Positions 1 through 42,227 of a DNA stretch of 42,227 nucleotides are shown piece after piece. The stretch spans positions 1 through 42,227 of the forward strand of contig PGXW01000023.1 of assembly GCA_002839355.1 (NCBI GenBank), written 5' to 3'. Below the pieces are notes generated by a model. It did no database searches. It was not told the origin of the DNA and was given only the letters and a program-made list of their open reading frames with translations. The stretch comes from Spirochaetae bacterium HGW-Spirochaetae-2. Lineage in GTDB: Bacteria; Spirochaetota; Spirochaetia; Sphaerochaetales; Sphaerochaetaceae. How positions within the stretch are numbered: position 1 is the first letter of the stretch; every line of letters starts with the position of its first letter. The position numbers and the translations under genes are program-made.

Positions 1-106
1 TGAAGAATTTCATGGCAATGATCTACTTTGTCTGTGGAGAGCTTGCTCTTCCCAAAGCCACCATCATGTAGGGTTACCCACTCGATTCAGCGAATAACCC
101 TATTAT

Positions 107-394
107 TTGGTTCATTTTGATAATGATGGTATAGTTACCTATCGCCACTTCATCAACCCGGAGGATCCTGCCAATTGGTCATACCGCCAAGTCGGCAATT
201 ATGGCGAAGTACTTACCGATTCGGTGGTAGGCTACCGGGCGCATGCCGATATGCGACTGGGGAACCTGTCGTTCGGCATCTCGCTCGATGTACCGTCGTA
301 TGGATACACCTTCAGCAGTACTTCTGCCGACGATATCGAACCGAACTTCGATAAGGCTAGGATCGGCGCATCGGCGATGTACTGGTTCCTCTAA
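107..394 (+). pseudogene. Probable C-terminal remnant of a beta-barrel outer-membrane protein
   Basis: This open frame gives 95 residues from a TTG, but no ribosome site precedes it and an in-frame TAA lies at 95-97. The product has alternating hydrophobic and polar residues rich in Y, S, G and N, and ends in the aromatic string MYWFL. That pattern resembles the last strands of an outer-membrane barrel with a C-terminal aromatic signal. I read it as the 3' end of a broken or truncated surface protein. The bases before it do not continue it in the same frame. The family is not recognised, and it could instead be a small expressed protein. Confidence 0.35.
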
Positions 395-454
395 CGCATC
401 CCATATCACGCATCGTCAATGCATCATCCGGGATGAAGCCGGAGGCTTGGAAAC

Positions 455-1666
455 CTACTCGTAGTCGAGCACCTCGTCCAACACGGGCATCTCATCCTCA
501 TCGAAGTTGCCGAGATCCAAGGACTTCACCGAACTTTGACCGACCTCACCATACTGGTACAACTGGTCGAGATACTCGATGGCACCGCGGATCTTGGTCC
601 GCAGCAAGTGTCCACCCTTGTCCATCGACCGCAGCATATCGTCGATACTCACCGGGGGAGACCATCCATAGGCCTTGCCATGGAAATCGACCAACCGCAG
701 TACAACATCGCGCACCTCGGCTTTGGTCAATGGTGCAAGTTGCTCGGCATCAAGTATGGCTTGGAGTACATGACGTATCGGACGCGCCGATTCATCATCA
801 TACAATTCCTTCAAATTCTCGAATTCATGCTTGCTCTCGATCACGTCCTCGGCATACGAGGAACTTATGGCGAACAGGCTATACGTGGAAGCGAAGGATT
901 TCGGGGGGAACAGGAAATCGGCCATATTCGCATACGCCTTCAACCGTGTCTTCTTGCCCAGTCGTCCGGTCAATTCGGTCTCATCGAACAGGAGCACCCA
1001 TCCGGCATATCCGGAGCGAAGAAAAAACTGGCTCAGGAATGCAAAATAATCGCGGTAATGCTTCGACTTCACGAAATTGACAGAGAAGGCGACCCGTTCA
1101 TCGAAAATTCTCCGATAAATCTGTTTGATCTGCAGGTTGGGGACAAAATCGCCTTCCAGATCGGTTTGCAGCAGATATCGTTCATCCTGGTCATCGGAAT
1201 TCAGATATGACCTGAGAAGATAGTACAAGCGGTCGGTCTCCAACTGCTTGGCGGTGTGCAGCAGCAATTCGTTGGATAACGGACTGTTCGGCGTCAACTG
1301 CTCGATCTCTTGCATGAAGCCCGGTTGGATCCGTTGCGGAAGGTAAGTATTGTTCACTACATTCTTGTAGATGTGGTACAACTTGTCGAACGGCGTTTCC
1401 TTGCTCAGCGAAACAAGCGAAACGACCATATTGTTCGCATGGGCAAGATTGAACACTGTATTAAGCAAATGCGTCTTGCCTTCACCATATTTGCCACTGA
1501 TCACTTTTCCGGTGGAAACACCCTCGTCCCGCACGGAATCGAGGTCATGGATGATCTGCTGCATGATCTGCGCCCGAGCCTCGGAGAAATACCGGCCCAC
1601 AGCCCGCGAGGGGATGCCGGAACGCAAGGCTTCGATCATATGTCTTGATGGAAAATCGAATGTCAT
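455..1666 (-). CDS. BREX-type P-loop ATPase (DUF2791/BrxD-like), third gene of the ATPase operon
   Basis: This 403-residue protein carries a Walker A loop GKYGEGKT (58-65) and a Walker B strand VLLFDE (224-229). Its N-terminal segment IEALRSGIPSRAV (11-23) matches what I remember of the start of BREX system ATP-binding proteins (DUF2791, BrxD). In type 2 BREX, BrxD is a partner of the helicase BrxHI. The ATG at 1666 overlaps the stop of the upstream ATPase gene (ATGA), and GAAGGAG lies 7 bases before it, so the two are translationally coupled. It is probably a cytoplasmic AAA-like motor or switch in a DNA-surveillance complex (inference). BrxD membership is from recall of the family, not a search. 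Confidence 0.8.
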   Translation of the reverse strand: MTFDFPSRHMIEALRSGIPSRAVGRYFSEARAQIMQQIIHDLDSVRDEGVSTGKVISGKYGEGKTHLLNTVFNLAHANNMVVSLVSLSKETPFDKLYHIYKNVVNNTYLPQRIQPGFMQEIEQLTPNSPLSNELLLHTAKQLETDRLYYLLRSYLNSDDQDERYLLQTDLEGDFVPNLQIKQIYRRIFDERVAFSVNFVKSKHYRDYFAFLSQFFLRSGYAGWVLLFDETELTGRLGKKTRLKAYANMADFLFPPKSFASTYSLFAISSSYAEDVIESKHEFENLKELYDDESARPIRHVLQAILDAEQLAPLTKAEVRDVVLRLVDFHGKAYGWSPPVSIDDMLRSMDKGGHLLRTKIRGAIEYLDQLYQYGEVGQSSVKSLDLGNFDEDEMPVLDEVLDYE

Positions 1667-2916
1667 AGCACCACTCCTTCGGACGAAGCCAGCGTAGCTT
1701 GGTTCACCAATCGTGGAATCGAAAGTCCCCCCATGCGAGCCATGTTGACAATTTCCGTTGCCTTGGCTTCATCGATCGCCTGCGCATGCACTTCGATACT
1801 GTTGACAACCTGTGCGAGCCGTTTGGACATCTCCACCAACATGTGGGGCGAATAGACCTGCAACGCCATGGCATCCATATCCAATATATCGCCGAACCGA
1901 TTCATGCGGGTTCCGACAATCTCGTTTTGGATCCGCATCCACAATGCCTGGTATGACTTGATGCCGCTGTTCTCGTTATCCAGCAACACCTTGTCGAAGG
2001 CAAACAGGAACATGATGTTGCGAAAATTGTCTATATCGTCGATCAATTGCCTGATGCTCTCGTACGTATCGTCACGTTTCATCTTGGTATAATGCATGGG
2101 ATTGAGGCTGGATTTGTCCACCATCACCTCCAGATTGTCAATGCATACGAGCAATCCGGCATGTCCACTGAGACGGACAACCTCGGCCAAGGAGCGCAAC
2201 ATGTGGCGAGCGTTGAATTTGGTGATGCGCGATGGTGCCATTCCCAATGGTCTCAAGGAGGCGACTTTGATCGATTTGTCTCCGTTGAGCCAAGCAAGCA
2301 GCGTCTGCCTGCTTTGGCCTTCCAGGAACGGATGTCCCAGCAGTCCACCGCACAAAAGGCTGCAGGCGAGCGCAAAATTGTTATCCAGCAGCTTGTTGTC
2401 CAAGAACAGTTCCTTCAATTGGACACGGATTTCCCGTCGGGTCAAGGCATCGGCCAGTCCCAGATGGCTCAAGTGGTCGATAAAGGTCATCCCCTCGGGG
2501 ATATCGCGATGGTCGAATCCGAGCGAGGAAACAACCGCATGGCTACACGCCTGCAACAACTGCTCAAGGTCGCATTGGCTGAGGATCTCCAGATAGATTT
2601 CCTTGAAATCGTGCAACCAGACATCCTTGGCAGAGAAATGGACGGTGACAAAATGTTCCTTGCGCGCCATCGATGAAAGCAGATGCAACGCATGTGTCTT
2701 GCCGCTGCCACTCTGCCCCGTTAGAAACTTGATCTTGCTGCCACCGGCCGGAATGAATTCCCGCAGATACTTCTCCCGCCAGAAATCCCCGACGAAATTG
2801 AATCCTACCGAAAGTTGTTCCAACATCGATTCGCCTTGTGGTGGTTCTCCATGGGTGAGCTGCACAATAGTGGAATGATGCGCGTCATAGGGATGACTCT
2901 CGATCTTCATTTCCAT
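1663..2916 (-). CDS. Second BREX-like P-loop ATPase, second gene of the ATPase operon
   Basis: The product is 417 residues from the chosen start. Walker A is GQSGSGKT (67-74) and the Walker B-like strand is LLVCIDN (255-261), with Asp-Asn where most AAA proteins have Asp-Glu. The stretch around residues 219-250 (RPLGMAPSRITKFNARHMLR) and the later YESIRQLIDDID are typical of BREX system ATP-binding domain proteins as I recall them. An ATG at 2937 overlaps the stop of the preceding gene, but AGGAGG (2922-2927) sits correctly only for ATGs at 2919, 2916 or 2910. I chose 2916, which has 5-base spacing. It is clearly diverged from the ATPase encoded just downstream, so the two probably form a hetero-complex (inference). 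Confidence 0.78.
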   Translation of the reverse strand: MEMKIESHPYDAHHSTIVQLTHGEPPQGESMLEQLSVGFNFVGDFWREKYLREFIPAGGSKIKFLTGQSGSGKTHALHLLSSMARKEHFVTVHFSAKDVWLHDFKEIYLEILSQCDLEQLLQACSHAVVSSLGFDHRDIPEGMTFIDHLSHLGLADALTRREIRVQLKELFLDNKLLDNNFALACSLLCGGLLGHPFLEGQSRQTLLAWLNGDKSIKVASLRPLGMAPSRITKFNARHMLRSLAEVVRLSGHAGLLVCIDNLEVMVDKSSLNPMHYTKMKRDDTYESIRQLIDDIDNFRNIMFLFAFDKVLLDNENSGIKSYQALWMRIQNEIVGTRMNRFGDILDMDAMALQVYSPHMLVEMSKRLAQVVNSIEVHAQAIDEAKATEIVNMARMGGLSIPRLVNQATLASSEGVVL

Positions 2917-2933
2917 CATGCCCTCCTCTGCTG

Positions 2934-3701
2934 TCATGCGTAGAATCGGATGGTCGCCAGAAACTGCTCACGCCCTTCCCCATCCAATATCCTGATAGCC
3001 TTGTTGTTGTTCCGGCTCGGCCCGAATTGATATGTCCGACCATCCTTGGTCTCGATCGGGTCCGAAAGGTACAATCGGGCCAGGTCGAACGCATAGCTCT
3101 GCAGGTCGTACTCCTTGCGCGCCCGACTCATGGGAACAAGGAACTTGTACAACGTGTTCAGATAGATATCGGCATCTGCTTTCTTGTCGAGTTTCAGCAC
3201 CGCCAGGTCGTACGCGGCGGCAAGTTCATTGGCGAACTGCCCTGCGTTGAACGATGCCTTCATGAGCTTTTCACGCTCCTGCTTGACTGTCTGGACAAAA
3301 AATTCCGGACGCATGCAAGATATCTTCCTGCGGTCCAAGAACAGATCCTGGTTTTCGACATCGACACGGACCTTGTAGGGAAACATTTCGAAGTTGGGAA
3401 AGGTTCCGACAACATCGACTGCGTGCCGCAGACACAGATCGAGCATCTGTTTGGTGAATGCCCCGCTCTCGAGATATTCCCTCGCATCGAAACCGGCGAG
3501 TGCCTGTTGCAACTCCCCCACTATCCGGCCGATGTCCTCATGCACAGCAATGCTAGCCGCAATATCCTTGGTTGCCGCCTTCACGTCACCGGCAGCCAAC
3601 TCCTTCGTGATCGCCTTCTGCAATTTGGCGGCCAAGGAGGTCTTCTCCTTCCACGATTTCTCCAACAATTGGGTCTGGTCATAGAGCAATTCATAATCCA
3701 T
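2934..3701 (-). CDS. Unknown coiled-coil protein, first gene of the ATPase operon
   Basis: I do not recognise this 255-residue protein. Residues about 10-70 are rich in K, E, A and Q with heptad-like spacing and probably form helices or a coiled coil. The C-terminal end has a basic, glycine-containing patch YQFGPSRNNNKAIRILD beginning near residue 224. No membrane segment or catalytic motif is evident. ATG 3701 is chosen because AGAGG lies 8 bases upstream; an in-frame ATG at 3722 has no ribosome site. Its stop overlaps the next gene's first possible ATG. As the leading gene of the ATPase operon it may be a recruitment or sensor subunit (inference). Confidence 0.75.
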   Translation of the reverse strand: MDYELLYDQTQLLEKSWKEKTSLAAKLQKAITKELAAGDVKAATKDIAASIAVHEDIGRIVGELQQALAGFDAREYLESGAFTKQMLDLCLRHAVDVVGTFPNFEMFPYKVRVDVENQDLFLDRRKISCMRPEFFVQTVKQEREKLMKASFNAGQFANELAAAYDLAVLKLDKKADADIYLNTLYKFLVPMSRARKEYDLQSYAFDLARLYLSDPIETKDGRTYQFGPSRNNNKAIRILDGEGREQFLATIRFYA

Positions 3702-3766
3702 AAGAAGTACCTCTGTGTGCATTGTGTTACATGATGCTATGATATAATCTGTATCTACGCAAGTAT

Positions 3767-3814
3767 TTTGGTATGAAAAACATTTGGTATGAAAAACATT
3801 TGGTATGAAAAACA
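3767..3814. repeat. Three perfect 16-bp tandem repeats (TTTGGTATGAAAAACA)
   Basis: Units occupy 3767-3782, 3783-3798 and 3799-3814 without a mismatch. The array ends 4 bp behind the putative -35 of the ATPase operon, where an activator or repressor array would sit. It is not CRISPR, because there are no spacers. Confidence 0.9.
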
Positions 3815-3967
3815 TGACGTGTTCCAGTAGTTGCCAAGCGGTCCGAAAGGTGAGGGACCATGCAAGCTCCCGCCCCCGAGCAATCGCAGGCAACGCTAGA
3901 GTCCATACGTGGGCACTTTGGGGCGGAAAGAGAGAAACCGCATCTTGGATCCATTCCTTGTCTTGGG

Positions 3968-3993
3968 GAGTGTGATACCTAGAGTGTGATACC
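3968..3993. repeat. Two direct repeats GAGTGTGATACC, period 14 bp
   Basis: Copies at 3968-3979 and 3982-3993 are identical and separated by TA. They lie upstream of the helicase start at 4094 and could be operator half-sites for its promoter. Confidence 0.75.
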
Positions 3994-4093
3994 GTATTAT
4001 TCCGTCGTGTCGTGACAGATCCGATCCTACCGGGACTTATCGGGTAAAGACATGAATTGCAATCCAATCGAATAGCATTGGAAAGGAGGATGC

Positions 4094-5644
4094 GTGAGTC
4101 TTTCATTGTACCCCTGGCAACAATCCTGCATGGAAGCATGGTTTCACAACAAAGGTCGGGGAATCGTACAGGTGGTCACCGGTGCCGGAAAGACCTTCAT
4201 GGCCCTCAGCTGCGCGCATCAGCTCGATGCCAACTATCAGGGAAAGTTGAAAATTCGGATACTGGTACCGAAGACCTTCATGGTCTCGCAATGGAAATCC
4301 TTTATTCTGGACCAGCATGAATTGTTCGGCATCGAGCGGCAGGATATTGGCATATGGTATGGACTGCACAAGGACCCACCCGACCGCAAGGTCATGCTTT
4401 ATGTCATAAACTCGGCTCGGTTGTCCTTTTCGCGCCACTTGTTGGCGGATTTGGCCGAAGGGACCCCGATCATGCTGATTGCCGACGAATGCCACCATTA
4501 CGCCAGCGAAGAAAACCGAAGGATCTTCGAATTCCTGCCTGAAGTGCCCTCTCAAGCCCTTTCCCGCCTCCATACGTTGGGACTTTCCGCTACCCCCCAG
4601 ACCGAAGGATTCGAACAGGTCCTGGTCCCATCGCTCGGCCCGCTCATCTACGCCTATGGATTTTCCGAGGCCATGCACCACCGTGTGATAAATAATTGTA
4701 CCCTGTACAATATCAGCCTCCCCATGGCTACGGAAGAACAACTGCAGTACGAAAAATACTCCATCGGTATCAGGAGACTCATCTCCAGGCTGCACCTCAG
4801 GACAACTGGATCCGATGTAAGAGAACTTGGTCAGTTCTTTATTCGGATTCGGAAATTGACAGGTGATGCCGATCCGCTGGTTGCCCGACGTGCAAAACAG
4901 TTGATCATGCTCCTATACAAAAGGAAAGCTTTGGTGTACGAGGCCTCTGCACGCGTCGAGTGCGCCTTCCAGATAATCACCCGCCTCGATCCCAATTCCC
5001 GGATCATCATCTTCAGCGAACGCATCAGCCAAACCGAAATGCTGTACGAATTGGTCGAGGCACAATGGCCCGGACACGTAGGACGCTACCACAGCAAGAT
5101 GGGAGAAGTCGCCAGAACTCGTGCGTTACAGCGCTACCGTGAAAAGGAAGTGCGGATTCTAGTGTGCTGTCGGGCGTTGGACGAGGGTTTTGATATTCCC
5201 GCCGCGGATGTCGGTATCGTGTTGTCGGGAACATCGACCGAGCGACAGCGGACCCAGCGGCTAGGGCGCATCTTGCGTCGTGCAGAGGGCAAGCTGGTTT
5301 CGAGCCTATTCTACCTATATCTGGATGGAACCGTAGAGGACCATGCGCTGTTCGCCGAATCGATCGAAGATGTCCTTGAATTCGATCTGCAGTATGTGGG
5401 ACAACCCCATGGGTTCGCACATCCGGTGTACGACCAACTGGCTTCACGTATTGTATCCCAGGAAATCGATCGGGGCATGGATGAGAACAAAATCGCATGG
5501 CTACAGCAGTTCCTGCAACTTGGACAACTTCGGACCGATTGGCTGCTGGATGCGGATGTGCTGGCACAAAGAGTCAAGAATTCCCACTCCCAAGTTCAAC
5601 GCAACTATTGGATGTGCATGGTGCGGATGGCACGTACACGGTAA
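4094..5644 (+). CDS. SF2 DECH-box helicase, BrxHI/XPB-like, of the putative defence module
   Basis: This 516-residue helicase has the SF2 motif set: TGAGKT (29-34, motif I), DECH (131-134, II), SAT (165-167, III), ALDEGFDIP (361-369, V) and QRTQRLGRILRR (385-396, VI). The compact layout resembles the SSL2/XPB group (COG1061), to which BREX BrxHI-type helicases belong as I recall. The start is GTG 4094, with AAAGGAGG ending 4 bases before it. It is transcribed away from the BrxD-like ATPase operon across a 392-bp control region. It probably translocates on or unwinds invading DNA for the ATPases (inference). A general repair helicase is the alternative. Confidence 0.85.
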   Translation: MSLSLYPWQQSCMEAWFHNKGRGIVQVVTGAGKTFMALSCAHQLDANYQGKLKIRILVPKTFMVSQWKSFILDQHELFGIERQDIGIWYGLHKDPPDRKVMLYVINSARLSFSRHLLADLAEGTPIMLIADECHHYASEENRRIFEFLPEVPSQALSRLHTLGLSATPQTEGFEQVLVPSLGPLIYAYGFSEAMHHRVINNCTLYNISLPMATEEQLQYEKYSIGIRRLISRLHLRTTGSDVRELGQFFIRIRKLTGDADPLVARRAKQLIMLLYKRKALVYEASARVECAFQIITRLDPNSRIIIFSERISQTEMLYELVEAQWPGHVGRYHSKMGEVARTRALQRYREKEVRILVCCRALDEGFDIPAADVGIVLSGTSTERQRTQRLGRILRRAEGKLVSSLFYLYLDGTVEDHALFAESIEDVLEFDLQYVGQPHGFAHPVYDQLASRIVSQEIDRGMDENKIAWLQQFLQLGQLRTDWLLDADVLAQRVKNSHSQVQRNYWMCMVRMARTR

Positions 5645-5724
5645 GTACCTGGTACCAAATTATGATTTTGTATACAAAATTGAATAATGGTGCCAGACAC
5701 CGATTTTAGATTTTGTATGCAAAG
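5644..5724. repeat. 58-bp triple-palindrome repeat, copy 1, with an extra half unit
   Basis: The left arm GTACCTGGTACC ends at 5656, the core TTTTGTATACAAAA is 5666-5679, and the right arm GGTGCCAGACACC is 5689-5701; all gaps are 9 bp. A second core (TTTTGTATGCAAAG, 5711-5724) follows after another 9-bp gap but lacks a right arm. The repeat begins on the last base of the helicase stop codon. It contains the stop codon and last codons of the convergent gene at 5706-6314. Confidence 0.9.
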
Positions 5725-6314
5725 TCGGAGAAGGGAATTGATTTTGCTTGCCAGTCCGGGCAATGGTCCTCCAAGAAACTGTTTAGGTTTCGCGAACCAG
5801 CGGTATCATCGGCGTGTCGACCCTTCCAATCTTCGATCAAATCCTTGGCAGACGATTCTGGGAAATCCTCCACATAGTCAAAAAAATCGCTGTGTGATTC
5901 AAACGTGAATCGGTAGAGCCCCAACAAAACTCCATGAAGATAGGTTTGTTCCGAAATGTGTTCACCTACCTGGTGGAACTCACCAATTTGATACAGGAAG
6001 GGTGAGAACGCATCTGAAACCATGTCATATGCAACATCGAATTCATCACGATATCCACCGCCACGCTGTCTGCCAGAAGCATCCCAACAATCTTCGATAG
6101 CAATCCCATCGAGCGCGTTGTACACTGAGGAAGCGACGTCCTCCACCGAGACATGACAATAGATCCTAGCTGAGACTTTGGAAATCTCCTTGGCGAAGAC
6201 TTCATCCGTATCTGCCAATATTGCCAATACCTGTAACGCCTGTTCACCTTTTAGGGGATACATTCGAGGAGCGTCCCCACTTTCAGCACCTTTCCGCCTG
6301 GATTTCTTTTCCAT
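5706..6314 (-). CDS. Unknown 202-residue protein bracketed by two repeat copies
   Basis: I do not recognise this soluble, acidic, aromatic-rich protein. It opens with a lysine/arginine cluster (MEKKSRRKG), and the body is predicted mostly helical, without signal peptide or catalytic motif. ATG 6314 is chosen because AAGGAAGG precedes it by about 10 bases. An in-frame ATG at 6347 lies inside a 58-bp repeat and has no ribosome site. The last six residues (DFAYKI) are encoded by the repeat core of copy 1, so the stop codon was probably supplied or altered by the repeat. It lies 54 bp behind the MATE gene on the same strand and may be the tail of the marR-MATE operon. Confidence 0.65.
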   Translation of the reverse strand: MEKKSRRKGAESGDAPRMYPLKGEQALQVLAILADTDEVFAKEISKVSARIYCHVSVEDVASSVYNALDGIAIEDCWDASGRQRGGGYRDEFDVAYDMVSDAFSPFLYQIGEFHQVGEHISEQTYLHGVLLGLYRFTFESHSDFFDYVEDFPESSAKDLIEDWKGRHADDTAGSRNLNSFLEDHCPDWQAKSIPFSDFAYKI

Positions 6315-6332
6315 TTTATCCGAACCTTCCTT

Positions 6333-6390
6333 GGTACCAGATACCATAATATTATTTTGTATGCAAAATCACAACTTGGTACCAGGTACC
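6333..6390. repeat. 58-bp triple-palindrome repeat, copy 2
   Basis: Arms are GGTACCAGATACC (6333-6345) and GGTACCAGGTACC (6378-6390), and the core is TTTTGTATGCAAAA (6355-6368), with 9-bp gaps. The stop codon of the MATE gene (6369-6371) lies inside it, so the last residues of the transporter (VPGTKL) are repeat-encoded. Confidence 0.92.
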
Positions 6391-7766
6391 TTCGTGGGAA
6401 CCCCCAATCGCTTGATCCCGAAATAGAACCAGATGCCGGTGACTGTCGATGATATGGCGTCGGCAAACGGTGCGGTGTGGACGAGGCCCGGCATCCCCCA
6501 AATCTTGGGAAAAATCACGATTGCAGGTATGAGCAGGATTACTTGTCGCAACAATATCAGGAACAATGCCGAACGGGGCCGCCCCGTGGCTTGGAAAAAG
6601 TTGGCCGCGATCACCTGGAAGCCGATGACAGGAAGGATCAGGAACCAGGAACGAAGCGCATAGCTGCCGAATTCAACAAGTTCGGCATCGCTGGTGAATA
6701 TTGACACCAATTCCCTGGAAAACAACTGCACCACGAGGAATCCGATGGTAACAATAAAGGTTGCGACGGTAATGGCAAGGGCCTCGGCTGTCTTGACCCG
6801 TCCGTACTTCTTCGCACCGTAGTTGAACCCAACAATCGGCTGGACGCCCTGGTTCAACCCGATGATAGGCATCAACAGCATCGTCTGGACACTGTTCACA
6901 ATACCCATGGCCGATACCGCGAGGTCTCCACCATAGAACAGAAGATTCTTGTTCAGCGTCACATTCAGCACGCTGTTGGCCAACTGCATGAGGAATCCGG
7001 GCAGACCCAACGCCACAATACTGGCAACAATAGCCCGTTTAAGCCGCATGGAGCGTAATGTGATCACATGCCGACTCTTCTTCTTATTGAGAAAATAGGA
7101 GAGTATCCAGATCATGGAAATACATTGGGCAATAATTGTTGCCAAGGCGGCTCCGACCATCCCCATCTTGAAACCGAAGATGAAGAGGGCATCCAGTATG
7201 ATGTTGATGCCAGCTCCGACGAACATCGTGATCATCGCTCGCTTCGGCTGGCCGGCAGCCCGCAGGAAATTGTTCATTCCCATGCTGGTCACCTGGAAGA
7301 TCGCGCCGAGGAAAATCACACGCATGTAGCTTGCGGCATAGGGCATCACCGCTTCGCTCGCCCCGAACATGCGTAGCAACGGCATGAGAAACAGTTCACC
7401 CAATACCATGAACAGCAAACCACTGCCCACCAGCAAAGCAAAAGCATTGCCCAAGACCTTATGTGCTTCCTCGGTTTTTCCCTCGCCCAACCGTATCGAG
7501 AACGTTGTGGCTCCCCCTACTCCGAACAGAATACCGATCGACATGAGGATGATCATGATGGGGAATCCGATGGTGATGCCTGCCAATCCGTTGACACCCA
7601 AATCGGCGGCATTGCCTATGAACATGCGGTCGACCACGTTGTACAACGCGTTCACCATCATCCCCACAATTGCGGGTAGGGAAAATTGTGCCAATAATCG
7701 GGAAACCTTCACAAATCCAAGCGGATTTCCCTGTGCCTCATCCAATGAATGCTTCATGGTATCCAT
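6369..7766 (-). CDS. MATE-family multidrug/cation antiporter
   Basis: This 465-residue protein has about twelve hydrophobic membrane segments in two similar halves. MATE-type sequences include PAIVGMMVNALYNVVDRMF near the N-terminus, GLPGFLMQLANS at the start of the second half, and GVQPIVGFNYGA. The family exports cationic drugs or metabolites in exchange for Na+ or H+. ATG 7766 lies 4 bases after the stop of the marR gene, so expression is probably coupled to that repressor. The C-terminus runs into a 58-bp repeat, which provides the final codons and the stop. Confidence 0.93.
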   Translation of the reverse strand: MDTMKHSLDEAQGNPLGFVKVSRLLAQFSLPAIVGMMVNALYNVVDRMFIGNAADLGVNGLAGITIGFPIMIILMSIGILFGVGGATTFSIRLGEGKTEEAHKVLGNAFALLVGSGLLFMVLGELFLMPLLRMFGASEAVMPYAASYMRVIFLGAIFQVTSMGMNNFLRAAGQPKRAMITMFVGAGINIILDALFIFGFKMGMVGAALATIIAQCISMIWILSYFLNKKKSRHVITLRSMRLKRAIVASIVALGLPGFLMQLANSVLNVTLNKNLLFYGGDLAVSAMGIVNSVQTMLLMPIIGLNQGVQPIVGFNYGAKKYGRVKTAEALAITVATFIVTIGFLVVQLFSRELVSIFTSDAELVEFGSYALRSWFLILPVIGFQVIAANFFQATGRPRSALFLILLRQVILLIPAIVIFPKIWGMPGLVHTAPFADAISSTVTGIWFYFGIKRLGVPTKVPGTKL

Positions 7767-7770
7767 CCCG

Positions 7771-8187
7771 TTACTGCCCTACGTGCGAGACCATCGTTTC
7801 GAGTGTCCCATACAATGCATCCCGCGTCTCTTCATCCATTCCAGCTGCCAAAAGCTCGCTCCATTGCGATAGGATCGGCAAGACATACAGCTTGCTCTCC
7901 TTCCCCTTCTCGGTGAGGAAAATGCGGTTGAACCGCTTGTCGTCCACGGCCTTCCTCTTTACCACGAAACCTTTCGCGACCAGCGATTGTACCACCCGGG
8001 CAGTCGCGGCCTTGTCGATGTTCAAGTGCTCCGACAATTGTTCTTGCGTCATGCCATTGTAATGGTACAGGGACGTGAGGAACGGTTGCTCGGACGCGGT
8101 CAAGCCATATTCCTTCAACGCCGAGTTCATATACACGAGGCTTTTCCGATAGAGGATAGAAATCAGCCTACCGATACTTTTCGCCAC
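7771..8187 (-). CDS. MarR-family repressor of the adjacent MATE exporter
   Basis: This is a winged-helix MarR protein of 138 residues. The recognition region reads QEQLSEHLNIDKAATARVVQSL, followed by a wing with the typical D-x-R pair (VDDKRFNRIFLTEKG). The frame is open to a TTG at 8217, but that TTG lies inside an operator and upstream of the likely transcription start. GTG 8187, with AAGGGG 7 bases before it, is the better start. It leads a two- or three-gene operon with the MATE exporter. It probably represses its own promoter until a ligand, perhaps a MATE substrate, binds (family knowledge and context). Confidence 0.92.
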   Translation of the reverse strand: MAKSIGRLISILYRKSLVYMNSALKEYGLTASEQPFLTSLYHYNGMTQEQLSEHLNIDKAATARVVQSLVAKGFVVKRKAVDDKRFNRIFLTEKGKESKLYVLPILSQWSELLAAGMDEETRDALYGTLETMVSHVGQ

Positions 8188-8204
8188 GACATATCCCCTT
8201 CTTG

Positions 8205-8246
8205 GTTGATACGTCAACTATTATACTTATTCGTTGACTTGTCAAC
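8205..8246 (-). promoter_or_regulatory. marR-MATE promoter with two MarR-type operators
   Basis: Two 14-bp palindromes of the form GTTGA-N4-TCAAC lie at 8205-8218 and 8233-8246, centred 28 bp apart. A minus-strand -10 TATAAT (8220-8225) lies between them, with a -35-like TTGACA inside the upstream site at a short 14-bp spacing. Occupation of both sites would block RNA polymerase, consistent with MarR autorepression. Confidence 0.75.
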
Positions 8247-8252
8247 TACTTT

Positions 8253-8310
8253 GGTACCTGGCACCATATTTACATTTTGTATGCAAAATTGAAAAACGGT
8301 ACCTGGCACG
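8253..8310. repeat. 58-bp triple-palindrome repeat, copy 3
   Basis: Arms are GGTACCTGGCACC (8253-8265) and GGTACCTGGCACG (8298-8310), and the core is TTTTGTATGCAAAA (8275-8288), with 9-bp gaps. The right end touches the stop codon of the LarA-like gene at 8311. Confidence 0.93.
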
Positions 8311-9516
8311 TTATGAAATAATTATATTCGGATCATCCTGTATCTCATTCAGTACGGCTTTGGAGACATACATCTCTTCCAAGTGCAAGGTGTCGTGGAT
8401 ACGGATCACTCTAGGATTGGCCCGGGAGCTGGCACGGCACGTGGCCAACGCCGCGGCTATGGCATCCTCGTCGGACTCCATCACGAGGGGAAGCTTGCCC
8501 CGCTCGGGAAAGATGCAGGAGATGCAATTCGTATAGGTCGACGGAAAATCGATCTTGTCGAAGAACCTGCGGGTGATGAAATCGGCCAAGCCGATTCCGG
8601 CCGCATTGCCCTGGGAATGCTCGGAAAGGTCGCACACCACCACCCGGTGGATAATCGGGGTATGCAAGTCCCGTTCCCCCTCCAACCGCATCCGTCCGAT
8701 CACATGGGTATCGATGCAGCTACCGCTGTAGTCCTTGCCACCCTCGTCGATCACCAGGACATCCAGGCGGTCCACCGGCAACTTGGGTGAAAGCTCCAGC
8801 GCATACCGGAGCAACTCCTTCTCCCTCGACACCATGTCCTCGGGGGCAACAACCTCGACCAAGGCGGTTTCGGCATAGGCGTTCTCTACGATCGCCACCC
8901 CAAAGAGCACTTTCCCGGTAGCGACCACGTCGGTCGCGATCAGCGGAATCGAATCGGAAAGCACTTCCAACCCGTTGTGGTGCAAAATCTCCGCCTGCTT
9001 CTTGTTGCCCAATCCGATGGCGATCATCTTGCACAAACCGCTCTCGATAGGAGCGTGGATATCGGTATGCTTCTTCACCCGGTTGATCACCACCATGCAA
9101 TCGGCATCCCATGCAAGCTTGTTCACATGGACAGCATCGCCATAGGCCGCACCGAAGAAGGACACCGTCTCGGTGGAAGCCATCACCGGAATCCCTAGGG
9201 CCTCCTCGGTAATCCCGTACCCGCGCAGGACTTCCAGCTGACCGTCGACCGTTCCACCGCCGTGCGAACCCATGCACGCCACAACGAACGGCTGCAGATC
9301 CCAGGAGACCAGGAAATCGGCTACCGTCCGTACAATCGGAACGAGGTCGGTTATTCCGCGGCTGCCGACGGCCAGGGCAACCTTGGCACCACGGGCCGGA
9401 AGGTTATCCAGACGTTGCAGTTGCTCCAGCACGTTGGGCACGAGGGTATCCATCACCGGACGCTTCAAGCGTTGGCGCACCTTGACGAGTTGGGGAAGCT
9501 CTAGGTTTGTGTTCAC
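8311..9516 (-). CDS. LarA-like (DUF2088) nickel-pincer racemase family protein
   Basis: This 401-residue protein has the LarA/DUF2088 layout: an early glycine-rich AVGSRGITD, then ACMGSHGGG, then INRVKKHTDIHAPIESGLCKM, where the His and Lys match positions used around the nickel-pincer cofactor in lactate racemase. Family members racemise or epimerise 2-hydroxy acids. GTG 9516 overlaps the stop of the gntR gene (GTGA), so it closes the dct-aminoacylase operon. No larB, larC or larE cofactor gene is in the window, so cofactor supply must come from elsewhere if it is active. Its substrate may be the hydroxy or amino acid handled by this operon (inference). Confidence 0.82.
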   Translation of the reverse strand: MNTNLELPQLVKVRQRLKRPVMDTLVPNVLEQLQRLDNLPARGAKVALAVGSRGITDLVPIVRTVADFLVSWDLQPFVVACMGSHGGGTVDGQLEVLRGYGITEEALGIPVMASTETVSFFGAAYGDAVHVNKLAWDADCMVVINRVKKHTDIHAPIESGLCKMIAIGLGNKKQAEILHHNGLEVLSDSIPLIATDVVATGKVLFGVAIVENAYAETALVEVVAPEDMVSREKELLRYALELSPKLPVDRLDVLVIDEGGKDYSGSCIDTHVIGRMRLEGERDLHTPIIHRVVVCDLSEHSQGNAAGIGLADFITRRFFDKIDFPSTYTNCISCIFPERGKLPLVMESDEDAIAAALATCRASSRANPRVIRIHDTLHLEEMYVSKAVLNEIQDDPNIIIS

Positions 9517-10184
9517 GCCTTCAATGTCCCTTCGTTTCGGATATATGCCCTGAAGTTCTCCAGACCGACACGTACATGGTTGTACATAAGCAGCTGCACC
9601 TGGTCGGGTTCAAGGTCCCGTTTGGTGAAATGCTCCATCAATTCGTCATGGGTGTGCAAGTCCACCTCAAGGTCGACTTCAAAGAATTGCATGTTGTACC
9701 ACATGTTCTGCACACGCAACTTCTCACAAATCTCGACGAGCACACCATTGCGGCTCACCTCGCCGAAAAACCGCTGGAAATCATTGTGGTGGTGCAGATA
9801 TCCGAAGGTATCCTTCGCAGCGACATCCATCTCCATCGCATGGTAGAGCCCCTGCAACCGCTTCAGGTCGCCATCGGACATACGCATGTAAGCATCGCGT
9901 GCGGCAAGACCCTCAAGACTCATGCGCACCTCGTAGATGTTCTCGATCTCCTCGGATGTCAGGACCTTCACGAAGCAACCGCGACGGTTCTTGCGTTCGA
10001 CCAGCCCGGCGTTGATCAGCATCTGGAACGCTTCGCGGACCGGCGACTTGCTGACCTGGAACTCCTCCTGGAACATGGCTTCGACCAACTTGTCCCCGGC
10101 TTTGTGCTTGCCTAGGAGGATGTCTTTGGAAATCCTGCCGGAAATATAATCGGGTAGACTGAAATACGGTGAATTCTCTTCCAT
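9513..10184 (-). CDS. GntR-family (FadR/FCD) regulator of the TRAP/D-aminoacylase operon
   Basis: The N-terminal winged helix (about residues 10-75) includes FQVSKSPVREAFQMLINAGLVERKNRRGCFV, split here as the helix pair and wing. The C-terminal FCD helical domain follows, with metal/ligand-type residues in EVRMSLEGLAARD and the HHHNDFQRF stretch. Length is 223 residues, normal for the family. AGAGGAG lies 5 bases before ATG 10184. It lies 49 bp after the aminoacylase gene and overlaps the larA-like gene, so it is an internal gene of the operon it probably controls. The natural target would be the promoter in front of dctP. Confidence 0.9.
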   Translation of the reverse strand: MEENSPYFSLPDYISGRISKDILLGKHKAGDKLVEAMFQEEFQVSKSPVREAFQMLINAGLVERKNRRGCFVKVLTSEEIENIYEVRMSLEGLAARDAYMRMSDGDLKRLQGLYHAMEMDVAAKDTFGYLHHHNDFQRFFGEVSRNGVLVEICEKLRVQNMWYNMQFFEVDLEVDLHTHDELMEHFTKRDLEPDQVQLLMYNHVRVGLENFRAYIRNEGTLKA

Positions 10185-10233
10185 GACAACTCCTCTGACA
10201 ACAACAACGTTCCGGATAGCTCCAAAATCGCGC

Positions 10234-11922
10234 TTAGTTAATAATCACTGCTCCAATTCTTTTTTTCAATACATTTCTGCCATTTTCAACCACTTTCGTG
10301 CCGCCCATCCATACCTGCTCGATTCCAACCGGCCCCATACCCTGCGCCACATGCAAAACTGTGGGCCCGTCCCCGTCGGAAGACGCTTGCCCGACCGATG
10401 CATGCTCGGCGATCTTGTCGGGATCGAAGAGGACCAAATCCGCAACGGCCCCTATGGCGATGCTTCCCCGATCGGCGAGTCCCAGCCGTTCGGCGGGTTT
10501 CCCGGTGATCTTGTGTACCGCCTGTTCCAAGGAGAACAGATGATTCTTGCGGCAATAGGTTCCCAAGAGTCGGGGAAAAGCTCCCGAAGCCGCCGGCGTT
10601 TGCGGACCCGAGGTATCGGTGACAATGGCATCGATTTCGATGATGGACCGGGGATGGCTGAGCAACTTGTGCAAGGGATCGCTATAGACACCTTCCTGTC
10701 CCGAATAGGATGCGGTCAAAATACGGGCCTTGCCATCGCTTTCATCGATTATCCACAGGATCGTCTCGATTTCCCCGATCGACCTTTCATGGGCAATCTG
10801 ACGGAATGTCTTGCCCTCGAAGAGTGCCAACGCGTCGGACTCGCCGCCCCACAGGAGGATCAGGTCGTCGCTTGTACGCCCTATCTTGGCCTCCATATCG
10901 AGCAATTCGCAGCCCAGTCTGGCGACGGCATCGGCGTCCTTGCTGTTGCACTCGAAATTCTCCAGGAACCAGTTGGGCAACAGCGTCTTGATGAGGGTAT
11001 TGCCCCAATGGTACGGGATCACCCCGAAGGTGATATCGCATCCATCTTCGACCGCCCGGTCGATGGTATCCAGCACACTCGATAAGGTTTCCCATGTCTT
11101 GCGTCCTTTGAGCAACACGTGCGACAGGTGCAGCTTCGTTCCCTCTTCCTTGGCCAACTTGATGAACAACTCGATATCCCGCACATTGTGGGCTACCGCA
11201 AGTTCGTCCGAATCGGTCGAATCGCTGAAGAACGGCGATATCCAGCTGTAGGTATGTCCATGGATCGTGACTATGAGTCCTTCGCGCGCGGCCGCGGCGA
11301 ATACACACCGCATCTCTTCCATATCGGCAAACATGCTGGGAATATAGGAGAGTCCCAGGGAGATGCCGTAACTGCCCGACTCCTTCGCCTGATGGATAAG
11401 ATAGACCATCTGGGAGTATTCGAATGGGGAAATCGGCGCGGGATCGTTGCCCTTGAGCAGCGACCGCAGGCTGCCGTGTCCGGTGAGCAACGCCACATTG
11501 AGCAAGGTGCCGGAGCGCGACACCATATCGGTGAATTCCTTCTGGGTTTCCCAGGCGAATTCGAAGGCTTCGTTGGTGAGGAACTGCGAGTTTGCCAGCA
11601 CCAGGTCCTTCGAGTGCCGGTCCACCGGATACGGAGAGAACCCGCAGTTGCCCCCGACGAACGTGGTCACCCCTTGGCGCAGGAACGGGAGCAAGAACTC
11701 CTCCTGGTCGGGCAACGTCAAATTCCACTCGGCATGCGAGTGGAAGTCGATGAAACCGGGAGCAAGCACGAGATGGGAGGCATCGACCAGCAACCGGGCA
11801 CGCATCGTTTTGGCATCACCTATAGCCGAGATCCGGGATCCGTCGATCGCCACATCCGCCTGATAGCGGTTTGCACCGCTACCATCCACCACCGTCGCAT
11901 TCGCAAAGACTACATCATGCAT
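10234..11922 (-). CDS. N-acyl-D-amino-acid deacylase (D-aminoacylase), amidohydrolase superfamily
   Basis: The 562-residue product has the D-aminoacylase signature PGFIDFHSH (55-63, the HxH zinc pair), the metal-bridging Cys in GGNCGFSP (Cys93), a later LHLSH and the C-terminal GAVADLVLFDPD. The family hydrolyses N-acyl-D-amino acids, or D-glutamate/D-aspartate variants, in the cytoplasm. ATG 11922 overlaps the end of the aminotransferase gene by 8 bases; the longer upstream frame is out-of-frame shadow of that gene. It lies downstream of a TRAP importer and an aminotransferase, suggesting uptake, deacylation and deamination of one substrate class. The exact substrate cannot be read from sequence. 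Confidence 0.9.
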   Translation of the reverse strand: MHDVVFANATVVDGSGANRYQADVAIDGSRISAIGDAKTMRARLLVDASHLVLAPGFIDFHSHAEWNLTLPDQEEFLLPFLRQGVTTFVGGNCGFSPYPVDRHSKDLVLANSQFLTNEAFEFAWETQKEFTDMVSRSGTLLNVALLTGHGSLRSLLKGNDPAPISPFEYSQMVYLIHQAKESGSYGISLGLSYIPSMFADMEEMRCVFAAAAREGLIVTIHGHTYSWISPFFSDSTDSDELAVAHNVRDIELFIKLAKEEGTKLHLSHVLLKGRKTWETLSSVLDTIDRAVEDGCDITFGVIPYHWGNTLIKTLLPNWFLENFECNSKDADAVARLGCELLDMEAKIGRTSDDLILLWGGESDALALFEGKTFRQIAHERSIGEIETILWIIDESDGKARILTASYSGQEGVYSDPLHKLLSHPRSIIEIDAIVTDTSGPQTPAASGAFPRLLGTYCRKNHLFSLEQAVHKITGKPAERLGLADRGSIAIGAVADLVLFDPDKIAEHASVGQASSDGDGPTVLHVAQGMGPVGIEQVWMGGTKVVENGRNVLKKRIGAVIIN

Positions 11923-13225
11923 GGTTGTTGAACATCTCCTTGAAGACATCTTCGAACACTTGAAGGGTCTTGTCGACATCCTTGTCCGTATGGGCAGTCG
12001 AAATATAGAAGCGGCCACGTCCCGAGTGCAACCTGACCCCTCGGTCCAGGCAACGCTTGTAGAAGTCGAGGTATGTCTTCTTGTCGACCTTGAAGTTGTC
12101 GCGATACTCACGCATGGGCCCGTCGATACCGAATGAGAGCTGCCAAATCGAGACCTGGCTATCGCACCAGAGGTTGACCCGGTAGCGCGAGGCCAGGAAG
12201 TTCACCCCGTCCTTGATCCTGTCGGTGATCCGCTGCATGTTCTCGTAGGTGCCGGGCCTGCCGATGATATCCAAGGTGGCGATCGCAGCTGCGACGCACA
12301 GCGGATTGGCATTGAAGGTGCCGGCAGGGTGGACACCACTTTGGAGTATTTCCCTGCTGCCGGCCACACCCGCGATCGGGTAGCCGCCGGCAAAGGCCTT
12401 GGCGAAGGTCACGAGGTCGGGAGTGACTCCGTAGAGTTCCTGTGCCCCACCGAGGGCGACACGGAAACCGGTGATGACTTCATCGAATATGAGCAAAATA
12501 TCGTTGTCCTTCGTCAGCTGTCGCATGGCCTCCAGATATCCCGGCAACGGTTTTATCGGCTCGGCATTGTACATGACCGGTTCGGTTATGACAGCCGCGA
12601 TCTCGTGCTTGTGCCGCTTGATCGTCTTTTCCAGTATCTCTATATCGTTCCAGGGCAACACAATGATCTCGTCGGAGGAGCTCTCGAGCTGTCCGGCGCT
12701 CTCCAGGCACTTCCACGGCTTGTTGCGGGGTCCCATGGATTTCAAGGAGAGGGGCTTGACGCTGATGCTCAGCTCATCTGCCCATCCGTGGTAATGTCCC
12801 TCGAACTTGATGATCTTGCTCTTTCCCGTGAAGGCCCGAGCTAGGCGGAAGTTCACCAGGTTCGCTTCGGTGCCACTGCTCTGGTACCCCACCACCTCGG
12901 CGCAGGGGATGATCTCGACCAGGCGCTTGGAGAGCTGGTTAACTGATTCGGTGGGCAACGCGAAGTGCGTGCCACGCTCTATCTGCTCGCAGACGGCCTT
13001 GTTGAGTTCGGTGTGGGAAAAGCCGAGGAGCGAGGGTCCGAACGAACCCATGTAGTCGATGTATTCGTTGCCGTCCACATCCCATATGCGGGAACCTTTG
13101 CCATGCGAAGCGTAGATCGGATATTCCTCATGTTCGGCTTTGTGCAGGGAACTGGCCACGCCGCCTACCAGGTACTGTTGGGCTTCTTGGAAAAGCTTCT
13201 TCGATGTCTCTGTATGGATTTCCAT
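11915..13225 (-). CDS. Class-III PLP aminotransferase, glutamate-1-semialdehyde-aminomutase-like
   Basis: The protein (436 residues) has the class-III fold-type I pattern: SSGTEAN (116-122, PLP phosphate), FDEVITGFR (248-256) and the PLP lysine in LVTFAKAFAGGYP (Lys276). It resembles HemL and the related D-phenylglycine aminotransferase and racemase group. The operon partners (D-aminoacylase, TRAP importer) argue for a catabolic D-amino-acid aminotransferase or racemase rather than tetrapyrrole synthesis (inference). TAGGAGG lies 5 bases before ATG 13225. It starts 34 bp after dctM. Confidence 0.88.
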   Translation of the reverse strand: MEIHTETSKKLFQEAQQYLVGGVASSLHKAEHEEYPIYASHGKGSRIWDVDGNEYIDYMGSFGPSLLGFSHTELNKAVCEQIERGTHFALPTESVNQLSKRLVEIIPCAEVVGYQSSGTEANLVNFRLARAFTGKSKIIKFEGHYHGWADELSISVKPLSLKSMGPRNKPWKCLESAGQLESSSDEIIVLPWNDIEILEKTIKRHKHEIAAVITEPVMYNAEPIKPLPGYLEAMRQLTKDNDILLIFDEVITGFRVALGGAQELYGVTPDLVTFAKAFAGGYPIAGVAGSREILQSGVHPAGTFNANPLCVAAAIATLDIIGRPGTYENMQRITDRIKDGVNFLASRYRVNLWCDSQVSIWQLSFGIDGPMREYRDNFKVDKKTYLDFYKRCLDRGVRLHSGRGRFYISTAHTDKDVDKTLQVFEDVFKEMFNNHA

Positions 13226-13259
13226 ACGAACCTCCTAACGGTGTTTGCTTAGAGAATGA

Positions 13260-14549
13260 TCACCCTTGTACCAACAGGTTGGGGAGCACGGTGACGATAT
13301 CGGGGAACAGGACCATCGCACAGATCGCGATGACGAGCGGGATGAAGAAGGGAAGCACGGATTTGAATACTTTCCAGAAATCCATGCCGGTGATCTCCGC
13401 GCCGATGAACAGGCCCAGGCCGAACGGCGGAGTCAGGATACCCATCACCGAAGTCAGGACAAAGATCAAGCCGAAGGCCAACGTCGAATATCCCACCGCA
13501 TTCACGATCGGCAGCAGTATGGGGATGATGAGGATGATCATGGCGCTTACTTCGATGAAACAACCGAGCAGCAACACGATCGCCAACAGCATGAAGATAA
13601 CCAAAGTCTGGGAGAGTCCGGCGGCAACCACCAGGTTCGCCAGGTAGATTCCGACGTTTTCGCGGGTGAAGATGAACGACAGGACCATCGATGCCGCTAT
13701 GATCGCATAGGTGCTGGCACAGAACATCGCGGTGTCTCGCACATCCTTGATGAAGCTCCTGAGCGTCATGGTCTTGTAGATGAAGAGGCTGATCACCGCC
13801 GCATACAACACGGCGATCGCCGCAGCCTCGGTCGGGGTGACGATTCCCGTGAACATGCCCACCAGGATGATTACGGGGGTCATGAGGGAGAAGAATGCCT
13901 CTTTCCAGCTCATCAGCTGTTCCTTGAAGGTCGGGAACTTGCGGCGCGCATAATTGCGTTTGCGGCTGATGATATTGACCATGACCATAAGGGTCGCGGC
14001 AATGAGGAATCCGGGGAGGAATCCACCGATGAACAGGCTCAACACCGATACCCCGGAGGTCACCGAATAGAGGATGATGGGAGTACTTGGGGGGATGATG
14101 GGACCGAGCACGGATGATGCCAGGGTGATGCCTGTGGAGAATTCACGGTCGTATCCCTTGTCGATCATTCCCTGCATCTCGACCCTTCCGAGTCCGCTGA
14201 TGTCGGCGACCGCACTTCCGGACATGCCGGCGAACAGAAGGCTGGCCAAGATGTTGACCTGTCCCAGTCCGCCCCGCATCCACCCGACATTGGTCTCGGC
14301 GAAGTTGAATATCCGTTTCGAGATGTCACCCGAGTTCATGAATGCCCCGGCAAGGCTGAACAGGGGAAAGGCCAAAAGGATGAAGGAGGTGATGCCTCCG
14401 CTGGCCATGGTCGATGCCAACACGGCTATGGGGATGCCGGTTATGTAGAAATACGGGATGCTGGCGAGCACGATCGCGGCCCAGATGGGCACGTTGGCGA
14501 GCATGAGTGTCACCATGAGCACCAGTGTGATGATAAATTCGCTGTTCAT
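13260..14549 (-). CDS. dctM: TRAP transporter large permease (DctM)
   Basis: This 429-residue, very hydrophobic protein has about twelve membrane segments and DctM-type stretches such as SAVADISGLGRVEMQGM and LGPIIPPSTPIILY. It is the ion-coupled translocation subunit, partnering DctQ in the inner membrane. ATG 14549 overlaps the dctQ stop (ATGA), with GGGGAGG 7 bases upstream. It is the third gene of dctPQM. Confidence 0.95.
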   Translation of the reverse strand: MNSEFIITLVLMVTLMLANVPIWAAIVLASIPYFYITGIPIAVLASTMASGGITSFILLAFPLFSLAGAFMNSGDISKRIFNFAETNVGWMRGGLGQVNILASLLFAGMSGSAVADISGLGRVEMQGMIDKGYDREFSTGITLASSVLGPIIPPSTPIILYSVTSGVSVLSLFIGGFLPGFLIAATLMVMVNIISRKRNYARRKFPTFKEQLMSWKEAFFSLMTPVIILVGMFTGIVTPTEAAAIAVLYAAVISLFIYKTMTLRSFIKDVRDTAMFCASTYAIIAASMVLSFIFTRENVGIYLANLVVAAGLSQTLVIFMLLAIVLLLGCFIEVSAMIILIIPILLPIVNAVGYSTLAFGLIFVLTSVMGILTPPFGLGLFIGAEITGMDFWKVFKSVLPFFIPLVIAICAMVLFPDIVTVLPNLLVQG

Positions 14550-15052
14550 AGCACGACCTCCCCATCGGTTGGGACGGGAGTATACGTGCCCATGAATATC
14601 GAGCTTATCCGCACGATGATATACAGTAGATGCGAGACGAGTCCGATGGTGAACGGCAGGTAGAATGCCAACAACAGCGATACGGGCATCGCGGTAAGGG
14701 TCATGGCTCCGTTCATCCTAATCGCGTTCCAGTTCGAGAGCGAGAGCATCGCCACGGCGACAAAGAGCATGATGTCGACAAACAATTCGAGTCCCACATG
14801 CATCCGCTTGGGCAGCAGCATGATGATCACGGGGATGCGGAAGTGCTTGCGTTCATGGTAATCGACTCCAAAGAGGACATATGTCGACCACACGACGAGG
14901 ATGCTGCACATCTCCAGCGACCACAGGATGGGCTTGTTGAATAGTTTCCTGGCCAGGACGTTTATGACGATGACCGCAACAATACCCAGGAGGGAAGCGA
15001 TACCGAGTGAGGTAAGGATTCGGGTGAGTATGCGTAGACTTTTCTGCAACAT
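14546..15052 (-). CDS. dctQ: TRAP transporter small permease (DctQ)
   Basis: This protein of 168 residues has four membrane segments, the usual DctQ size and layout. The second segment contains the typical WSLEMCSILVVWSTYVLFG, and a basic YHERKHFR loop follows. It bridges the binding protein and DctM. It overlaps dctM by four bases and lies 63 bp after dctP, with a strong hairpin in that gap. Confidence 0.92.
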   Translation of the reverse strand: MLQKSLRILTRILTSLGIASLLGIVAVIVINVLARKLFNKPILWSLEMCSILVVWSTYVLFGVDYHERKHFRIPVIIMLLPKRMHVGLELFVDIMLFVAVAMLSLSNWNAIRMNGAMTLTAMPVSLLLAFYLPFTIGLVSHLLYIIVRISSIFMGTYTPVPTDGEVVL

Positions 15053-15073
15053 GGATGGTTCCCCTTGAAGTAT

Positions 15074-15104
15074 ACGGGAGATATCGTATGAGGATATCTC
15101 CCGT
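15074..15104. promoter_or_regulatory. Perfect 12-bp hairpin between dctP and dctQ
   Basis: Arms ACGGGAGATATC (15074-15085) and GATATCTCCCGT (15093-15104) surround a 7-base loop. No T-run follows on the minus strand, so it is more likely an mRNA-stabilising or partial-readthrough hairpin that raises binding-protein levels than a full terminator. Confidence 0.8.
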
Positions 15105-15115
15105 TGTGAATTGTC

Positions 15116-16129
15116 TTATTTCGCGTAGCTTTGGAACTTGGTCCAGGCTTCGCCCCATTTCGGAATATAGTCTTTGGCGAGCATGTCCTGGGCACGTTTG
15201 ACGAACACGGCTTTTTGTTCGGCCGAGAGCTTGTGCACGGTCACACCCTTGTCCTGCAGGATCTTGAGGAAGCTGGCTTCGACATCCTGGTAGGCGGCGA
15301 ATTGCGCGTTCCAAGCTTCGATGGCACTGTCATACACTATTTTCTGTTGTGCCGCGGTGAGTTTCTTCTCGAAGGACTGCTTATTCATGAAGACGGTGGT
15401 CAAACCTTCGACGTGGCTGGTCAAGGTGAGTTCCTTTTTGACTTCATACCACTTCATGACGTTGATGTTCTCGAGCGGGCATTCGGCTGCGTTGATTACG
15501 CCCTGGCTGAGACCCATGTAGACTTCACCGTATGCCATCGGGGTCGCTGTCGCGCCCATAGCGTAGGTCGCGACCTTGTAAGCCGGGACTTCGGGGGTCC
15601 GCATCAACACGCCCTTGCCGTCTTCCGGTGTCAATATGGGCTTGTCTGCGATTGCATGGCGGCTACCGAACCATTGGAATCCGAGGAGCTTGAGGTTCGA
15701 TTTCTTCTCAAGGATCCCGCTCAAGTAGTTGATGAATTCAGGATTGAATACGCTGTTCTTGATGTGGTTTGTGCTCTGGAAGGTATAGGCGTTCTCGAAC
15801 ATACCGAATTCGGGGGTGAACCGTTCAGCACCGCTTGGGCCGATCAGGGTCCAGTCGATGGTTCCCAGGTTGGTGTTCTCGAGCAGTGCCCGTTCGTTTC
15901 CAAGCTGTTCGGCAGGATACACTTCGATGATGACCGCACCGTTCGTGCGTTCCTTGACCATGGCTGCCCAGTTGTTGAGTGTCCGAACTTGTGTGGTCTC
16001 TGGGGCTGCCACCAGGCCTCCCTTCAAGATCACAGGTGATGCCGCGGTCGCCGTTTCGGCTGCGCCGCTTGCGAATACCATGGAAATTCCCACGATAACG
16101 ATGAAAATGGACATGATTACCTTTTTCAT
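15116..16129 (-). CDS. dctP: TRAP transporter substrate-binding protein (DctP)
   Basis: The precursor is 337 residues. A signal peptide (MKKVIMSIFIVIVGISMVFA) is followed by SGAAE, the spirochaete-type mature start. The body is DctP-like, with GTIDWTLIGPSGAERF and the CPLENINVMKWYEVKK region near the ligand-binding arginine zone. It captures an organic or acylated amino acid outside the inner membrane and delivers it to DctQM. ATG 16129, with AAGGAG 5 bases upstream, is the true start; the frame is open further upstream but lacks signals. It is the first gene of the operon ending with the larA-like gene. Confidence 0.93.
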   Translation of the reverse strand: MKKVIMSIFIVIVGISMVFASGAAETATAASPVILKGGLVAAPETTQVRTLNNWAAMVKERTNGAVIIEVYPAEQLGNERALLENTNLGTIDWTLIGPSGAERFTPEFGMFENAYTFQSTNHIKNSVFNPEFINYLSGILEKKSNLKLLGFQWFGSRHAIADKPILTPEDGKGVLMRTPEVPAYKVATYAMGATATPMAYGEVYMGLSQGVINAAECPLENINVMKWYEVKKELTLTSHVEGLTTVFMNKQSFEKKLTAAQQKIVYDSAIEAWNAQFAAYQDVEASFLKILQDKGVTVHKLSAEQKAVFVKRAQDMLAKDYIPKWGEAWTKFQSYAK

Positions 16130-16172
16130 AATTGCTCCTTTTATCGATTGTATATAGTCGACTGTTTCAGAT

Positions 16173-16201
16173 ATCATACGGGCATTCGCTTGGGATGTCA
16201 A
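16173..16201 (-). promoter_or_regulatory. Sigma70-type promoter of the dctPQM operon
   Basis: On the minus strand -35 TTGACA (16196-16201), 17 bp, -10 TATGAT (16173-16178). The predicted transcription start is near 16166. A short palindrome AGTCGACT (16156-16163) lies just downstream and is a plausible site for the operon's GntR protein. Confidence 0.8.
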
Positions 16202-16236
16202 TGAAATGTTGCGATCTTTCGCCATTTCATTTCCAT

Positions 16237-16294
16237 CGTGCCAGGCACCATTTTTTAATTTTGCATGCAAAATACAATTATGGTGCCAGGCACC
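16237..16294. repeat. 58-bp triple-palindrome repeat, copy 4
   Basis: Arms are CGTGCCAGGCACC (16237-16249) and GGTGCCAGGCACC (16282-16294), and the core is the perfect palindrome TTTTGCATGCAAAA (16259-16272), with 9-bp gaps. It lies between the dctP promoter and the 3' end of the gene at 16348. The left hairpin is followed by six Ts. Confidence 0.94.
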
Positions 16295-16347
16295 GGGTAT
16301 GTGATGGTAGGGGAAGTTTCTGCTATAGTTGGAATCGATGAATATTT

Positions 16348-17028
16348 CTATTCGTCAAGGGTCCGATGCTCGGTATTCTGAATATCCACCCAGTCTTCCT
16401 CAATGTAGACCATGCGGTTGCGACCTTCAACTTGTCGATTCGCCCCTGCTTTATACACTGTACAGTTCAACGGCCCATAACAAAACGTTTCCAAGCGGTA
16501 TTTGTTCCGCCCTCGCGGATTCCAATTGTCGACGATTATCTCAACCGGCATCCTTGCACCCCAGATGCACGAGGTACAGTGTGTCTCATAGGTTCTCGCC
16601 GCCAAACGTCGATGTCCCCGTGCCCTGTAGGTTTCCAATTCCGGGGGGATGCCTTCCCACGGGTTTGCCAGACTCCCCTGTTCGCCGCGAGAGACAATAG
16701 CGAGTTGCGATACTTTATAATATTCGACGGATTCTGCATCGGGGTCCTCGACCGGAAGACATTTTCCGGATACCGAAACATTGGCAACTAACTGCAGCTT
16801 CGCTTGAATCGCTTTCCCGATCCCAACAGAAAACACCCGCTGCACTGAATCGATCTCGCCCTCGATCCGCAACGAATATCCAAGATATGTATGATACGAT
16901 TCGTCAAATGATCGAGTAAGGCGGATACGGGGTTGTATTCCGATGATTTTCCCCACAAATGACAATTTGTCCAAGGCGTGTCCCTCCATATGCAGTTGCC
17001 CGTATTGGTTCCACCCACCAACTTGCAT
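16348..17028 (-). CDS. Unknown protein with a Cys-x-x-Cys motif
   Basis: This 226-residue protein is not recognised. It has no signal peptide or membrane segment. The C-terminal half carries HCTSCIWGARMPVEI, then DNWNP and ETFCYGPLNC, so four cysteines could hold a metal. The start is uncertain: ATG 17028 has only a weak GGAA before it, whereas ATG 16989 lies downstream of a TTGACA at 17050-17055 but also lacks a good ribosome site. It is a single gene on the minus strand, with a repeat copy 53 bp beyond its stop. Confidence 0.55.
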   Translation of the reverse strand: MQVGGWNQYGQLHMEGHALDKLSFVGKIIGIQPRIRLTRSFDESYHTYLGYSLRIEGEIDSVQRVFSVGIGKAIQAKLQLVANVSVSGKCLPVEDPDAESVEYYKVSQLAIVSRGEQGSLANPWEGIPPELETYRARGHRRLAARTYETHCTSCIWGARMPVEIIVDNWNPRGRNKYRLETFCYGPLNCTVYKAGANRQVEGRNRMVYIEEDWVDIQNTEHRTLDE

Positions 17029-17241
17029 AGTTCCATACCGTTTTCACATTGTCAACTTGGCAGGAAAATGAAAGGTACCCCTACCCCAGCTCCTGCATGA
17101 AAATGAATTAGAAGTCATATATCTTCCTCAAAAAGGGGGTTGACGGGAATCATAGAAGGGCAAGAGATGAACCCGGGAGGTTTTGCTTCGTTTGCCATGA
17201 AAGGTTCCTTCAGTCACCTTACATCGAAAACATGAAAAACC

Positions 17242-17592
17242 TTAGAATCCAAGCAGGATCGCCAGTTTTTCCTTAACCTTTGACAAGACCATGGTATCGA
17301 CAGTTTCCCGTGGCGCGGCATTTCGGGCAATCCAATCCAAACTCCTGACCTGATCAGCAAGCACAACGCCAGTTGTCTTGCCACCAAAGGAAGGAATCAC
17401 AACCTCAAAGGGGTACCCTTTCTTCTGATTGGTCACCGGGCAAATCAATGCCAAACCGCTACGAAAATTATATTCCCTTGGAGAAATCACCAAACCGGGA
17501 CGACGGCCGGCCTGCTCATGCCCGCTTTGTGGAGTAACATCCAACCACACTATTTCCCCTTCATCTGGTACGTATTGGGTTTTTACTACCAT
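17242..17592 (-). CDS. mazF: MazF/PemK-family endoribonuclease toxin
   Basis: This protein of 116 residues has the MazF pattern: an N-terminal GEIVWLDVTPQSGHEQAGRR with the R-R-P-G-L-V-I-S strand, ALICPVTNQKKGYPFEV, and VLADQVRSLDW. MazF toxins cut mRNA at short sequences when the antitoxin is lost. A start ATG at 17592 follows AAGGA closely. It lies 17 bp downstream of the mazE-like gene, the usual order. Confidence 0.93.
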   Translation of the reverse strand: MVVKTQYVPDEGEIVWLDVTPQSGHEQAGRRPGLVISPREYNFRSGLALICPVTNQKKGYPFEVVIPSFGGKTTGVVLADQVRSLDWIARNAAPRETVDTMVLSKVKEKLAILLGF

Positions 17593-17609
17593 ATTTCCTT
17601 ACCGGACTC

Positions 17610-17831
17610 CTATCCAAAAAATTCCCCACAATGCAAATTCTCAGCAGTTATCCTGCTCAACAACAATGCCAATTCCTCTTCACGACCTTTCTTTTTCGGG
17701 ACGATAATGATCCGATCGTCACTCTGGGACAATTCCACGATAGAACCATCGCCCAACTGCAATCCTCGAGCAACCGAGGCTGGAATTCGTATTCCCAAAC
17801 TATTCCCCCACTTTTTTACTATTATTTCCAT
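17610..17831 (-). CDS. mazE: MazE/AbrB-fold antitoxin
   Basis: The 73-residue product starts MEIIVKKWGNSLGIRIPASV, the standard swapped-hairpin DNA-binding motif of MazE, and ends with an acidic tail that would cover MazF. ATG 17831 is chosen because the protein family begins there and GGAG/AAGGGGGG precede it; an upstream in-frame start at 17873 is not supported. Paired with mazF it forms a self-repressing toxin-antitoxin operon. Confidence 0.93.
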   Translation of the reverse strand: MEIIVKKWGNSLGIRIPASVARGLQLGDGSIVELSQSDDRIIIVPKKKGREEELALLLSRITAENLHCGEFFG

Positions 17832-17845
17832 ACTCCACGCCCCCC

Positions 17846-17914
17846 TTACCCTCTCAAATGCTTCCGAAGGCACTCGTGCAGGGCGAAACCTGGTTTCACC
17901 AAAGCATTGGACAA
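17846..17914 (-). CDS. Possible 22-codon leader peptide ahead of mazE
   Basis: A TTG at 17914 sits 5 bases after a perfect AAGGAGG (17920-17926), right at the predicted 5' end of the mazEF transcript, and opens 22 codons ending in TAA at 17846-17848. The peptide (SNALVKPGFALHECLRKHLRG after the start) has no known family. The strong ribosome site is the main support; it could be a leader peptide or a relic. Confidence 0.35.
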   Translation of the reverse strand: MSNALVKPGFALHECLRKHLRG

Positions 17915-17932
17915 GGCATCCTCCTTGAAAAA

Positions 17933-17961
17933 AGTATATACAGACGTATATACATCGTCAA
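17933..17961 (-). promoter_or_regulatory. mazEF promoter with overlapping double operator
   Basis: -35 TTGACG (17956-17961), 17 bp, -10 TATACT (17933-17938) on the minus strand. Two identical 8-bp palindromes GTATATAC (17934-17941 and 17946-17953) lie within it, 4 bp apart. Such alternating AT-rich palindromes are where MazE-type antitoxins bind to autorepress. Confidence 0.78.
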
Positions 17962-18016
17962 GGTAGCTGCCTTATGACTTCTTTGGCATTTCAACTGTGT
18001 CCATACACGTTGGAGC

Positions 18017-18074
18017 GTGTAACGTATCCGAGTTACACACTACCATCCCAACTAGTGAACGGTACATCCCAACT
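18017..18074. repeat. Inverted repeat and 10-bp direct repeat upstream of mazEF
   Basis: GTGTAAC (18017-18023) and GTTACAC (18032-18038) form a perfect inverted repeat with an 8-bp centre. CATCCCAACT occurs at 18044-18053 and again at 18065-18074, a 21-bp period. No gene is seen from 17962 to 18115. Function unknown. Confidence 0.5.
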
Positions 18075-18115
18075 TTCGACTAGCATGATTGGGTTAACAA
18101 GAGGATTGTTCTCGA

Positions 18116-18151
18116 TTTTGCATACAAAATACAAATCTGGTGCCAGGTACC
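18116..18151. repeat. 58-bp triple-palindrome repeat, copy 5 (left arm missing)
   Basis: Core TTTTGCATACAAAA (18116-18129), 9 bp, right arm GGTGCCAGGTACC (18139-18151). No arm is present at the expected 18094-18106. The core is in the opposite orientation to copies 2, 3 and 7. The arm touches the stop codon of the DUF3795 gene at 18152. Confidence 0.85.
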
Positions 18152-18706
18152 TCACTTGCCCCGCAAGCGCAACGATATATTCCGCTCCCTGGCGATTTCG
18201 TTGAGAGTCGAAACCATCAATTGCACGCATTCCTTGCGATCCATATCCGATTGGGCGATCGTCACCTCGACACGCTCCACGGCGTCACGCAGCAACTCGA
18301 GATCCAACAGGTTCACCGCGAGGCAGTAGAACCCTTTGCGCCGTCCATCGTCATACTTTGCGAGCAGATGCTTGAGGATACCGATCTTCTGGTCCAACTG
18401 CCGACGATACGCATCCATACCGAATTGCTGGGCCCGCCGTTGGTCGGCAAGACGCGGTACATAGGTGATGAACGAATCGGTTGGTGGCGTCTCTTGATAA
18501 CGGTCGCACGGATACGAGCTGCATTCGTGGCAATATTCCACATTATCATGCCGTTCGCTGCACCTGATGATCGGACACGTCGGATGCACTTCTGCGAACC
18601 GAGGCCCTCTGCAACCGGGACAGCGTGAGGGACCGTTCGTGTGATACCGTGGACACAATCCGCAGTTCAACCCGCAGAGCGCAAATTCCGCATACGTGCC
18701 AGGCAT
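18152..18706 (-). CDS. DUF3795-type cysteine-rich protein starting inside a repeat
   Basis: This protein (184 residues) has an N-terminal cysteine cluster: CGLNCGLC, then CPGC, CPIIRC, and YCHECSSYPC, a likely zinc or Fe-S site as in DUF3795 proteins. The rest is helical. The function of the family is not established. ATG 18706 lies within an arm of repeat copy 6, and its ribosome site AAAGGAG (7-base spacing) comes from the altered core of the same copy, so residues MPGT are repeat-encoded. The stop codon abuts repeat copy 5. The gene is thus bracketed exactly by two copies. Confidence 0.8.
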   Translation of the reverse strand: MPGTYAEFALCGLNCGLCPRYHTNGPSRCPGCRGPRFAEVHPTCPIIRCSERHDNVEYCHECSSYPCDRYQETPPTDSFITYVPRLADQRRAQQFGMDAYRRQLDQKIGILKHLLAKYDDGRRKGFYCLAVNLLDLELLRDAVERVEVTIAQSDMDRKECVQLMVSTLNEIARERNISLRLRGK

Positions 18707-18752
18707 GGAAGTTCTCCTTTGTATACAAAATCTTAAGATGGTACCTGGTACC
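18695..18752. repeat. 58-bp triple-palindrome repeat, copy 6
   Basis: Left arm CGTGCCAGGCATG (18695-18707), core CTTTGTATACAAAA (18717-18730), right arm GGTACCTGGTACC (18740-18752), 9-bp gaps. Differences from the consensus create the ATG and the ribosome site of the DUF3795 gene on the minus strand. Confidence 0.9.
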
Positions 18753-18798
18753 ATCCTTAGATATACATCGACTGCCCTGCCAAGTCAAATATCTTTTC

Positions 18799-18856
18799 GG
18801 AACCTGGCACCAAAGTTCAATTTTGTATGCAAAACGTGAAAACGGTGCCAGGTACG
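18799..18856. repeat. 58-bp triple-palindrome repeat, copy 7
   Basis: Arms GGAACCTGGCACC (18799-18811) and GGTGCCAGGTACG (18844-18856), core TTTTGTATGCAAAA (18821-18834), 9-bp gaps. It ends 4 bp from the stop of the metalloprotein gene at 18861 and lies 46 bp from copy 6. Confidence 0.92.
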
Positions 18857-18860
18857 TTCT

Positions 18861-20027
18861 TTAGAACCCTTCGAGCGAGTGCATCCGCCCGTACAGGTAG
18901 GTGATGAATTCGGCGTACTTCTCCTTGGGAGTCGAAAGCCGTTTGGCGCGTACGGCTTGGTTGCCGTAGTAGTAGGAAGCGTTGAAGGGACCGCGATAGA
19001 TGTGCTTGGCTTGGCTGATGCGGCCATCCACGTAGGGATCGATCGCGAAACCGGTCTCCTTGATATAGCGAACGACCGATTGTTCGTCCTCGTGCAGTTC
19101 CATCAGCTTCCAGGAGGCGGTGGTGGCCACGGCAATGCGCAACCGGCGCAAGGCGATCTGGATGACATCGTCATCATCCTCGACCCAATCGATGATCTCG
19201 GTGGCCTGATCCCCGATACCCTCCTGGATGACTCCGGGAATACCGTTCAGGGTGCACAGCAGGATATCGGCGGGGGCAGCACCTCGCTTGAAGGCATCCA
19301 AGGTGTAGAGCAGTTGGGTGGCATGCCCCGGGAAGTTCTCGTGGGTCACCAGGTGTTTCAAGGCGGCGCGGGTGCATCCGATATCGGTGTTGATCTCCAT
19401 CGTGGCCTCATTGAAATTACAGCGTCCGGCCGAGTGGGTTCCGGGACGCAGGCTCAGCCGCATCCGGAAATCGCCGACATCGAAGATGGTCGCGGCGGTG
19501 CGCCGGACGGCTTCCTCCTGCAGCAGGGTGTACTCCCGCTCGAGGTGGTCGATCGGAATGAACTTGCTGGTTTGCCAGGTTGCCACCCGCTCGGCGAGAC
19601 TTCCCCGCACGATCTTCCGGCGTACCAGGGCTTGGTCGATCTCCTCGCGCAATTCGGCGATCACCGCATCGTCGGCCGGTGCGGCAGGCACGCCGACCAG
19701 GTTCTCCAGGCGATAGGCGAACGAGGAGGCCTTGCCCTGGAACAGGTCGACTGCGGTGCGCAACGATCGCAGCAGGGCTTCGAGGAACAGCCGGCGGGAG
19801 GTCTCGGGACATGCGGTGACCTGAAGGGTCAAGGCATCCAAATCGTCCTGAACCGCTTGCCAGCGGGTGTACTGGCGGGGGACGACCATATCGCCGCCGA
19901 GATAGATGGGAATGAGCCCTTCGGTATCGAGCGAACCCGTCCCCTGCTGTTCCTTGCGTTCGAACGCATCGATACCCAAGGCAACTGAAGTGATCCTATA
20001 GCCAACATCCATATCGTCGTACATCAT
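18861..20027 (-). CDS. DUF885-like HExxPGH putative metallo-hydrolase, paralogue A
   Basis: This 388-residue protein carries HENFPGH (229-235), the HExxPGH zinc motif typical of DUF885 proteins, within THENFPGHATQ. A further conserved block is YYYGNQAV near the C-terminus. It is shorter than standard DUF885 proteins (about 560-600), apparently lacking part of the N-terminal helices. ATG 20027 overlaps the stop of the neighbouring paralogue (ATGA), with GGAG 4 bases before it. It is probably a cytoplasmic peptidase or amidohydrolase, as no signal peptide is visible; the substrate is unknown. The two genes form a tandem duplication. Confidence 0.78.
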   Translation of the reverse strand: MMYDDMDVGYRITSVALGIDAFERKEQQGTGSLDTEGLIPIYLGGDMVVPRQYTRWQAVQDDLDALTLQVTACPETSRRLFLEALLRSLRTAVDLFQGKASSFAYRLENLVGVPAAPADDAVIAELREEIDQALVRRKIVRGSLAERVATWQTSKFIPIDHLEREYTLLQEEAVRRTAATIFDVGDFRMRLSLRPGTHSAGRCNFNEATMEINTDIGCTRAALKHLVTHENFPGHATQLLYTLDAFKRGAAPADILLCTLNGIPGVIQEGIGDQATEIIDWVEDDDDVIQIALRRLRIAVATTASWKLMELHEDEQSVVRYIKETGFAIDPYVDGRISQAKHIYRGPFNASYYYGNQAVRAKRLSTPKEKYAEFITYLYGRMHSLEGF

Positions 20028-21235
20028 TTGTCTCCATAACTTCGGTAGGGAACACCGAGTGCCAGGCACAAGCTCTCGGGCGAATGCATCTTCCCATAGA
20101 GTTCGGCGACGAAGGCCTTGCGCCGTATCGGATCATCGCCGACAGCCAAACGGACCCTGCGCACCGCCTCGTTTCCATAGAAATAGGAGCTGATGAAGCC
20201 CGATCTGAACGGGTGGCGCGCCATGTGGATACGACCCTTGATCCGGGGTTCCTGCATGGCCCCGATATCGCGCATGTAGGCGTGGGCCTCGGCGTCGGAA
20301 AGATTTTCCATGTTGATGCGCCAGGCGGCTTGGGTCGCCACGGAACTCTGGTACCGGCGCAGCAATGCCTGGATCTCGTCGTTGATATCCTCGATCCAAT
20401 CGATCATCTCGACACCCTGGTCCCCGATCCCCTCCTGGATGACACCGGTAATACCGTTCAGGCTGCAGAGCAAGACATCGGCGGTCGCGGTCCCGTTCTT
20501 GAAACTCCTGAGCGTGTAGATGTTCTGGGTGGAATGGCCGGGGAAGCATTCGTGCGCGACCAGGTGCTTGAGCGCCGCACGGGAAAAGGTGTTGTCCATA
20601 TTCAGATCCATCTTTCCCGCCGAGAAATTGCAGCGCGCCGAATAATGGATATTGCGCACCGGATGCAACACCATGGTGTACCCGTCGGTATCCACGATCA
20701 TCGAGTCGGTACGTTCCTGGGCCTGGGCCATCAGTTCGGTGAAGACCGTCTCCACCTGTTCAGGGAGGATTCCCCCACTCTGCTCCCATGCCGAGACCTT
20801 CTCCCGCAGTGTTCCCGAGGAGAAACCGGCCTGGTTCAGCTTGTCCTGCAGACGCGCAGCCATATCTTCGATGAACAAGGGATGCAACGATTCGGCGGGA
20901 ACGCCGACCAGGTTCGTCAACTTTTCGGTGAAGGGGAGATCGCCTCCCTGGAACAGTGTGCTTGCAGAGCGCAGCGAATTGCCCAACTTCTGTAGGAACA
21001 GCTTGCGTGGCCCGAATTCCATGGCTTCGATCTCGGCAACGATTTCGGCGATATCGGCATCGATCTCGTTCCAACTTGCATATTGGCGTGCGCGGATCAG
21101 ATCCTGTCCAAGATAGAGGGGAATCAAGCCTTCATCGTCGATTATTCCCTTGCCATCGAACGTCTTGCGCTCGAAGCCATCCAAGCCGGCCGCAATGGCG
21201 GTGATCTCATACCCAAGTTCCCTGCTATCCATCAT
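20024..21235 (-). CDS. DUF885-like HExxPGH putative metallo-hydrolase, paralogue B
   Basis: The protein is 403 residues with HECFPGH (228-234). It is collinear with paralogue A along the whole length: both share GLIPxYLG, RCNF, the zinc motif, GVIQEGIGDQ and the YGNxAVR block. Such a pair suggests two related substrates or a heterodimer. ATG 21235 follows GGAGG by 5 bases. It leads a two-gene operon that diverges from an SDR gene across a 130-bp region containing a palindromic operator candidate. Confidence 0.8.
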   Translation of the reverse strand: MMDSRELGYEITAIAAGLDGFERKTFDGKGIIDDEGLIPLYLGQDLIRARQYASWNEIDADIAEIVAEIEAMEFGPRKLFLQKLGNSLRSASTLFQGGDLPFTEKLTNLVGVPAESLHPLFIEDMAARLQDKLNQAGFSSGTLREKVSAWEQSGGILPEQVETVFTELMAQAQERTDSMIVDTDGYTMVLHPVRNIHYSARCNFSAGKMDLNMDNTFSRAALKHLVAHECFPGHSTQNIYTLRSFKNGTATADVLLCSLNGITGVIQEGIGDQGVEMIDWIEDINDEIQALLRRYQSSVATQAAWRINMENLSDAEAHAYMRDIGAMQEPRIKGRIHMARHPFRSGFISSYFYGNEAVRRVRLAVGDDPIRRKAFVAELYGKMHSPESLCLALGVPYRSYGDK

Positions 21236-21265
21236 CGTTTCCTCCAATTGGTGCTCTACAAGTCT

Positions 21266-21292
21266 ACATCATATATGATATACTCTATAGTA
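21266..21292. promoter_or_regulatory. Candidate operator in the DUF885-pair/SDR divergent promoter
   Basis: ATCATATATGAT (21268-21279) is a perfect palindrome and is followed by CTATAGTA (21285-21292). Both motifs recur, slightly altered and 4 bp further apart, at 35005-35035 beside the Opp operon and gntR. This suggests one regulator for both loci. Confidence 0.5.
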
Positions 21293-21365
21293 TATATTGT
21301 TACCCATGGCATCACAAGAAAAAGTGCATGCATTCCCATCTTTCGACCGAAAAAAGGAGTCCCAC

Positions 21366-22178
21366 ATGGCGACAGCGAAATTCGATTTCACCAATGAAGT
21401 GGTGCTGGTATCGGGCGCAGCCCGAGGTATCGGACAAGCCATGGTTCGGCAGTTTGGCGATGCAGGGGCGACAGTCGTCGCAGTCGACCGCGATGCGAAG
21501 GGGCTCATAGAGACCAAGTCCCTCTGCCCCGGCTGCCATACCATAACTGTCGATATTCGCGATGCCGAGGATGTCGACCGGTTGTTCCAATGCATAGCAA
21601 CCACCTTCTCCCGATTGGATGTGTGCATCAACAATGCGGCTGTCGCACCACACCAGAGTCTCGAAACGTATCCGACAGCGGTGTGGGACCGCGTCTTCGA
21701 TGTGAATTGCAAAGGCACCTTCCTCATGACCCAGGCCGCGGCCGCCTTGATGAGACAAGCGGAAATCCACGGCTCGATCGTCAACTTCTCCTCCGCCGCA
21801 GCCGTAAAGGGTGGTGCGGGAAGTACGGCGTATGCCTCGAGCCGCGCTGCCGTGGAATCCTTCTCCCGCATCGCAGCAATCGAACTCGCCCCGTTCGGCA
21901 TCAGGGTGAACACGGTCAGACCGGGTCTGATCGATACCCAACCCAAGCCACTTCCCCCGTCGATGCGCGAAGGGCTGGAAAAACGGATCCCCACCCTCCT
22001 GCTCCAACGCGCCGGGCAAAGCGAGGAGGTTGGCAACGTGGCCATGTTCCTCGCCTCTTCGCTATCGTCCTACATGACCGGCTCGGTCGTCACGGTCGAT
22101 GGCGGATCGTTGAGTGGCACCTTCCCCACAGGATCGGTCGTCGAGGACGATACCCGTTACAGCTGGCTCTACGACTGA
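21366..22178 (+). CDS. Short-chain dehydrogenase/reductase with Arg in place of the catalytic Lys
   Basis: This is a classical SDR of 270 residues with the cofactor loop SGAARGIGQ (16-24), the acidic VDRD after strand 2 (suggesting NAD preference), NNAA (89-92), the Ser in NFSS and Tyr156. The usual YxxxK motif is YASSR here, so position 160 is Arg; the codon is CGC. AAAGGAG lies 6 bases before ATG 21366; the frame upstream lacks signals. It overlaps the DUF885 gene tail to tail by 10 bp. Normal SDRs oxidise alcohols or reduce ketones; activity here is uncertain. Confidence 0.88.
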   Translation: MATAKFDFTNEVVLVSGAARGIGQAMVRQFGDAGATVVAVDRDAKGLIETKSLCPGCHTITVDIRDAEDVDRLFQCIATTFSRLDVCINNAAVAPHQSLETYPTAVWDRVFDVNCKGTFLMTQAAAALMRQAEIHGSIVNFSSAAAVKGGAGSTAYASSRAAVESFSRIAAIELAPFGIRVNTVRPGLIDTQPKPLPPSMREGLEKRIPTLLLQRAGQSEEVGNVAMFLASSLSSYMTGSVVTVDGGSLSGTFPTGSVVEDDTRYSWLYD

Positions 22179-23851
22179 TCCAGCATCTCCACCATCTCCC
22201 TGGCAATGCGGGCCACGGGAACAGTGCCGTACGACAAGAACTCGTCGTGGAAGCGTTTGAGCGAGAAAGCATCACCCTGCCGTTCGGCAACCGTATCGCA
22301 CAATTTCTCGATTTCCTCGACACCATAGAGGTACATCATCGCCCCACCCGGGAACAGGCTGTTCTTCACCGCCTCACCATGGGCGGCCTCGGGCGACATC
22401 ATGGCATGCTCCCTATAGTATGCCGCGGCATCCTCCAAAGTGAACCGGCCGCAATGTAGCTTGATATCGACCACAGCCCGTGCGGCCATGCGCCGATGCG
22501 AGGAGATCTCGGCATAGGATTCGAGTGGATTCAAGAAACCCAGTCCACCGGCCACCGACGAGATATAGCAGGCCCAGCCCTCGCACAAGGTACCGCCACA
22601 GAGCATGGTGAGCCGTGCCGGCCCATCGTTGGCCGCAACCTGGGCAATCCGAGATTTGGCCAGGACCGCATTGCCGTTCTGCACGTGGTGGCCGATTCCG
22701 CCGTGGTGCAACACATGGTTGGTCTTGATGACGAACGTATTGTTCGCGCGCAGGAAAGCCTCGCGCTTGTCGGCAGACCACTCGTCCAACAGGGGAGGAA
22801 TCTGGTAGCGGTAGGTCGTCGGCCGGTTCCACCGCGGGGGACAGCGGTAGAAGAGGTAGTAGAGGTACGGTTGCGCGCTTCTGGCCCAGGTGGGAATCGG
22901 CGTGTATTCGATCGGATAGTCGGTCCAGGTGACCAATTGTTCACGCTCGTTGAGCACCCGGCTCTCCTCCCACAGCTGCCCGTAACTGGACAGGTATGTA
23001 TCGGCACCCGGATGCGTATCGGATAGCTGTGCGAGGGCAGCACCTGCCGAATCGGCACCAAACCGGTATGCCTGGTGTTCGAGTTCCTCGCTACATGCAC
23101 GGACAATCGCATCGGCATGCTCGGCATAGGCGTATACGTCGAAGCTGCTGTCGATCGCATGGGCCCATCCCAGGATGTTCCGGAAGACCGTTTCCCCCGC
23201 CTGGTAGGGCGCACCCGGTTTGCCAACCAGTTCCTCCGAGAGGAAGTGGGAGAATTGTTCGAAGGCATCAATGGCCGATGCCAGATCGCCGGTATCGACA
23301 AGCAATCCTTCGGTTTCGGACAAAATCGCGATCCCGGAACGCAAGAACTCCAGGGCGCCGGTACATTCGCGGACAGCCCGTTCGGTCCACGCCACCGGGG
23401 CACGTTCCAATTGGAGACGTCCCTGCTCGAGGAATACGGGCAGAGCCTTCAGGCGTGCATCGAAATCGGCCTGCTTGTCGACCATCGGGCGCGTGTCGGC
23501 CAGAAACAGGGAGATCAAGGCGAAGGCGGCTTCGCTGGTGTAGGTCACCGGATTGGTGCGGTACAGGTATCCCGAACTGCGCTCCCACCGCTGCATACGC
23601 AAGAAGCCCTCCGCCAGATCGCGGTCGATACGTTGGAAGCGGTCCAACCGGGAAGTATCGAACTCTGTCAGCGTCTCCAGGAGGTGGTTGATCTCACGCA
23701 GCGTGTCATCCTGCCCCTCACGACTCACATCGGACAGCTGTCCATTGTAGGCATGCAGGCCCGCGAAGGTCGCATCCACCGGACGTCGGGAGAACAGGTG
23801 GCGGAAGAAATCATCCATCCACCGGTCGAAATTGGGTTCGCTAGGCATCAT
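22169..23851 (-). CDS. Full-length DUF885 protein with an altered zinc motif
   Basis: At 560 residues it has normal DUF885 length and the family's C-terminal blocks (CEGWACYIS, SLFPGGAMMYLYG). The expected HExxPGH position reads HHGGIGH (382-388), lacking the Glu and the Pro. The enzyme may use a different metal set or be inactive. ATG 23851 has GGAGG 8 bases upstream. It is the last gene of the 12.7-kb Opp operon, 33 bp after the Gfo/Idh gene. With the two short paralogues nearby it makes three DUF885-type genes within 5 kb. Confidence 0.85.
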   Translation of the reverse strand: MMPSEPNFDRWMDDFFRHLFSRRPVDATFAGLHAYNGQLSDVSREGQDDTLREINHLLETLTEFDTSRLDRFQRIDRDLAEGFLRMQRWERSSGYLYRTNPVTYTSEAAFALISLFLADTRPMVDKQADFDARLKALPVFLEQGRLQLERAPVAWTERAVRECTGALEFLRSGIAILSETEGLLVDTGDLASAIDAFEQFSHFLSEELVGKPGAPYQAGETVFRNILGWAHAIDSSFDVYAYAEHADAIVRACSEELEHQAYRFGADSAGAALAQLSDTHPGADTYLSSYGQLWEESRVLNEREQLVTWTDYPIEYTPIPTWARSAQPYLYYLFYRCPPRWNRPTTYRYQIPPLLDEWSADKREAFLRANNTFVIKTNHVLHHGGIGHHVQNGNAVLAKSRIAQVAANDGPARLTMLCGGTLCEGWACYISSVAGGLGFLNPLESYAEISSHRRMAARAVVDIKLHCGRFTLEDAAAYYREHAMMSPEAAHGEAVKNSLFPGGAMMYLYGVEEIEKLCDTVAERQGDAFSLKRFHDEFLSYGTVPVARIAREMVEMLDQS

Positions 23852-23884
23852 CAAGGCATCCTCCAAAAAAATCGCATTCAGTGT

Positions 23885-25054
23885 CTATAGTTCAGAATGG
23901 TGTACCCAACGTTTCTCGTAGTGCGCGGTGCTGGCCATGTTGATGATCTTCTGCACGCGTGCGCTCTGGATGAAATTGCCCTGGTTCACGCTGCCGCCGG
24001 CGACGATCTCCTCCATGAAGTTGTGGATAAGGCAGGCATAGAACACCTGGTCCCACGACTGGCCCGGTTCGTATGCGGGTGGGAAGAACCGGCGGGGAAT
24101 TTCCATATCGACGTATTCCACCGCATCGGGTTTGGCGCCCTTGAGCGTCTGAATCACCCCGAATTCCTCGACCAGACGGACTTGGAGTCCACCCTTGGAG
24201 CCGTAGATCCGCGCTTCGATACCCGGGTAGTTGCCTACCGTCACAATGCTGGATTGCAGGGAGAAGAGGGTGCCGTTCATGCCTTCGGCGATGAAGATAT
24301 CGGCATCATCCACGTTGATCCGTGAATATTCGGTGTCGAGATTGGTCAATTTTCGCTTCTTCACCATGTTCGCCATGATGCAGGAGACCCGTTCCAGATC
24401 GGACCCGATGAGCTCCAGACCGATATCGATCGTGGGTGCGCCATAGCCTTCGAGGGAGAATATGCCGATCCCTTCGGGTGTCAGGTCCTTGTGGAACGAT
24501 GGCGGATTGTCCGGGTAGACCCGATGGATGCGCTTGTCCATGGGATAGTCGGGACTCAGCCATTGCGAGTTCTGCTCGTAGCCGTTGTAGACATACGGAT
24601 CGCCGATGAAGCCTTCCCTGACCAGGTCGAACATGTATTGGACTGCGGGCGCGTAGCGGAATGTCAGGCCGACTTTTGTCTTCAGGTTCTTGCTGTCGGC
24701 CAGCTGCTGGGCCCTGATCACATCCTTGTAGTCGTGGCACACCGGTTTCTCCACCAGCACGTGCTTGCCCGCTTCGAGCGCCTGGAAGGTCAGCAGCTCG
24801 TGGCTGTTGTCGAACTGGTCCCCGGCACGGGTCACCACATCGATCACATCGATATCCTCACGTTCCAGCATGCGCTGGTAATCGGTGTAGACATCGGGAA
24901 TCGAGAATTTCGCCGCGGCGTCCTTCGCCAGATCCTCGTGAAGATCGCTGATCGCGACAATATCGCACAGCGGCGATCCGACATACCCGGGCAAGTGCGC
25001 CCGCTGGCACCATCTACCGGCTCCAATGACTCCAACCCTCAATTTTTCCTTCAT
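23885..25054 (-). CDS. Gfo/Idh/MocA-family NAD(P)-dependent oxidoreductase
   Basis: This protein has 389 residues with the N-terminal dinucleotide motif VGVIGAGRWCQRAHLP and the family EKP signature (HVLVEKPVCHDY, Lys about 101) used in catalysis. The C-terminal half forms the usual substrate sheet. Members oxidise sugars, inositols or related hydroxyl compounds. GGAGG precedes ATG 25054. It is the ninth gene of the Opp operon, between the second nitroreductase gene (stop at 25129) and the DUF885 gene. The substrate cannot be deduced. Confidence 0.9.
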   Translation of the reverse strand: MKEKLRVGVIGAGRWCQRAHLPGYVGSPLCDIVAISDLHEDLAKDAAAKFSIPDVYTDYQRMLEREDIDVIDVVTRAGDQFDNSHELLTFQALEAGKHVLVEKPVCHDYKDVIRAQQLADSKNLKTKVGLTFRYAPAVQYMFDLVREGFIGDPYVYNGYEQNSQWLSPDYPMDKRIHRVYPDNPPSFHKDLTPEGIGIFSLEGYGAPTIDIGLELIGSDLERVSCIMANMVKKRKLTNLDTEYSRINVDDADIFIAEGMNGTLFSLQSSIVTVGNYPGIEARIYGSKGGLQVRLVEEFGVIQTLKGAKPDAVEYVDMEIPRRFFPPAYEPGQSWDQVFYACLIHNFMEEIVAGGSVNQGNFIQSARVQKIINMASTAHYEKRWVHHSEL

Positions 25055-25128
25055 ATCCTACTCCTCCATTATCTCGTCATATCTATCGTTAAAACCTATC
25101 GCTGAAACCACAACCCAAAATCCCGTAT

Positions 25129-25677
25129 CTAACAGGTGAAACGAACCAATTCCTCCGGAGCCAACCGGAACACCGGACCACCTTGCGCTGCCGGATGCCC
25201 GATGGGAAGCAGCAGCATGGGGGTCAACTCGGCAGGTATGCCCAAGCTGTGCTTGAGCGCTACCGCATCGAAGCCGATCACACAGGTGGTTCCCAATCCG
25301 AGGGCCGTCACGGCGAGCATCATGTTCTGGGCGACCCCCATGCAATCGAGCTTGCTCATGTCTGTCCGCCCCTTCTCTCCATATCTGGCGCCCATCCGAC
25401 GCGGATCGTAACAGATGACGATGATCACATCGGCAGTCGCGATCCACGTTTGTGTCAGTACCTTGCCCCGGGCGGTGATGCCGGCATCGCTCGTATCGGC
25501 AACAGCCTGCTTCGCCAGCGGGCTCCTCACCAGCACAAATTCCCTGGCCTGCATGTTCCCGGCCGAGGGGGCCATGGTCCCCGCTTCCAGGATCGCATGC
25601 ACCTGGGCATCGGTCACCGCTTCTGCGGTAAACGAGCGGATGCTCCTGCGGGAGGCCATGCAAGCGAATACGTCCAT
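25129..25677 (-). CDS. Nitroreductase-family FMN protein, second of a tandem pair
   Basis: The 182-residue product opens with ACMASRRSIRSF, the classic RRSxRxF phosphate-binding start, followed by APSAGNMQAREFV (FMN site) and the C-terminal LPIGHPA block. These are flavin oxidoreductases acting on quinones, nitro groups or C=C/amide-type bonds. ATG 25677 begins 4 bases after the upstream nitroreductase stop; the longer frame upstream overlaps that gene and is rejected. The pairing may mean a heterodimer. Confidence 0.88.
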   Translation of the reverse strand: MDVFACMASRRSIRSFTAEAVTDAQVHAILEAGTMAPSAGNMQAREFVLVRSPLAKQAVADTSDAGITARGKVLTQTWIATADVIIVICYDPRRMGARYGEKGRTDMSKLDCMGVAQNMMLAVTALGLGTTCVIGFDAVALKHSLGIPAELTPMLLLPIGHPAAQGGPVFRLAPEELVRFTC

Positions 25678-25681
25678 GGTG

Positions 25682-26281
25682 TCATTCCCCTGCATCGGCT
25701 TTTCCCTTCCAACTCTCCAGGTGGACATACTCGTCGACCCGCAAGCGCGGGCGCTCCCGCGGAGCCTCCACCGAATATCCGAGCACCAGCAGCACCACCG
25801 GATCGACGTGGGCGGGAAGCCCGAGCACCGTCGCGATCCGCGTGCGGTCGAATTCGCGCACAATTGTTGCCCCTATGCCCAACTCTGCGGCCCTCAGCAA
25901 CAGACAAGTGCAGGCGCACCCGATATCCACCAAGGCAAATCGGTCGGCTCCCATGGCACCGGCCTTGGCCTTGGCACGCAACCGGTCGATTGCCACGGTG
26001 AGTACCAACGGGGCATCAATGAACCACTGCACCTCCCGTTCACCCGGCAAAACCGGTCGGAATTGCGCATCGAGCAGCGCTTCGGCCATGGTGGCCTTCA
26101 TGGCAGAGGCTTCGGTGACAATAAGTTCCCACGGCTGACAGTTCGCATTGGATGGCGCACAGCCCACCGCTTCCAGCAATTCCTGCAGATCCTGCGGCCC
26201 GATACGAACTGCCTCGAACCGGCTTGTCCCGGCCAATTGCCGCAGTCGCGAAACGCCGGTCACGTGGGTACTCCCGTTCAT
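25682..26281 (-). CDS. Nitroreductase-family FMN protein, first of a tandem pair
   Basis: The 199-residue product has the nitroreductase blocks VGCAPSNANCQPWELIV and DIGCACTCLLLRAAELGIG and a C-terminal LVLGYSVEAP. Its N-terminal phosphate-binding loop is weaker than in its neighbour (RLRQLAGTSRFEAV). ATG 26281 overlaps the stop of the TPP gene (ATGA). Two unequal nitroreductases in tandem, inside a peptide-uptake operon, suggest oxidation or reduction of the imported compound (inference). Confidence 0.87.
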   Translation of the reverse strand: MNGSTHVTGVSRLRQLAGTSRFEAVRIGPQDLQELLEAVGCAPSNANCQPWELIVTEASAMKATMAEALLDAQFRPVLPGEREVQWFIDAPLVLTVAIDRLRAKAKAGAMGADRFALVDIGCACTCLLLRAAELGIGATIVREFDRTRIATVLGLPAHVDPVVLLVLGYSVEAPRERPRLRVDEYVHLESWKGKADAGE

Positions 26282-27900
26282 TTGTGTTTTCTCAAGATCA
26301 AATCCTCATACTCGGAGGAATCGATGATCGCCTGGACGATGACCGGACCTTCACAAGCGAAGGCTTCGGTCAAGGCCGAACGGAACGCCTGGGCCGAGTC
26401 GGCCGGGAGGATGGGAACACCGAACATATAGTCGGTGATCTGGGGTTGCACGCTGCTGAGCGTGGTCCCCTCGGTAATCCGTCCCCGCTTCTTCTGCTTC
26501 AAGCGGATCAGCTCCAGCTTAGTATCCGATAGGACGATGAAGACGATATTCTTGCCGATCCTTTGTGCGGTCGCCATCTCCCCTGCCATCATCATGTAGC
26601 CGCCATCGCCGGTGATACAGACCACCGGAGTCTCGGGACGGGCCAACTTGGCACCGAGGGCGGCCGGTATACCGAAGCCCATCGAGGACCACCCGTTGGT
26701 CATGAGCTGCCCGAAGGGGTGCCGGGTGCGCCAAGCCTGGCCGATCAAGTGGGTATGGGCACCGACGTCGCACGTCATGATACCGTCATCCGGCAAGATC
26801 TCGCGGAGGATCTGCAATACGCTCAAGGGACCGAACACCCCTGGCTTCGGTACGAATCGGGAGAACATGTCTTCCCGTCGAACGCGCAAGGCCTCCATGT
26901 CCCATGCGGAGGCTACAGGGGCGATTGAAAGCAGCCTATCCAACGCCACGGCGGGGTGTCCGACCACGTCGTGGACGTCCCGGTAGACATTCGTGTCGAT
27001 ATCGCACGCGGTGGTATCGATATGGACAAGCGGCACCTGCGGCATCCAGGATTCGTAGTTGAACTCGACCGGATCGTAGCCGATTCCCACCACTAGGTCG
27101 GCCTGGTTGTTTGTCAGTGCGACGATATCGCTCAACGCATGGAACAGCACGCCGGCATAGCAGCGGTGGTCCTCATCGATCAGGCCCTTGGCCATGGGGG
27201 TCAGCACTACCGGGATATCATGGTGCTGGGCGACCTTGACGATCGCCTCGCCCAAGCCCAGCCTGACAGCACTCAGCCCTATGGCCAACAATGGCTTGCG
27301 GGCCTTGGCAATCAGCACTTCCATGTGTGCCAGCGAAGCTTTGGAGGGTGCGGGAATGCGATCGGGTTCGATGACCGGAGGGAATGCGGCGGTGACGAGC
27401 TTGTCACCCATGCCTTCGGGCAGTCCGATATGCACCGGACCTTGGACCTCGGTCTTCGCTATCGTGACGGCATCGACCAGCTGTTTTTCGACGTTTTCCA
27501 GCTGCATGCGGAATGTGTGTTTGGTCACCGGCTTGAAGAGGGTCTGATGGTCGATCACCATCTGGGTCGTCCTACCGACCATATGCTCGGGCGGTTCGGT
27601 GGTGAGGGCGATAAGCGGAGAGCGGTCGAGCAATGCGCATCCCACACCGGTGGACAGGTTGGTCGCCCCCGGTCCGGTGGTGCCGTAACAGACACCCGGA
27701 GCCCCGGTCAGCCACCCGTACACTGTCGCCATGAATCCGCCGCTGGCTTCATTGGCCACCAGCACGAATTCGGGATCACCCGATTCCATCGCTTCCATAT
27801 ATGACATCCAGTCCCCGCTCGGGACTCCGAAGATGTGCTTGACTCCCTGTTCCCTGAAGAACCTGGTAAGGTAGTTCGCAAACGTCATTTCTTGTTCCAT
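26278..27900 (-). CDS. ThDP-dependent enzyme of the acetolactate synthase/decarboxylase family
   Basis: This is a full-length (540 residues) three-domain protein. The catalytic Glu is E51 in VANEASGG. The ThDP-binding motif starts with GDGGYMM (about 431), and GTTGPGATNLSTGV lies in the first domain. The family joins or decarboxylates 2-oxo acids. The gene overlaps the following nitroreductase gene, so it belongs to the catabolic operon rather than branched-chain synthesis; no small regulatory subunit is nearby. ATG 27900 has GGGGGAAAGA before it. Specific substrate unknown. Confidence 0.88.
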   Translation of the reverse strand: MEQEMTFANYLTRFFREQGVKHIFGVPSGDWMSYMEAMESGDPEFVLVANEASGGFMATVYGWLTGAPGVCYGTTGPGATNLSTGVGCALLDRSPLIALTTEPPEHMVGRTTQMVIDHQTLFKPVTKHTFRMQLENVEKQLVDAVTIAKTEVQGPVHIGLPEGMGDKLVTAAFPPVIEPDRIPAPSKASLAHMEVLIAKARKPLLAIGLSAVRLGLGEAIVKVAQHHDIPVVLTPMAKGLIDEDHRCYAGVLFHALSDIVALTNNQADLVVGIGYDPVEFNYESWMPQVPLVHIDTTACDIDTNVYRDVHDVVGHPAVALDRLLSIAPVASAWDMEALRVRREDMFSRFVPKPGVFGPLSVLQILREILPDDGIMTCDVGAHTHLIGQAWRTRHPFGQLMTNGWSSMGFGIPAALGAKLARPETPVVCITGDGGYMMMAGEMATAQRIGKNIVFIVLSDTKLELIRLKQKKRGRITEGTTLSSVQPQITDYMFGVPILPADSAQAFRSALTEAFACEGPVIVQAIIDSSEYEDLILRKHK

Positions 27901-27958
27901 TCTTTCCCCCTATATGGCATTCGTTCCGTTCCAATCGTTCGTATGTTCAACAATCCAG

Positions 27959-29266
27959 TCAGTTTCCTTGTTTGAAGAAGCGCTCGAGCACCGCATGCAT
28001 ATAGGCGTTGTCAGCCGTTCCACCGATCTCGCGGATCGAGTGCATCGCCAGCAGGGCGAGGCCGATATCGACCGAGCGCATATCGGCCTGGGTGACCGAA
28101 TCGGTTCCGGCGGCCGAACCACCGGGAGAATCCGACTTGTTCACATAAAATTGCCACGGTACCTGCGCGAGTTCGCACAATTGTTGGAACACGGCGCTCG
28201 ATTCGCTGTTAGTGGTGAACTTCTGGGCACCGCTGAATTTGATCACCGGACCGCCATTGAGTTTCACCTGCACCACCGGATCGCTGCGGTCGGGCGCATT
28301 GGGGTGCACCGCGTGGGACATGTCGGCCGAGAGCATGAACGAGTTTTGCATGGCACGGAAGAAATCCTCGCGATCCTTGCCCAACGCCGATGCGATACGC
28401 TCCAACACGGTCGCGAGCATGGGCGAATCGGCCCCTTGGCGGGTACGGTTGCCGATCTCCTCGTTGTCCAGGCAGCAGATCACTGGTGTACAGGTTGTAC
28501 TTGTCTGGGCAGCGAGTGCGCGCACCGAAGCATAGACCAAGCTGAGGTTGTCGAGTTTCTTCGAGCTGATGAATTCGCCCTTTCTTCCCAACAGGCACCC
28601 ACGCTCGTACTCGGAAGTGTACAACTCGTAATCGAGGATATCCTCGGCCTTGCAGCCGATCCTGTCCGCCAACATGGTGCGCAACGTATCCTTGCCGACC
28701 GTGCCGGCTTCAAGCAGGCCCAGTATGGGCAGCATATCCTTTTGTGGATTCAACTCCACCCCGGCGTTCACCCCCTTGTTGTGATGGATGCTGATGTTGG
28801 GGATATACAACTGGGGGTCGGGGAAATCGACCAGGACCTGCTGGGGATGCATGACTGCTGCGCTTCGCAACGAGACGCGTCCAGCGAGCGCGAGGGGCCG
28901 GTCCAACCATGTCGAGAGGATGGGCGAGCCGTACACTTCGGCATTGAGCTTCAGAAATCCTCCCGCAGCGGCCATCTCGGGCGATGGTTTGATGCGGATC
29001 GACGGCGAGTCGACATGGGTCTGTACCAGGCGGAACCCTTCATCCTCCAACTCCCCGGATCCCACGATCCACGCGATCAGGGCCGATCCGTTGGTGGTGA
29101 CATAATAGCGGCCACCCTTGTCCAACTTCCAGCGCTTGGTGTGCTCAAGACGGGTAAAGCCCGCCGCCTCCAACACCGCCTCGGTCTGGCGGACCACATG
29201 GAAGGGACTCGGCCCTTCGTGGATGAAATCGATCAGTTCGTTCGCAAGTTTCATTGTATGTTGCAT
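27959..29266 (-). CDS. M18-family aspartyl-type aminopeptidase
   Basis: The protein (435 residues) shows M18 metal-site motifs: THVDSPS (His84, Asp86), DNEEIG (267-272) and MSHAVHPN. M18 enzymes are dodecameric cytoplasmic di-zinc aminopeptidases removing N-terminal acidic or neutral residues. ATG 29266 is chosen for family alignment, with AAAGGT upstream; the frame extends upstream into oppF. It starts 17 bp after oppF, so imported peptides would be trimmed by a co-expressed peptidase. Confidence 0.93.
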   Translation of the reverse strand: MQHTMKLANELIDFIHEGPSPFHVVRQTEAVLEAAGFTRLEHTKRWKLDKGGRYYVTTNGSALIAWIVGSGELEDEGFRLVQTHVDSPSIRIKPSPEMAAAGGFLKLNAEVYGSPILSTWLDRPLALAGRVSLRSAAVMHPQQVLVDFPDPQLYIPNISIHHNKGVNAGVELNPQKDMLPILGLLEAGTVGKDTLRTMLADRIGCKAEDILDYELYTSEYERGCLLGRKGEFISSKKLDNLSLVYASVRALAAQTSTTCTPVICCLDNEEIGNRTRQGADSPMLATVLERIASALGKDREDFFRAMQNSFMLSADMSHAVHPNAPDRSDPVVQVKLNGGPVIKFSGAQKFTTNSESSAVFQQLCELAQVPWQFYVNKSDSPGGSAAGTDSVTQADMRSVDIGLALLAMHSIREIGGTADNAYMHAVLERFFKQGN

Positions 29267-29283
29267 AGCAGCTACCTTTGTAT

Positions 29284-30264
29284 TCAAACCATATGACAGG
29301 CACAGAAGTGCCGTGGGGATTTTTCCACGTACTCGGGCGACTGCTCGTGGCAAATCGGCTGGGCAAGTGGACAGCGGGGGCTGAAATAGCACCCTTGGGG
29401 TGGATGTATCGGGCTGGGAACCTCGCCTTCCAACGGTTGTATCGGGTTCGCTTCGGCATAGATGGGATCGGGAACCGGAATCGCCCTGAGCAGTGCTTTC
29501 GTGTACGGATGTTGGGGCTTCTCGTAGATCTCGTCGCGGTCAGCGAGCTCGACGATCTTGCCCAGGTACATGACCGCGACGCGGTCGGAGATATGACGGA
29601 CCATGGACAGGTCGTGGGCGATGAACAGATAGGTGAGGTTCATCGTGTCCTGGAGTTCCTCCATCAACGTCACGACCTGGGCCTGCACCGATACGTCGAG
29701 GGCCGAGATGGGCTCATCGCAGACAATGAATTCGGGCTCGACCGCCAAGGCGCGGGCTATGCCGATGCGTTGGCGCTGGCCACCGGAGAACTCGTGGGGA
29801 TAGCGGTTGACGAAGCTCGGATCCAAGTTGACCTTCATCAACAGTTCCTTGGCGAAATCGAGGCGGTCCTGCCTGCTCATGTCGCCATGGTGTATCATCA
29901 GGGGTTCGGCGATGATATTGCCCACTGTCAGGCGGGGATTCAGCGACGAATAGGGGTCCTGGAAGATGATCTGCAGTTTCCTGCGGTACTCCAACATGGC
30001 TTTCCGATCCAATGCGGTGATATCCACGCCATCGTAGAGGATCGAGCCGGCAGTCGGCTTGTACAGCTGGAGTATGGTCCTTCCCGCGGTCGATTTCCCG
30101 CATCCGCTCTCGCCCACCAACCCGAGGGTCTCACCCTGGTAGATGTCGAAGTCGAGTCCATTGACCGCCTGCACCAGGCTCGCTTTCTTGAAAAGCCCGC
30201 CGCCGACCGAGAAATGCTTCTTCAATCCCCGCACTTCCAGGAGTTTTGCCTGCTTATCCAACAT
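29284..30264 (-). CDS. oppF: Oligopeptide ABC transporter ATPase, OppF type
   Basis: The 326-residue product has Walker A GESGCGKST (51-59), the ABC signature FSGGQRQR, and the C-terminal oligopeptide/dipeptide domain (PHPYTKALL, CYFSPRCPLAQPICHEQSPE) with the cysteine cluster that can hold an Fe-S centre. ATG 30264 has GGGAGG 5 bases upstream and overlaps oppD by 11 bases. It energises import together with OppD. Confidence 0.95.
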   Translation of the reverse strand: MLDKQAKLLEVRGLKKHFSVGGGLFKKASLVQAVNGLDFDIYQGETLGLVGESGCGKSTAGRTILQLYKPTAGSILYDGVDITALDRKAMLEYRRKLQIIFQDPYSSLNPRLTVGNIIAEPLMIHHGDMSRQDRLDFAKELLMKVNLDPSFVNRYPHEFSGGQRQRIGIARALAVEPEFIVCDEPISALDVSVQAQVVTLMEELQDTMNLTYLFIAHDLSMVRHISDRVAVMYLGKIVELADRDEIYEKPQHPYTKALLRAIPVPDPIYAEANPIQPLEGEVPSPIHPPQGCYFSPRCPLAQPICHEQSPEYVEKSPRHFCACHMV

Positions 30265-31243
30265 GTGGGCCTCCCTCTTCCAAATTCCAGCACGCCGCGA
30301 AGTGCCCCGGTCGGATCTCGCGCAAGGCGGGATTCTCTGTATTACAGATATCGCTCGCCTTCGGACAGCGTGGTGCGAACGGGCAGGCATCACCCAGTGT
30401 GATCATATTCGGTGGCGCACCCTTGATCGTCTCCAGCTTCTGGTGGACGCGGTTGTGTATCTTGGGCAGGGAATTGAGCAATCCGAGCGTATAGGGATGA
30501 GCCCCATGCGCGAACAGCTCCTTCACACTGCACTTCTCCACAATGTATCCGGAGTACATGACCTGCACGTTCTGGGCGAAATTGGCGACCACACCCAGAT
30601 CGTGGGTAATCCAGATCACCGCCATCTTGAACCGGCTTTGGATATCCTTGATCAGCTTCATGATCTGGGCCTGGATCGTGACATCCAAGGCGGTTGTCGG
30701 CTCGTCGGCGATCAACAGTTTCGGTTCGCAGGCCAAGGCCATGGCGATCATGACCCGTTGGCGCATCCCACCCGAAAGCTGGAAGGCGAATCCTTCGATC
30801 CGTTTCTCGGCATTGGGAATGCCGACCAGCTTGAGCAGTTCGACCGCCCGGTCGTAGGCCTCCTCGCGCGTCATATCGGTATGCTTGAGCATCCCCTCGG
30901 TCATCTGACGCTTCACGGTCAAGACGGGATTGAGACTGGTCATCGGATCCTGGAAGATCATCGAGACGTCCTTGCCGCGGATCTTCCTGATTCCCTCGTC
31001 GTCGAGCTTGAGCAGGTCGACACCTTCGAACAATGCCTCGCCCCCCTCGATCTTTCCGGGAGGCTGCTGTATCAGTTGCAGAAGGGAGAGGACGCCGACA
31101 CTCTTGCCGCACCCGCTCTCTCCCACTATCGCCAGGATCTCACCTTCGTCAACCGTGTAGGATATGCCGTTGACAGCTTTCACCACGCCTTCCCGCGTAT
31201 AAAATCGCGTGCGCAGGTTCTTCACTTCCAGTATTGTTCCCAT
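30254..31243 (-). CDS. oppD: Oligopeptide ABC transporter ATPase, OppD type
   Basis: A 329-residue ATPase with Walker A GESGCGKS (41-48), signature LSGGMRQRV and the OppD C-terminal block CPFAPRCPKASDIC. A GTG at 31246 directly precedes ATG 31243; the ATG is preferred. It sits between oppC and oppF in standard order. Confidence 0.95.
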   Translation of the reverse strand: MGTILEVKNLRTRFYTREGVVKAVNGISYTVDEGEILAIVGESGCGKSVGVLSLLQLIQQPPGKIEGGEALFEGVDLLKLDDEGIRKIRGKDVSMIFQDPMTSLNPVLTVKRQMTEGMLKHTDMTREEAYDRAVELLKLVGIPNAEKRIEGFAFQLSGGMRQRVMIAMALACEPKLLIADEPTTALDVTIQAQIMKLIKDIQSRFKMAVIWITHDLGVVANFAQNVQVMYSGYIVEKCSVKELFAHGAHPYTLGLLNSLPKIHNRVHQKLETIKGAPPNMITLGDACPFAPRCPKASDICNTENPALREIRPGHFAACWNLEEGGPHVG

Positions 31244-31252
31244 CACTCCGTC

Positions 31253-32152
31253 CTATAACGTTGGATCCAGGGCATCCTGGAGACCATCGCCGATAAAATT
31301 CACACACAATACGGTAAGCAAGATCGCCATACCGGGAAAAATCGTGAGCCAAGGTTGGCTGGACATGGTGGCTTGGCTGTCCATGAGCATATTGCCCCAT
31401 GTCGGTGTCGGGGGAGAGACCCCCAGCCCGAGAAAACTCAACGAGCTTTCGGTGATGATCGCGTTGCCGACTCCCAAGGTGGCACCGACGATGATCGAGT
31501 TGGATATGTTTGGCAACACGTGCCGGACAATGATCAGCCGGTCCTTGGATCCCAGGGCCCGTGCGGCGGTCACATACTCGTTCTCCTTCACCGAGAGGAT
31601 CGCTCCCCGCACCACGCGCGAGGTCTGCATCCAGCTGAAGAACCCGATTATCATGACGATTCCCACCGCCTGGGTGTTCGAATACGAACTGATCACGATG
31701 ATCAACGGCAAAGTCGGGATAGAATAGGCAAGGTCGGTCAACCGCATGAGCAGGTTGTCGATCCGTCCACCGAAGTATCCGGCCATGGAACCGATCAAAG
31801 TTCCGATCGCCGTACCCAACATGGCCGCGGTCAACCCGATGGTTATCGAAATCCGCCCGCCATACAAAAGTCGGGTGAGCAGGTCCCTGCCCAATGCGTC
31901 GGTGCCCAGCAGATGCTTTGCCGATGGTGGCTTCCTGATATTCGCCAAGTCGATCGCATCAAATTCGAACGGTGCTATCAACGGCGCGAGGAAGCAGAGG
32001 GCTGCCAGTGTCAAAAGGAACAACGAAGCCACCACAGCCAATTTGTGTTGCAGGAACTTCTCCCAGGTGATCTTCGCATTCGAACGCAGCTTTACGGTGA
32101 TGCCTTCGGCAGCCAGCGCCATGCCTTGTCCGTCTGTCATAATCTCGCTCAT
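31253..32152 (-). CDS. oppC: Oligopeptide ABC transporter permease, OppC type
   Basis: This 299-residue protein has an N-terminal cytoplasmic tail, six membrane segments, the GTDALGRDLLTRLLYGGRIS motif of OppC/DppC permeases, and an EAA-like loop (AARALGSKDRLIIVRHVLPN) that docks to the ATPases. GGAG lies 7 bases before ATG 32152. It lies between oppB and oppD. Confidence 0.95.
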   Translation of the reverse strand: MSEIMTDGQGMALAAEGITVKLRSNAKITWEKFLQHKLAVVASLFLLTLAALCFLAPLIAPFEFDAIDLANIRKPPSAKHLLGTDALGRDLLTRLLYGGRISITIGLTAAMLGTAIGTLIGSMAGYFGGRIDNLLMRLTDLAYSIPTLPLIIVISSYSNTQAVGIVMIIGFFSWMQTSRVVRGAILSVKENEYVTAARALGSKDRLIIVRHVLPNISNSIIVGATLGVGNAIITESSLSFLGLGVSPPTPTWGNMLMDSQATMSSQPWLTIFPGMAILLTVLCVNFIGDGLQDALDPTL

Positions 32153-32170
32153 CGCAGGTCTCCGTTTGAG

Positions 32171-33124
32171 TTATTCATAGGTGATTCTCGGATCGAGCCA
32201 ACCGTAGATGACGTCGGCTATGAGATTGAATACGACCACCATGGTCGATCCCATCATCATGATCCCCATCAGCAGCGGATAATCGCGAGCGTGCATGGCT
32301 TGTATGAACATGCGTCCGATTCCCGGCCAGCCGAATATGGTTTCGGTGATGACCGCGCCCGAGAACAGTCGCGCGATATCGAGTGTCATGACCGAAACTA
32401 CCGGAATACTGGCATTCTTCACGGCATGGACCGAGATCACCGTGCGCCTGGAGAGTCCCTTGCTGTGGGCGGTGCGGATATAGTCCTGGTTCAGCACACC
32501 CAGCATGGAGCTGCGCATGTACCGGGACCACCCCGCAATGCTGTGCATGGACAACACGGTGGCGGGCATGATGATATGCTTCAACTGGTCGACGAATCCG
32601 CCCACCCCGACGGTGACCGTCCCTGCGACAGGCAGCCACTGGAGTTTGACGCTGAACAGGTACTGCATCATCAAGCCGAACCAGAACACAGGCATGGCAA
32701 TGGCCACGAACGAGGCTCCGGTGGCAATGAAATCGAACGTGGAATATTGCTTGACCGCGGAGAATACCCCGAGCGGTATGGCGATGATCGCCGCGACCAC
32801 AAACGAAAGTCCCATGAGCCGCAGCGTGTCGGGCATGCGTTCCAGGATCATGATGAGGACCGGTCTCTGGGTCTGGAAACTGATTCCCATATCCCCGGTG
32901 AGCATGGCACCCAGCCACTTGAAGTATTGCACGAATATGGGTTGGTCCACCCCGAGCCGGGCCCTATAGGCATCGATCGCGGCGGGGTCCACGAACATTC
33001 CCCGATCGAGCAGGGTTCCCTCGGGTCCTCCGGGTGCGGCTTGGATGATGGTGAATATCACCACCGAAATCGCCAGCAACAGCGGGACCATCTGGATTGT
33101 GCGTCGTATTACATATCTTAACAT
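32171..33124 (-). CDS. oppB: Oligopeptide ABC transporter permease, OppB type
   Basis: This 317-residue permease has the OppB N-terminus MLRYVIRRTIQMVPLLLAIS, six membrane segments, and an EAA loop (RTAHSKGLSRRTVISVHAVKN). ATG 33124 has AAGGA 6 bases upstream; the frame continues upstream through the intergenic hairpin and is not used. It follows the binding-protein gene after a 103-bp gap with a strong hairpin. Confidence 0.95.
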   Translation of the reverse strand: MLRYVIRRTIQMVPLLLAISVVIFTIIQAAPGGPEGTLLDRGMFVDPAAIDAYRARLGVDQPIFVQYFKWLGAMLTGDMGISFQTQRPVLIMILERMPDTLRLMGLSFVVAAIIAIPLGVFSAVKQYSTFDFIATGASFVAIAMPVFWFGLMMQYLFSVKLQWLPVAGTVTVGVGGFVDQLKHIIMPATVLSMHSIAGWSRYMRSSMLGVLNQDYIRTAHSKGLSRRTVISVHAVKNASIPVVSVMTLDIARLFSGAVITETIFGWPGIGRMFIQAMHARDYPLLMGIMMMGSTMVVVFNLIADVIYGWLDPRITYE

Positions 33125-33178
33125 TGGCCATCCTTCAGCACTACAGCAGTATCTTGTATTGAAGCTTGGTCGAAACAA

Positions 33179-33210
33179 TTCGATGCCGGGCAAAGGGCCC
33201 CGGCATCGAA
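33179..33210. promoter_or_regulatory. Perfect 12-bp hairpin between the Opp binding protein and oppB
   Basis: Arms TTCGATGCCGGG (33179-33190) and CCCGGCATCGAA (33199-33210) flank an 8-base loop. Only a weak T-rich tail follows on the transcribed strand. It probably lowers permease expression relative to the binding protein or protects the upstream mRNA. Confidence 0.82.
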
Positions 33211-33227
33211 CGAACAGGGGGTATCGT

Positions 33228-34871
33228 CTACTTGAGATCCCATTCCCAGGCGTTCCACCAGTTGCCGAGGTTCGTTCCCGAACCACGGAAATTCACCAGT
33301 CTGTCGGACACGATCCACGGGCTGTCACGGTAATAGAGATACAGGGAGACCACTTCGTCGGCAATGATCTGCTGGGCTTTGTCCAACAGGACCTTGCGCT
33401 TGTCGAAATCGAGTGTCTTGTCGGCTTCAGCCATCAGCTTGTCGAGTTCGGCGTTCCCCATGCCGGTGAAGTTGTTGCTTCCGTTCTTGCCGTCACGGGT
33501 GTGGTAGTAGTTGGTCAGGCTTGCATCGCTGCTCATGAACCATCCACCGACCTGTGCGTCCCAGTTGCTGTTTCTCCAGCGTTCCGACCAGGCCGCTGCC
33601 TCATACTCCCGCATATTCACTTCGATACCGATCTGCTTCAATTGCGCCTGCACGACCTGTGCGATCGCAATCCTGTCGGCACGTCCACTGCGGTTCATGA
33701 AGGTAAAGGAGAACTTGACGCCATTCTTGTCGAGGATTCCGTCACCGTTGGTATCTTTCCACCCGGCTTCGGCAAGGAGTTTCTTGGCGTTTTGCGGATC
33801 GTACTTCGGTGCCGAGATGTTCGGATTGTGGAATCCGCTTGTCGGCGGGATCGGGCTGTTGGCAATCTGGACCGTGCCTTCGAGCAGCTGGTCGACAATC
33901 GCCTTGCGGTCTATCGCCTGGTACAAGGCTCTACGGACACGGACATCGCCGAACAATTCGGGACGGCCTCCATTGGGGGTCACATTCAGGTCGATGTAGT
34001 AGAAGACGTTCGAGGGAATCATTTCGACATGCAAGCCCTTCACATTGAAATCCTTCACTTGTGTGGCTTCAATCTGGCCGATATGGTACGCGCCGGACTT
34101 CATGGCGTTGAAACGGGCTGTCTGGTCGGGAATGAACTGCCATACCATCTCGTCGATCAATGGATACTGTTTGCCCCTCCAGTAGTTCGGGTTGCGGACG
34201 ATGCGGATGTATTCACCCGATTTCCACTCTTCGAACATGAACGGGCCGGTACCGATGAATTTCGGACCACGGTTGAAGGGTTCGTAACGGGCGATCTCGT
34301 CCCAGCTCAGGTTCTCGAGCACGTGTTTCGGCAACATGGCTTCGAAGATACCGGGGTAGAATGTGTACAGGTCGTCCCAAGTGAAGACGATGGTGTACTT
34401 GTCGACGATCTTGGCCTTGATGATCTTGTTGTATTCGCTCTGGTTGTAGACTGCAGGTGTATTGTGCACGAAATCCAGGGTGAACTTGACATCCTCGGCG
34501 GTGAATTCCACGCCATCGTGCCACAGGACGCCTTCATGCAGGTGCCAGGTCATGTCGTAGGTGCCGTCGGCGTTCTTGACGACTCCACCATTCTCGAAGG
34601 TTGGAATTTCCTTCGCGAGGACGGGGATGAATTCGTTCTTGTCGTTCGTGATGATCAAACCTTCGCTCACGTTGTGCTGCAAGTCGCACAACATCTGGCT
34701 GGTGAACGGATTGAGTACATCAAGTTCCCGGTCGTAGGCGACGTACAGGATCTTCTTCCCGCTTTCCGGGGTCTTGACGCCGGCCGGTTCCTTCTGGCCC
34801 GAGGCGAACAGCATCCCGAATGTACAACCCAGCAGCAGTATCGCTACGAGTGCCAATCTCCATTTTCTCAT
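33228..34871 (-). CDS. Oligopeptide ABC transporter substrate-binding protein (OppA/SBP_bac_5)
   Basis: This 547-residue precursor has an N-terminal hydrophobic signal (MRKWRLALVAILLLGC...) followed by FASGQKE. Either lipid attachment at Cys16 or cleavage before the SGQKE start typical of spirochaetes is possible. The body is the family-5 solute-binding fold, with GLIITNDKNEFIPVLA and LHEGVLWHDGVEFTAEDVKF. It binds peptides, or in some members nickel or sugars, outside the inner membrane. It is the first gene of the 12.7-kb operon ending at 22169. It diverges from a GntR gene across 441 bp. Confidence 0.93.
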   Translation of the reverse strand: MRKWRLALVAILLLGCTFGMLFASGQKEPAGVKTPESGKKILYVAYDRELDVLNPFTSQMLCDLQHNVSEGLIITNDKNEFIPVLAKEIPTFENGGVVKNADGTYDMTWHLHEGVLWHDGVEFTAEDVKFTLDFVHNTPAVYNQSEYNKIIKAKIVDKYTIVFTWDDLYTFYPGIFEAMLPKHVLENLSWDEIARYEPFNRGPKFIGTGPFMFEEWKSGEYIRIVRNPNYWRGKQYPLIDEMVWQFIPDQTARFNAMKSGAYHIGQIEATQVKDFNVKGLHVEMIPSNVFYYIDLNVTPNGGRPELFGDVRVRRALYQAIDRKAIVDQLLEGTVQIANSPIPPTSGFHNPNISAPKYDPQNAKKLLAEAGWKDTNGDGILDKNGVKFSFTFMNRSGRADRIAIAQVVQAQLKQIGIEVNMREYEAAAWSERWRNSNWDAQVGGWFMSSDASLTNYYHTRDGKNGSNNFTGMGNAELDKLMAEADKTLDFDKRKVLLDKAQQIIADEVVSLYLYYRDSPWIVSDRLVNFRGSGTNLGNWWNAWEWDLK

Positions 34872-35100
34872 AAGTCTCCTCCTCTCGAATATATAAAACC
34901 GTCTGCCTGGAACCCCGTTTCCCGGAATCTTTTTGAGGCATTGACGCTTTCACCTTCCCATATCCATATATACAGAATAGCATATATCATATATTTTGTA
35001 TTAGACATCCTATATGATGTGGTGATACTATAGTACTACACCCGATTTTGCAAGCAGAAATTTCATAAGTTCGCCTGGCGGGTCGGAAATGTATTGTTCT
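34872..35100. promoter_or_regulatory. AT-rich control region of the Opp operon
   Basis: No gene is seen. The section 34975-35040 is rich in overlapping ATATAT/CATATAT motifs. It contains ACATCCTATATGAT (35005-35018) and the palindrome TACTATAGTA (35027-35036, nested in CTATAGTA). These resemble the SDR-side operator at 21266-21292. I could not place a convincing Opp promoter, but it must lie here. Confidence 0.5.
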
Positions 35101-35128
35101 TTGAAAATTCACAATTTTGTCCTATACT
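35101..35128 (+). promoter_or_regulatory. Promoter reading into the structured leader and gntR
   Basis: -35 TTGAAA (35101-35106), 16 bp, -10 TATACT (35123-35128). Transcription would begin near 35135, exactly where the long leader stem begins. Confidence 0.72.
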
Positions 35129-35133
35129 GTGTG

Positions 35134-35297
35134 CTAGTGGTCTGTAAAGCTAAAGACTTGTCAGTTGACTTCGAGTGTAAGTGGAGTGTGGCTAGGCCAA
35201 GGAGAAGAGGATAGCAAGATATCCGATTCGACACGAACGCCGCCACACACCGCTTGGACCGAAGGAAAGTAACGTATGTAAGTTTATAGACCACTGG
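35134..35297 (+). ncRNA. Highly structured 164-nt leader (riboswitch-like) or MITE-like insertion before gntR
   Basis: The ends pair as a 15-bp stem: 35134-35148 with 35283-35297, no mismatch, two G-U pairs. Inside, 35178-35192 pairs with 35242-35256 with one A-A mismatch, extended by GGC/GCC. The enclosed loop has hairpins GGATA/TATCC (35209-35224) and TTCG/CGAA (35227-35237). The 3' arm of the closing stem ends right before the gntR ribosome site GAGGAG. It fits no riboswitch class I know. The same end inverted repeat, read as DNA, could be the terminal repeats of a small non-autonomous element. Confidence 0.6.
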
Positions 35298-35312
35298 ATG
35301 AGGAGTCCCTGA

Positions 35313-35990
35313 ATGGTAAAGAAGAAGTCGTTGATCGTTCCTGTCCGCGATCAGATATTCAACAAGATACGCAATGCAGTGCTGAGCAACGACTACCAGC
35401 CGGGGGAAATCATACCGATCGATAGGATTGCCCGCGAGTATGGTGTCAGTTCGACGCCGATCCGCGAGGCCTTTATCCGCTTGGAGAGTGCCGGACTGCT
35501 CACCCTGATCCCCAACCGGGGAGCAATGGTGGTCGAGGTCACCCAAAAGGATATCCTCAATATCTGGGAGATGCGCAAGCTTATCGAGCCCTACGCCGCC
35601 AAGACGACGGCCCAGTACGATATCGAAGCGGATATTTGCAAGCTGGAGAACGATGTCCGCACGCTCTTGGAGAATAATTTCGAGCGGGACCTCTATATCG
35701 CAACGGACGAGAATGTCCACATGCTGTTCTTCAAGCATATCGACAACGATTTGATGCTGGAGACGATCGAAAAGATCAACAATATCTCGTTGCGCATGCG
35801 CTACCAGGCCGAGAATTTCTCCAAGCGCAACGAGGCGATCATGCGCGAGGTGTGCACCGAACACCTGCAGATCCTCGACTGCCTCAGGAGCAAGGATGTC
35901 CAATGCATCGAGCGGGCCATCTACACCCACCTCGAGAACGGCGAGTTGCGCACCCTGCGCTCGCGCGCCGTGGATAGACCGATACAATAG
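35313..35990 (+). CDS. GntR-family (FCD) regulator divergent from the Opp operon
   Basis: This protein of 225 residues has a winged-helix domain (about 10-75; REYGVSSTPIREAFIRLESAGLLTL) and an FCD domain (EMRKLIEPYAAKTTAQYDIEA onward, with the ENVHMLFFKH stretch near the metal/ligand site). GAGGAG lies 7 bases before ATG 35313. It probably represses the divergent Opp operon and perhaps the SDR/DUF885 pair, which share operator-like motifs (inference). Its own mRNA carries a long structured leader, unusual for this family. Confidence 0.92.
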   Translation: MVKKKSLIVPVRDQIFNKIRNAVLSNDYQPGEIIPIDRIAREYGVSSTPIREAFIRLESAGLLTLIPNRGAMVVEVTQKDILNIWEMRKLIEPYAAKTTAQYDIEADICKLENDVRTLLENNFERDLYIATDENVHMLFFKHIDNDLMLETIEKINNISLRMRYQAENFSKRNEAIMREVCTEHLQILDCLRSKDVQCIERAIYTHLENGELRTLRSRAVDRPIQ

Positions 35991-36000
35991 TATCTTCGAT

Positions 36001-36058
36001 GGTGCCTGGCACCGTTTTACCTTTTTGTATACAAAATTGAATATCGGTGCCAGGCACG
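36001..36058. repeat. 58-bp triple-palindrome repeat, copy 8
   Basis: Arms GGTGCCTGGCACC (36001-36013) and GGTGCCAGGCACG (36046-36058), core TTTTGTATACAAAA (36023-36036), 9-bp gaps. This is the copy closest to consensus. It begins 10 bp after the gntR stop and ends just before the ROK promoter. Confidence 0.95.
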
Positions 36059-36073
36059 TGGTACGAATAATTA

Positions 36074-36102
36074 TTGACAACTGGATTGGCAAGGCGTAAA
36101 AT
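36074..36102 (+). promoter_or_regulatory. Sigma70 promoter of the ROK regulator gene
   Basis: -35 TTGACA (36074-36079), 17 bp, -10 TAAAAT (36097-36102); the start of transcription is expected near 36109. Confidence 0.85.
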
Positions 36103-36110
36103 ACTCATAG

Positions 36111-36132
36111 GTTGGTACAAAAACATACCAAC
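36111..36132. promoter_or_regulatory. Operator-like inverted repeat at the ROK transcription start
   Basis: GTTGGTA (36111-36117), 8 bp, TACCAAC (36126-36132), a perfect 7-bp inverted repeat directly downstream of the promoter. Position and symmetry fit autorepression by the ROK protein. Confidence 0.75.
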
Positions 36133-36146
36133 TTATGGAGGTCCCT

Positions 36147-37313
36147 TTGCCGATTCCCCGAAGAACACGGATAATCAATTCTTCCCGAGTAATACGGGAA
36201 TTGTGGGTCAACGGTCCCATGAGCCGCGCTGCGATTGCCAAATCCTTGGACATGAACAAATCATCCATGACGCAAATTGTCGAGGAACTCATTCGATATC
36301 ACGTGCTGAAAGAAGGTTCGATTATCGAGGCGGGGCCGAAAGGCGGAAGAAAAGCGACCGAACTCAGATTGAACAAAGATTGGTTCTATATCATGGGAAT
36401 AGAGTTGCGTTCCGATTCATATACAGCCTTGGCAATCGATATAGAGGGCAATATCCTCTATTCCAATACCGTTCCCCAAGGGTTCAGTTCGGAAAACTTT
36501 ATTCAAGACTTCGACGAGCTTGTTAGCCACCTTGTTGCTGAAACTGTATTTCTAGACAGGCCGCTATTGGGAATCGGTATCGGCTTCTCGGGAATAGTGG
36601 ACACAGAAAAACAGATCATCATCAAATCCATTTCCCTGGAATTCGAAAAACCGTTCGATTTTGGAAAAAGCATTCAAGGCAAGTATGATTTTCCGATACT
36701 CCTGGAAAATGATGCCAATTGCGGAGCGTGGGGTGAAGTGGTTCAGCATAGACGAAAACAATTGAAGAATTTCCTCTTTATCCTGATCGAGTTCTGGAAG
36801 CACTATCATGACGATGTAGGACGCCCACGCCCGACAATCGGTATTGGTATGGGATTCAATGGAAAAATATACCATGGGTCCCAGTGGTCTTCGGGCGAAT
36901 TCCGCAGCATGCTCAATATCGATCCTTCGAGTTGCGAACAAATTGCCCTCCCCTCACCCGATTCGACTTGGGATATCACCGAAAACCCCGCCGCGTTGCG
37001 GGCCTACATCAAGGAATTGTGCTCACATGTCGCATTCCTTACTAATGTATTGGATGTCAGCACTATCTTCATCGGAGGAGACACCGAGCAGTTCGCATCA
37101 TTCATCATTGATCTGCTGCATCAGGAAATTGACTTGAATTCACTGAAGGGAAGAGAACTGCACCACTCAATCAAATTATCGACACTTGGGTACCATGCGG
37201 TATCGTTCGGTGCCGCCGCACTGGTTCTGGATACAGTCTTCATGAACCTGGAACCACTGGACCACTTTGAGAAAAGTCGGTTGAAACCGCTATTTTTCAT
37301 GAATGAAACATAG
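36147..37313 (+). CDS. ROK-family transcriptional repressor (NagC/XylR type)
   Basis: The protein has 388 residues from TTG 36147 (GGAGG 5 bases upstream); an in-frame ATG at 36135 overlaps that ribosome site and is less likely. An N-terminal winged helix (NGPMSRAAIAKSLDMNKSSM) precedes a ROK kinase-like domain with IGIELRSDSY, GIGFSGIVD and LLENDANCGAWGE (catalytic-type Asp in the NDAN motif). The cysteine zinc cluster common in ROK proteins is not evident. It leads an operon with a sugar ABC importer, 42 bp ahead of the binding-protein gene, and probably responds to the imported sugar. Confidence 0.9.
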   Translation: MPIPRRTRIINSSRVIRELWVNGPMSRAAIAKSLDMNKSSMTQIVEELIRYHVLKEGSIIEAGPKGGRKATELRLNKDWFYIMGIELRSDSYTALAIDIEGNILYSNTVPQGFSSENFIQDFDELVSHLVAETVFLDRPLLGIGIGFSGIVDTEKQIIIKSISLEFEKPFDFGKSIQGKYDFPILLENDANCGAWGEVVQHRRKQLKNFLFILIEFWKHYHDDVGRPRPTIGIGMGFNGKIYHGSQWSSGEFRSMLNIDPSSCEQIALPSPDSTWDITENPAALRAYIKELCSHVAFLTNVLDVSTIFIGGDTEQFASFIIDLLHQEIDLNSLKGRELHHSIKLSTLGYHAVSFGAAALVLDTVFMNLEPLDHFEKSRLKPLFFMNET

Positions 37314-37355
37314 TCCTCCGTATGGAGGAAGTAGCACGAAAGGAGGAAGAAAGCA

Positions 37356-38669
37356 ATGAGAACCACACGCTATGGGTTGCTCATCGGCATGTTGCTGTTG
37401 CTGGTACCAGCAGTGATGTTTGCCGGAGCGCAAAGGGAGGAGGCCGCCGGGCAATCTGGCCCAGATAAGATTTCCCTATCGGTCTATCATTATTTGGACC
37501 AGACAGATAAGACTACCGCACCAAATTTCCAGGAGCTGGTGGATGCCTTTTCCAAGCAGTATCCGGACATCGAGTTGACATTCGAATTCGGTTATGGCGA
37601 ATCGTTCCACAACAAGCTCCAAACCTTGGCGATGTCGGGACAACTCCCCGATATCATCCTGTTGTATCCCGGGAAACGGACAGCCCAAGTGACATCGGCA
37701 GGGTTGGTGAAAGACCTCAGGCCATGGTTGCAGGGACACGAAGACGAATTCGCATCGATGGCGATGCAACCACAGGGAAAGAATGGAGAAATATGGGAAC
37801 TGCCGGAGGATATCAGCATCACATCGATCATGTATACAAACAACAAGCTGCTGGAACAATTGGGCCTCACCCTCCCGAAGACGATGGATGAATTGCTGGC
37901 ACAAGGTGAGATTATCCGCAAGGCAGGTCTCATTCCCCTGGCGATGGCCAACAAGGACGATTGGGCGATGCAGTCTTGTTTCGCCGGCATGATTGCGGAA
38001 AGGACTTGTGGTTTACAGTGGTTCGATGCGGCGTTGGCAGGAAAGGCCTCCTTCAGTGAACCGCGTTTTGTAAGATCCTTGGAGATTATCAAGCAATTGC
38101 ATGACGAGAATATGTTTTCACCAGGGGTAAACCAGCTCGCCTATGGACAGGGTCTTGACGATTTTGTCAACGAACGCGCCGTGTACCTGATCGATGGCGG
38201 ATGGACAGTGAACCAATTGGTCGGTGAATTGACCGATAGCCAGAAAGCCTACGTGACACTCGAATCCTTTCCCGACATAACGAATCAGGCGGGCGAGAGT
38301 GGGTCCACCTCGGCAACTGCCGGGCAAGGTTTCGGCATGAATGCGAAACTGGATGAAAAGCAAGCCGAAGCCGCTTGGAAATGGATATGGTTCTACTCGG
38401 GGCCTGAAGGTTCGGCAATCAGGCAAAGGCACGGACGCCTTCCCGCCTATAATCTGGATACCCCGAAAGGAGCCGATCCCATGATCCAAAAGCTGATCCA
38501 ATATGCGGCGAAAGCTCCCATGGGGTATGTGCTCGATGCCGTAATCGGAGCAGAACCTATCGGTGTGTTCAACAACAATCTGCAGCAGATGATGTTTGGG
38601 AACAAGACCCCGCAACAAGTGGCGGACGAGCTTGAGACGATGGTCGACGAGATCGATCGCGGAAATTAG
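37356..38669 (+). CDS. Carbohydrate ABC transporter substrate-binding protein
   Basis: This family-1 solute-binding protein has 437 residues with a signal peptide (MRTTRYGLLIGMLLLLVPAV) and the mature-start style FAGAQREE seen in spirochaetes. Body motifs include QLPDIILLYPG, PEDISITSIMYTNNKLLEQLG and FVNERAVYLIDGGWTV. It captures a sugar or oligosaccharide for the two downstream permeases. AAAGGAGG lies 9 bases before the ATG. The ATPase subunit is not in the window and may be a shared MsmK/UgpC-type protein. Confidence 0.93.
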   Translation: MRTTRYGLLIGMLLLLVPAVMFAGAQREEAAGQSGPDKISLSVYHYLDQTDKTTAPNFQELVDAFSKQYPDIELTFEFGYGESFHNKLQTLAMSGQLPDIILLYPGKRTAQVTSAGLVKDLRPWLQGHEDEFASMAMQPQGKNGEIWELPEDISITSIMYTNNKLLEQLGLTLPKTMDELLAQGEIIRKAGLIPLAMANKDDWAMQSCFAGMIAERTCGLQWFDAALAGKASFSEPRFVRSLEIIKQLHDENMFSPGVNQLAYGQGLDDFVNERAVYLIDGGWTVNQLVGELTDSQKAYVTLESFPDITNQAGESGSTSATAGQGFGMNAKLDEKQAEAAWKWIWFYSGPEGSAIRQRHGRLPAYNLDTPKGADPMIQKLIQYAAKAPMGYVLDAVIGAEPIGVFNNNLQQMMFGNKTPQQVADELETMVDEIDRGN

Positions 38670-38681
38670 GTATTCCACCCT

Positions 38682-38713
38682 ACCATGCCGATTGTATGTT
38701 GCATCGGCGTGGT
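38682..38713. promoter_or_regulatory. Hairpin between the sugar-binding protein and permease genes
   Basis: ACCATGCCGAT (38682-38692) pairs with ATCGGCGTGGT (38703-38713), 11 bp with one G-U pair and a 10-base loop, followed by TTACCCTTTT. It probably separates binding-protein and permease expression levels. Confidence 0.7.
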
Positions 38714-38749
38714 TTACCCTTTTGGAGAGCCTTATGCGAAAGGAAGACA

Positions 38750-39637
38750 ATGCATAACAAATTCCGAAAACGATACAGTTATTGGCTATTGACCACACCA
38801 GGCCTCGTAGTATTCCTACTGGTAATCATGTTCCCGGTTGTCTACAGCGTTTCATTGAGTTTTACCGAGTGGTCGGGATACGGGACACCAAAATTCGTTG
38901 GGATGAAAAACTATATCGATATCCTTTCCGATTCCATCTTTCTCCACGGCTTACGCAACAATCTTCTGATCGTGTTCATTTCAGTCCTCGGACAAATTCC
39001 CCTTGGGTTCATATTCGCCTATATATTGCATCGCAGGATGGTTAGCGGCGGAAGATTCTTCCAAACCATGATTTTTCTCCCGATCACCATCTCGTCGGTC
39101 GTCGTAGCTCTCCTATGGAACCAGATTTTCTCCGCCTCCGGTATATTCACAGCCTTCATAAGGATAATCACCGAGAATCCCCGATATGTCATAGGCATGT
39201 TCGAACAGAAGAATCTGGCCATAGTTCCGATCCTGTTTGTTCTATTGTGGATGCATACCGGAACCTACATGGTCATCTATCTGGCAAATCTACAAAAAAT
39301 TTCTCCATCGATTATTGAAGCGGCTCAAATCGATGGTGCTTCGGAGGGACAGACGCTGCGTAGAATCATTCTTCCCAGCATGTTCCCGGTCATAGCCACA
39401 ACTGCCATTTTCGCCATATCGGGCAGCTTGAAGGCTTTCGACCTCATCTATGCCATGACCGGCGGTGGTCCGGCTCATTTCTCCGAAGTCATAGCGATCT
39501 ACATGTATGTGAATACATTTAAATATTACAAATACGGATTCGGTAGTGCCGCTTCGATAATCATCATCCTATTGAGTGTAGGCCTCATACTCATATTGCA
39601 ATTCTTCACAAGACGAATCGAACGTCGGAACGGGTAG
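38750..39637 (+). CDS. Sugar ABC transporter permease 1 (MalF/UgpA type)
   Basis: The protein (295 residues) has six membrane segments and the EAA loop EAAQIDGASEGQTLRRIILP that contacts the ATPase. The P-loop-like LTTPGLVVFLLVIMFPVVYS N-terminus is typical of this group. ATG 38750 follows AAGGAAG; the upstream in-frame extension has no signal. It lies 14 bp before the second permease gene. Confidence 0.94.
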   Translation: MHNKFRKRYSYWLLTTPGLVVFLLVIMFPVVYSVSLSFTEWSGYGTPKFVGMKNYIDILSDSIFLHGLRNNLLIVFISVLGQIPLGFIFAYILHRRMVSGGRFFQTMIFLPITISSVVVALLWNQIFSASGIFTAFIRIITENPRYVIGMFEQKNLAIVPILFVLLWMHTGTYMVIYLANLQKISPSIIEAAQIDGASEGQTLRRIILPSMFPVIATTAIFAISGSLKAFDLIYAMTGGGPAHFSEVIAIYMYVNTFKYYKYGFGSAASIIIILLSVGLILILQFFTRRIERRNG

Positions 39638-39651
39638 AGGAGATACTGCAC

Positions 39652-40488
39652 ATGCCTGTAAGAAAATCGTTGGTGCCCTGGAAGATTTTTGCATACTCCA
39701 TCATGGTACTCTTCACCATATTGGCCATCACTCCACTTTTATGGCTGTTGACCAGCTCATTCAAACCGCATGCCGAAATCGTCAGAAATCCGTTGGGACT
39801 ACCTCGGACCTGGTATATGGAGAACTTTCGCAGAGCTTGGACCCAGGGGAGTCTCGGGGTCTATTTCATGAACAGCATCTTCTATTCCGTCATAGCGACT
39901 TCGACAACGACGCTATTCGCTCTCGGCTCCGGATACACGTTTGCCAAATTCAATTACAGGATATCCAAATTCTTCTTTGCGTTGTATACGTTGGGTCTGC
40001 TCATAACCGTCCATTCGGTAATCGTGCCCCTGTTCGTACTGGAAACGTATATAGGGATCGGTAATACCCGCCTTGGTGTGATAATCCCTTATATTGCTTT
40101 CGGTCTTCCATTCGCCGTGTACTTGGCGACAGGGTATTTGAAAGGTATCCCGGATTCCCTGGAGGAGGCTGCCCTTATCGATGGTGCGACATACATGCAG
40201 ATATTCCAGTATATTATTGTACCGGTAGCCACTCCGATAATAGCGACGATGTTCATCTACACATTCCTGAGCAATTGGAACGAATTCGTTCTGGTCCTGA
40301 CACTCACCAGCAAGACAGCGATCAGGTCCCTACCCGTCGGAATCAACTCGTTCGCAGGAGGGATGTCCCGCGACTACGGGCTACAATTTTCCGCATTGGT
40401 CATTGGAACCATCCCGATGATCCTCTTCTACCTCATATTCCATGAATATCTCGAACGAGGATTCGCCGCCGGCATATCAAAAGAATAA
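39652..40488 (+). CDS. Sugar ABC transporter permease 2 (MalG/UgpE type)
   Basis: This permease of 278 residues has six membrane segments, the N-terminal LLWLLTSSFKPHAEI typical of MalG-like proteins, and EAA loop EEAALIDGATYMQIFQYIIVP-type sequence. GAGGAG lies 9 bases before ATG 39652. It forms the transmembrane pore with permease 1. Confidence 0.94.
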   Translation: MPVRKSLVPWKIFAYSIMVLFTILAITPLLWLLTSSFKPHAEIVRNPLGLPRTWYMENFRRAWTQGSLGVYFMNSIFYSVIATSTTTLFALGSGYTFAKFNYRISKFFFALYTLGLLITVHSVIVPLFVLETYIGIGNTRLGVIIPYIAFGLPFAVYLATGYLKGIPDSLEEAALIDGATYMQIFQYIIVPVATPIIATMFIYTFLSNWNEFVLVLTLTSKTAIRSLPVGINSFAGGMSRDYGLQFSALVIGTIPMILFYLIFHEYLERGFAAGISKE

Positions 40489-40512
40489 CACATTGCATAA
40501 CAAGGAGACACT

Positions 40513-41634
40513 ATGCCCAACTGTATGATCATACCTACCTATTGGTCCACACCCGACATCAATTCATGGAAAATCTTCGATCATCCCACTCCCATCCAGG
40601 AAGAGGGAACCTTGCGTCGAACGCTCCAAAACTTGCAGGAAGTGTCGTATCCCGACCCGATCATCTTGTTTCCCGCCCCGGTGGCACCACAAATCGAATG
40701 TCGAGTTGCTCAAATTGCCGCAGAATTTTATCTTGATATACGCATTTGCACTGCGAAGGATATTGATCATATCAGGACTTGCCTTGAAAAAGTCGGGTTC
40801 CCAAAGGCGTATATGCATACGATTTCGATGCACAGCTATGGGGCAATACGCAACATGGGCCTATTGTACGCATTGGTCCACGGATTCGATACCGTGGTCA
40901 TGATCGATGACGACGAATGTATCGATCCCCAGTATCATCGCCAAGCGTTGCTCCACATGGATGAAGTATTCGGAGATTTCTCCATCTTGGGGAAAACCGG
41001 CGCTGTTATGGATGAATCGGGCAAAAAATACTATGACGGGCAATCGACCTTCACACTTCAGGATTGGCCGAAGGATCAGTTGTTCAACGAAAATGTACTT
41101 CTGGAAATCGAAGCACCTGGTGAATTGACTCCGTGTACGGTGGCATTCGGTGGCAATATGGTCCTTTCCAGGAAACTATTCCAAACGGTGCCCTTCGATC
41201 CGTTCGGTACCCGTGGGGAGGATGATGATTATGTAATCAATGCCCGATACGCCGGCTTTCCCTTCTTCTTCGACAAGAATCTTACATTGTTGCATCTACC
41301 ACCAAAACGGAACACGGGATTCTGGACAAGGCATCGCCAGGATATCATACGATTCAAGTATGCACGGGCCAAATTCAAGATCCTCAATATCAACCCGAAT
41401 TCTGCCGGAAGTTTTCTCGCCTATTTCACCCGGGATGATCTCGATTTCAAGATCATCTCATCCAGTATAGCTGGAGCAAAATATTTTGTGGACCACCATG
41501 ATAGGCGGGAGTTCGAGGAATTCCTCAACAACGCGTTGTTGGCAGCAACATGTACCGATAGCGACTGCGAGCGGTCTGCAGGGGATTTTCTCCGATTTCT
41601 CGACGCATGGACCACCTATGCGCCGAGACTATGA
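40513..41634 (+). CDS. GT-A-fold glycosyltransferase linked to the sugar importer
   Basis: This 373-residue protein begins like GT2-type enzymes (NCMIIPTYWSTP) and has an acidic metal motif DDDE (132-135, in VVMIDDDE) and a second acidic block GEDDDY (235-240) expected near the catalytic base. There are no membrane segments. AAGGAG precedes ATG 40513 by 6 bases, 24 bp after permease 2. A glycosyltransferase in a sugar-import operon suggests it uses or rebuilds the imported sugar, for instance in a storage or osmolyte glycoside (inference); donor and acceptor are unknown. Confidence 0.75.
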   Translation: MPNCMIIPTYWSTPDINSWKIFDHPTPIQEEGTLRRTLQNLQEVSYPDPIILFPAPVAPQIECRVAQIAAEFYLDIRICTAKDIDHIRTCLEKVGFPKAYMHTISMHSYGAIRNMGLLYALVHGFDTVVMIDDDECIDPQYHRQALLHMDEVFGDFSILGKTGAVMDESGKKYYDGQSTFTLQDWPKDQLFNENVLLEIEAPGELTPCTVAFGGNMVLSRKLFQTVPFDPFGTRGEDDDYVINARYAGFPFFFDKNLTLLHLPPKRNTGFWTRHRQDIIRFKYARAKFKILNINPNSAGSFLAYFTRDDLDFKIISSSIAGAKYFVDHHDRREFEEFLNNALLAATCTDSDCERSAGDFLRFLDAWTTYAPRL

Positions 41635-41740
41635 AGGTCAGCCAAAGTTCGGCGAACATTGCGATCGGAAGCACACGCCTGGCCCTCGGAGTATCAGCTA
41701 CCGTTCGCCTGGCTCCCAGAACCTGGCACCATGTACTTGG

Positions 41741-42223
41741 TTATCCCTTCAATTTTTCCAATGTGATCGCACTGAAGAATTCCCTACTCCAGATATCAAG
41801 CGAGGCTGGATGGGCTATGAAGGGCACCACATCCCGCTTGACTTGCTGAAAATCCAGATTCTCGAACCGTCGCAACAATAATTCCTGTACCGTCCGGATT
41901 TGAAGCGGTCCTGTTTCGGTCCAATGGCCGGATTGTCGCATACGCGCCTCAAGATGCCAGATATTGACAGGAATCCCTTCTGACAGATACCAGAGGTAAT
42001 CGTAGAAATCACGACCCTTTTCACGATGTCTCCAGTTCCGACAGAGCAATGCGTGCAACTTCCCTGCGAACAATGAGGACTTGTCATAGAGCAATGCGGC
42101 ATATGGTTGGGGCAGCAGCTTGAACTTTTGATTTTTCCGCGCGAACAAGACCGTGATTCCGTTATTCAAGACCGCCGTTCCGTACAACAAGACCATTTGA
42201 TCGTCTGATACAATTCCGCACAT
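41741..42223 (-). CDS. AbiEii/AbiGii-type nucleotidyltransferase toxin, partial at the window edge
   Basis: The visible 160 residues match the C-terminal part of AbiEii toxins: KLLPQPYAALLYDKSSLFAGKLHALLCR followed by KGRDFYDYLWYL, split here as two conserved blocks. Family members are NTP transferases of abortive-infection type IV toxin-antitoxin pairs. The catalytic GS-x-x-D part would be upstream, beyond 42227. An ATG at 42223 exists but has no visible ribosome site and the frame stays open to the edge, so the gene is taken as truncated. The partner antitoxin, normally adjacent, is not visible. Confidence 0.8.
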   Translation of the reverse strand: MCGIVSDDQMVLLYGTAVLNNGITVLFARKNQKFKLLPQPYAALLYDKSSLFAGKLHALLCRNWRHREKGRDFYDYLWYLSEGIPVNIWHLEARMRQSGHWTETGPLQIRTVQELLLRRFENLDFQQVKRDVVPFIAHPASLDIWSREFFSAITLEKLKG

Positions 42224-42227
42224 AAAG

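Follow-up and report, generated by a model that had tools for sequence, protein, structure and literature searches.

A recurrent four-gene locus of Sphaerochaetales and Lachnospiraceae with paired BrxD-type ATPases and an XPB-type helicase: a candidate anti-invader module

Here we report a four-gene locus (the quartet) of Spirochaetae bacterium HGW-Spirochaetae-2, which encodes an unnamed coiled-coil protein (U), two BrxD-type ATPases (A1 and A2) and an XPB-type helicase (H) and is a fixed unit of spirochaetes and gut Firmicutes that recurs far beyond chance. The window, i.e., the whole stretch of DNA that was analysed, is the entire contig PGXW01000023.1 (42,227 nt; assembly GCA_002839355.1). 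The sequence evidence inclines us to read the quartet as a stand-alone anti-invader module, in which a conserved U-A1-A2 core would drive a DNA motor; a role in defence appears likely, and the quartet is probably anti-phage. If so, it would be a small, nuclease-free defence system that is common in gut Lachnospiraceae and Sphaerochaetales and unnamed in PADLOC-DB 2.0.0, and U would be an added unnamed protein family marking the system. A description of this quartet was not found in the open-licence literature, where a search for DUF2791 was equally empty.

The locus and its proteins

The ORF reading of the window contains three overlapping minus-strand genes (U, A1 and A2) and a divergent gene for the SF2 helicase H, as described in the initial annotation (Table 1). 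The overlap between A2 and A1 is 4 bp. The start of U was placed at the ATG at 3701, where the alignments of homologues begin, which ruled out a 401-aa reading from position 4139; because U starts there, the interval between U and H is predicted to be a divergent promoter region. H starts with the GTG at 4094, preceded by AGGAGG. The window ends 454 bp past A2; in the genome of a sister species (G123) the site is empty and the flanks of the insert are separated by 80 bp, from which the left flank was judged to run on into ordinary DNA. The quartet and one orphan ORF are a 6.0-kb gain or loss between the two sister species. The orphan ORF was rejected as a fifth member: although part of the insert, it belongs to no family, and none of the loci retrieved contains a homologue.

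Table 1. Coordinates of the features discussed in the text.
Feature	Position	Strand	Description
A2	455..1666	-	BrxD-type (PF10923) AAA+ ATPase, 403 aa; last gene of the U-A1-A2 operon
A1	1663..2937	-	BrxD-type (PF10923) ATPase, 424 aa
U	2934..3701	-	Unnamed coiled-coil family, 255 aa
U-H intergenic	3702..4093		Divergent promoter region (predicted)
H	4094..5644	+	XPB/ResIII-type SF2 helicase, 516 aa
Accessory insert	395..6403		Quartet and orphan ORF (5706-6347); missing in sister genome G123
mazF	17242-17592	-	Among metabolic genes
AbiEii-like fragment	41741-42226	-	Among metabolic genes; read by eye

Both ATPases matched PF10923 in Pfam profile searches (5.3e-33 for A1, 1.3e-23 for A2), which bears out the BrxD-like identity initially assigned to them; no further PF10923 protein was found in the source genome, and a search of PDB sequences with A1 and A2 found no relatives. 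The active-site motifs of A2 are canonical (Walker A GKYGEGKTH, Walker B FDE), whereas A1 has retained Walker A (GQSGSGKTH) and has a D-N Walker B without the catalytic Glu. Judged by these motifs, the inequality of the pair is conserved, with a complete active site in A2 and the catalytic glutamate missing from every A1 of the close family: the Walker-B Glu is present in 90/90 A2 homologues and 0/95 A1 homologues, the second residue of the latter being D or N in 93 of 95. The P-loop is missing in some remote A1s. A1 is predicted to be an ATP-binding subunit that is impaired in hydrolysis.

AlphaFold2 predicted for U (pLDDT 91.6) an antiparallel helical hairpin at the N-terminus (residues 1-70) and an alpha/beta region at the C-terminus (residues 71-255). 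Searches of Pfam, PADLOC, NCBIfam and PHROG gave no match of weight for U, Foldseek searches with the full length and the C-terminal part gave no significant match, and matches among PDB sequences were to coiled coils only. The C-terminal ~100 residues weakly resemble a winged helix, with recurrent matches to ORC subunits, FOX and condensin that stayed below the trusted level (best match: Z 6.6, rmsd 3.5 A, 77 residues), and residues 71-148 matched frataxin-like folds (Z up to 5.9).

H consists of a helicase core (PF04851, 2.9e-19; PF00271, 1.5e-16) followed by a C-terminal tail of ~100 aa; motif II reads DECHH, the helicase motifs are conserved among homologues, and no recognised nuclease domain was found. 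The solved structures nearest to the core are those of XPB, archaeal XPBII and RAD25 (XPBII/RAD25, 3e-39 in the PDB), from which H differs in that it begins at the Q-motif region, has a different C-terminal tail, and is partnered by BrxD-like ATPases, not by TFIIH or Bax1. The best PADLOC match of H was PbeA (3e-56, helicase part only, from profile position 251), and H scored 145 bits against TIGR04095 (cut-off 600). The identification of H as BrxHI was rejected, since the PADLOC BrxHI model matched with only 4.7e-6, and only in the C-terminal helicase lobe.

Distribution and selection

The quartet was found in about 80 distinct genomes. At nearly every uncut close locus elsewhere, in Sphaerochaetales and Lachnospiraceae, the four genes stand together, and their geometry is the same in 80 of 82 simple cases; the initial suggestion of a stand-alone quartet with two unequal BrxD-like ATPases, conserved in synteny elsewhere, is upheld by these counts. 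Close relatives differ by gain or loss of the unit, and no gene cluster common to the loci emerged as a conserved fifth neighbour. Among 139 Sphaerochaetales genomes, 28 encode U, 29 encode A1 and 27 encode both. As judged from sequence comparison, the distribution is patchy and single-copy, with gain and loss, and the genes are co-inherited and co-evolve under purifying selection (dN/dS 0.01-0.17; correlation of the pairwise distances of the four proteins 0.88-0.96). A dN/dS down to 0.01 would also be expected of a housekeeping function.

Genomic company and function

In the window, the quartet has ordinary neighbours (a MATE transporter and a MarR-type regulator), and most immediate neighbours of quartet loci are metabolic genes, likewise in the window. 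The mazEF and AbiEii genes that the initial annotation took as signs of a defence-rich neighbourhood do exist, as mazF and an AbiEii-like fragment, but they lie 12 and 36 kb from the quartet and are therefore weak support for defence; the argument from a defence island was dropped. The flanks contained 74 PADLOC families per 137 proteins and 55 per 128, compared with 8 per 137 random genes, where family counts exceed gene counts (several models match one protein) and the random-gene control comes from six genomes.

Better support for defence comes from beyond the window: in remote relatives (U 20-33% identical), which are not window-type quartets, the core has BrxL as a neighbour or is placed in or next to type I CRISPR loci. 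U-A1-A2 is followed by BrxL in one locus (L196), by Snf2 in three (L131, L187, L189) and by an Lhr-like helicase in two (L166, L198), while Snf2 is divergent to it in another (L132) and an Hsp70 operon is a further neighbour. It lies within or adjoins a cas operon of type I-D (L188/L226, where the CRISPR array has 85 repeats or more), type I-A (L190) and type I-B (L191). U-A1-A2 is the constant core and its neighbour varies (XPB-type helicase, Snf2, Lhr-like helicase, BrxL, Hsp70 operon, type I CRISPR). Since relatives of U, A1 and A2 occur in CRISPR and BREX-like loci, the quartet is probably an undescribed anti-invader system. A broader reading, which we advance only tentatively, is that U-A1-A2 may be a widespread unnamed defence core, i.e., a common sensor-loader made of a coiled-coil/winged-helix protein and a pair of ORC-like ATPases, one active and one inactive, and plugged into varied effectors that act on DNA (XPB-type helicase, Snf2, Lhr-like helicase, BrxL, and Cas3 of types I-A, I-B and I-D); the quartet described here would be the form of this core that stands alone and carries a helicase. 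The swapping of partners, including three type I CRISPR subtypes, would then point to an accessory machine common to BREX, Shango and CRISPR.

Several remote cores have no helicase of their own besides the neighbouring Cas3 or BrxL, as would be expected if the core were a helper coupling to Cas3, BrxL or a helicase; the window-type quartet, however, always carries its own helicase and mostly sits alone, and we consider it unlikely that it is such a helper, or a defence against plasmids or conjugation, rather than a stand-alone anti-phage system. A little less probable still is a chromosomal operon for DNA maintenance (repair, the restart of forks or a nucleoid function) that was lost in some lineages and has no part in defence. 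The strong purifying selection, the single chromosomal copy among mostly metabolic neighbours, the XPB-like helicase and the retention of the quartet in most members of genus g17 would suit such an operon, but the quartet is missing from 111 of the 139 genomes of the order, including the sister species with the empty site, and is common to two phyla. Moreover, the named systems found with a PF10923-type ATPase are all defence systems, and the core of the remote relatives is nested in CRISPR loci and adjoins BrxL.

Relation to named systems and possible mechanism

By the markers tested, the quartet is not BREX, Shango or Dnd/Pbe, and its proteins matched no named system in Pfam, PADLOC and NCBIfam; with the quartet also conserved elsewhere, neither result refutes the initial suggestion. 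BrxD is an ORC/Cdc6-type ATPase that forms a dyad with BrxHI, for which helicase loading has been proposed (PMC12839542), and the quartet resembles type 2 BREX in that a BrxD-type, ORC-like ATPase adjoins an SF2 helicase. It differs in the absence of PglX, PglZ, PglW and PglY from the locus, in a helicase that is not Ski2/Lhr-like, in the pairing of the ATPases, in the presence of U, and in ATPase scores of 86 and 44 bits against the NCBIfam BrxD model NF033438, far below its equivalog cut-off of 350. The BREX methylase and phosphatase had been noted as missing, and indeed no methylase was found in the insert and no PglZ (PF08665) in the source genome (below cut-off in 22 of 25 quartet genomes); with H not being BrxHI, the filing of the locus as BREX-related was abandoned.

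Shango, an ATPase-plus-helicase defence system, consists of the TerB-like SngA, the ATPase SngB and the helicase SngC (PMC10250203). Like the quartet, it is a small stand-alone operon in which a PF10923-type ATPase is joined by an SF2 helicase and one further protein, and methylase and nuclease are missing from both. A1 and A2 matched the PADLOC model of SngB (1.8e-17 and 1.9e-13) and also that of BrxD, but the quartet has two ATPases instead of one, of which one is without the catalytic Glu. In place of the TerB protein it has U: neither U nor the ORF beyond H matched TerB (Pfam) or SngA (PADLOC) at E <= 1, and the TerB fold was not among the folds listed for U. Its helicase is of the XPB/PbeA type and divergently transcribed, and SngC was not among the best 25 PADLOC matches of H (reaching E 0.011). 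The ATPase matches and the shared logic of ATPase and SF2 helicase would accord with a degenerate or divergent Shango or type 2 BREX instead of a separate system, but the differences listed, the genome without PglZ and the standing of U as a separate family with deep diversity of its own make this very improbable.

PbeABCD halts virus replication without cutting DNA (PMC6459918) and is a fair functional parallel for the quartet. In PbeA/DndI (PMC6459918, PMC11662687) it is the helicase half to which H aligns; H lacks the N-terminal PLD part, the phosphorothioation genes are missing from the quartet, and of the other Pbe proteins PbeC is SMC-like and PbeB and PbeD are small unknowns. DndC (TIGR03183) was not found in the source genome; of 25 genomes with the quartet, 2 had a match above its cut-off.

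It is very improbable that the quartet serves an integrated element as a module for replication or mobility, in which ORC-like ATPases, a DNA-binding U and a helicase would replicate or mobilise their own DNA: the ATPases are of an ORC/Cdc6-type family (PMC12839542), insertion is clean, spread is horizontal, and A1 occurs near Mu-like genes on one viral contig (only one of 2.9 million), but the vicinity of the quartet holds no recurrent integrase, relaxase, origin or structural gene, the entire insert has just 6.0 kb, plasmid and phage collections yielded no copies (nor the U family, and viral contigs searched with U nothing useful), and the CRISPR and BrxL company would be left unexplained.

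In a stand-alone anti-invader module, the reading we prefer, A1 and A2 would form an ORC/Cdc6-like hetero-oligomer in which ATP is held structurally by A1 and hydrolysed by A2, and U, with its coiled coil and possible winged-helix end, would tether the complex to DNA or to H. When foreign or replicating invader DNA is met, the ATPase ring would load or release H, whose unwinding or translocation would block replication or transcription without cutting; overall, an ORC-like hetero-ATPase sensor/loader would turn a DNA motor on invader DNA. The loading or gating of H by A1, A2 and U that we infer has known parallels, by analogy, in helicase loading by BrxD-BrxHI, in Shango and in the non-cutting defence of PbeABCD. 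The asymmetry of A1 and A2 would offer a clean test of the role of BrxD/SngB-type ATPases (load, gate or sense). The intergenic region between U and H, in which a promoter search gave no reliable match and an Rfam search no match, contains an exact 16-nt tandem repeat in three copies (3767-3815) and two copies of GAGTGTGATACC (3968-3993).

Gene content and insertion site of the quartet

The window is one entire contig of 42,227 bp from a 3.6-Mb genome. An A1-alignment scan of named genomes placed its closest named relatives among Sphaerochaeta and further Sphaerochaetales. The arrangement described in the initial annotation, three overlapping minus-strand genes and a divergent SF2 helicase, was confirmed. 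Its unknown gene (U) exists as well, with an ORF that had been drawn too long; homologue alignments begin at the ATG at 3701, and the longer ORF was discarded.

Coordinates of features in the window and at homologous loci
Sequence	Feature	Position	Strand	Remarks
Window	A2	455-1666	-	4-bp overlap with A1; left end of window
Window	A1	1663-2937	-	4-bp overlaps with A2 and U
Window	U	2934-3701	-	4-bp overlap with A1
Window	16-nt unit TTTGGTATGAAAAACA	3767-3815		exact, three times in tandem; U/H promoter region
Window	H	4094-5644	+	divergent from U; GTG start preceded by AGGAGG
Window	Orphan ORF, 213 aa	5706-6347		within insert; no homologue in fetched loci or family libraries
Window	Dispersed palindromic intergenic repeat, ~60-70 bp	5645-5727, 6333-6400, 8253-8312, 16237-16290, 18114-18151, 18718-18745, 18802-18855, 36023-36059		
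Window	MazF-like toxin gene	17242-17592		by eye and motif
Window	AbiEii nucleotidyltransferase-like fragment	41741-42226		by eye and motif; contig end
L187, L189	Unnamed gene, 186-193 aa	12898-13476 (L187), 11858-12415 (L189)		between A2 and Snf2 gene; no Pfam match
L194	Hsp70 run with core	624-8577	same	437-aa unknown, Hsp70, 545-aa unknown; A2 frameshifted
L196	U-A1-A2 and BrxL operon	1155-6336		7.4-kb contig
L165	IMG/VR contig with A1 homologue	1-7405		Mu-like structural genes directly after (by eye)

A1 and A2 match the BrxC/BrxD-type ATPase family PF10923 (Pfam; 5e-33 and 1e-23, respectively), and the PADLOC models BrxD and SngB are distant relatives of both. The ResIII and Helicase_C domains of H identify it as an SF2 helicase; among PADLOC models it best matches PbeA (3e-56), over the helicase half alone (profile positions 251-626, and therefore without the PLD part), and its nearest solved relatives are XPBII/RAD25 (3e-39). 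U had no match of weight in Pfam, PADLOC, NCBIfam or PHROGs. Its predicted model (pLDDT 91.6, from 66 sequences) pairs a helical hairpin at the N terminus (1-70) with an alpha/beta C-terminal part. Fold searches with this model gave no significant match; the last ~100 residues match winged-helix domains (ORC and others; Z at most 6.6, rmsd 3.5 Å, 77 residues), a modelled likeness that is a hint only. The tandem unit between U and H is possibly an operator or a slippage repeat.

In a sister species that does not carry the quartet (G123), the counterparts of window positions 98-394 (89% identity) and 6404-13024 (94% identity) are separated by 80 bp; thus, the quartet and the orphan ORF represent a 6.0-kb gain or loss. 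The site is intergenic, and no target duplication is visible. The quartet is accessory, and the genus's other carrier, G124, has it among neighbours unlike those in the window. The dispersed repeat (pattern GGTACC..GG.ACC, ATTTTGTATGCAAAAT, GGTACC) is REP- or MITE-like; it occurs at dozens of sites in G123, and in the window one of its copies comes after H and a second sits at the insert's right border.

Recurrence and neighbourhood

Among 139 genomes of the order, A1 homologues were found in 29 and U in 28, with both in 27. From the 207 relatives that the A1-alignment scan yielded, the best 80 were retained; bar a few, these 80 belong to Sphaerochaetales or Lachnospiraceae. Six-frame profile searches of the scan loci and earlier loci covered 105 loci, and 92 of them have all four genes together. 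Contig ends cut the others, apart from L040, which lacks H, and the remote loci L131 and L132. The order H< U> A1> A2> was found in 80 of the 82 loci where every gene is one unbroken match (8 of the 80 duplicate a genome already counted), and H is downstream on the same strand in the other two. No further gene recurs beside the quartet across the loci compared; three additional genes sit between H and U, in the divergent promoter region, in L096 and L101. Between-locus distances of the four proteins correlate (0.88-0.96), and dN/dS is 0.01-0.17 in 11 close pairs, with the highest rate for H in most pairs. Damaged copies (frameshifted H in L069, broken or frameshifted U and H in L110, frameshifted A2 in L117) imply that quartet loss happens; the decay could be sequencing errors of metagenome assemblies. 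The sole viral contig with an A1 homologue, L165, could reflect insertion beside the module, phage carriage or misassembly.

PADLOC models at E ≤ 1e-20 matched 74 times per 137 and 55 times per 128 flanking proteins versus 8 times per 137 genes from random places in six of the same genomes; one protein can match several models, which means that the figures do not count genes. The matches include GajB, PtuB, type III methylase, AbiLi, MkoA, DpdE/F and reverse transcriptase, and in Lachnospiraceae loci the flanking genes are mostly metabolic or regulatory. Unlike these flanks, the window is poor in PADLOC-type defence genes; the MazF-like and AbiEii-like genes are distant from the quartet, and the earlier appeal to a mazEF/AbiEii neighbourhood was not supported.

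Unequal ATPases and proposed mechanism

Essentially all close A2 sequences have Walker A and a Walker B DE (Glu 90/90). Close A1 sequences retain Walker A (94/95), and the Walker-B Glu is present in 0/95 (Asp 63, Asn 30, other 2). Regular-expression motif searches found the same rule in remote relatives (A2 canonical, A1 D-[DN]), with the P-loop also gone from A1 in L131 and L187-L191; two canonical ATPases occur only in the most distant loci, L166 and L198. This asymmetry suggests an ORC-like hetero-oligomer, with one subunit that would hydrolyse ATP and another that would be structural or regulatory. Together with the recurrence of the unit, it supports the proposed stand-alone module in which the two ATPases are unequal. 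Its filing as BREX-related found no support; neither PglZ, DndC nor any PF10923 protein besides A1 and A2 was found in the window's genome. The quartet is best called a new variant among ATPase-plus-helicase defence modules.

Beyond the observed parts, motifs, co-inheritance and partners, we infer complex formation, event order, target and outcome by analogy with BrxD-BrxHI (function as proposed; PMC12839542), Shango (PMC10250203) and PbeABCD, where virus replication is stopped and no cutting takes place (PMC6459918). U would anchor A1 and A2 as they assemble on DNA, and the A1 interface would gate the ATP cycle of A2. The complex might then load or release H on invader DNA, where its motor activity could disturb replication or transcription.

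Different partners beside the U-A1-A2 core

With a wider U profile (A9), U was detected in another spirochaete family and in 18 genomes out of the 348 from one Firmicutes phylum (that of genome G139). A1 and A2 come after it at every locus that has U and its flanks intact. The next protein beside this core is H in L199-L202. Other partners are a Snf2 helicase (L131, L187, L189; divergent in L132), an Lhr/DEAD-type helicase (L166 and L198, the latter also near a PLD-Snf2 protein), an Hsp70 run (L194) and BrxL (L196; PF13337 1.2e-90, PF20442 2.4e-19). BrxL overlaps A2 by one base in one tight operon, and BREX genes other than BrxL were not found on that contig.

At three loci, a type I CRISPR effector operon immediately precedes the core and shares its strand: I-D (L188 of G845, and L226; Cas10d, Cas7d, Cas5d and Cas3d, then U-A1-A2, then Cas1, with at least 85 repeats in an adjacent array), I-A (L190 of G1130; Cas3, Cas8a, Cas7, Cas5a) and I-B (L191 of G987; Cas7b, Cas3b). 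In these cores A1 is without a P-loop. Their U proteins share 62-75% identity, and therefore a single core branch joined three CRISPR subtypes. The window's U is 20-33% identical to those of remote cores, so that its tie to them is one of homology, not context. A general U-A1-A2 core common to CRISPR and BrxL loci is a stronger claim, and a testable one. A small membrane protein of 119-122 aa, DUF4282-like by eye, adjoins the core in two of the three CRISPR loci.

Follow-up and report, generated by a model that had tools for sequence, protein, structure and literature searches.

Positions 35134-35297 of the window (the whole stretch of DNA analysed, 42,227 nucleotides of contig PGXW01000023.1 of Spirochaetae bacterium HGW-Spirochaetae-2) are, with a probability of roughly 0.9, a non-autonomous MITE of the IS630 type, about 158 bp in length, which was inserted at a TA where transcription of a gntR gene is predicted to start. 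This reading is favoured because the element occurs in several copies, because a related genome preserves the empty site, because the target is a TA within CTAG and because the ends are IS630-like. What appeared to be an orphan regulatory RNA is explained in this way as the insertion of a transposon at a transcription start. The object is of an ordinary kind, and its conserved, covarying core is the one feature that merits a closer look.

The gntR locus with and without the element

The gntR gene (35313-35990, + strand) encodes a protein of 225 amino acids with GntR and FCD domains. It is preceded by a sigma-70-like promoter, TTGAAA-16-TATACT (35101-35128, + strand; 10/12), from which a transcription start at about 35135-35136 is predicted; the stem begins at this point, as an earlier note on the sequence had stated. 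The same two positions (+ strand) are the left copy of the TA target site, which lies within CTAG. The mobile element proper, a member of subfamily A, fills the 158 bp from 35137 to 35294 (+ strand) and is followed by the right copy of the target site, a TG that has diverged from TA (35295-35296, + strand). The terminal inverted repeats extend over 35134-35150 (+ strand, CTAGTGGTCTGTAAAGC) and 35281-35297 (- strand). The closing stem of 15 bp was found as described earlier, with 35134-35148 pairing with 35283-35297, and its arms can indeed be read as terminal inverted repeats, AGTGGTCTRTAAA being exact at both ends (35136-35148 and 35283-35295). The right arm directly adjoins the GGATGAGGAG ribosome site; the ribosome-binding region (35299-35312, + strand) leads to the gntR ATG at 35313. 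The minimum free energy of the element is -73.9 kcal/mol, compared with -49.3 +/- 4.3 kcal/mol for 200 shuffles, none of which was equally stable (z -5.69). Instead of the second helix and two separate hairpins of the first description, the predicted fold consists of a single long hairpin with interruptions, topped by an apical hairpin at 35209-35224 (+ strand).

In the sister genome G001, which belongs to the same genus, the orthologous gntR (92% identical) has kept the promoter and an identical ribosome-binding region, and the element is absent. The empty site reads CTATACTGTTTGA-TA-CATGAGGAG, with the core letters GTTTGA-TA-CATGAGG, and the filled site CTATACTGTGTGC-TA-[GTGGTC...GACCAC]-TG-GATGAGGAG; a single TA in G001 stands where the window has TA-element-TG. 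Two details of this comparison count against an IS630-type insertion, namely that the junction bases are not the same in the two genomes and that the right target copy is TG instead of TA. CTA stands at the junction of three more orthologous unfilled sites; at a fourth, a deletion scar, no more than 16 bp remain from the left end, and a fifth site is ambiguous. Among 44 well-ended copies, a TA flanks the left end in 33, the right end in 28 and both ends in 23, often as CTAG. The comparison of filled and empty sites also renders the effect of the element on gntR directly testable.

A family of copies with IS630-like ends

Searches for other genomic copies, as had been suggested earlier, found many of them, both in the window's own genome (G000) and in its relatives. 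A BLAST search of the own genome with a query of 212 bases returned nine matches, eight of them beyond the window copy. Each of these eight spans some part of query positions 33-195, a range that takes in the element but excludes the promoter. There were 13 matches in G001 and 19 in G007, a genome of another genus. Searching with a covariance model based on 18 copies gave 13 matches in G000, 15 in G001, 14 in G007, 13 in G116 and one to three in each of six other genomes, counts in which a palindromic copy is sometimes matched on its reverse strand as well; the own genome holds about a dozen copies. By this model the element is present in 10 of 139 Sphaerochaetaceae genomes, in three genera, and in a class-wide scan of 395 genomes it was found solely in Sphaerochaetaceae. 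Named records with copies include Sphaerochaeta sp. UBA6084 and HGW-Spirochaetae-4. A search of IMG/VR gave no match, and no description of the element in Sphaerochaeta or other spirochaetes was found in the open-licence literature. A single exact match on a contig of a 'Firmicutes' MAG (L060, PHAA01000045.1) repeats the G000_C2 copy together with its flanks and is probably a binning error.

Nearly all copies are 158-165 bp long, thus under about 300 bp, and contain no transposase gene. Three subfamilies can be told apart by their ends: A (CTAGTGGTCTGTAAA), which includes the window copy, B (CTAGTGATCTGTAACA) and C (CTAGTGGGCTGTAAA). Genes for transposases of the IS630 family (PF13358) are present in G000, G007, G002 and G138, and the IS630-family elements measure 1255 bp in G002 (L152) and 1253 bp in G138 (L150). 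The ends of these two elements start with CTAGTAGCTTGTAAACACTAAAACTT (in G138, CTAGTAGTTTG...) and CTAGTAGCTTGTAAAGTCTAATTCTTCAATT, and the left end of a G007 copy of subfamily A matches the CTAGTAGCTTGTAAACACTAAAACTT end at 21 of 26 positions. When end-to-end scores were judged against 300 shuffles, the subfamily A copies of G007 scored 32 on the left (shuffle maximum 20) and 34 on the right (shuffle maximum 21), and the ends of subfamily C likewise scored above the shuffles. The ends of the window copy are marginal (left, 23 against a shuffle maximum of 21; right, not above the shuffles), and for subfamily B the match to IS630 did not exceed the 300 shuffles. The elements of L150 and L152 thus share with the MITE the CTAG start and, in subfamilies A and C, 25-31 bp of similar sequence at the left and right ends, but they are about 1.25 kb long, encode the PF13358 transposase and show no MITE core inside. 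An intact IS630 with identical ends was not found in the window's own genome, whose one IS630 (L048) has ends that are related yet different. Some copies of the MITE adjoin an IS630 end at a common CTAG. An IS630-family transposase would presumably have moved the element in trans by recognising its ends of about 30 bp, and the element would have been inserted at the TA dinucleotide at the gntR transcription start. The earlier note had offered a MITE as one of two readings, and it is this half that is strongly supported, by the many copies, the empty site in the sister genome, the TA/CTAG targets and the ends resembling an IS630-family element. The family would be one more among the few bacterial MITE families linked by their ends to an element of the IS630 family.

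The conserved core and its possible causes

A core of about 110 nt is common to the three subfamilies. In the window copy, the 5' strand of its covarying stems is CTTCGAGTGTAAGTGGAGTGTGGC (35169-35192, + strand) and the 3' strand, ending in GGACCGAAG, lies at 35240-35264 (+ strand); the two strands of a near-invariant internal loop are AGGCCAAGGA (35194-35203, + strand) and GACACGAAC (35230-35238, + strand). Covariation was tested on 43 copies, in an alignment made independently of structure. The 30 consensus pairs are formed in 95.5% of cells, a proportion that drops to 29-45% in slid pairing controls. In half of these pairs (15/30) both partners vary, and double-change cells number 197, where 76 are expected from shuffling (0/500 shuffles); a parsimony count on the tree gave 19 pair-preserving double events. 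For example, CTTCG/CGAAG of subfamilies A and C corresponds to CTTGG/CCAAG in B, and GAA/TTC, AGC/GCT and GGA/TCC are covarying examples near the apex. Per-column identity is 94% in the internal loop (columns 61-70 and 98-106) and 75% in the remaining core; of 5995 block placements, only one reaches the same conservation. Compensatory changes in homologues, which the earlier note had named as a check, are therefore abundant, but they are those of a whole mobile family and not of gntR leaders, and they show no clear bias towards one RNA strand. Together, the covariation and the invariant loop exceed the known needs of IS630 transposition, and this counts against a simple MITE.

These properties invite the proposal that the core is a mobile functional module, a structured RNA or hairpin DNA which is selected for its own function and rides on IS630-type ends. 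With stacked tandem mismatches between isolated G-C pairs, covarying stems and an invariant loop, the element would then be more than a passive MITE. Orthologous copies of subfamily B, which are 97-98.7% identical while their flanks are 89-97% identical, agree with such a function, whereas orthologous copies of subfamilies A and C are no more conserved than their flanks, and no promoter belonging to the module was identified. Selection on RNA was assessed through G-U and A-C intermediates, with pairs chosen symmetrically for both strands because single-strand RNAalifold favours G-U pairs. There were 15 G-U against 12 A-C events in the core (p 0.7) and 22 against 13 overall, neither difference being significant; with near-equality in the core, the data give no indication of selection on the RNA of one strand. 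On this evidence an independently selected module seems rather unlikely.

The absence of a clear strand bias would also suit DNA processes alone, in which compensation is mimicked by recombination between copies, or by template switching or conversion affecting the two arms, structure itself being under no selection. Between the orthologous copies of G116 (L115:7586-7750) and G125 (L120:2515-2679), all 13 differences fall in the right part; the left 86 positions show none and the flanks none or almost none, a pattern that resembles the conversion of one arm. Conversion, however, would not keep a non-complementary internal loop invariant, nor would it yield arms that match at stem positions only, and it is doubtful that such processes suffice. 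For the IS630-type MITE, the hairpin core with its invariant loop would most simply be a structure or binding site that mobility requires, or one that is tolerated in either strand. The constraint may lie on hairpin DNA or on RNA, or may result from arm conversion, and with a core common to three subfamilies the family lends itself well to the question of whether selection acts on the fold of bacterial MITEs, as DNA or as RNA.

In subfamilies B and C, the loop (window 35194-35238) admits a model with an isolated G-C pair at every third base; purine-rich mismatches of two bases would then separate the pairs, which hardly vary, and tandem GA/GA would adjoin the apex. A small conserved peptide encoded in the core was considered and rejected, since the frame that is open in subfamily B has a TAG in most copies of subfamily A.

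Gene context, related repeats and the gntR leader

The copies are mostly intergenic and often lie beyond the 3' ends of genes and between convergent genes; the flanking genes, called as simple ORFs, are unrelated and stand in all relative orientations. The ends of the element give stop codons (TAG of CTAG, TAA of TGTAA) to adjoining reading frames, so that several genes terminate 4 or 14 bases into it, for example at L135 2471, L139 2769, L121 8311 and L123 2599. A palindromic form, intergenic positions near 3' gene ends and the additional presence of a REP-like family might suggest a REP- or ERIC-like repeat that spread by a mechanism other than that of IS630, but the TA/CTAG targets, the true terminal inverted repeats and the IS630-matching ends make this very improbable, and the REP-like family, nested within some of the copies, has a sequence of its own. 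This second repeat, of about 73-93 bp and often in tandem, has 44 matches in G000, 50 in G001 and none in G007 or G116. Several copies of subfamilies A and B harbour it at their apex, in one case reversed (examples of the repeat are G001:C40:174-270, G001:C15:46933-47028, L139 in G000:C80 and L142 in G000:C37), and two copies of subfamily B retain a short GAAAGGT relic of it there. Tiny elements consisting of nothing but the two terminal repeats, a palindrome of about 26 bp, occur at L033:2405-2435 (G000:C55:39908) and L039:2478-2508 (G001:C135:8993), and are apparently orthologous between the two genomes.

Among known repeats, the RUP of pneumococcus is a MITE of 107 bp for which mobilisation by IS630-Spn1 has been proposed; it is likewise a short, protein-less and mostly intergenic palindromic repeat with IS630-like terminal repeats and a TA target (PMC2229807). 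The Sphaerochaetaceae element differs from it in its length of about 158 bp and its conserved covarying core, the likeness being one of features and not of sequence. The Correia or NEMIS elements of Neisseria, of about 107-155 bp, resemble it in their TA ends and in transcripts that form long stem-loops (PMC2229807, PMC10969869), but have other terminal repeats. The ERIC repeats of enterobacteria also combine a conserved long hairpin with TA ends and locations near 3' gene ends; no parent IS is cited for them in the same two papers (PMC2229807, PMC10969869), and they too are likened to the element by features and not directly by sequence.

The other half of the earlier either/or reading, a new ligand-controlled riboswitch or attenuator specific to gntR, is hardly credible, for although the highly structured region starts at the predicted +1 and ends at the ribosome site, the orthologous gntR of G001 has the same promoter and no element, other copies stand at unrelated genes, often past their 3' ends, and show no orientation bias (13 vs 10 among co-directional gene pairs), Rfam scans at gathering and relaxed thresholds gave chance matches only, and neither a terminator nor sequestration of the ribosome site is predicted in the leader. 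As an inserted MITE, the element would now be transcribed from the gntR promoter as a 5' leader, whose hairpin is predicted to bury the 5' end of the mRNA (the first five bases are 9% unpaired) and to leave the ribosome site open. Both the Shine-Dalgarno sequence and the ATG are accessible in the predicted leader, and the start codon is predicted to be 85% unpaired with the element, compared with 25-34% without it. From a buried 5' end, an open ribosome site and the lack of a predicted terminator it follows that the likeliest effect, as far as folding models can indicate, is on mRNA stability or RNase III processing rather than ligand switching; the leader would most likely stabilise the mRNA or become a substrate of RNase III. 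The RNAs of Correia elements have been reported to undergo cutting by RNase III within mRNAs (PMC10969869).
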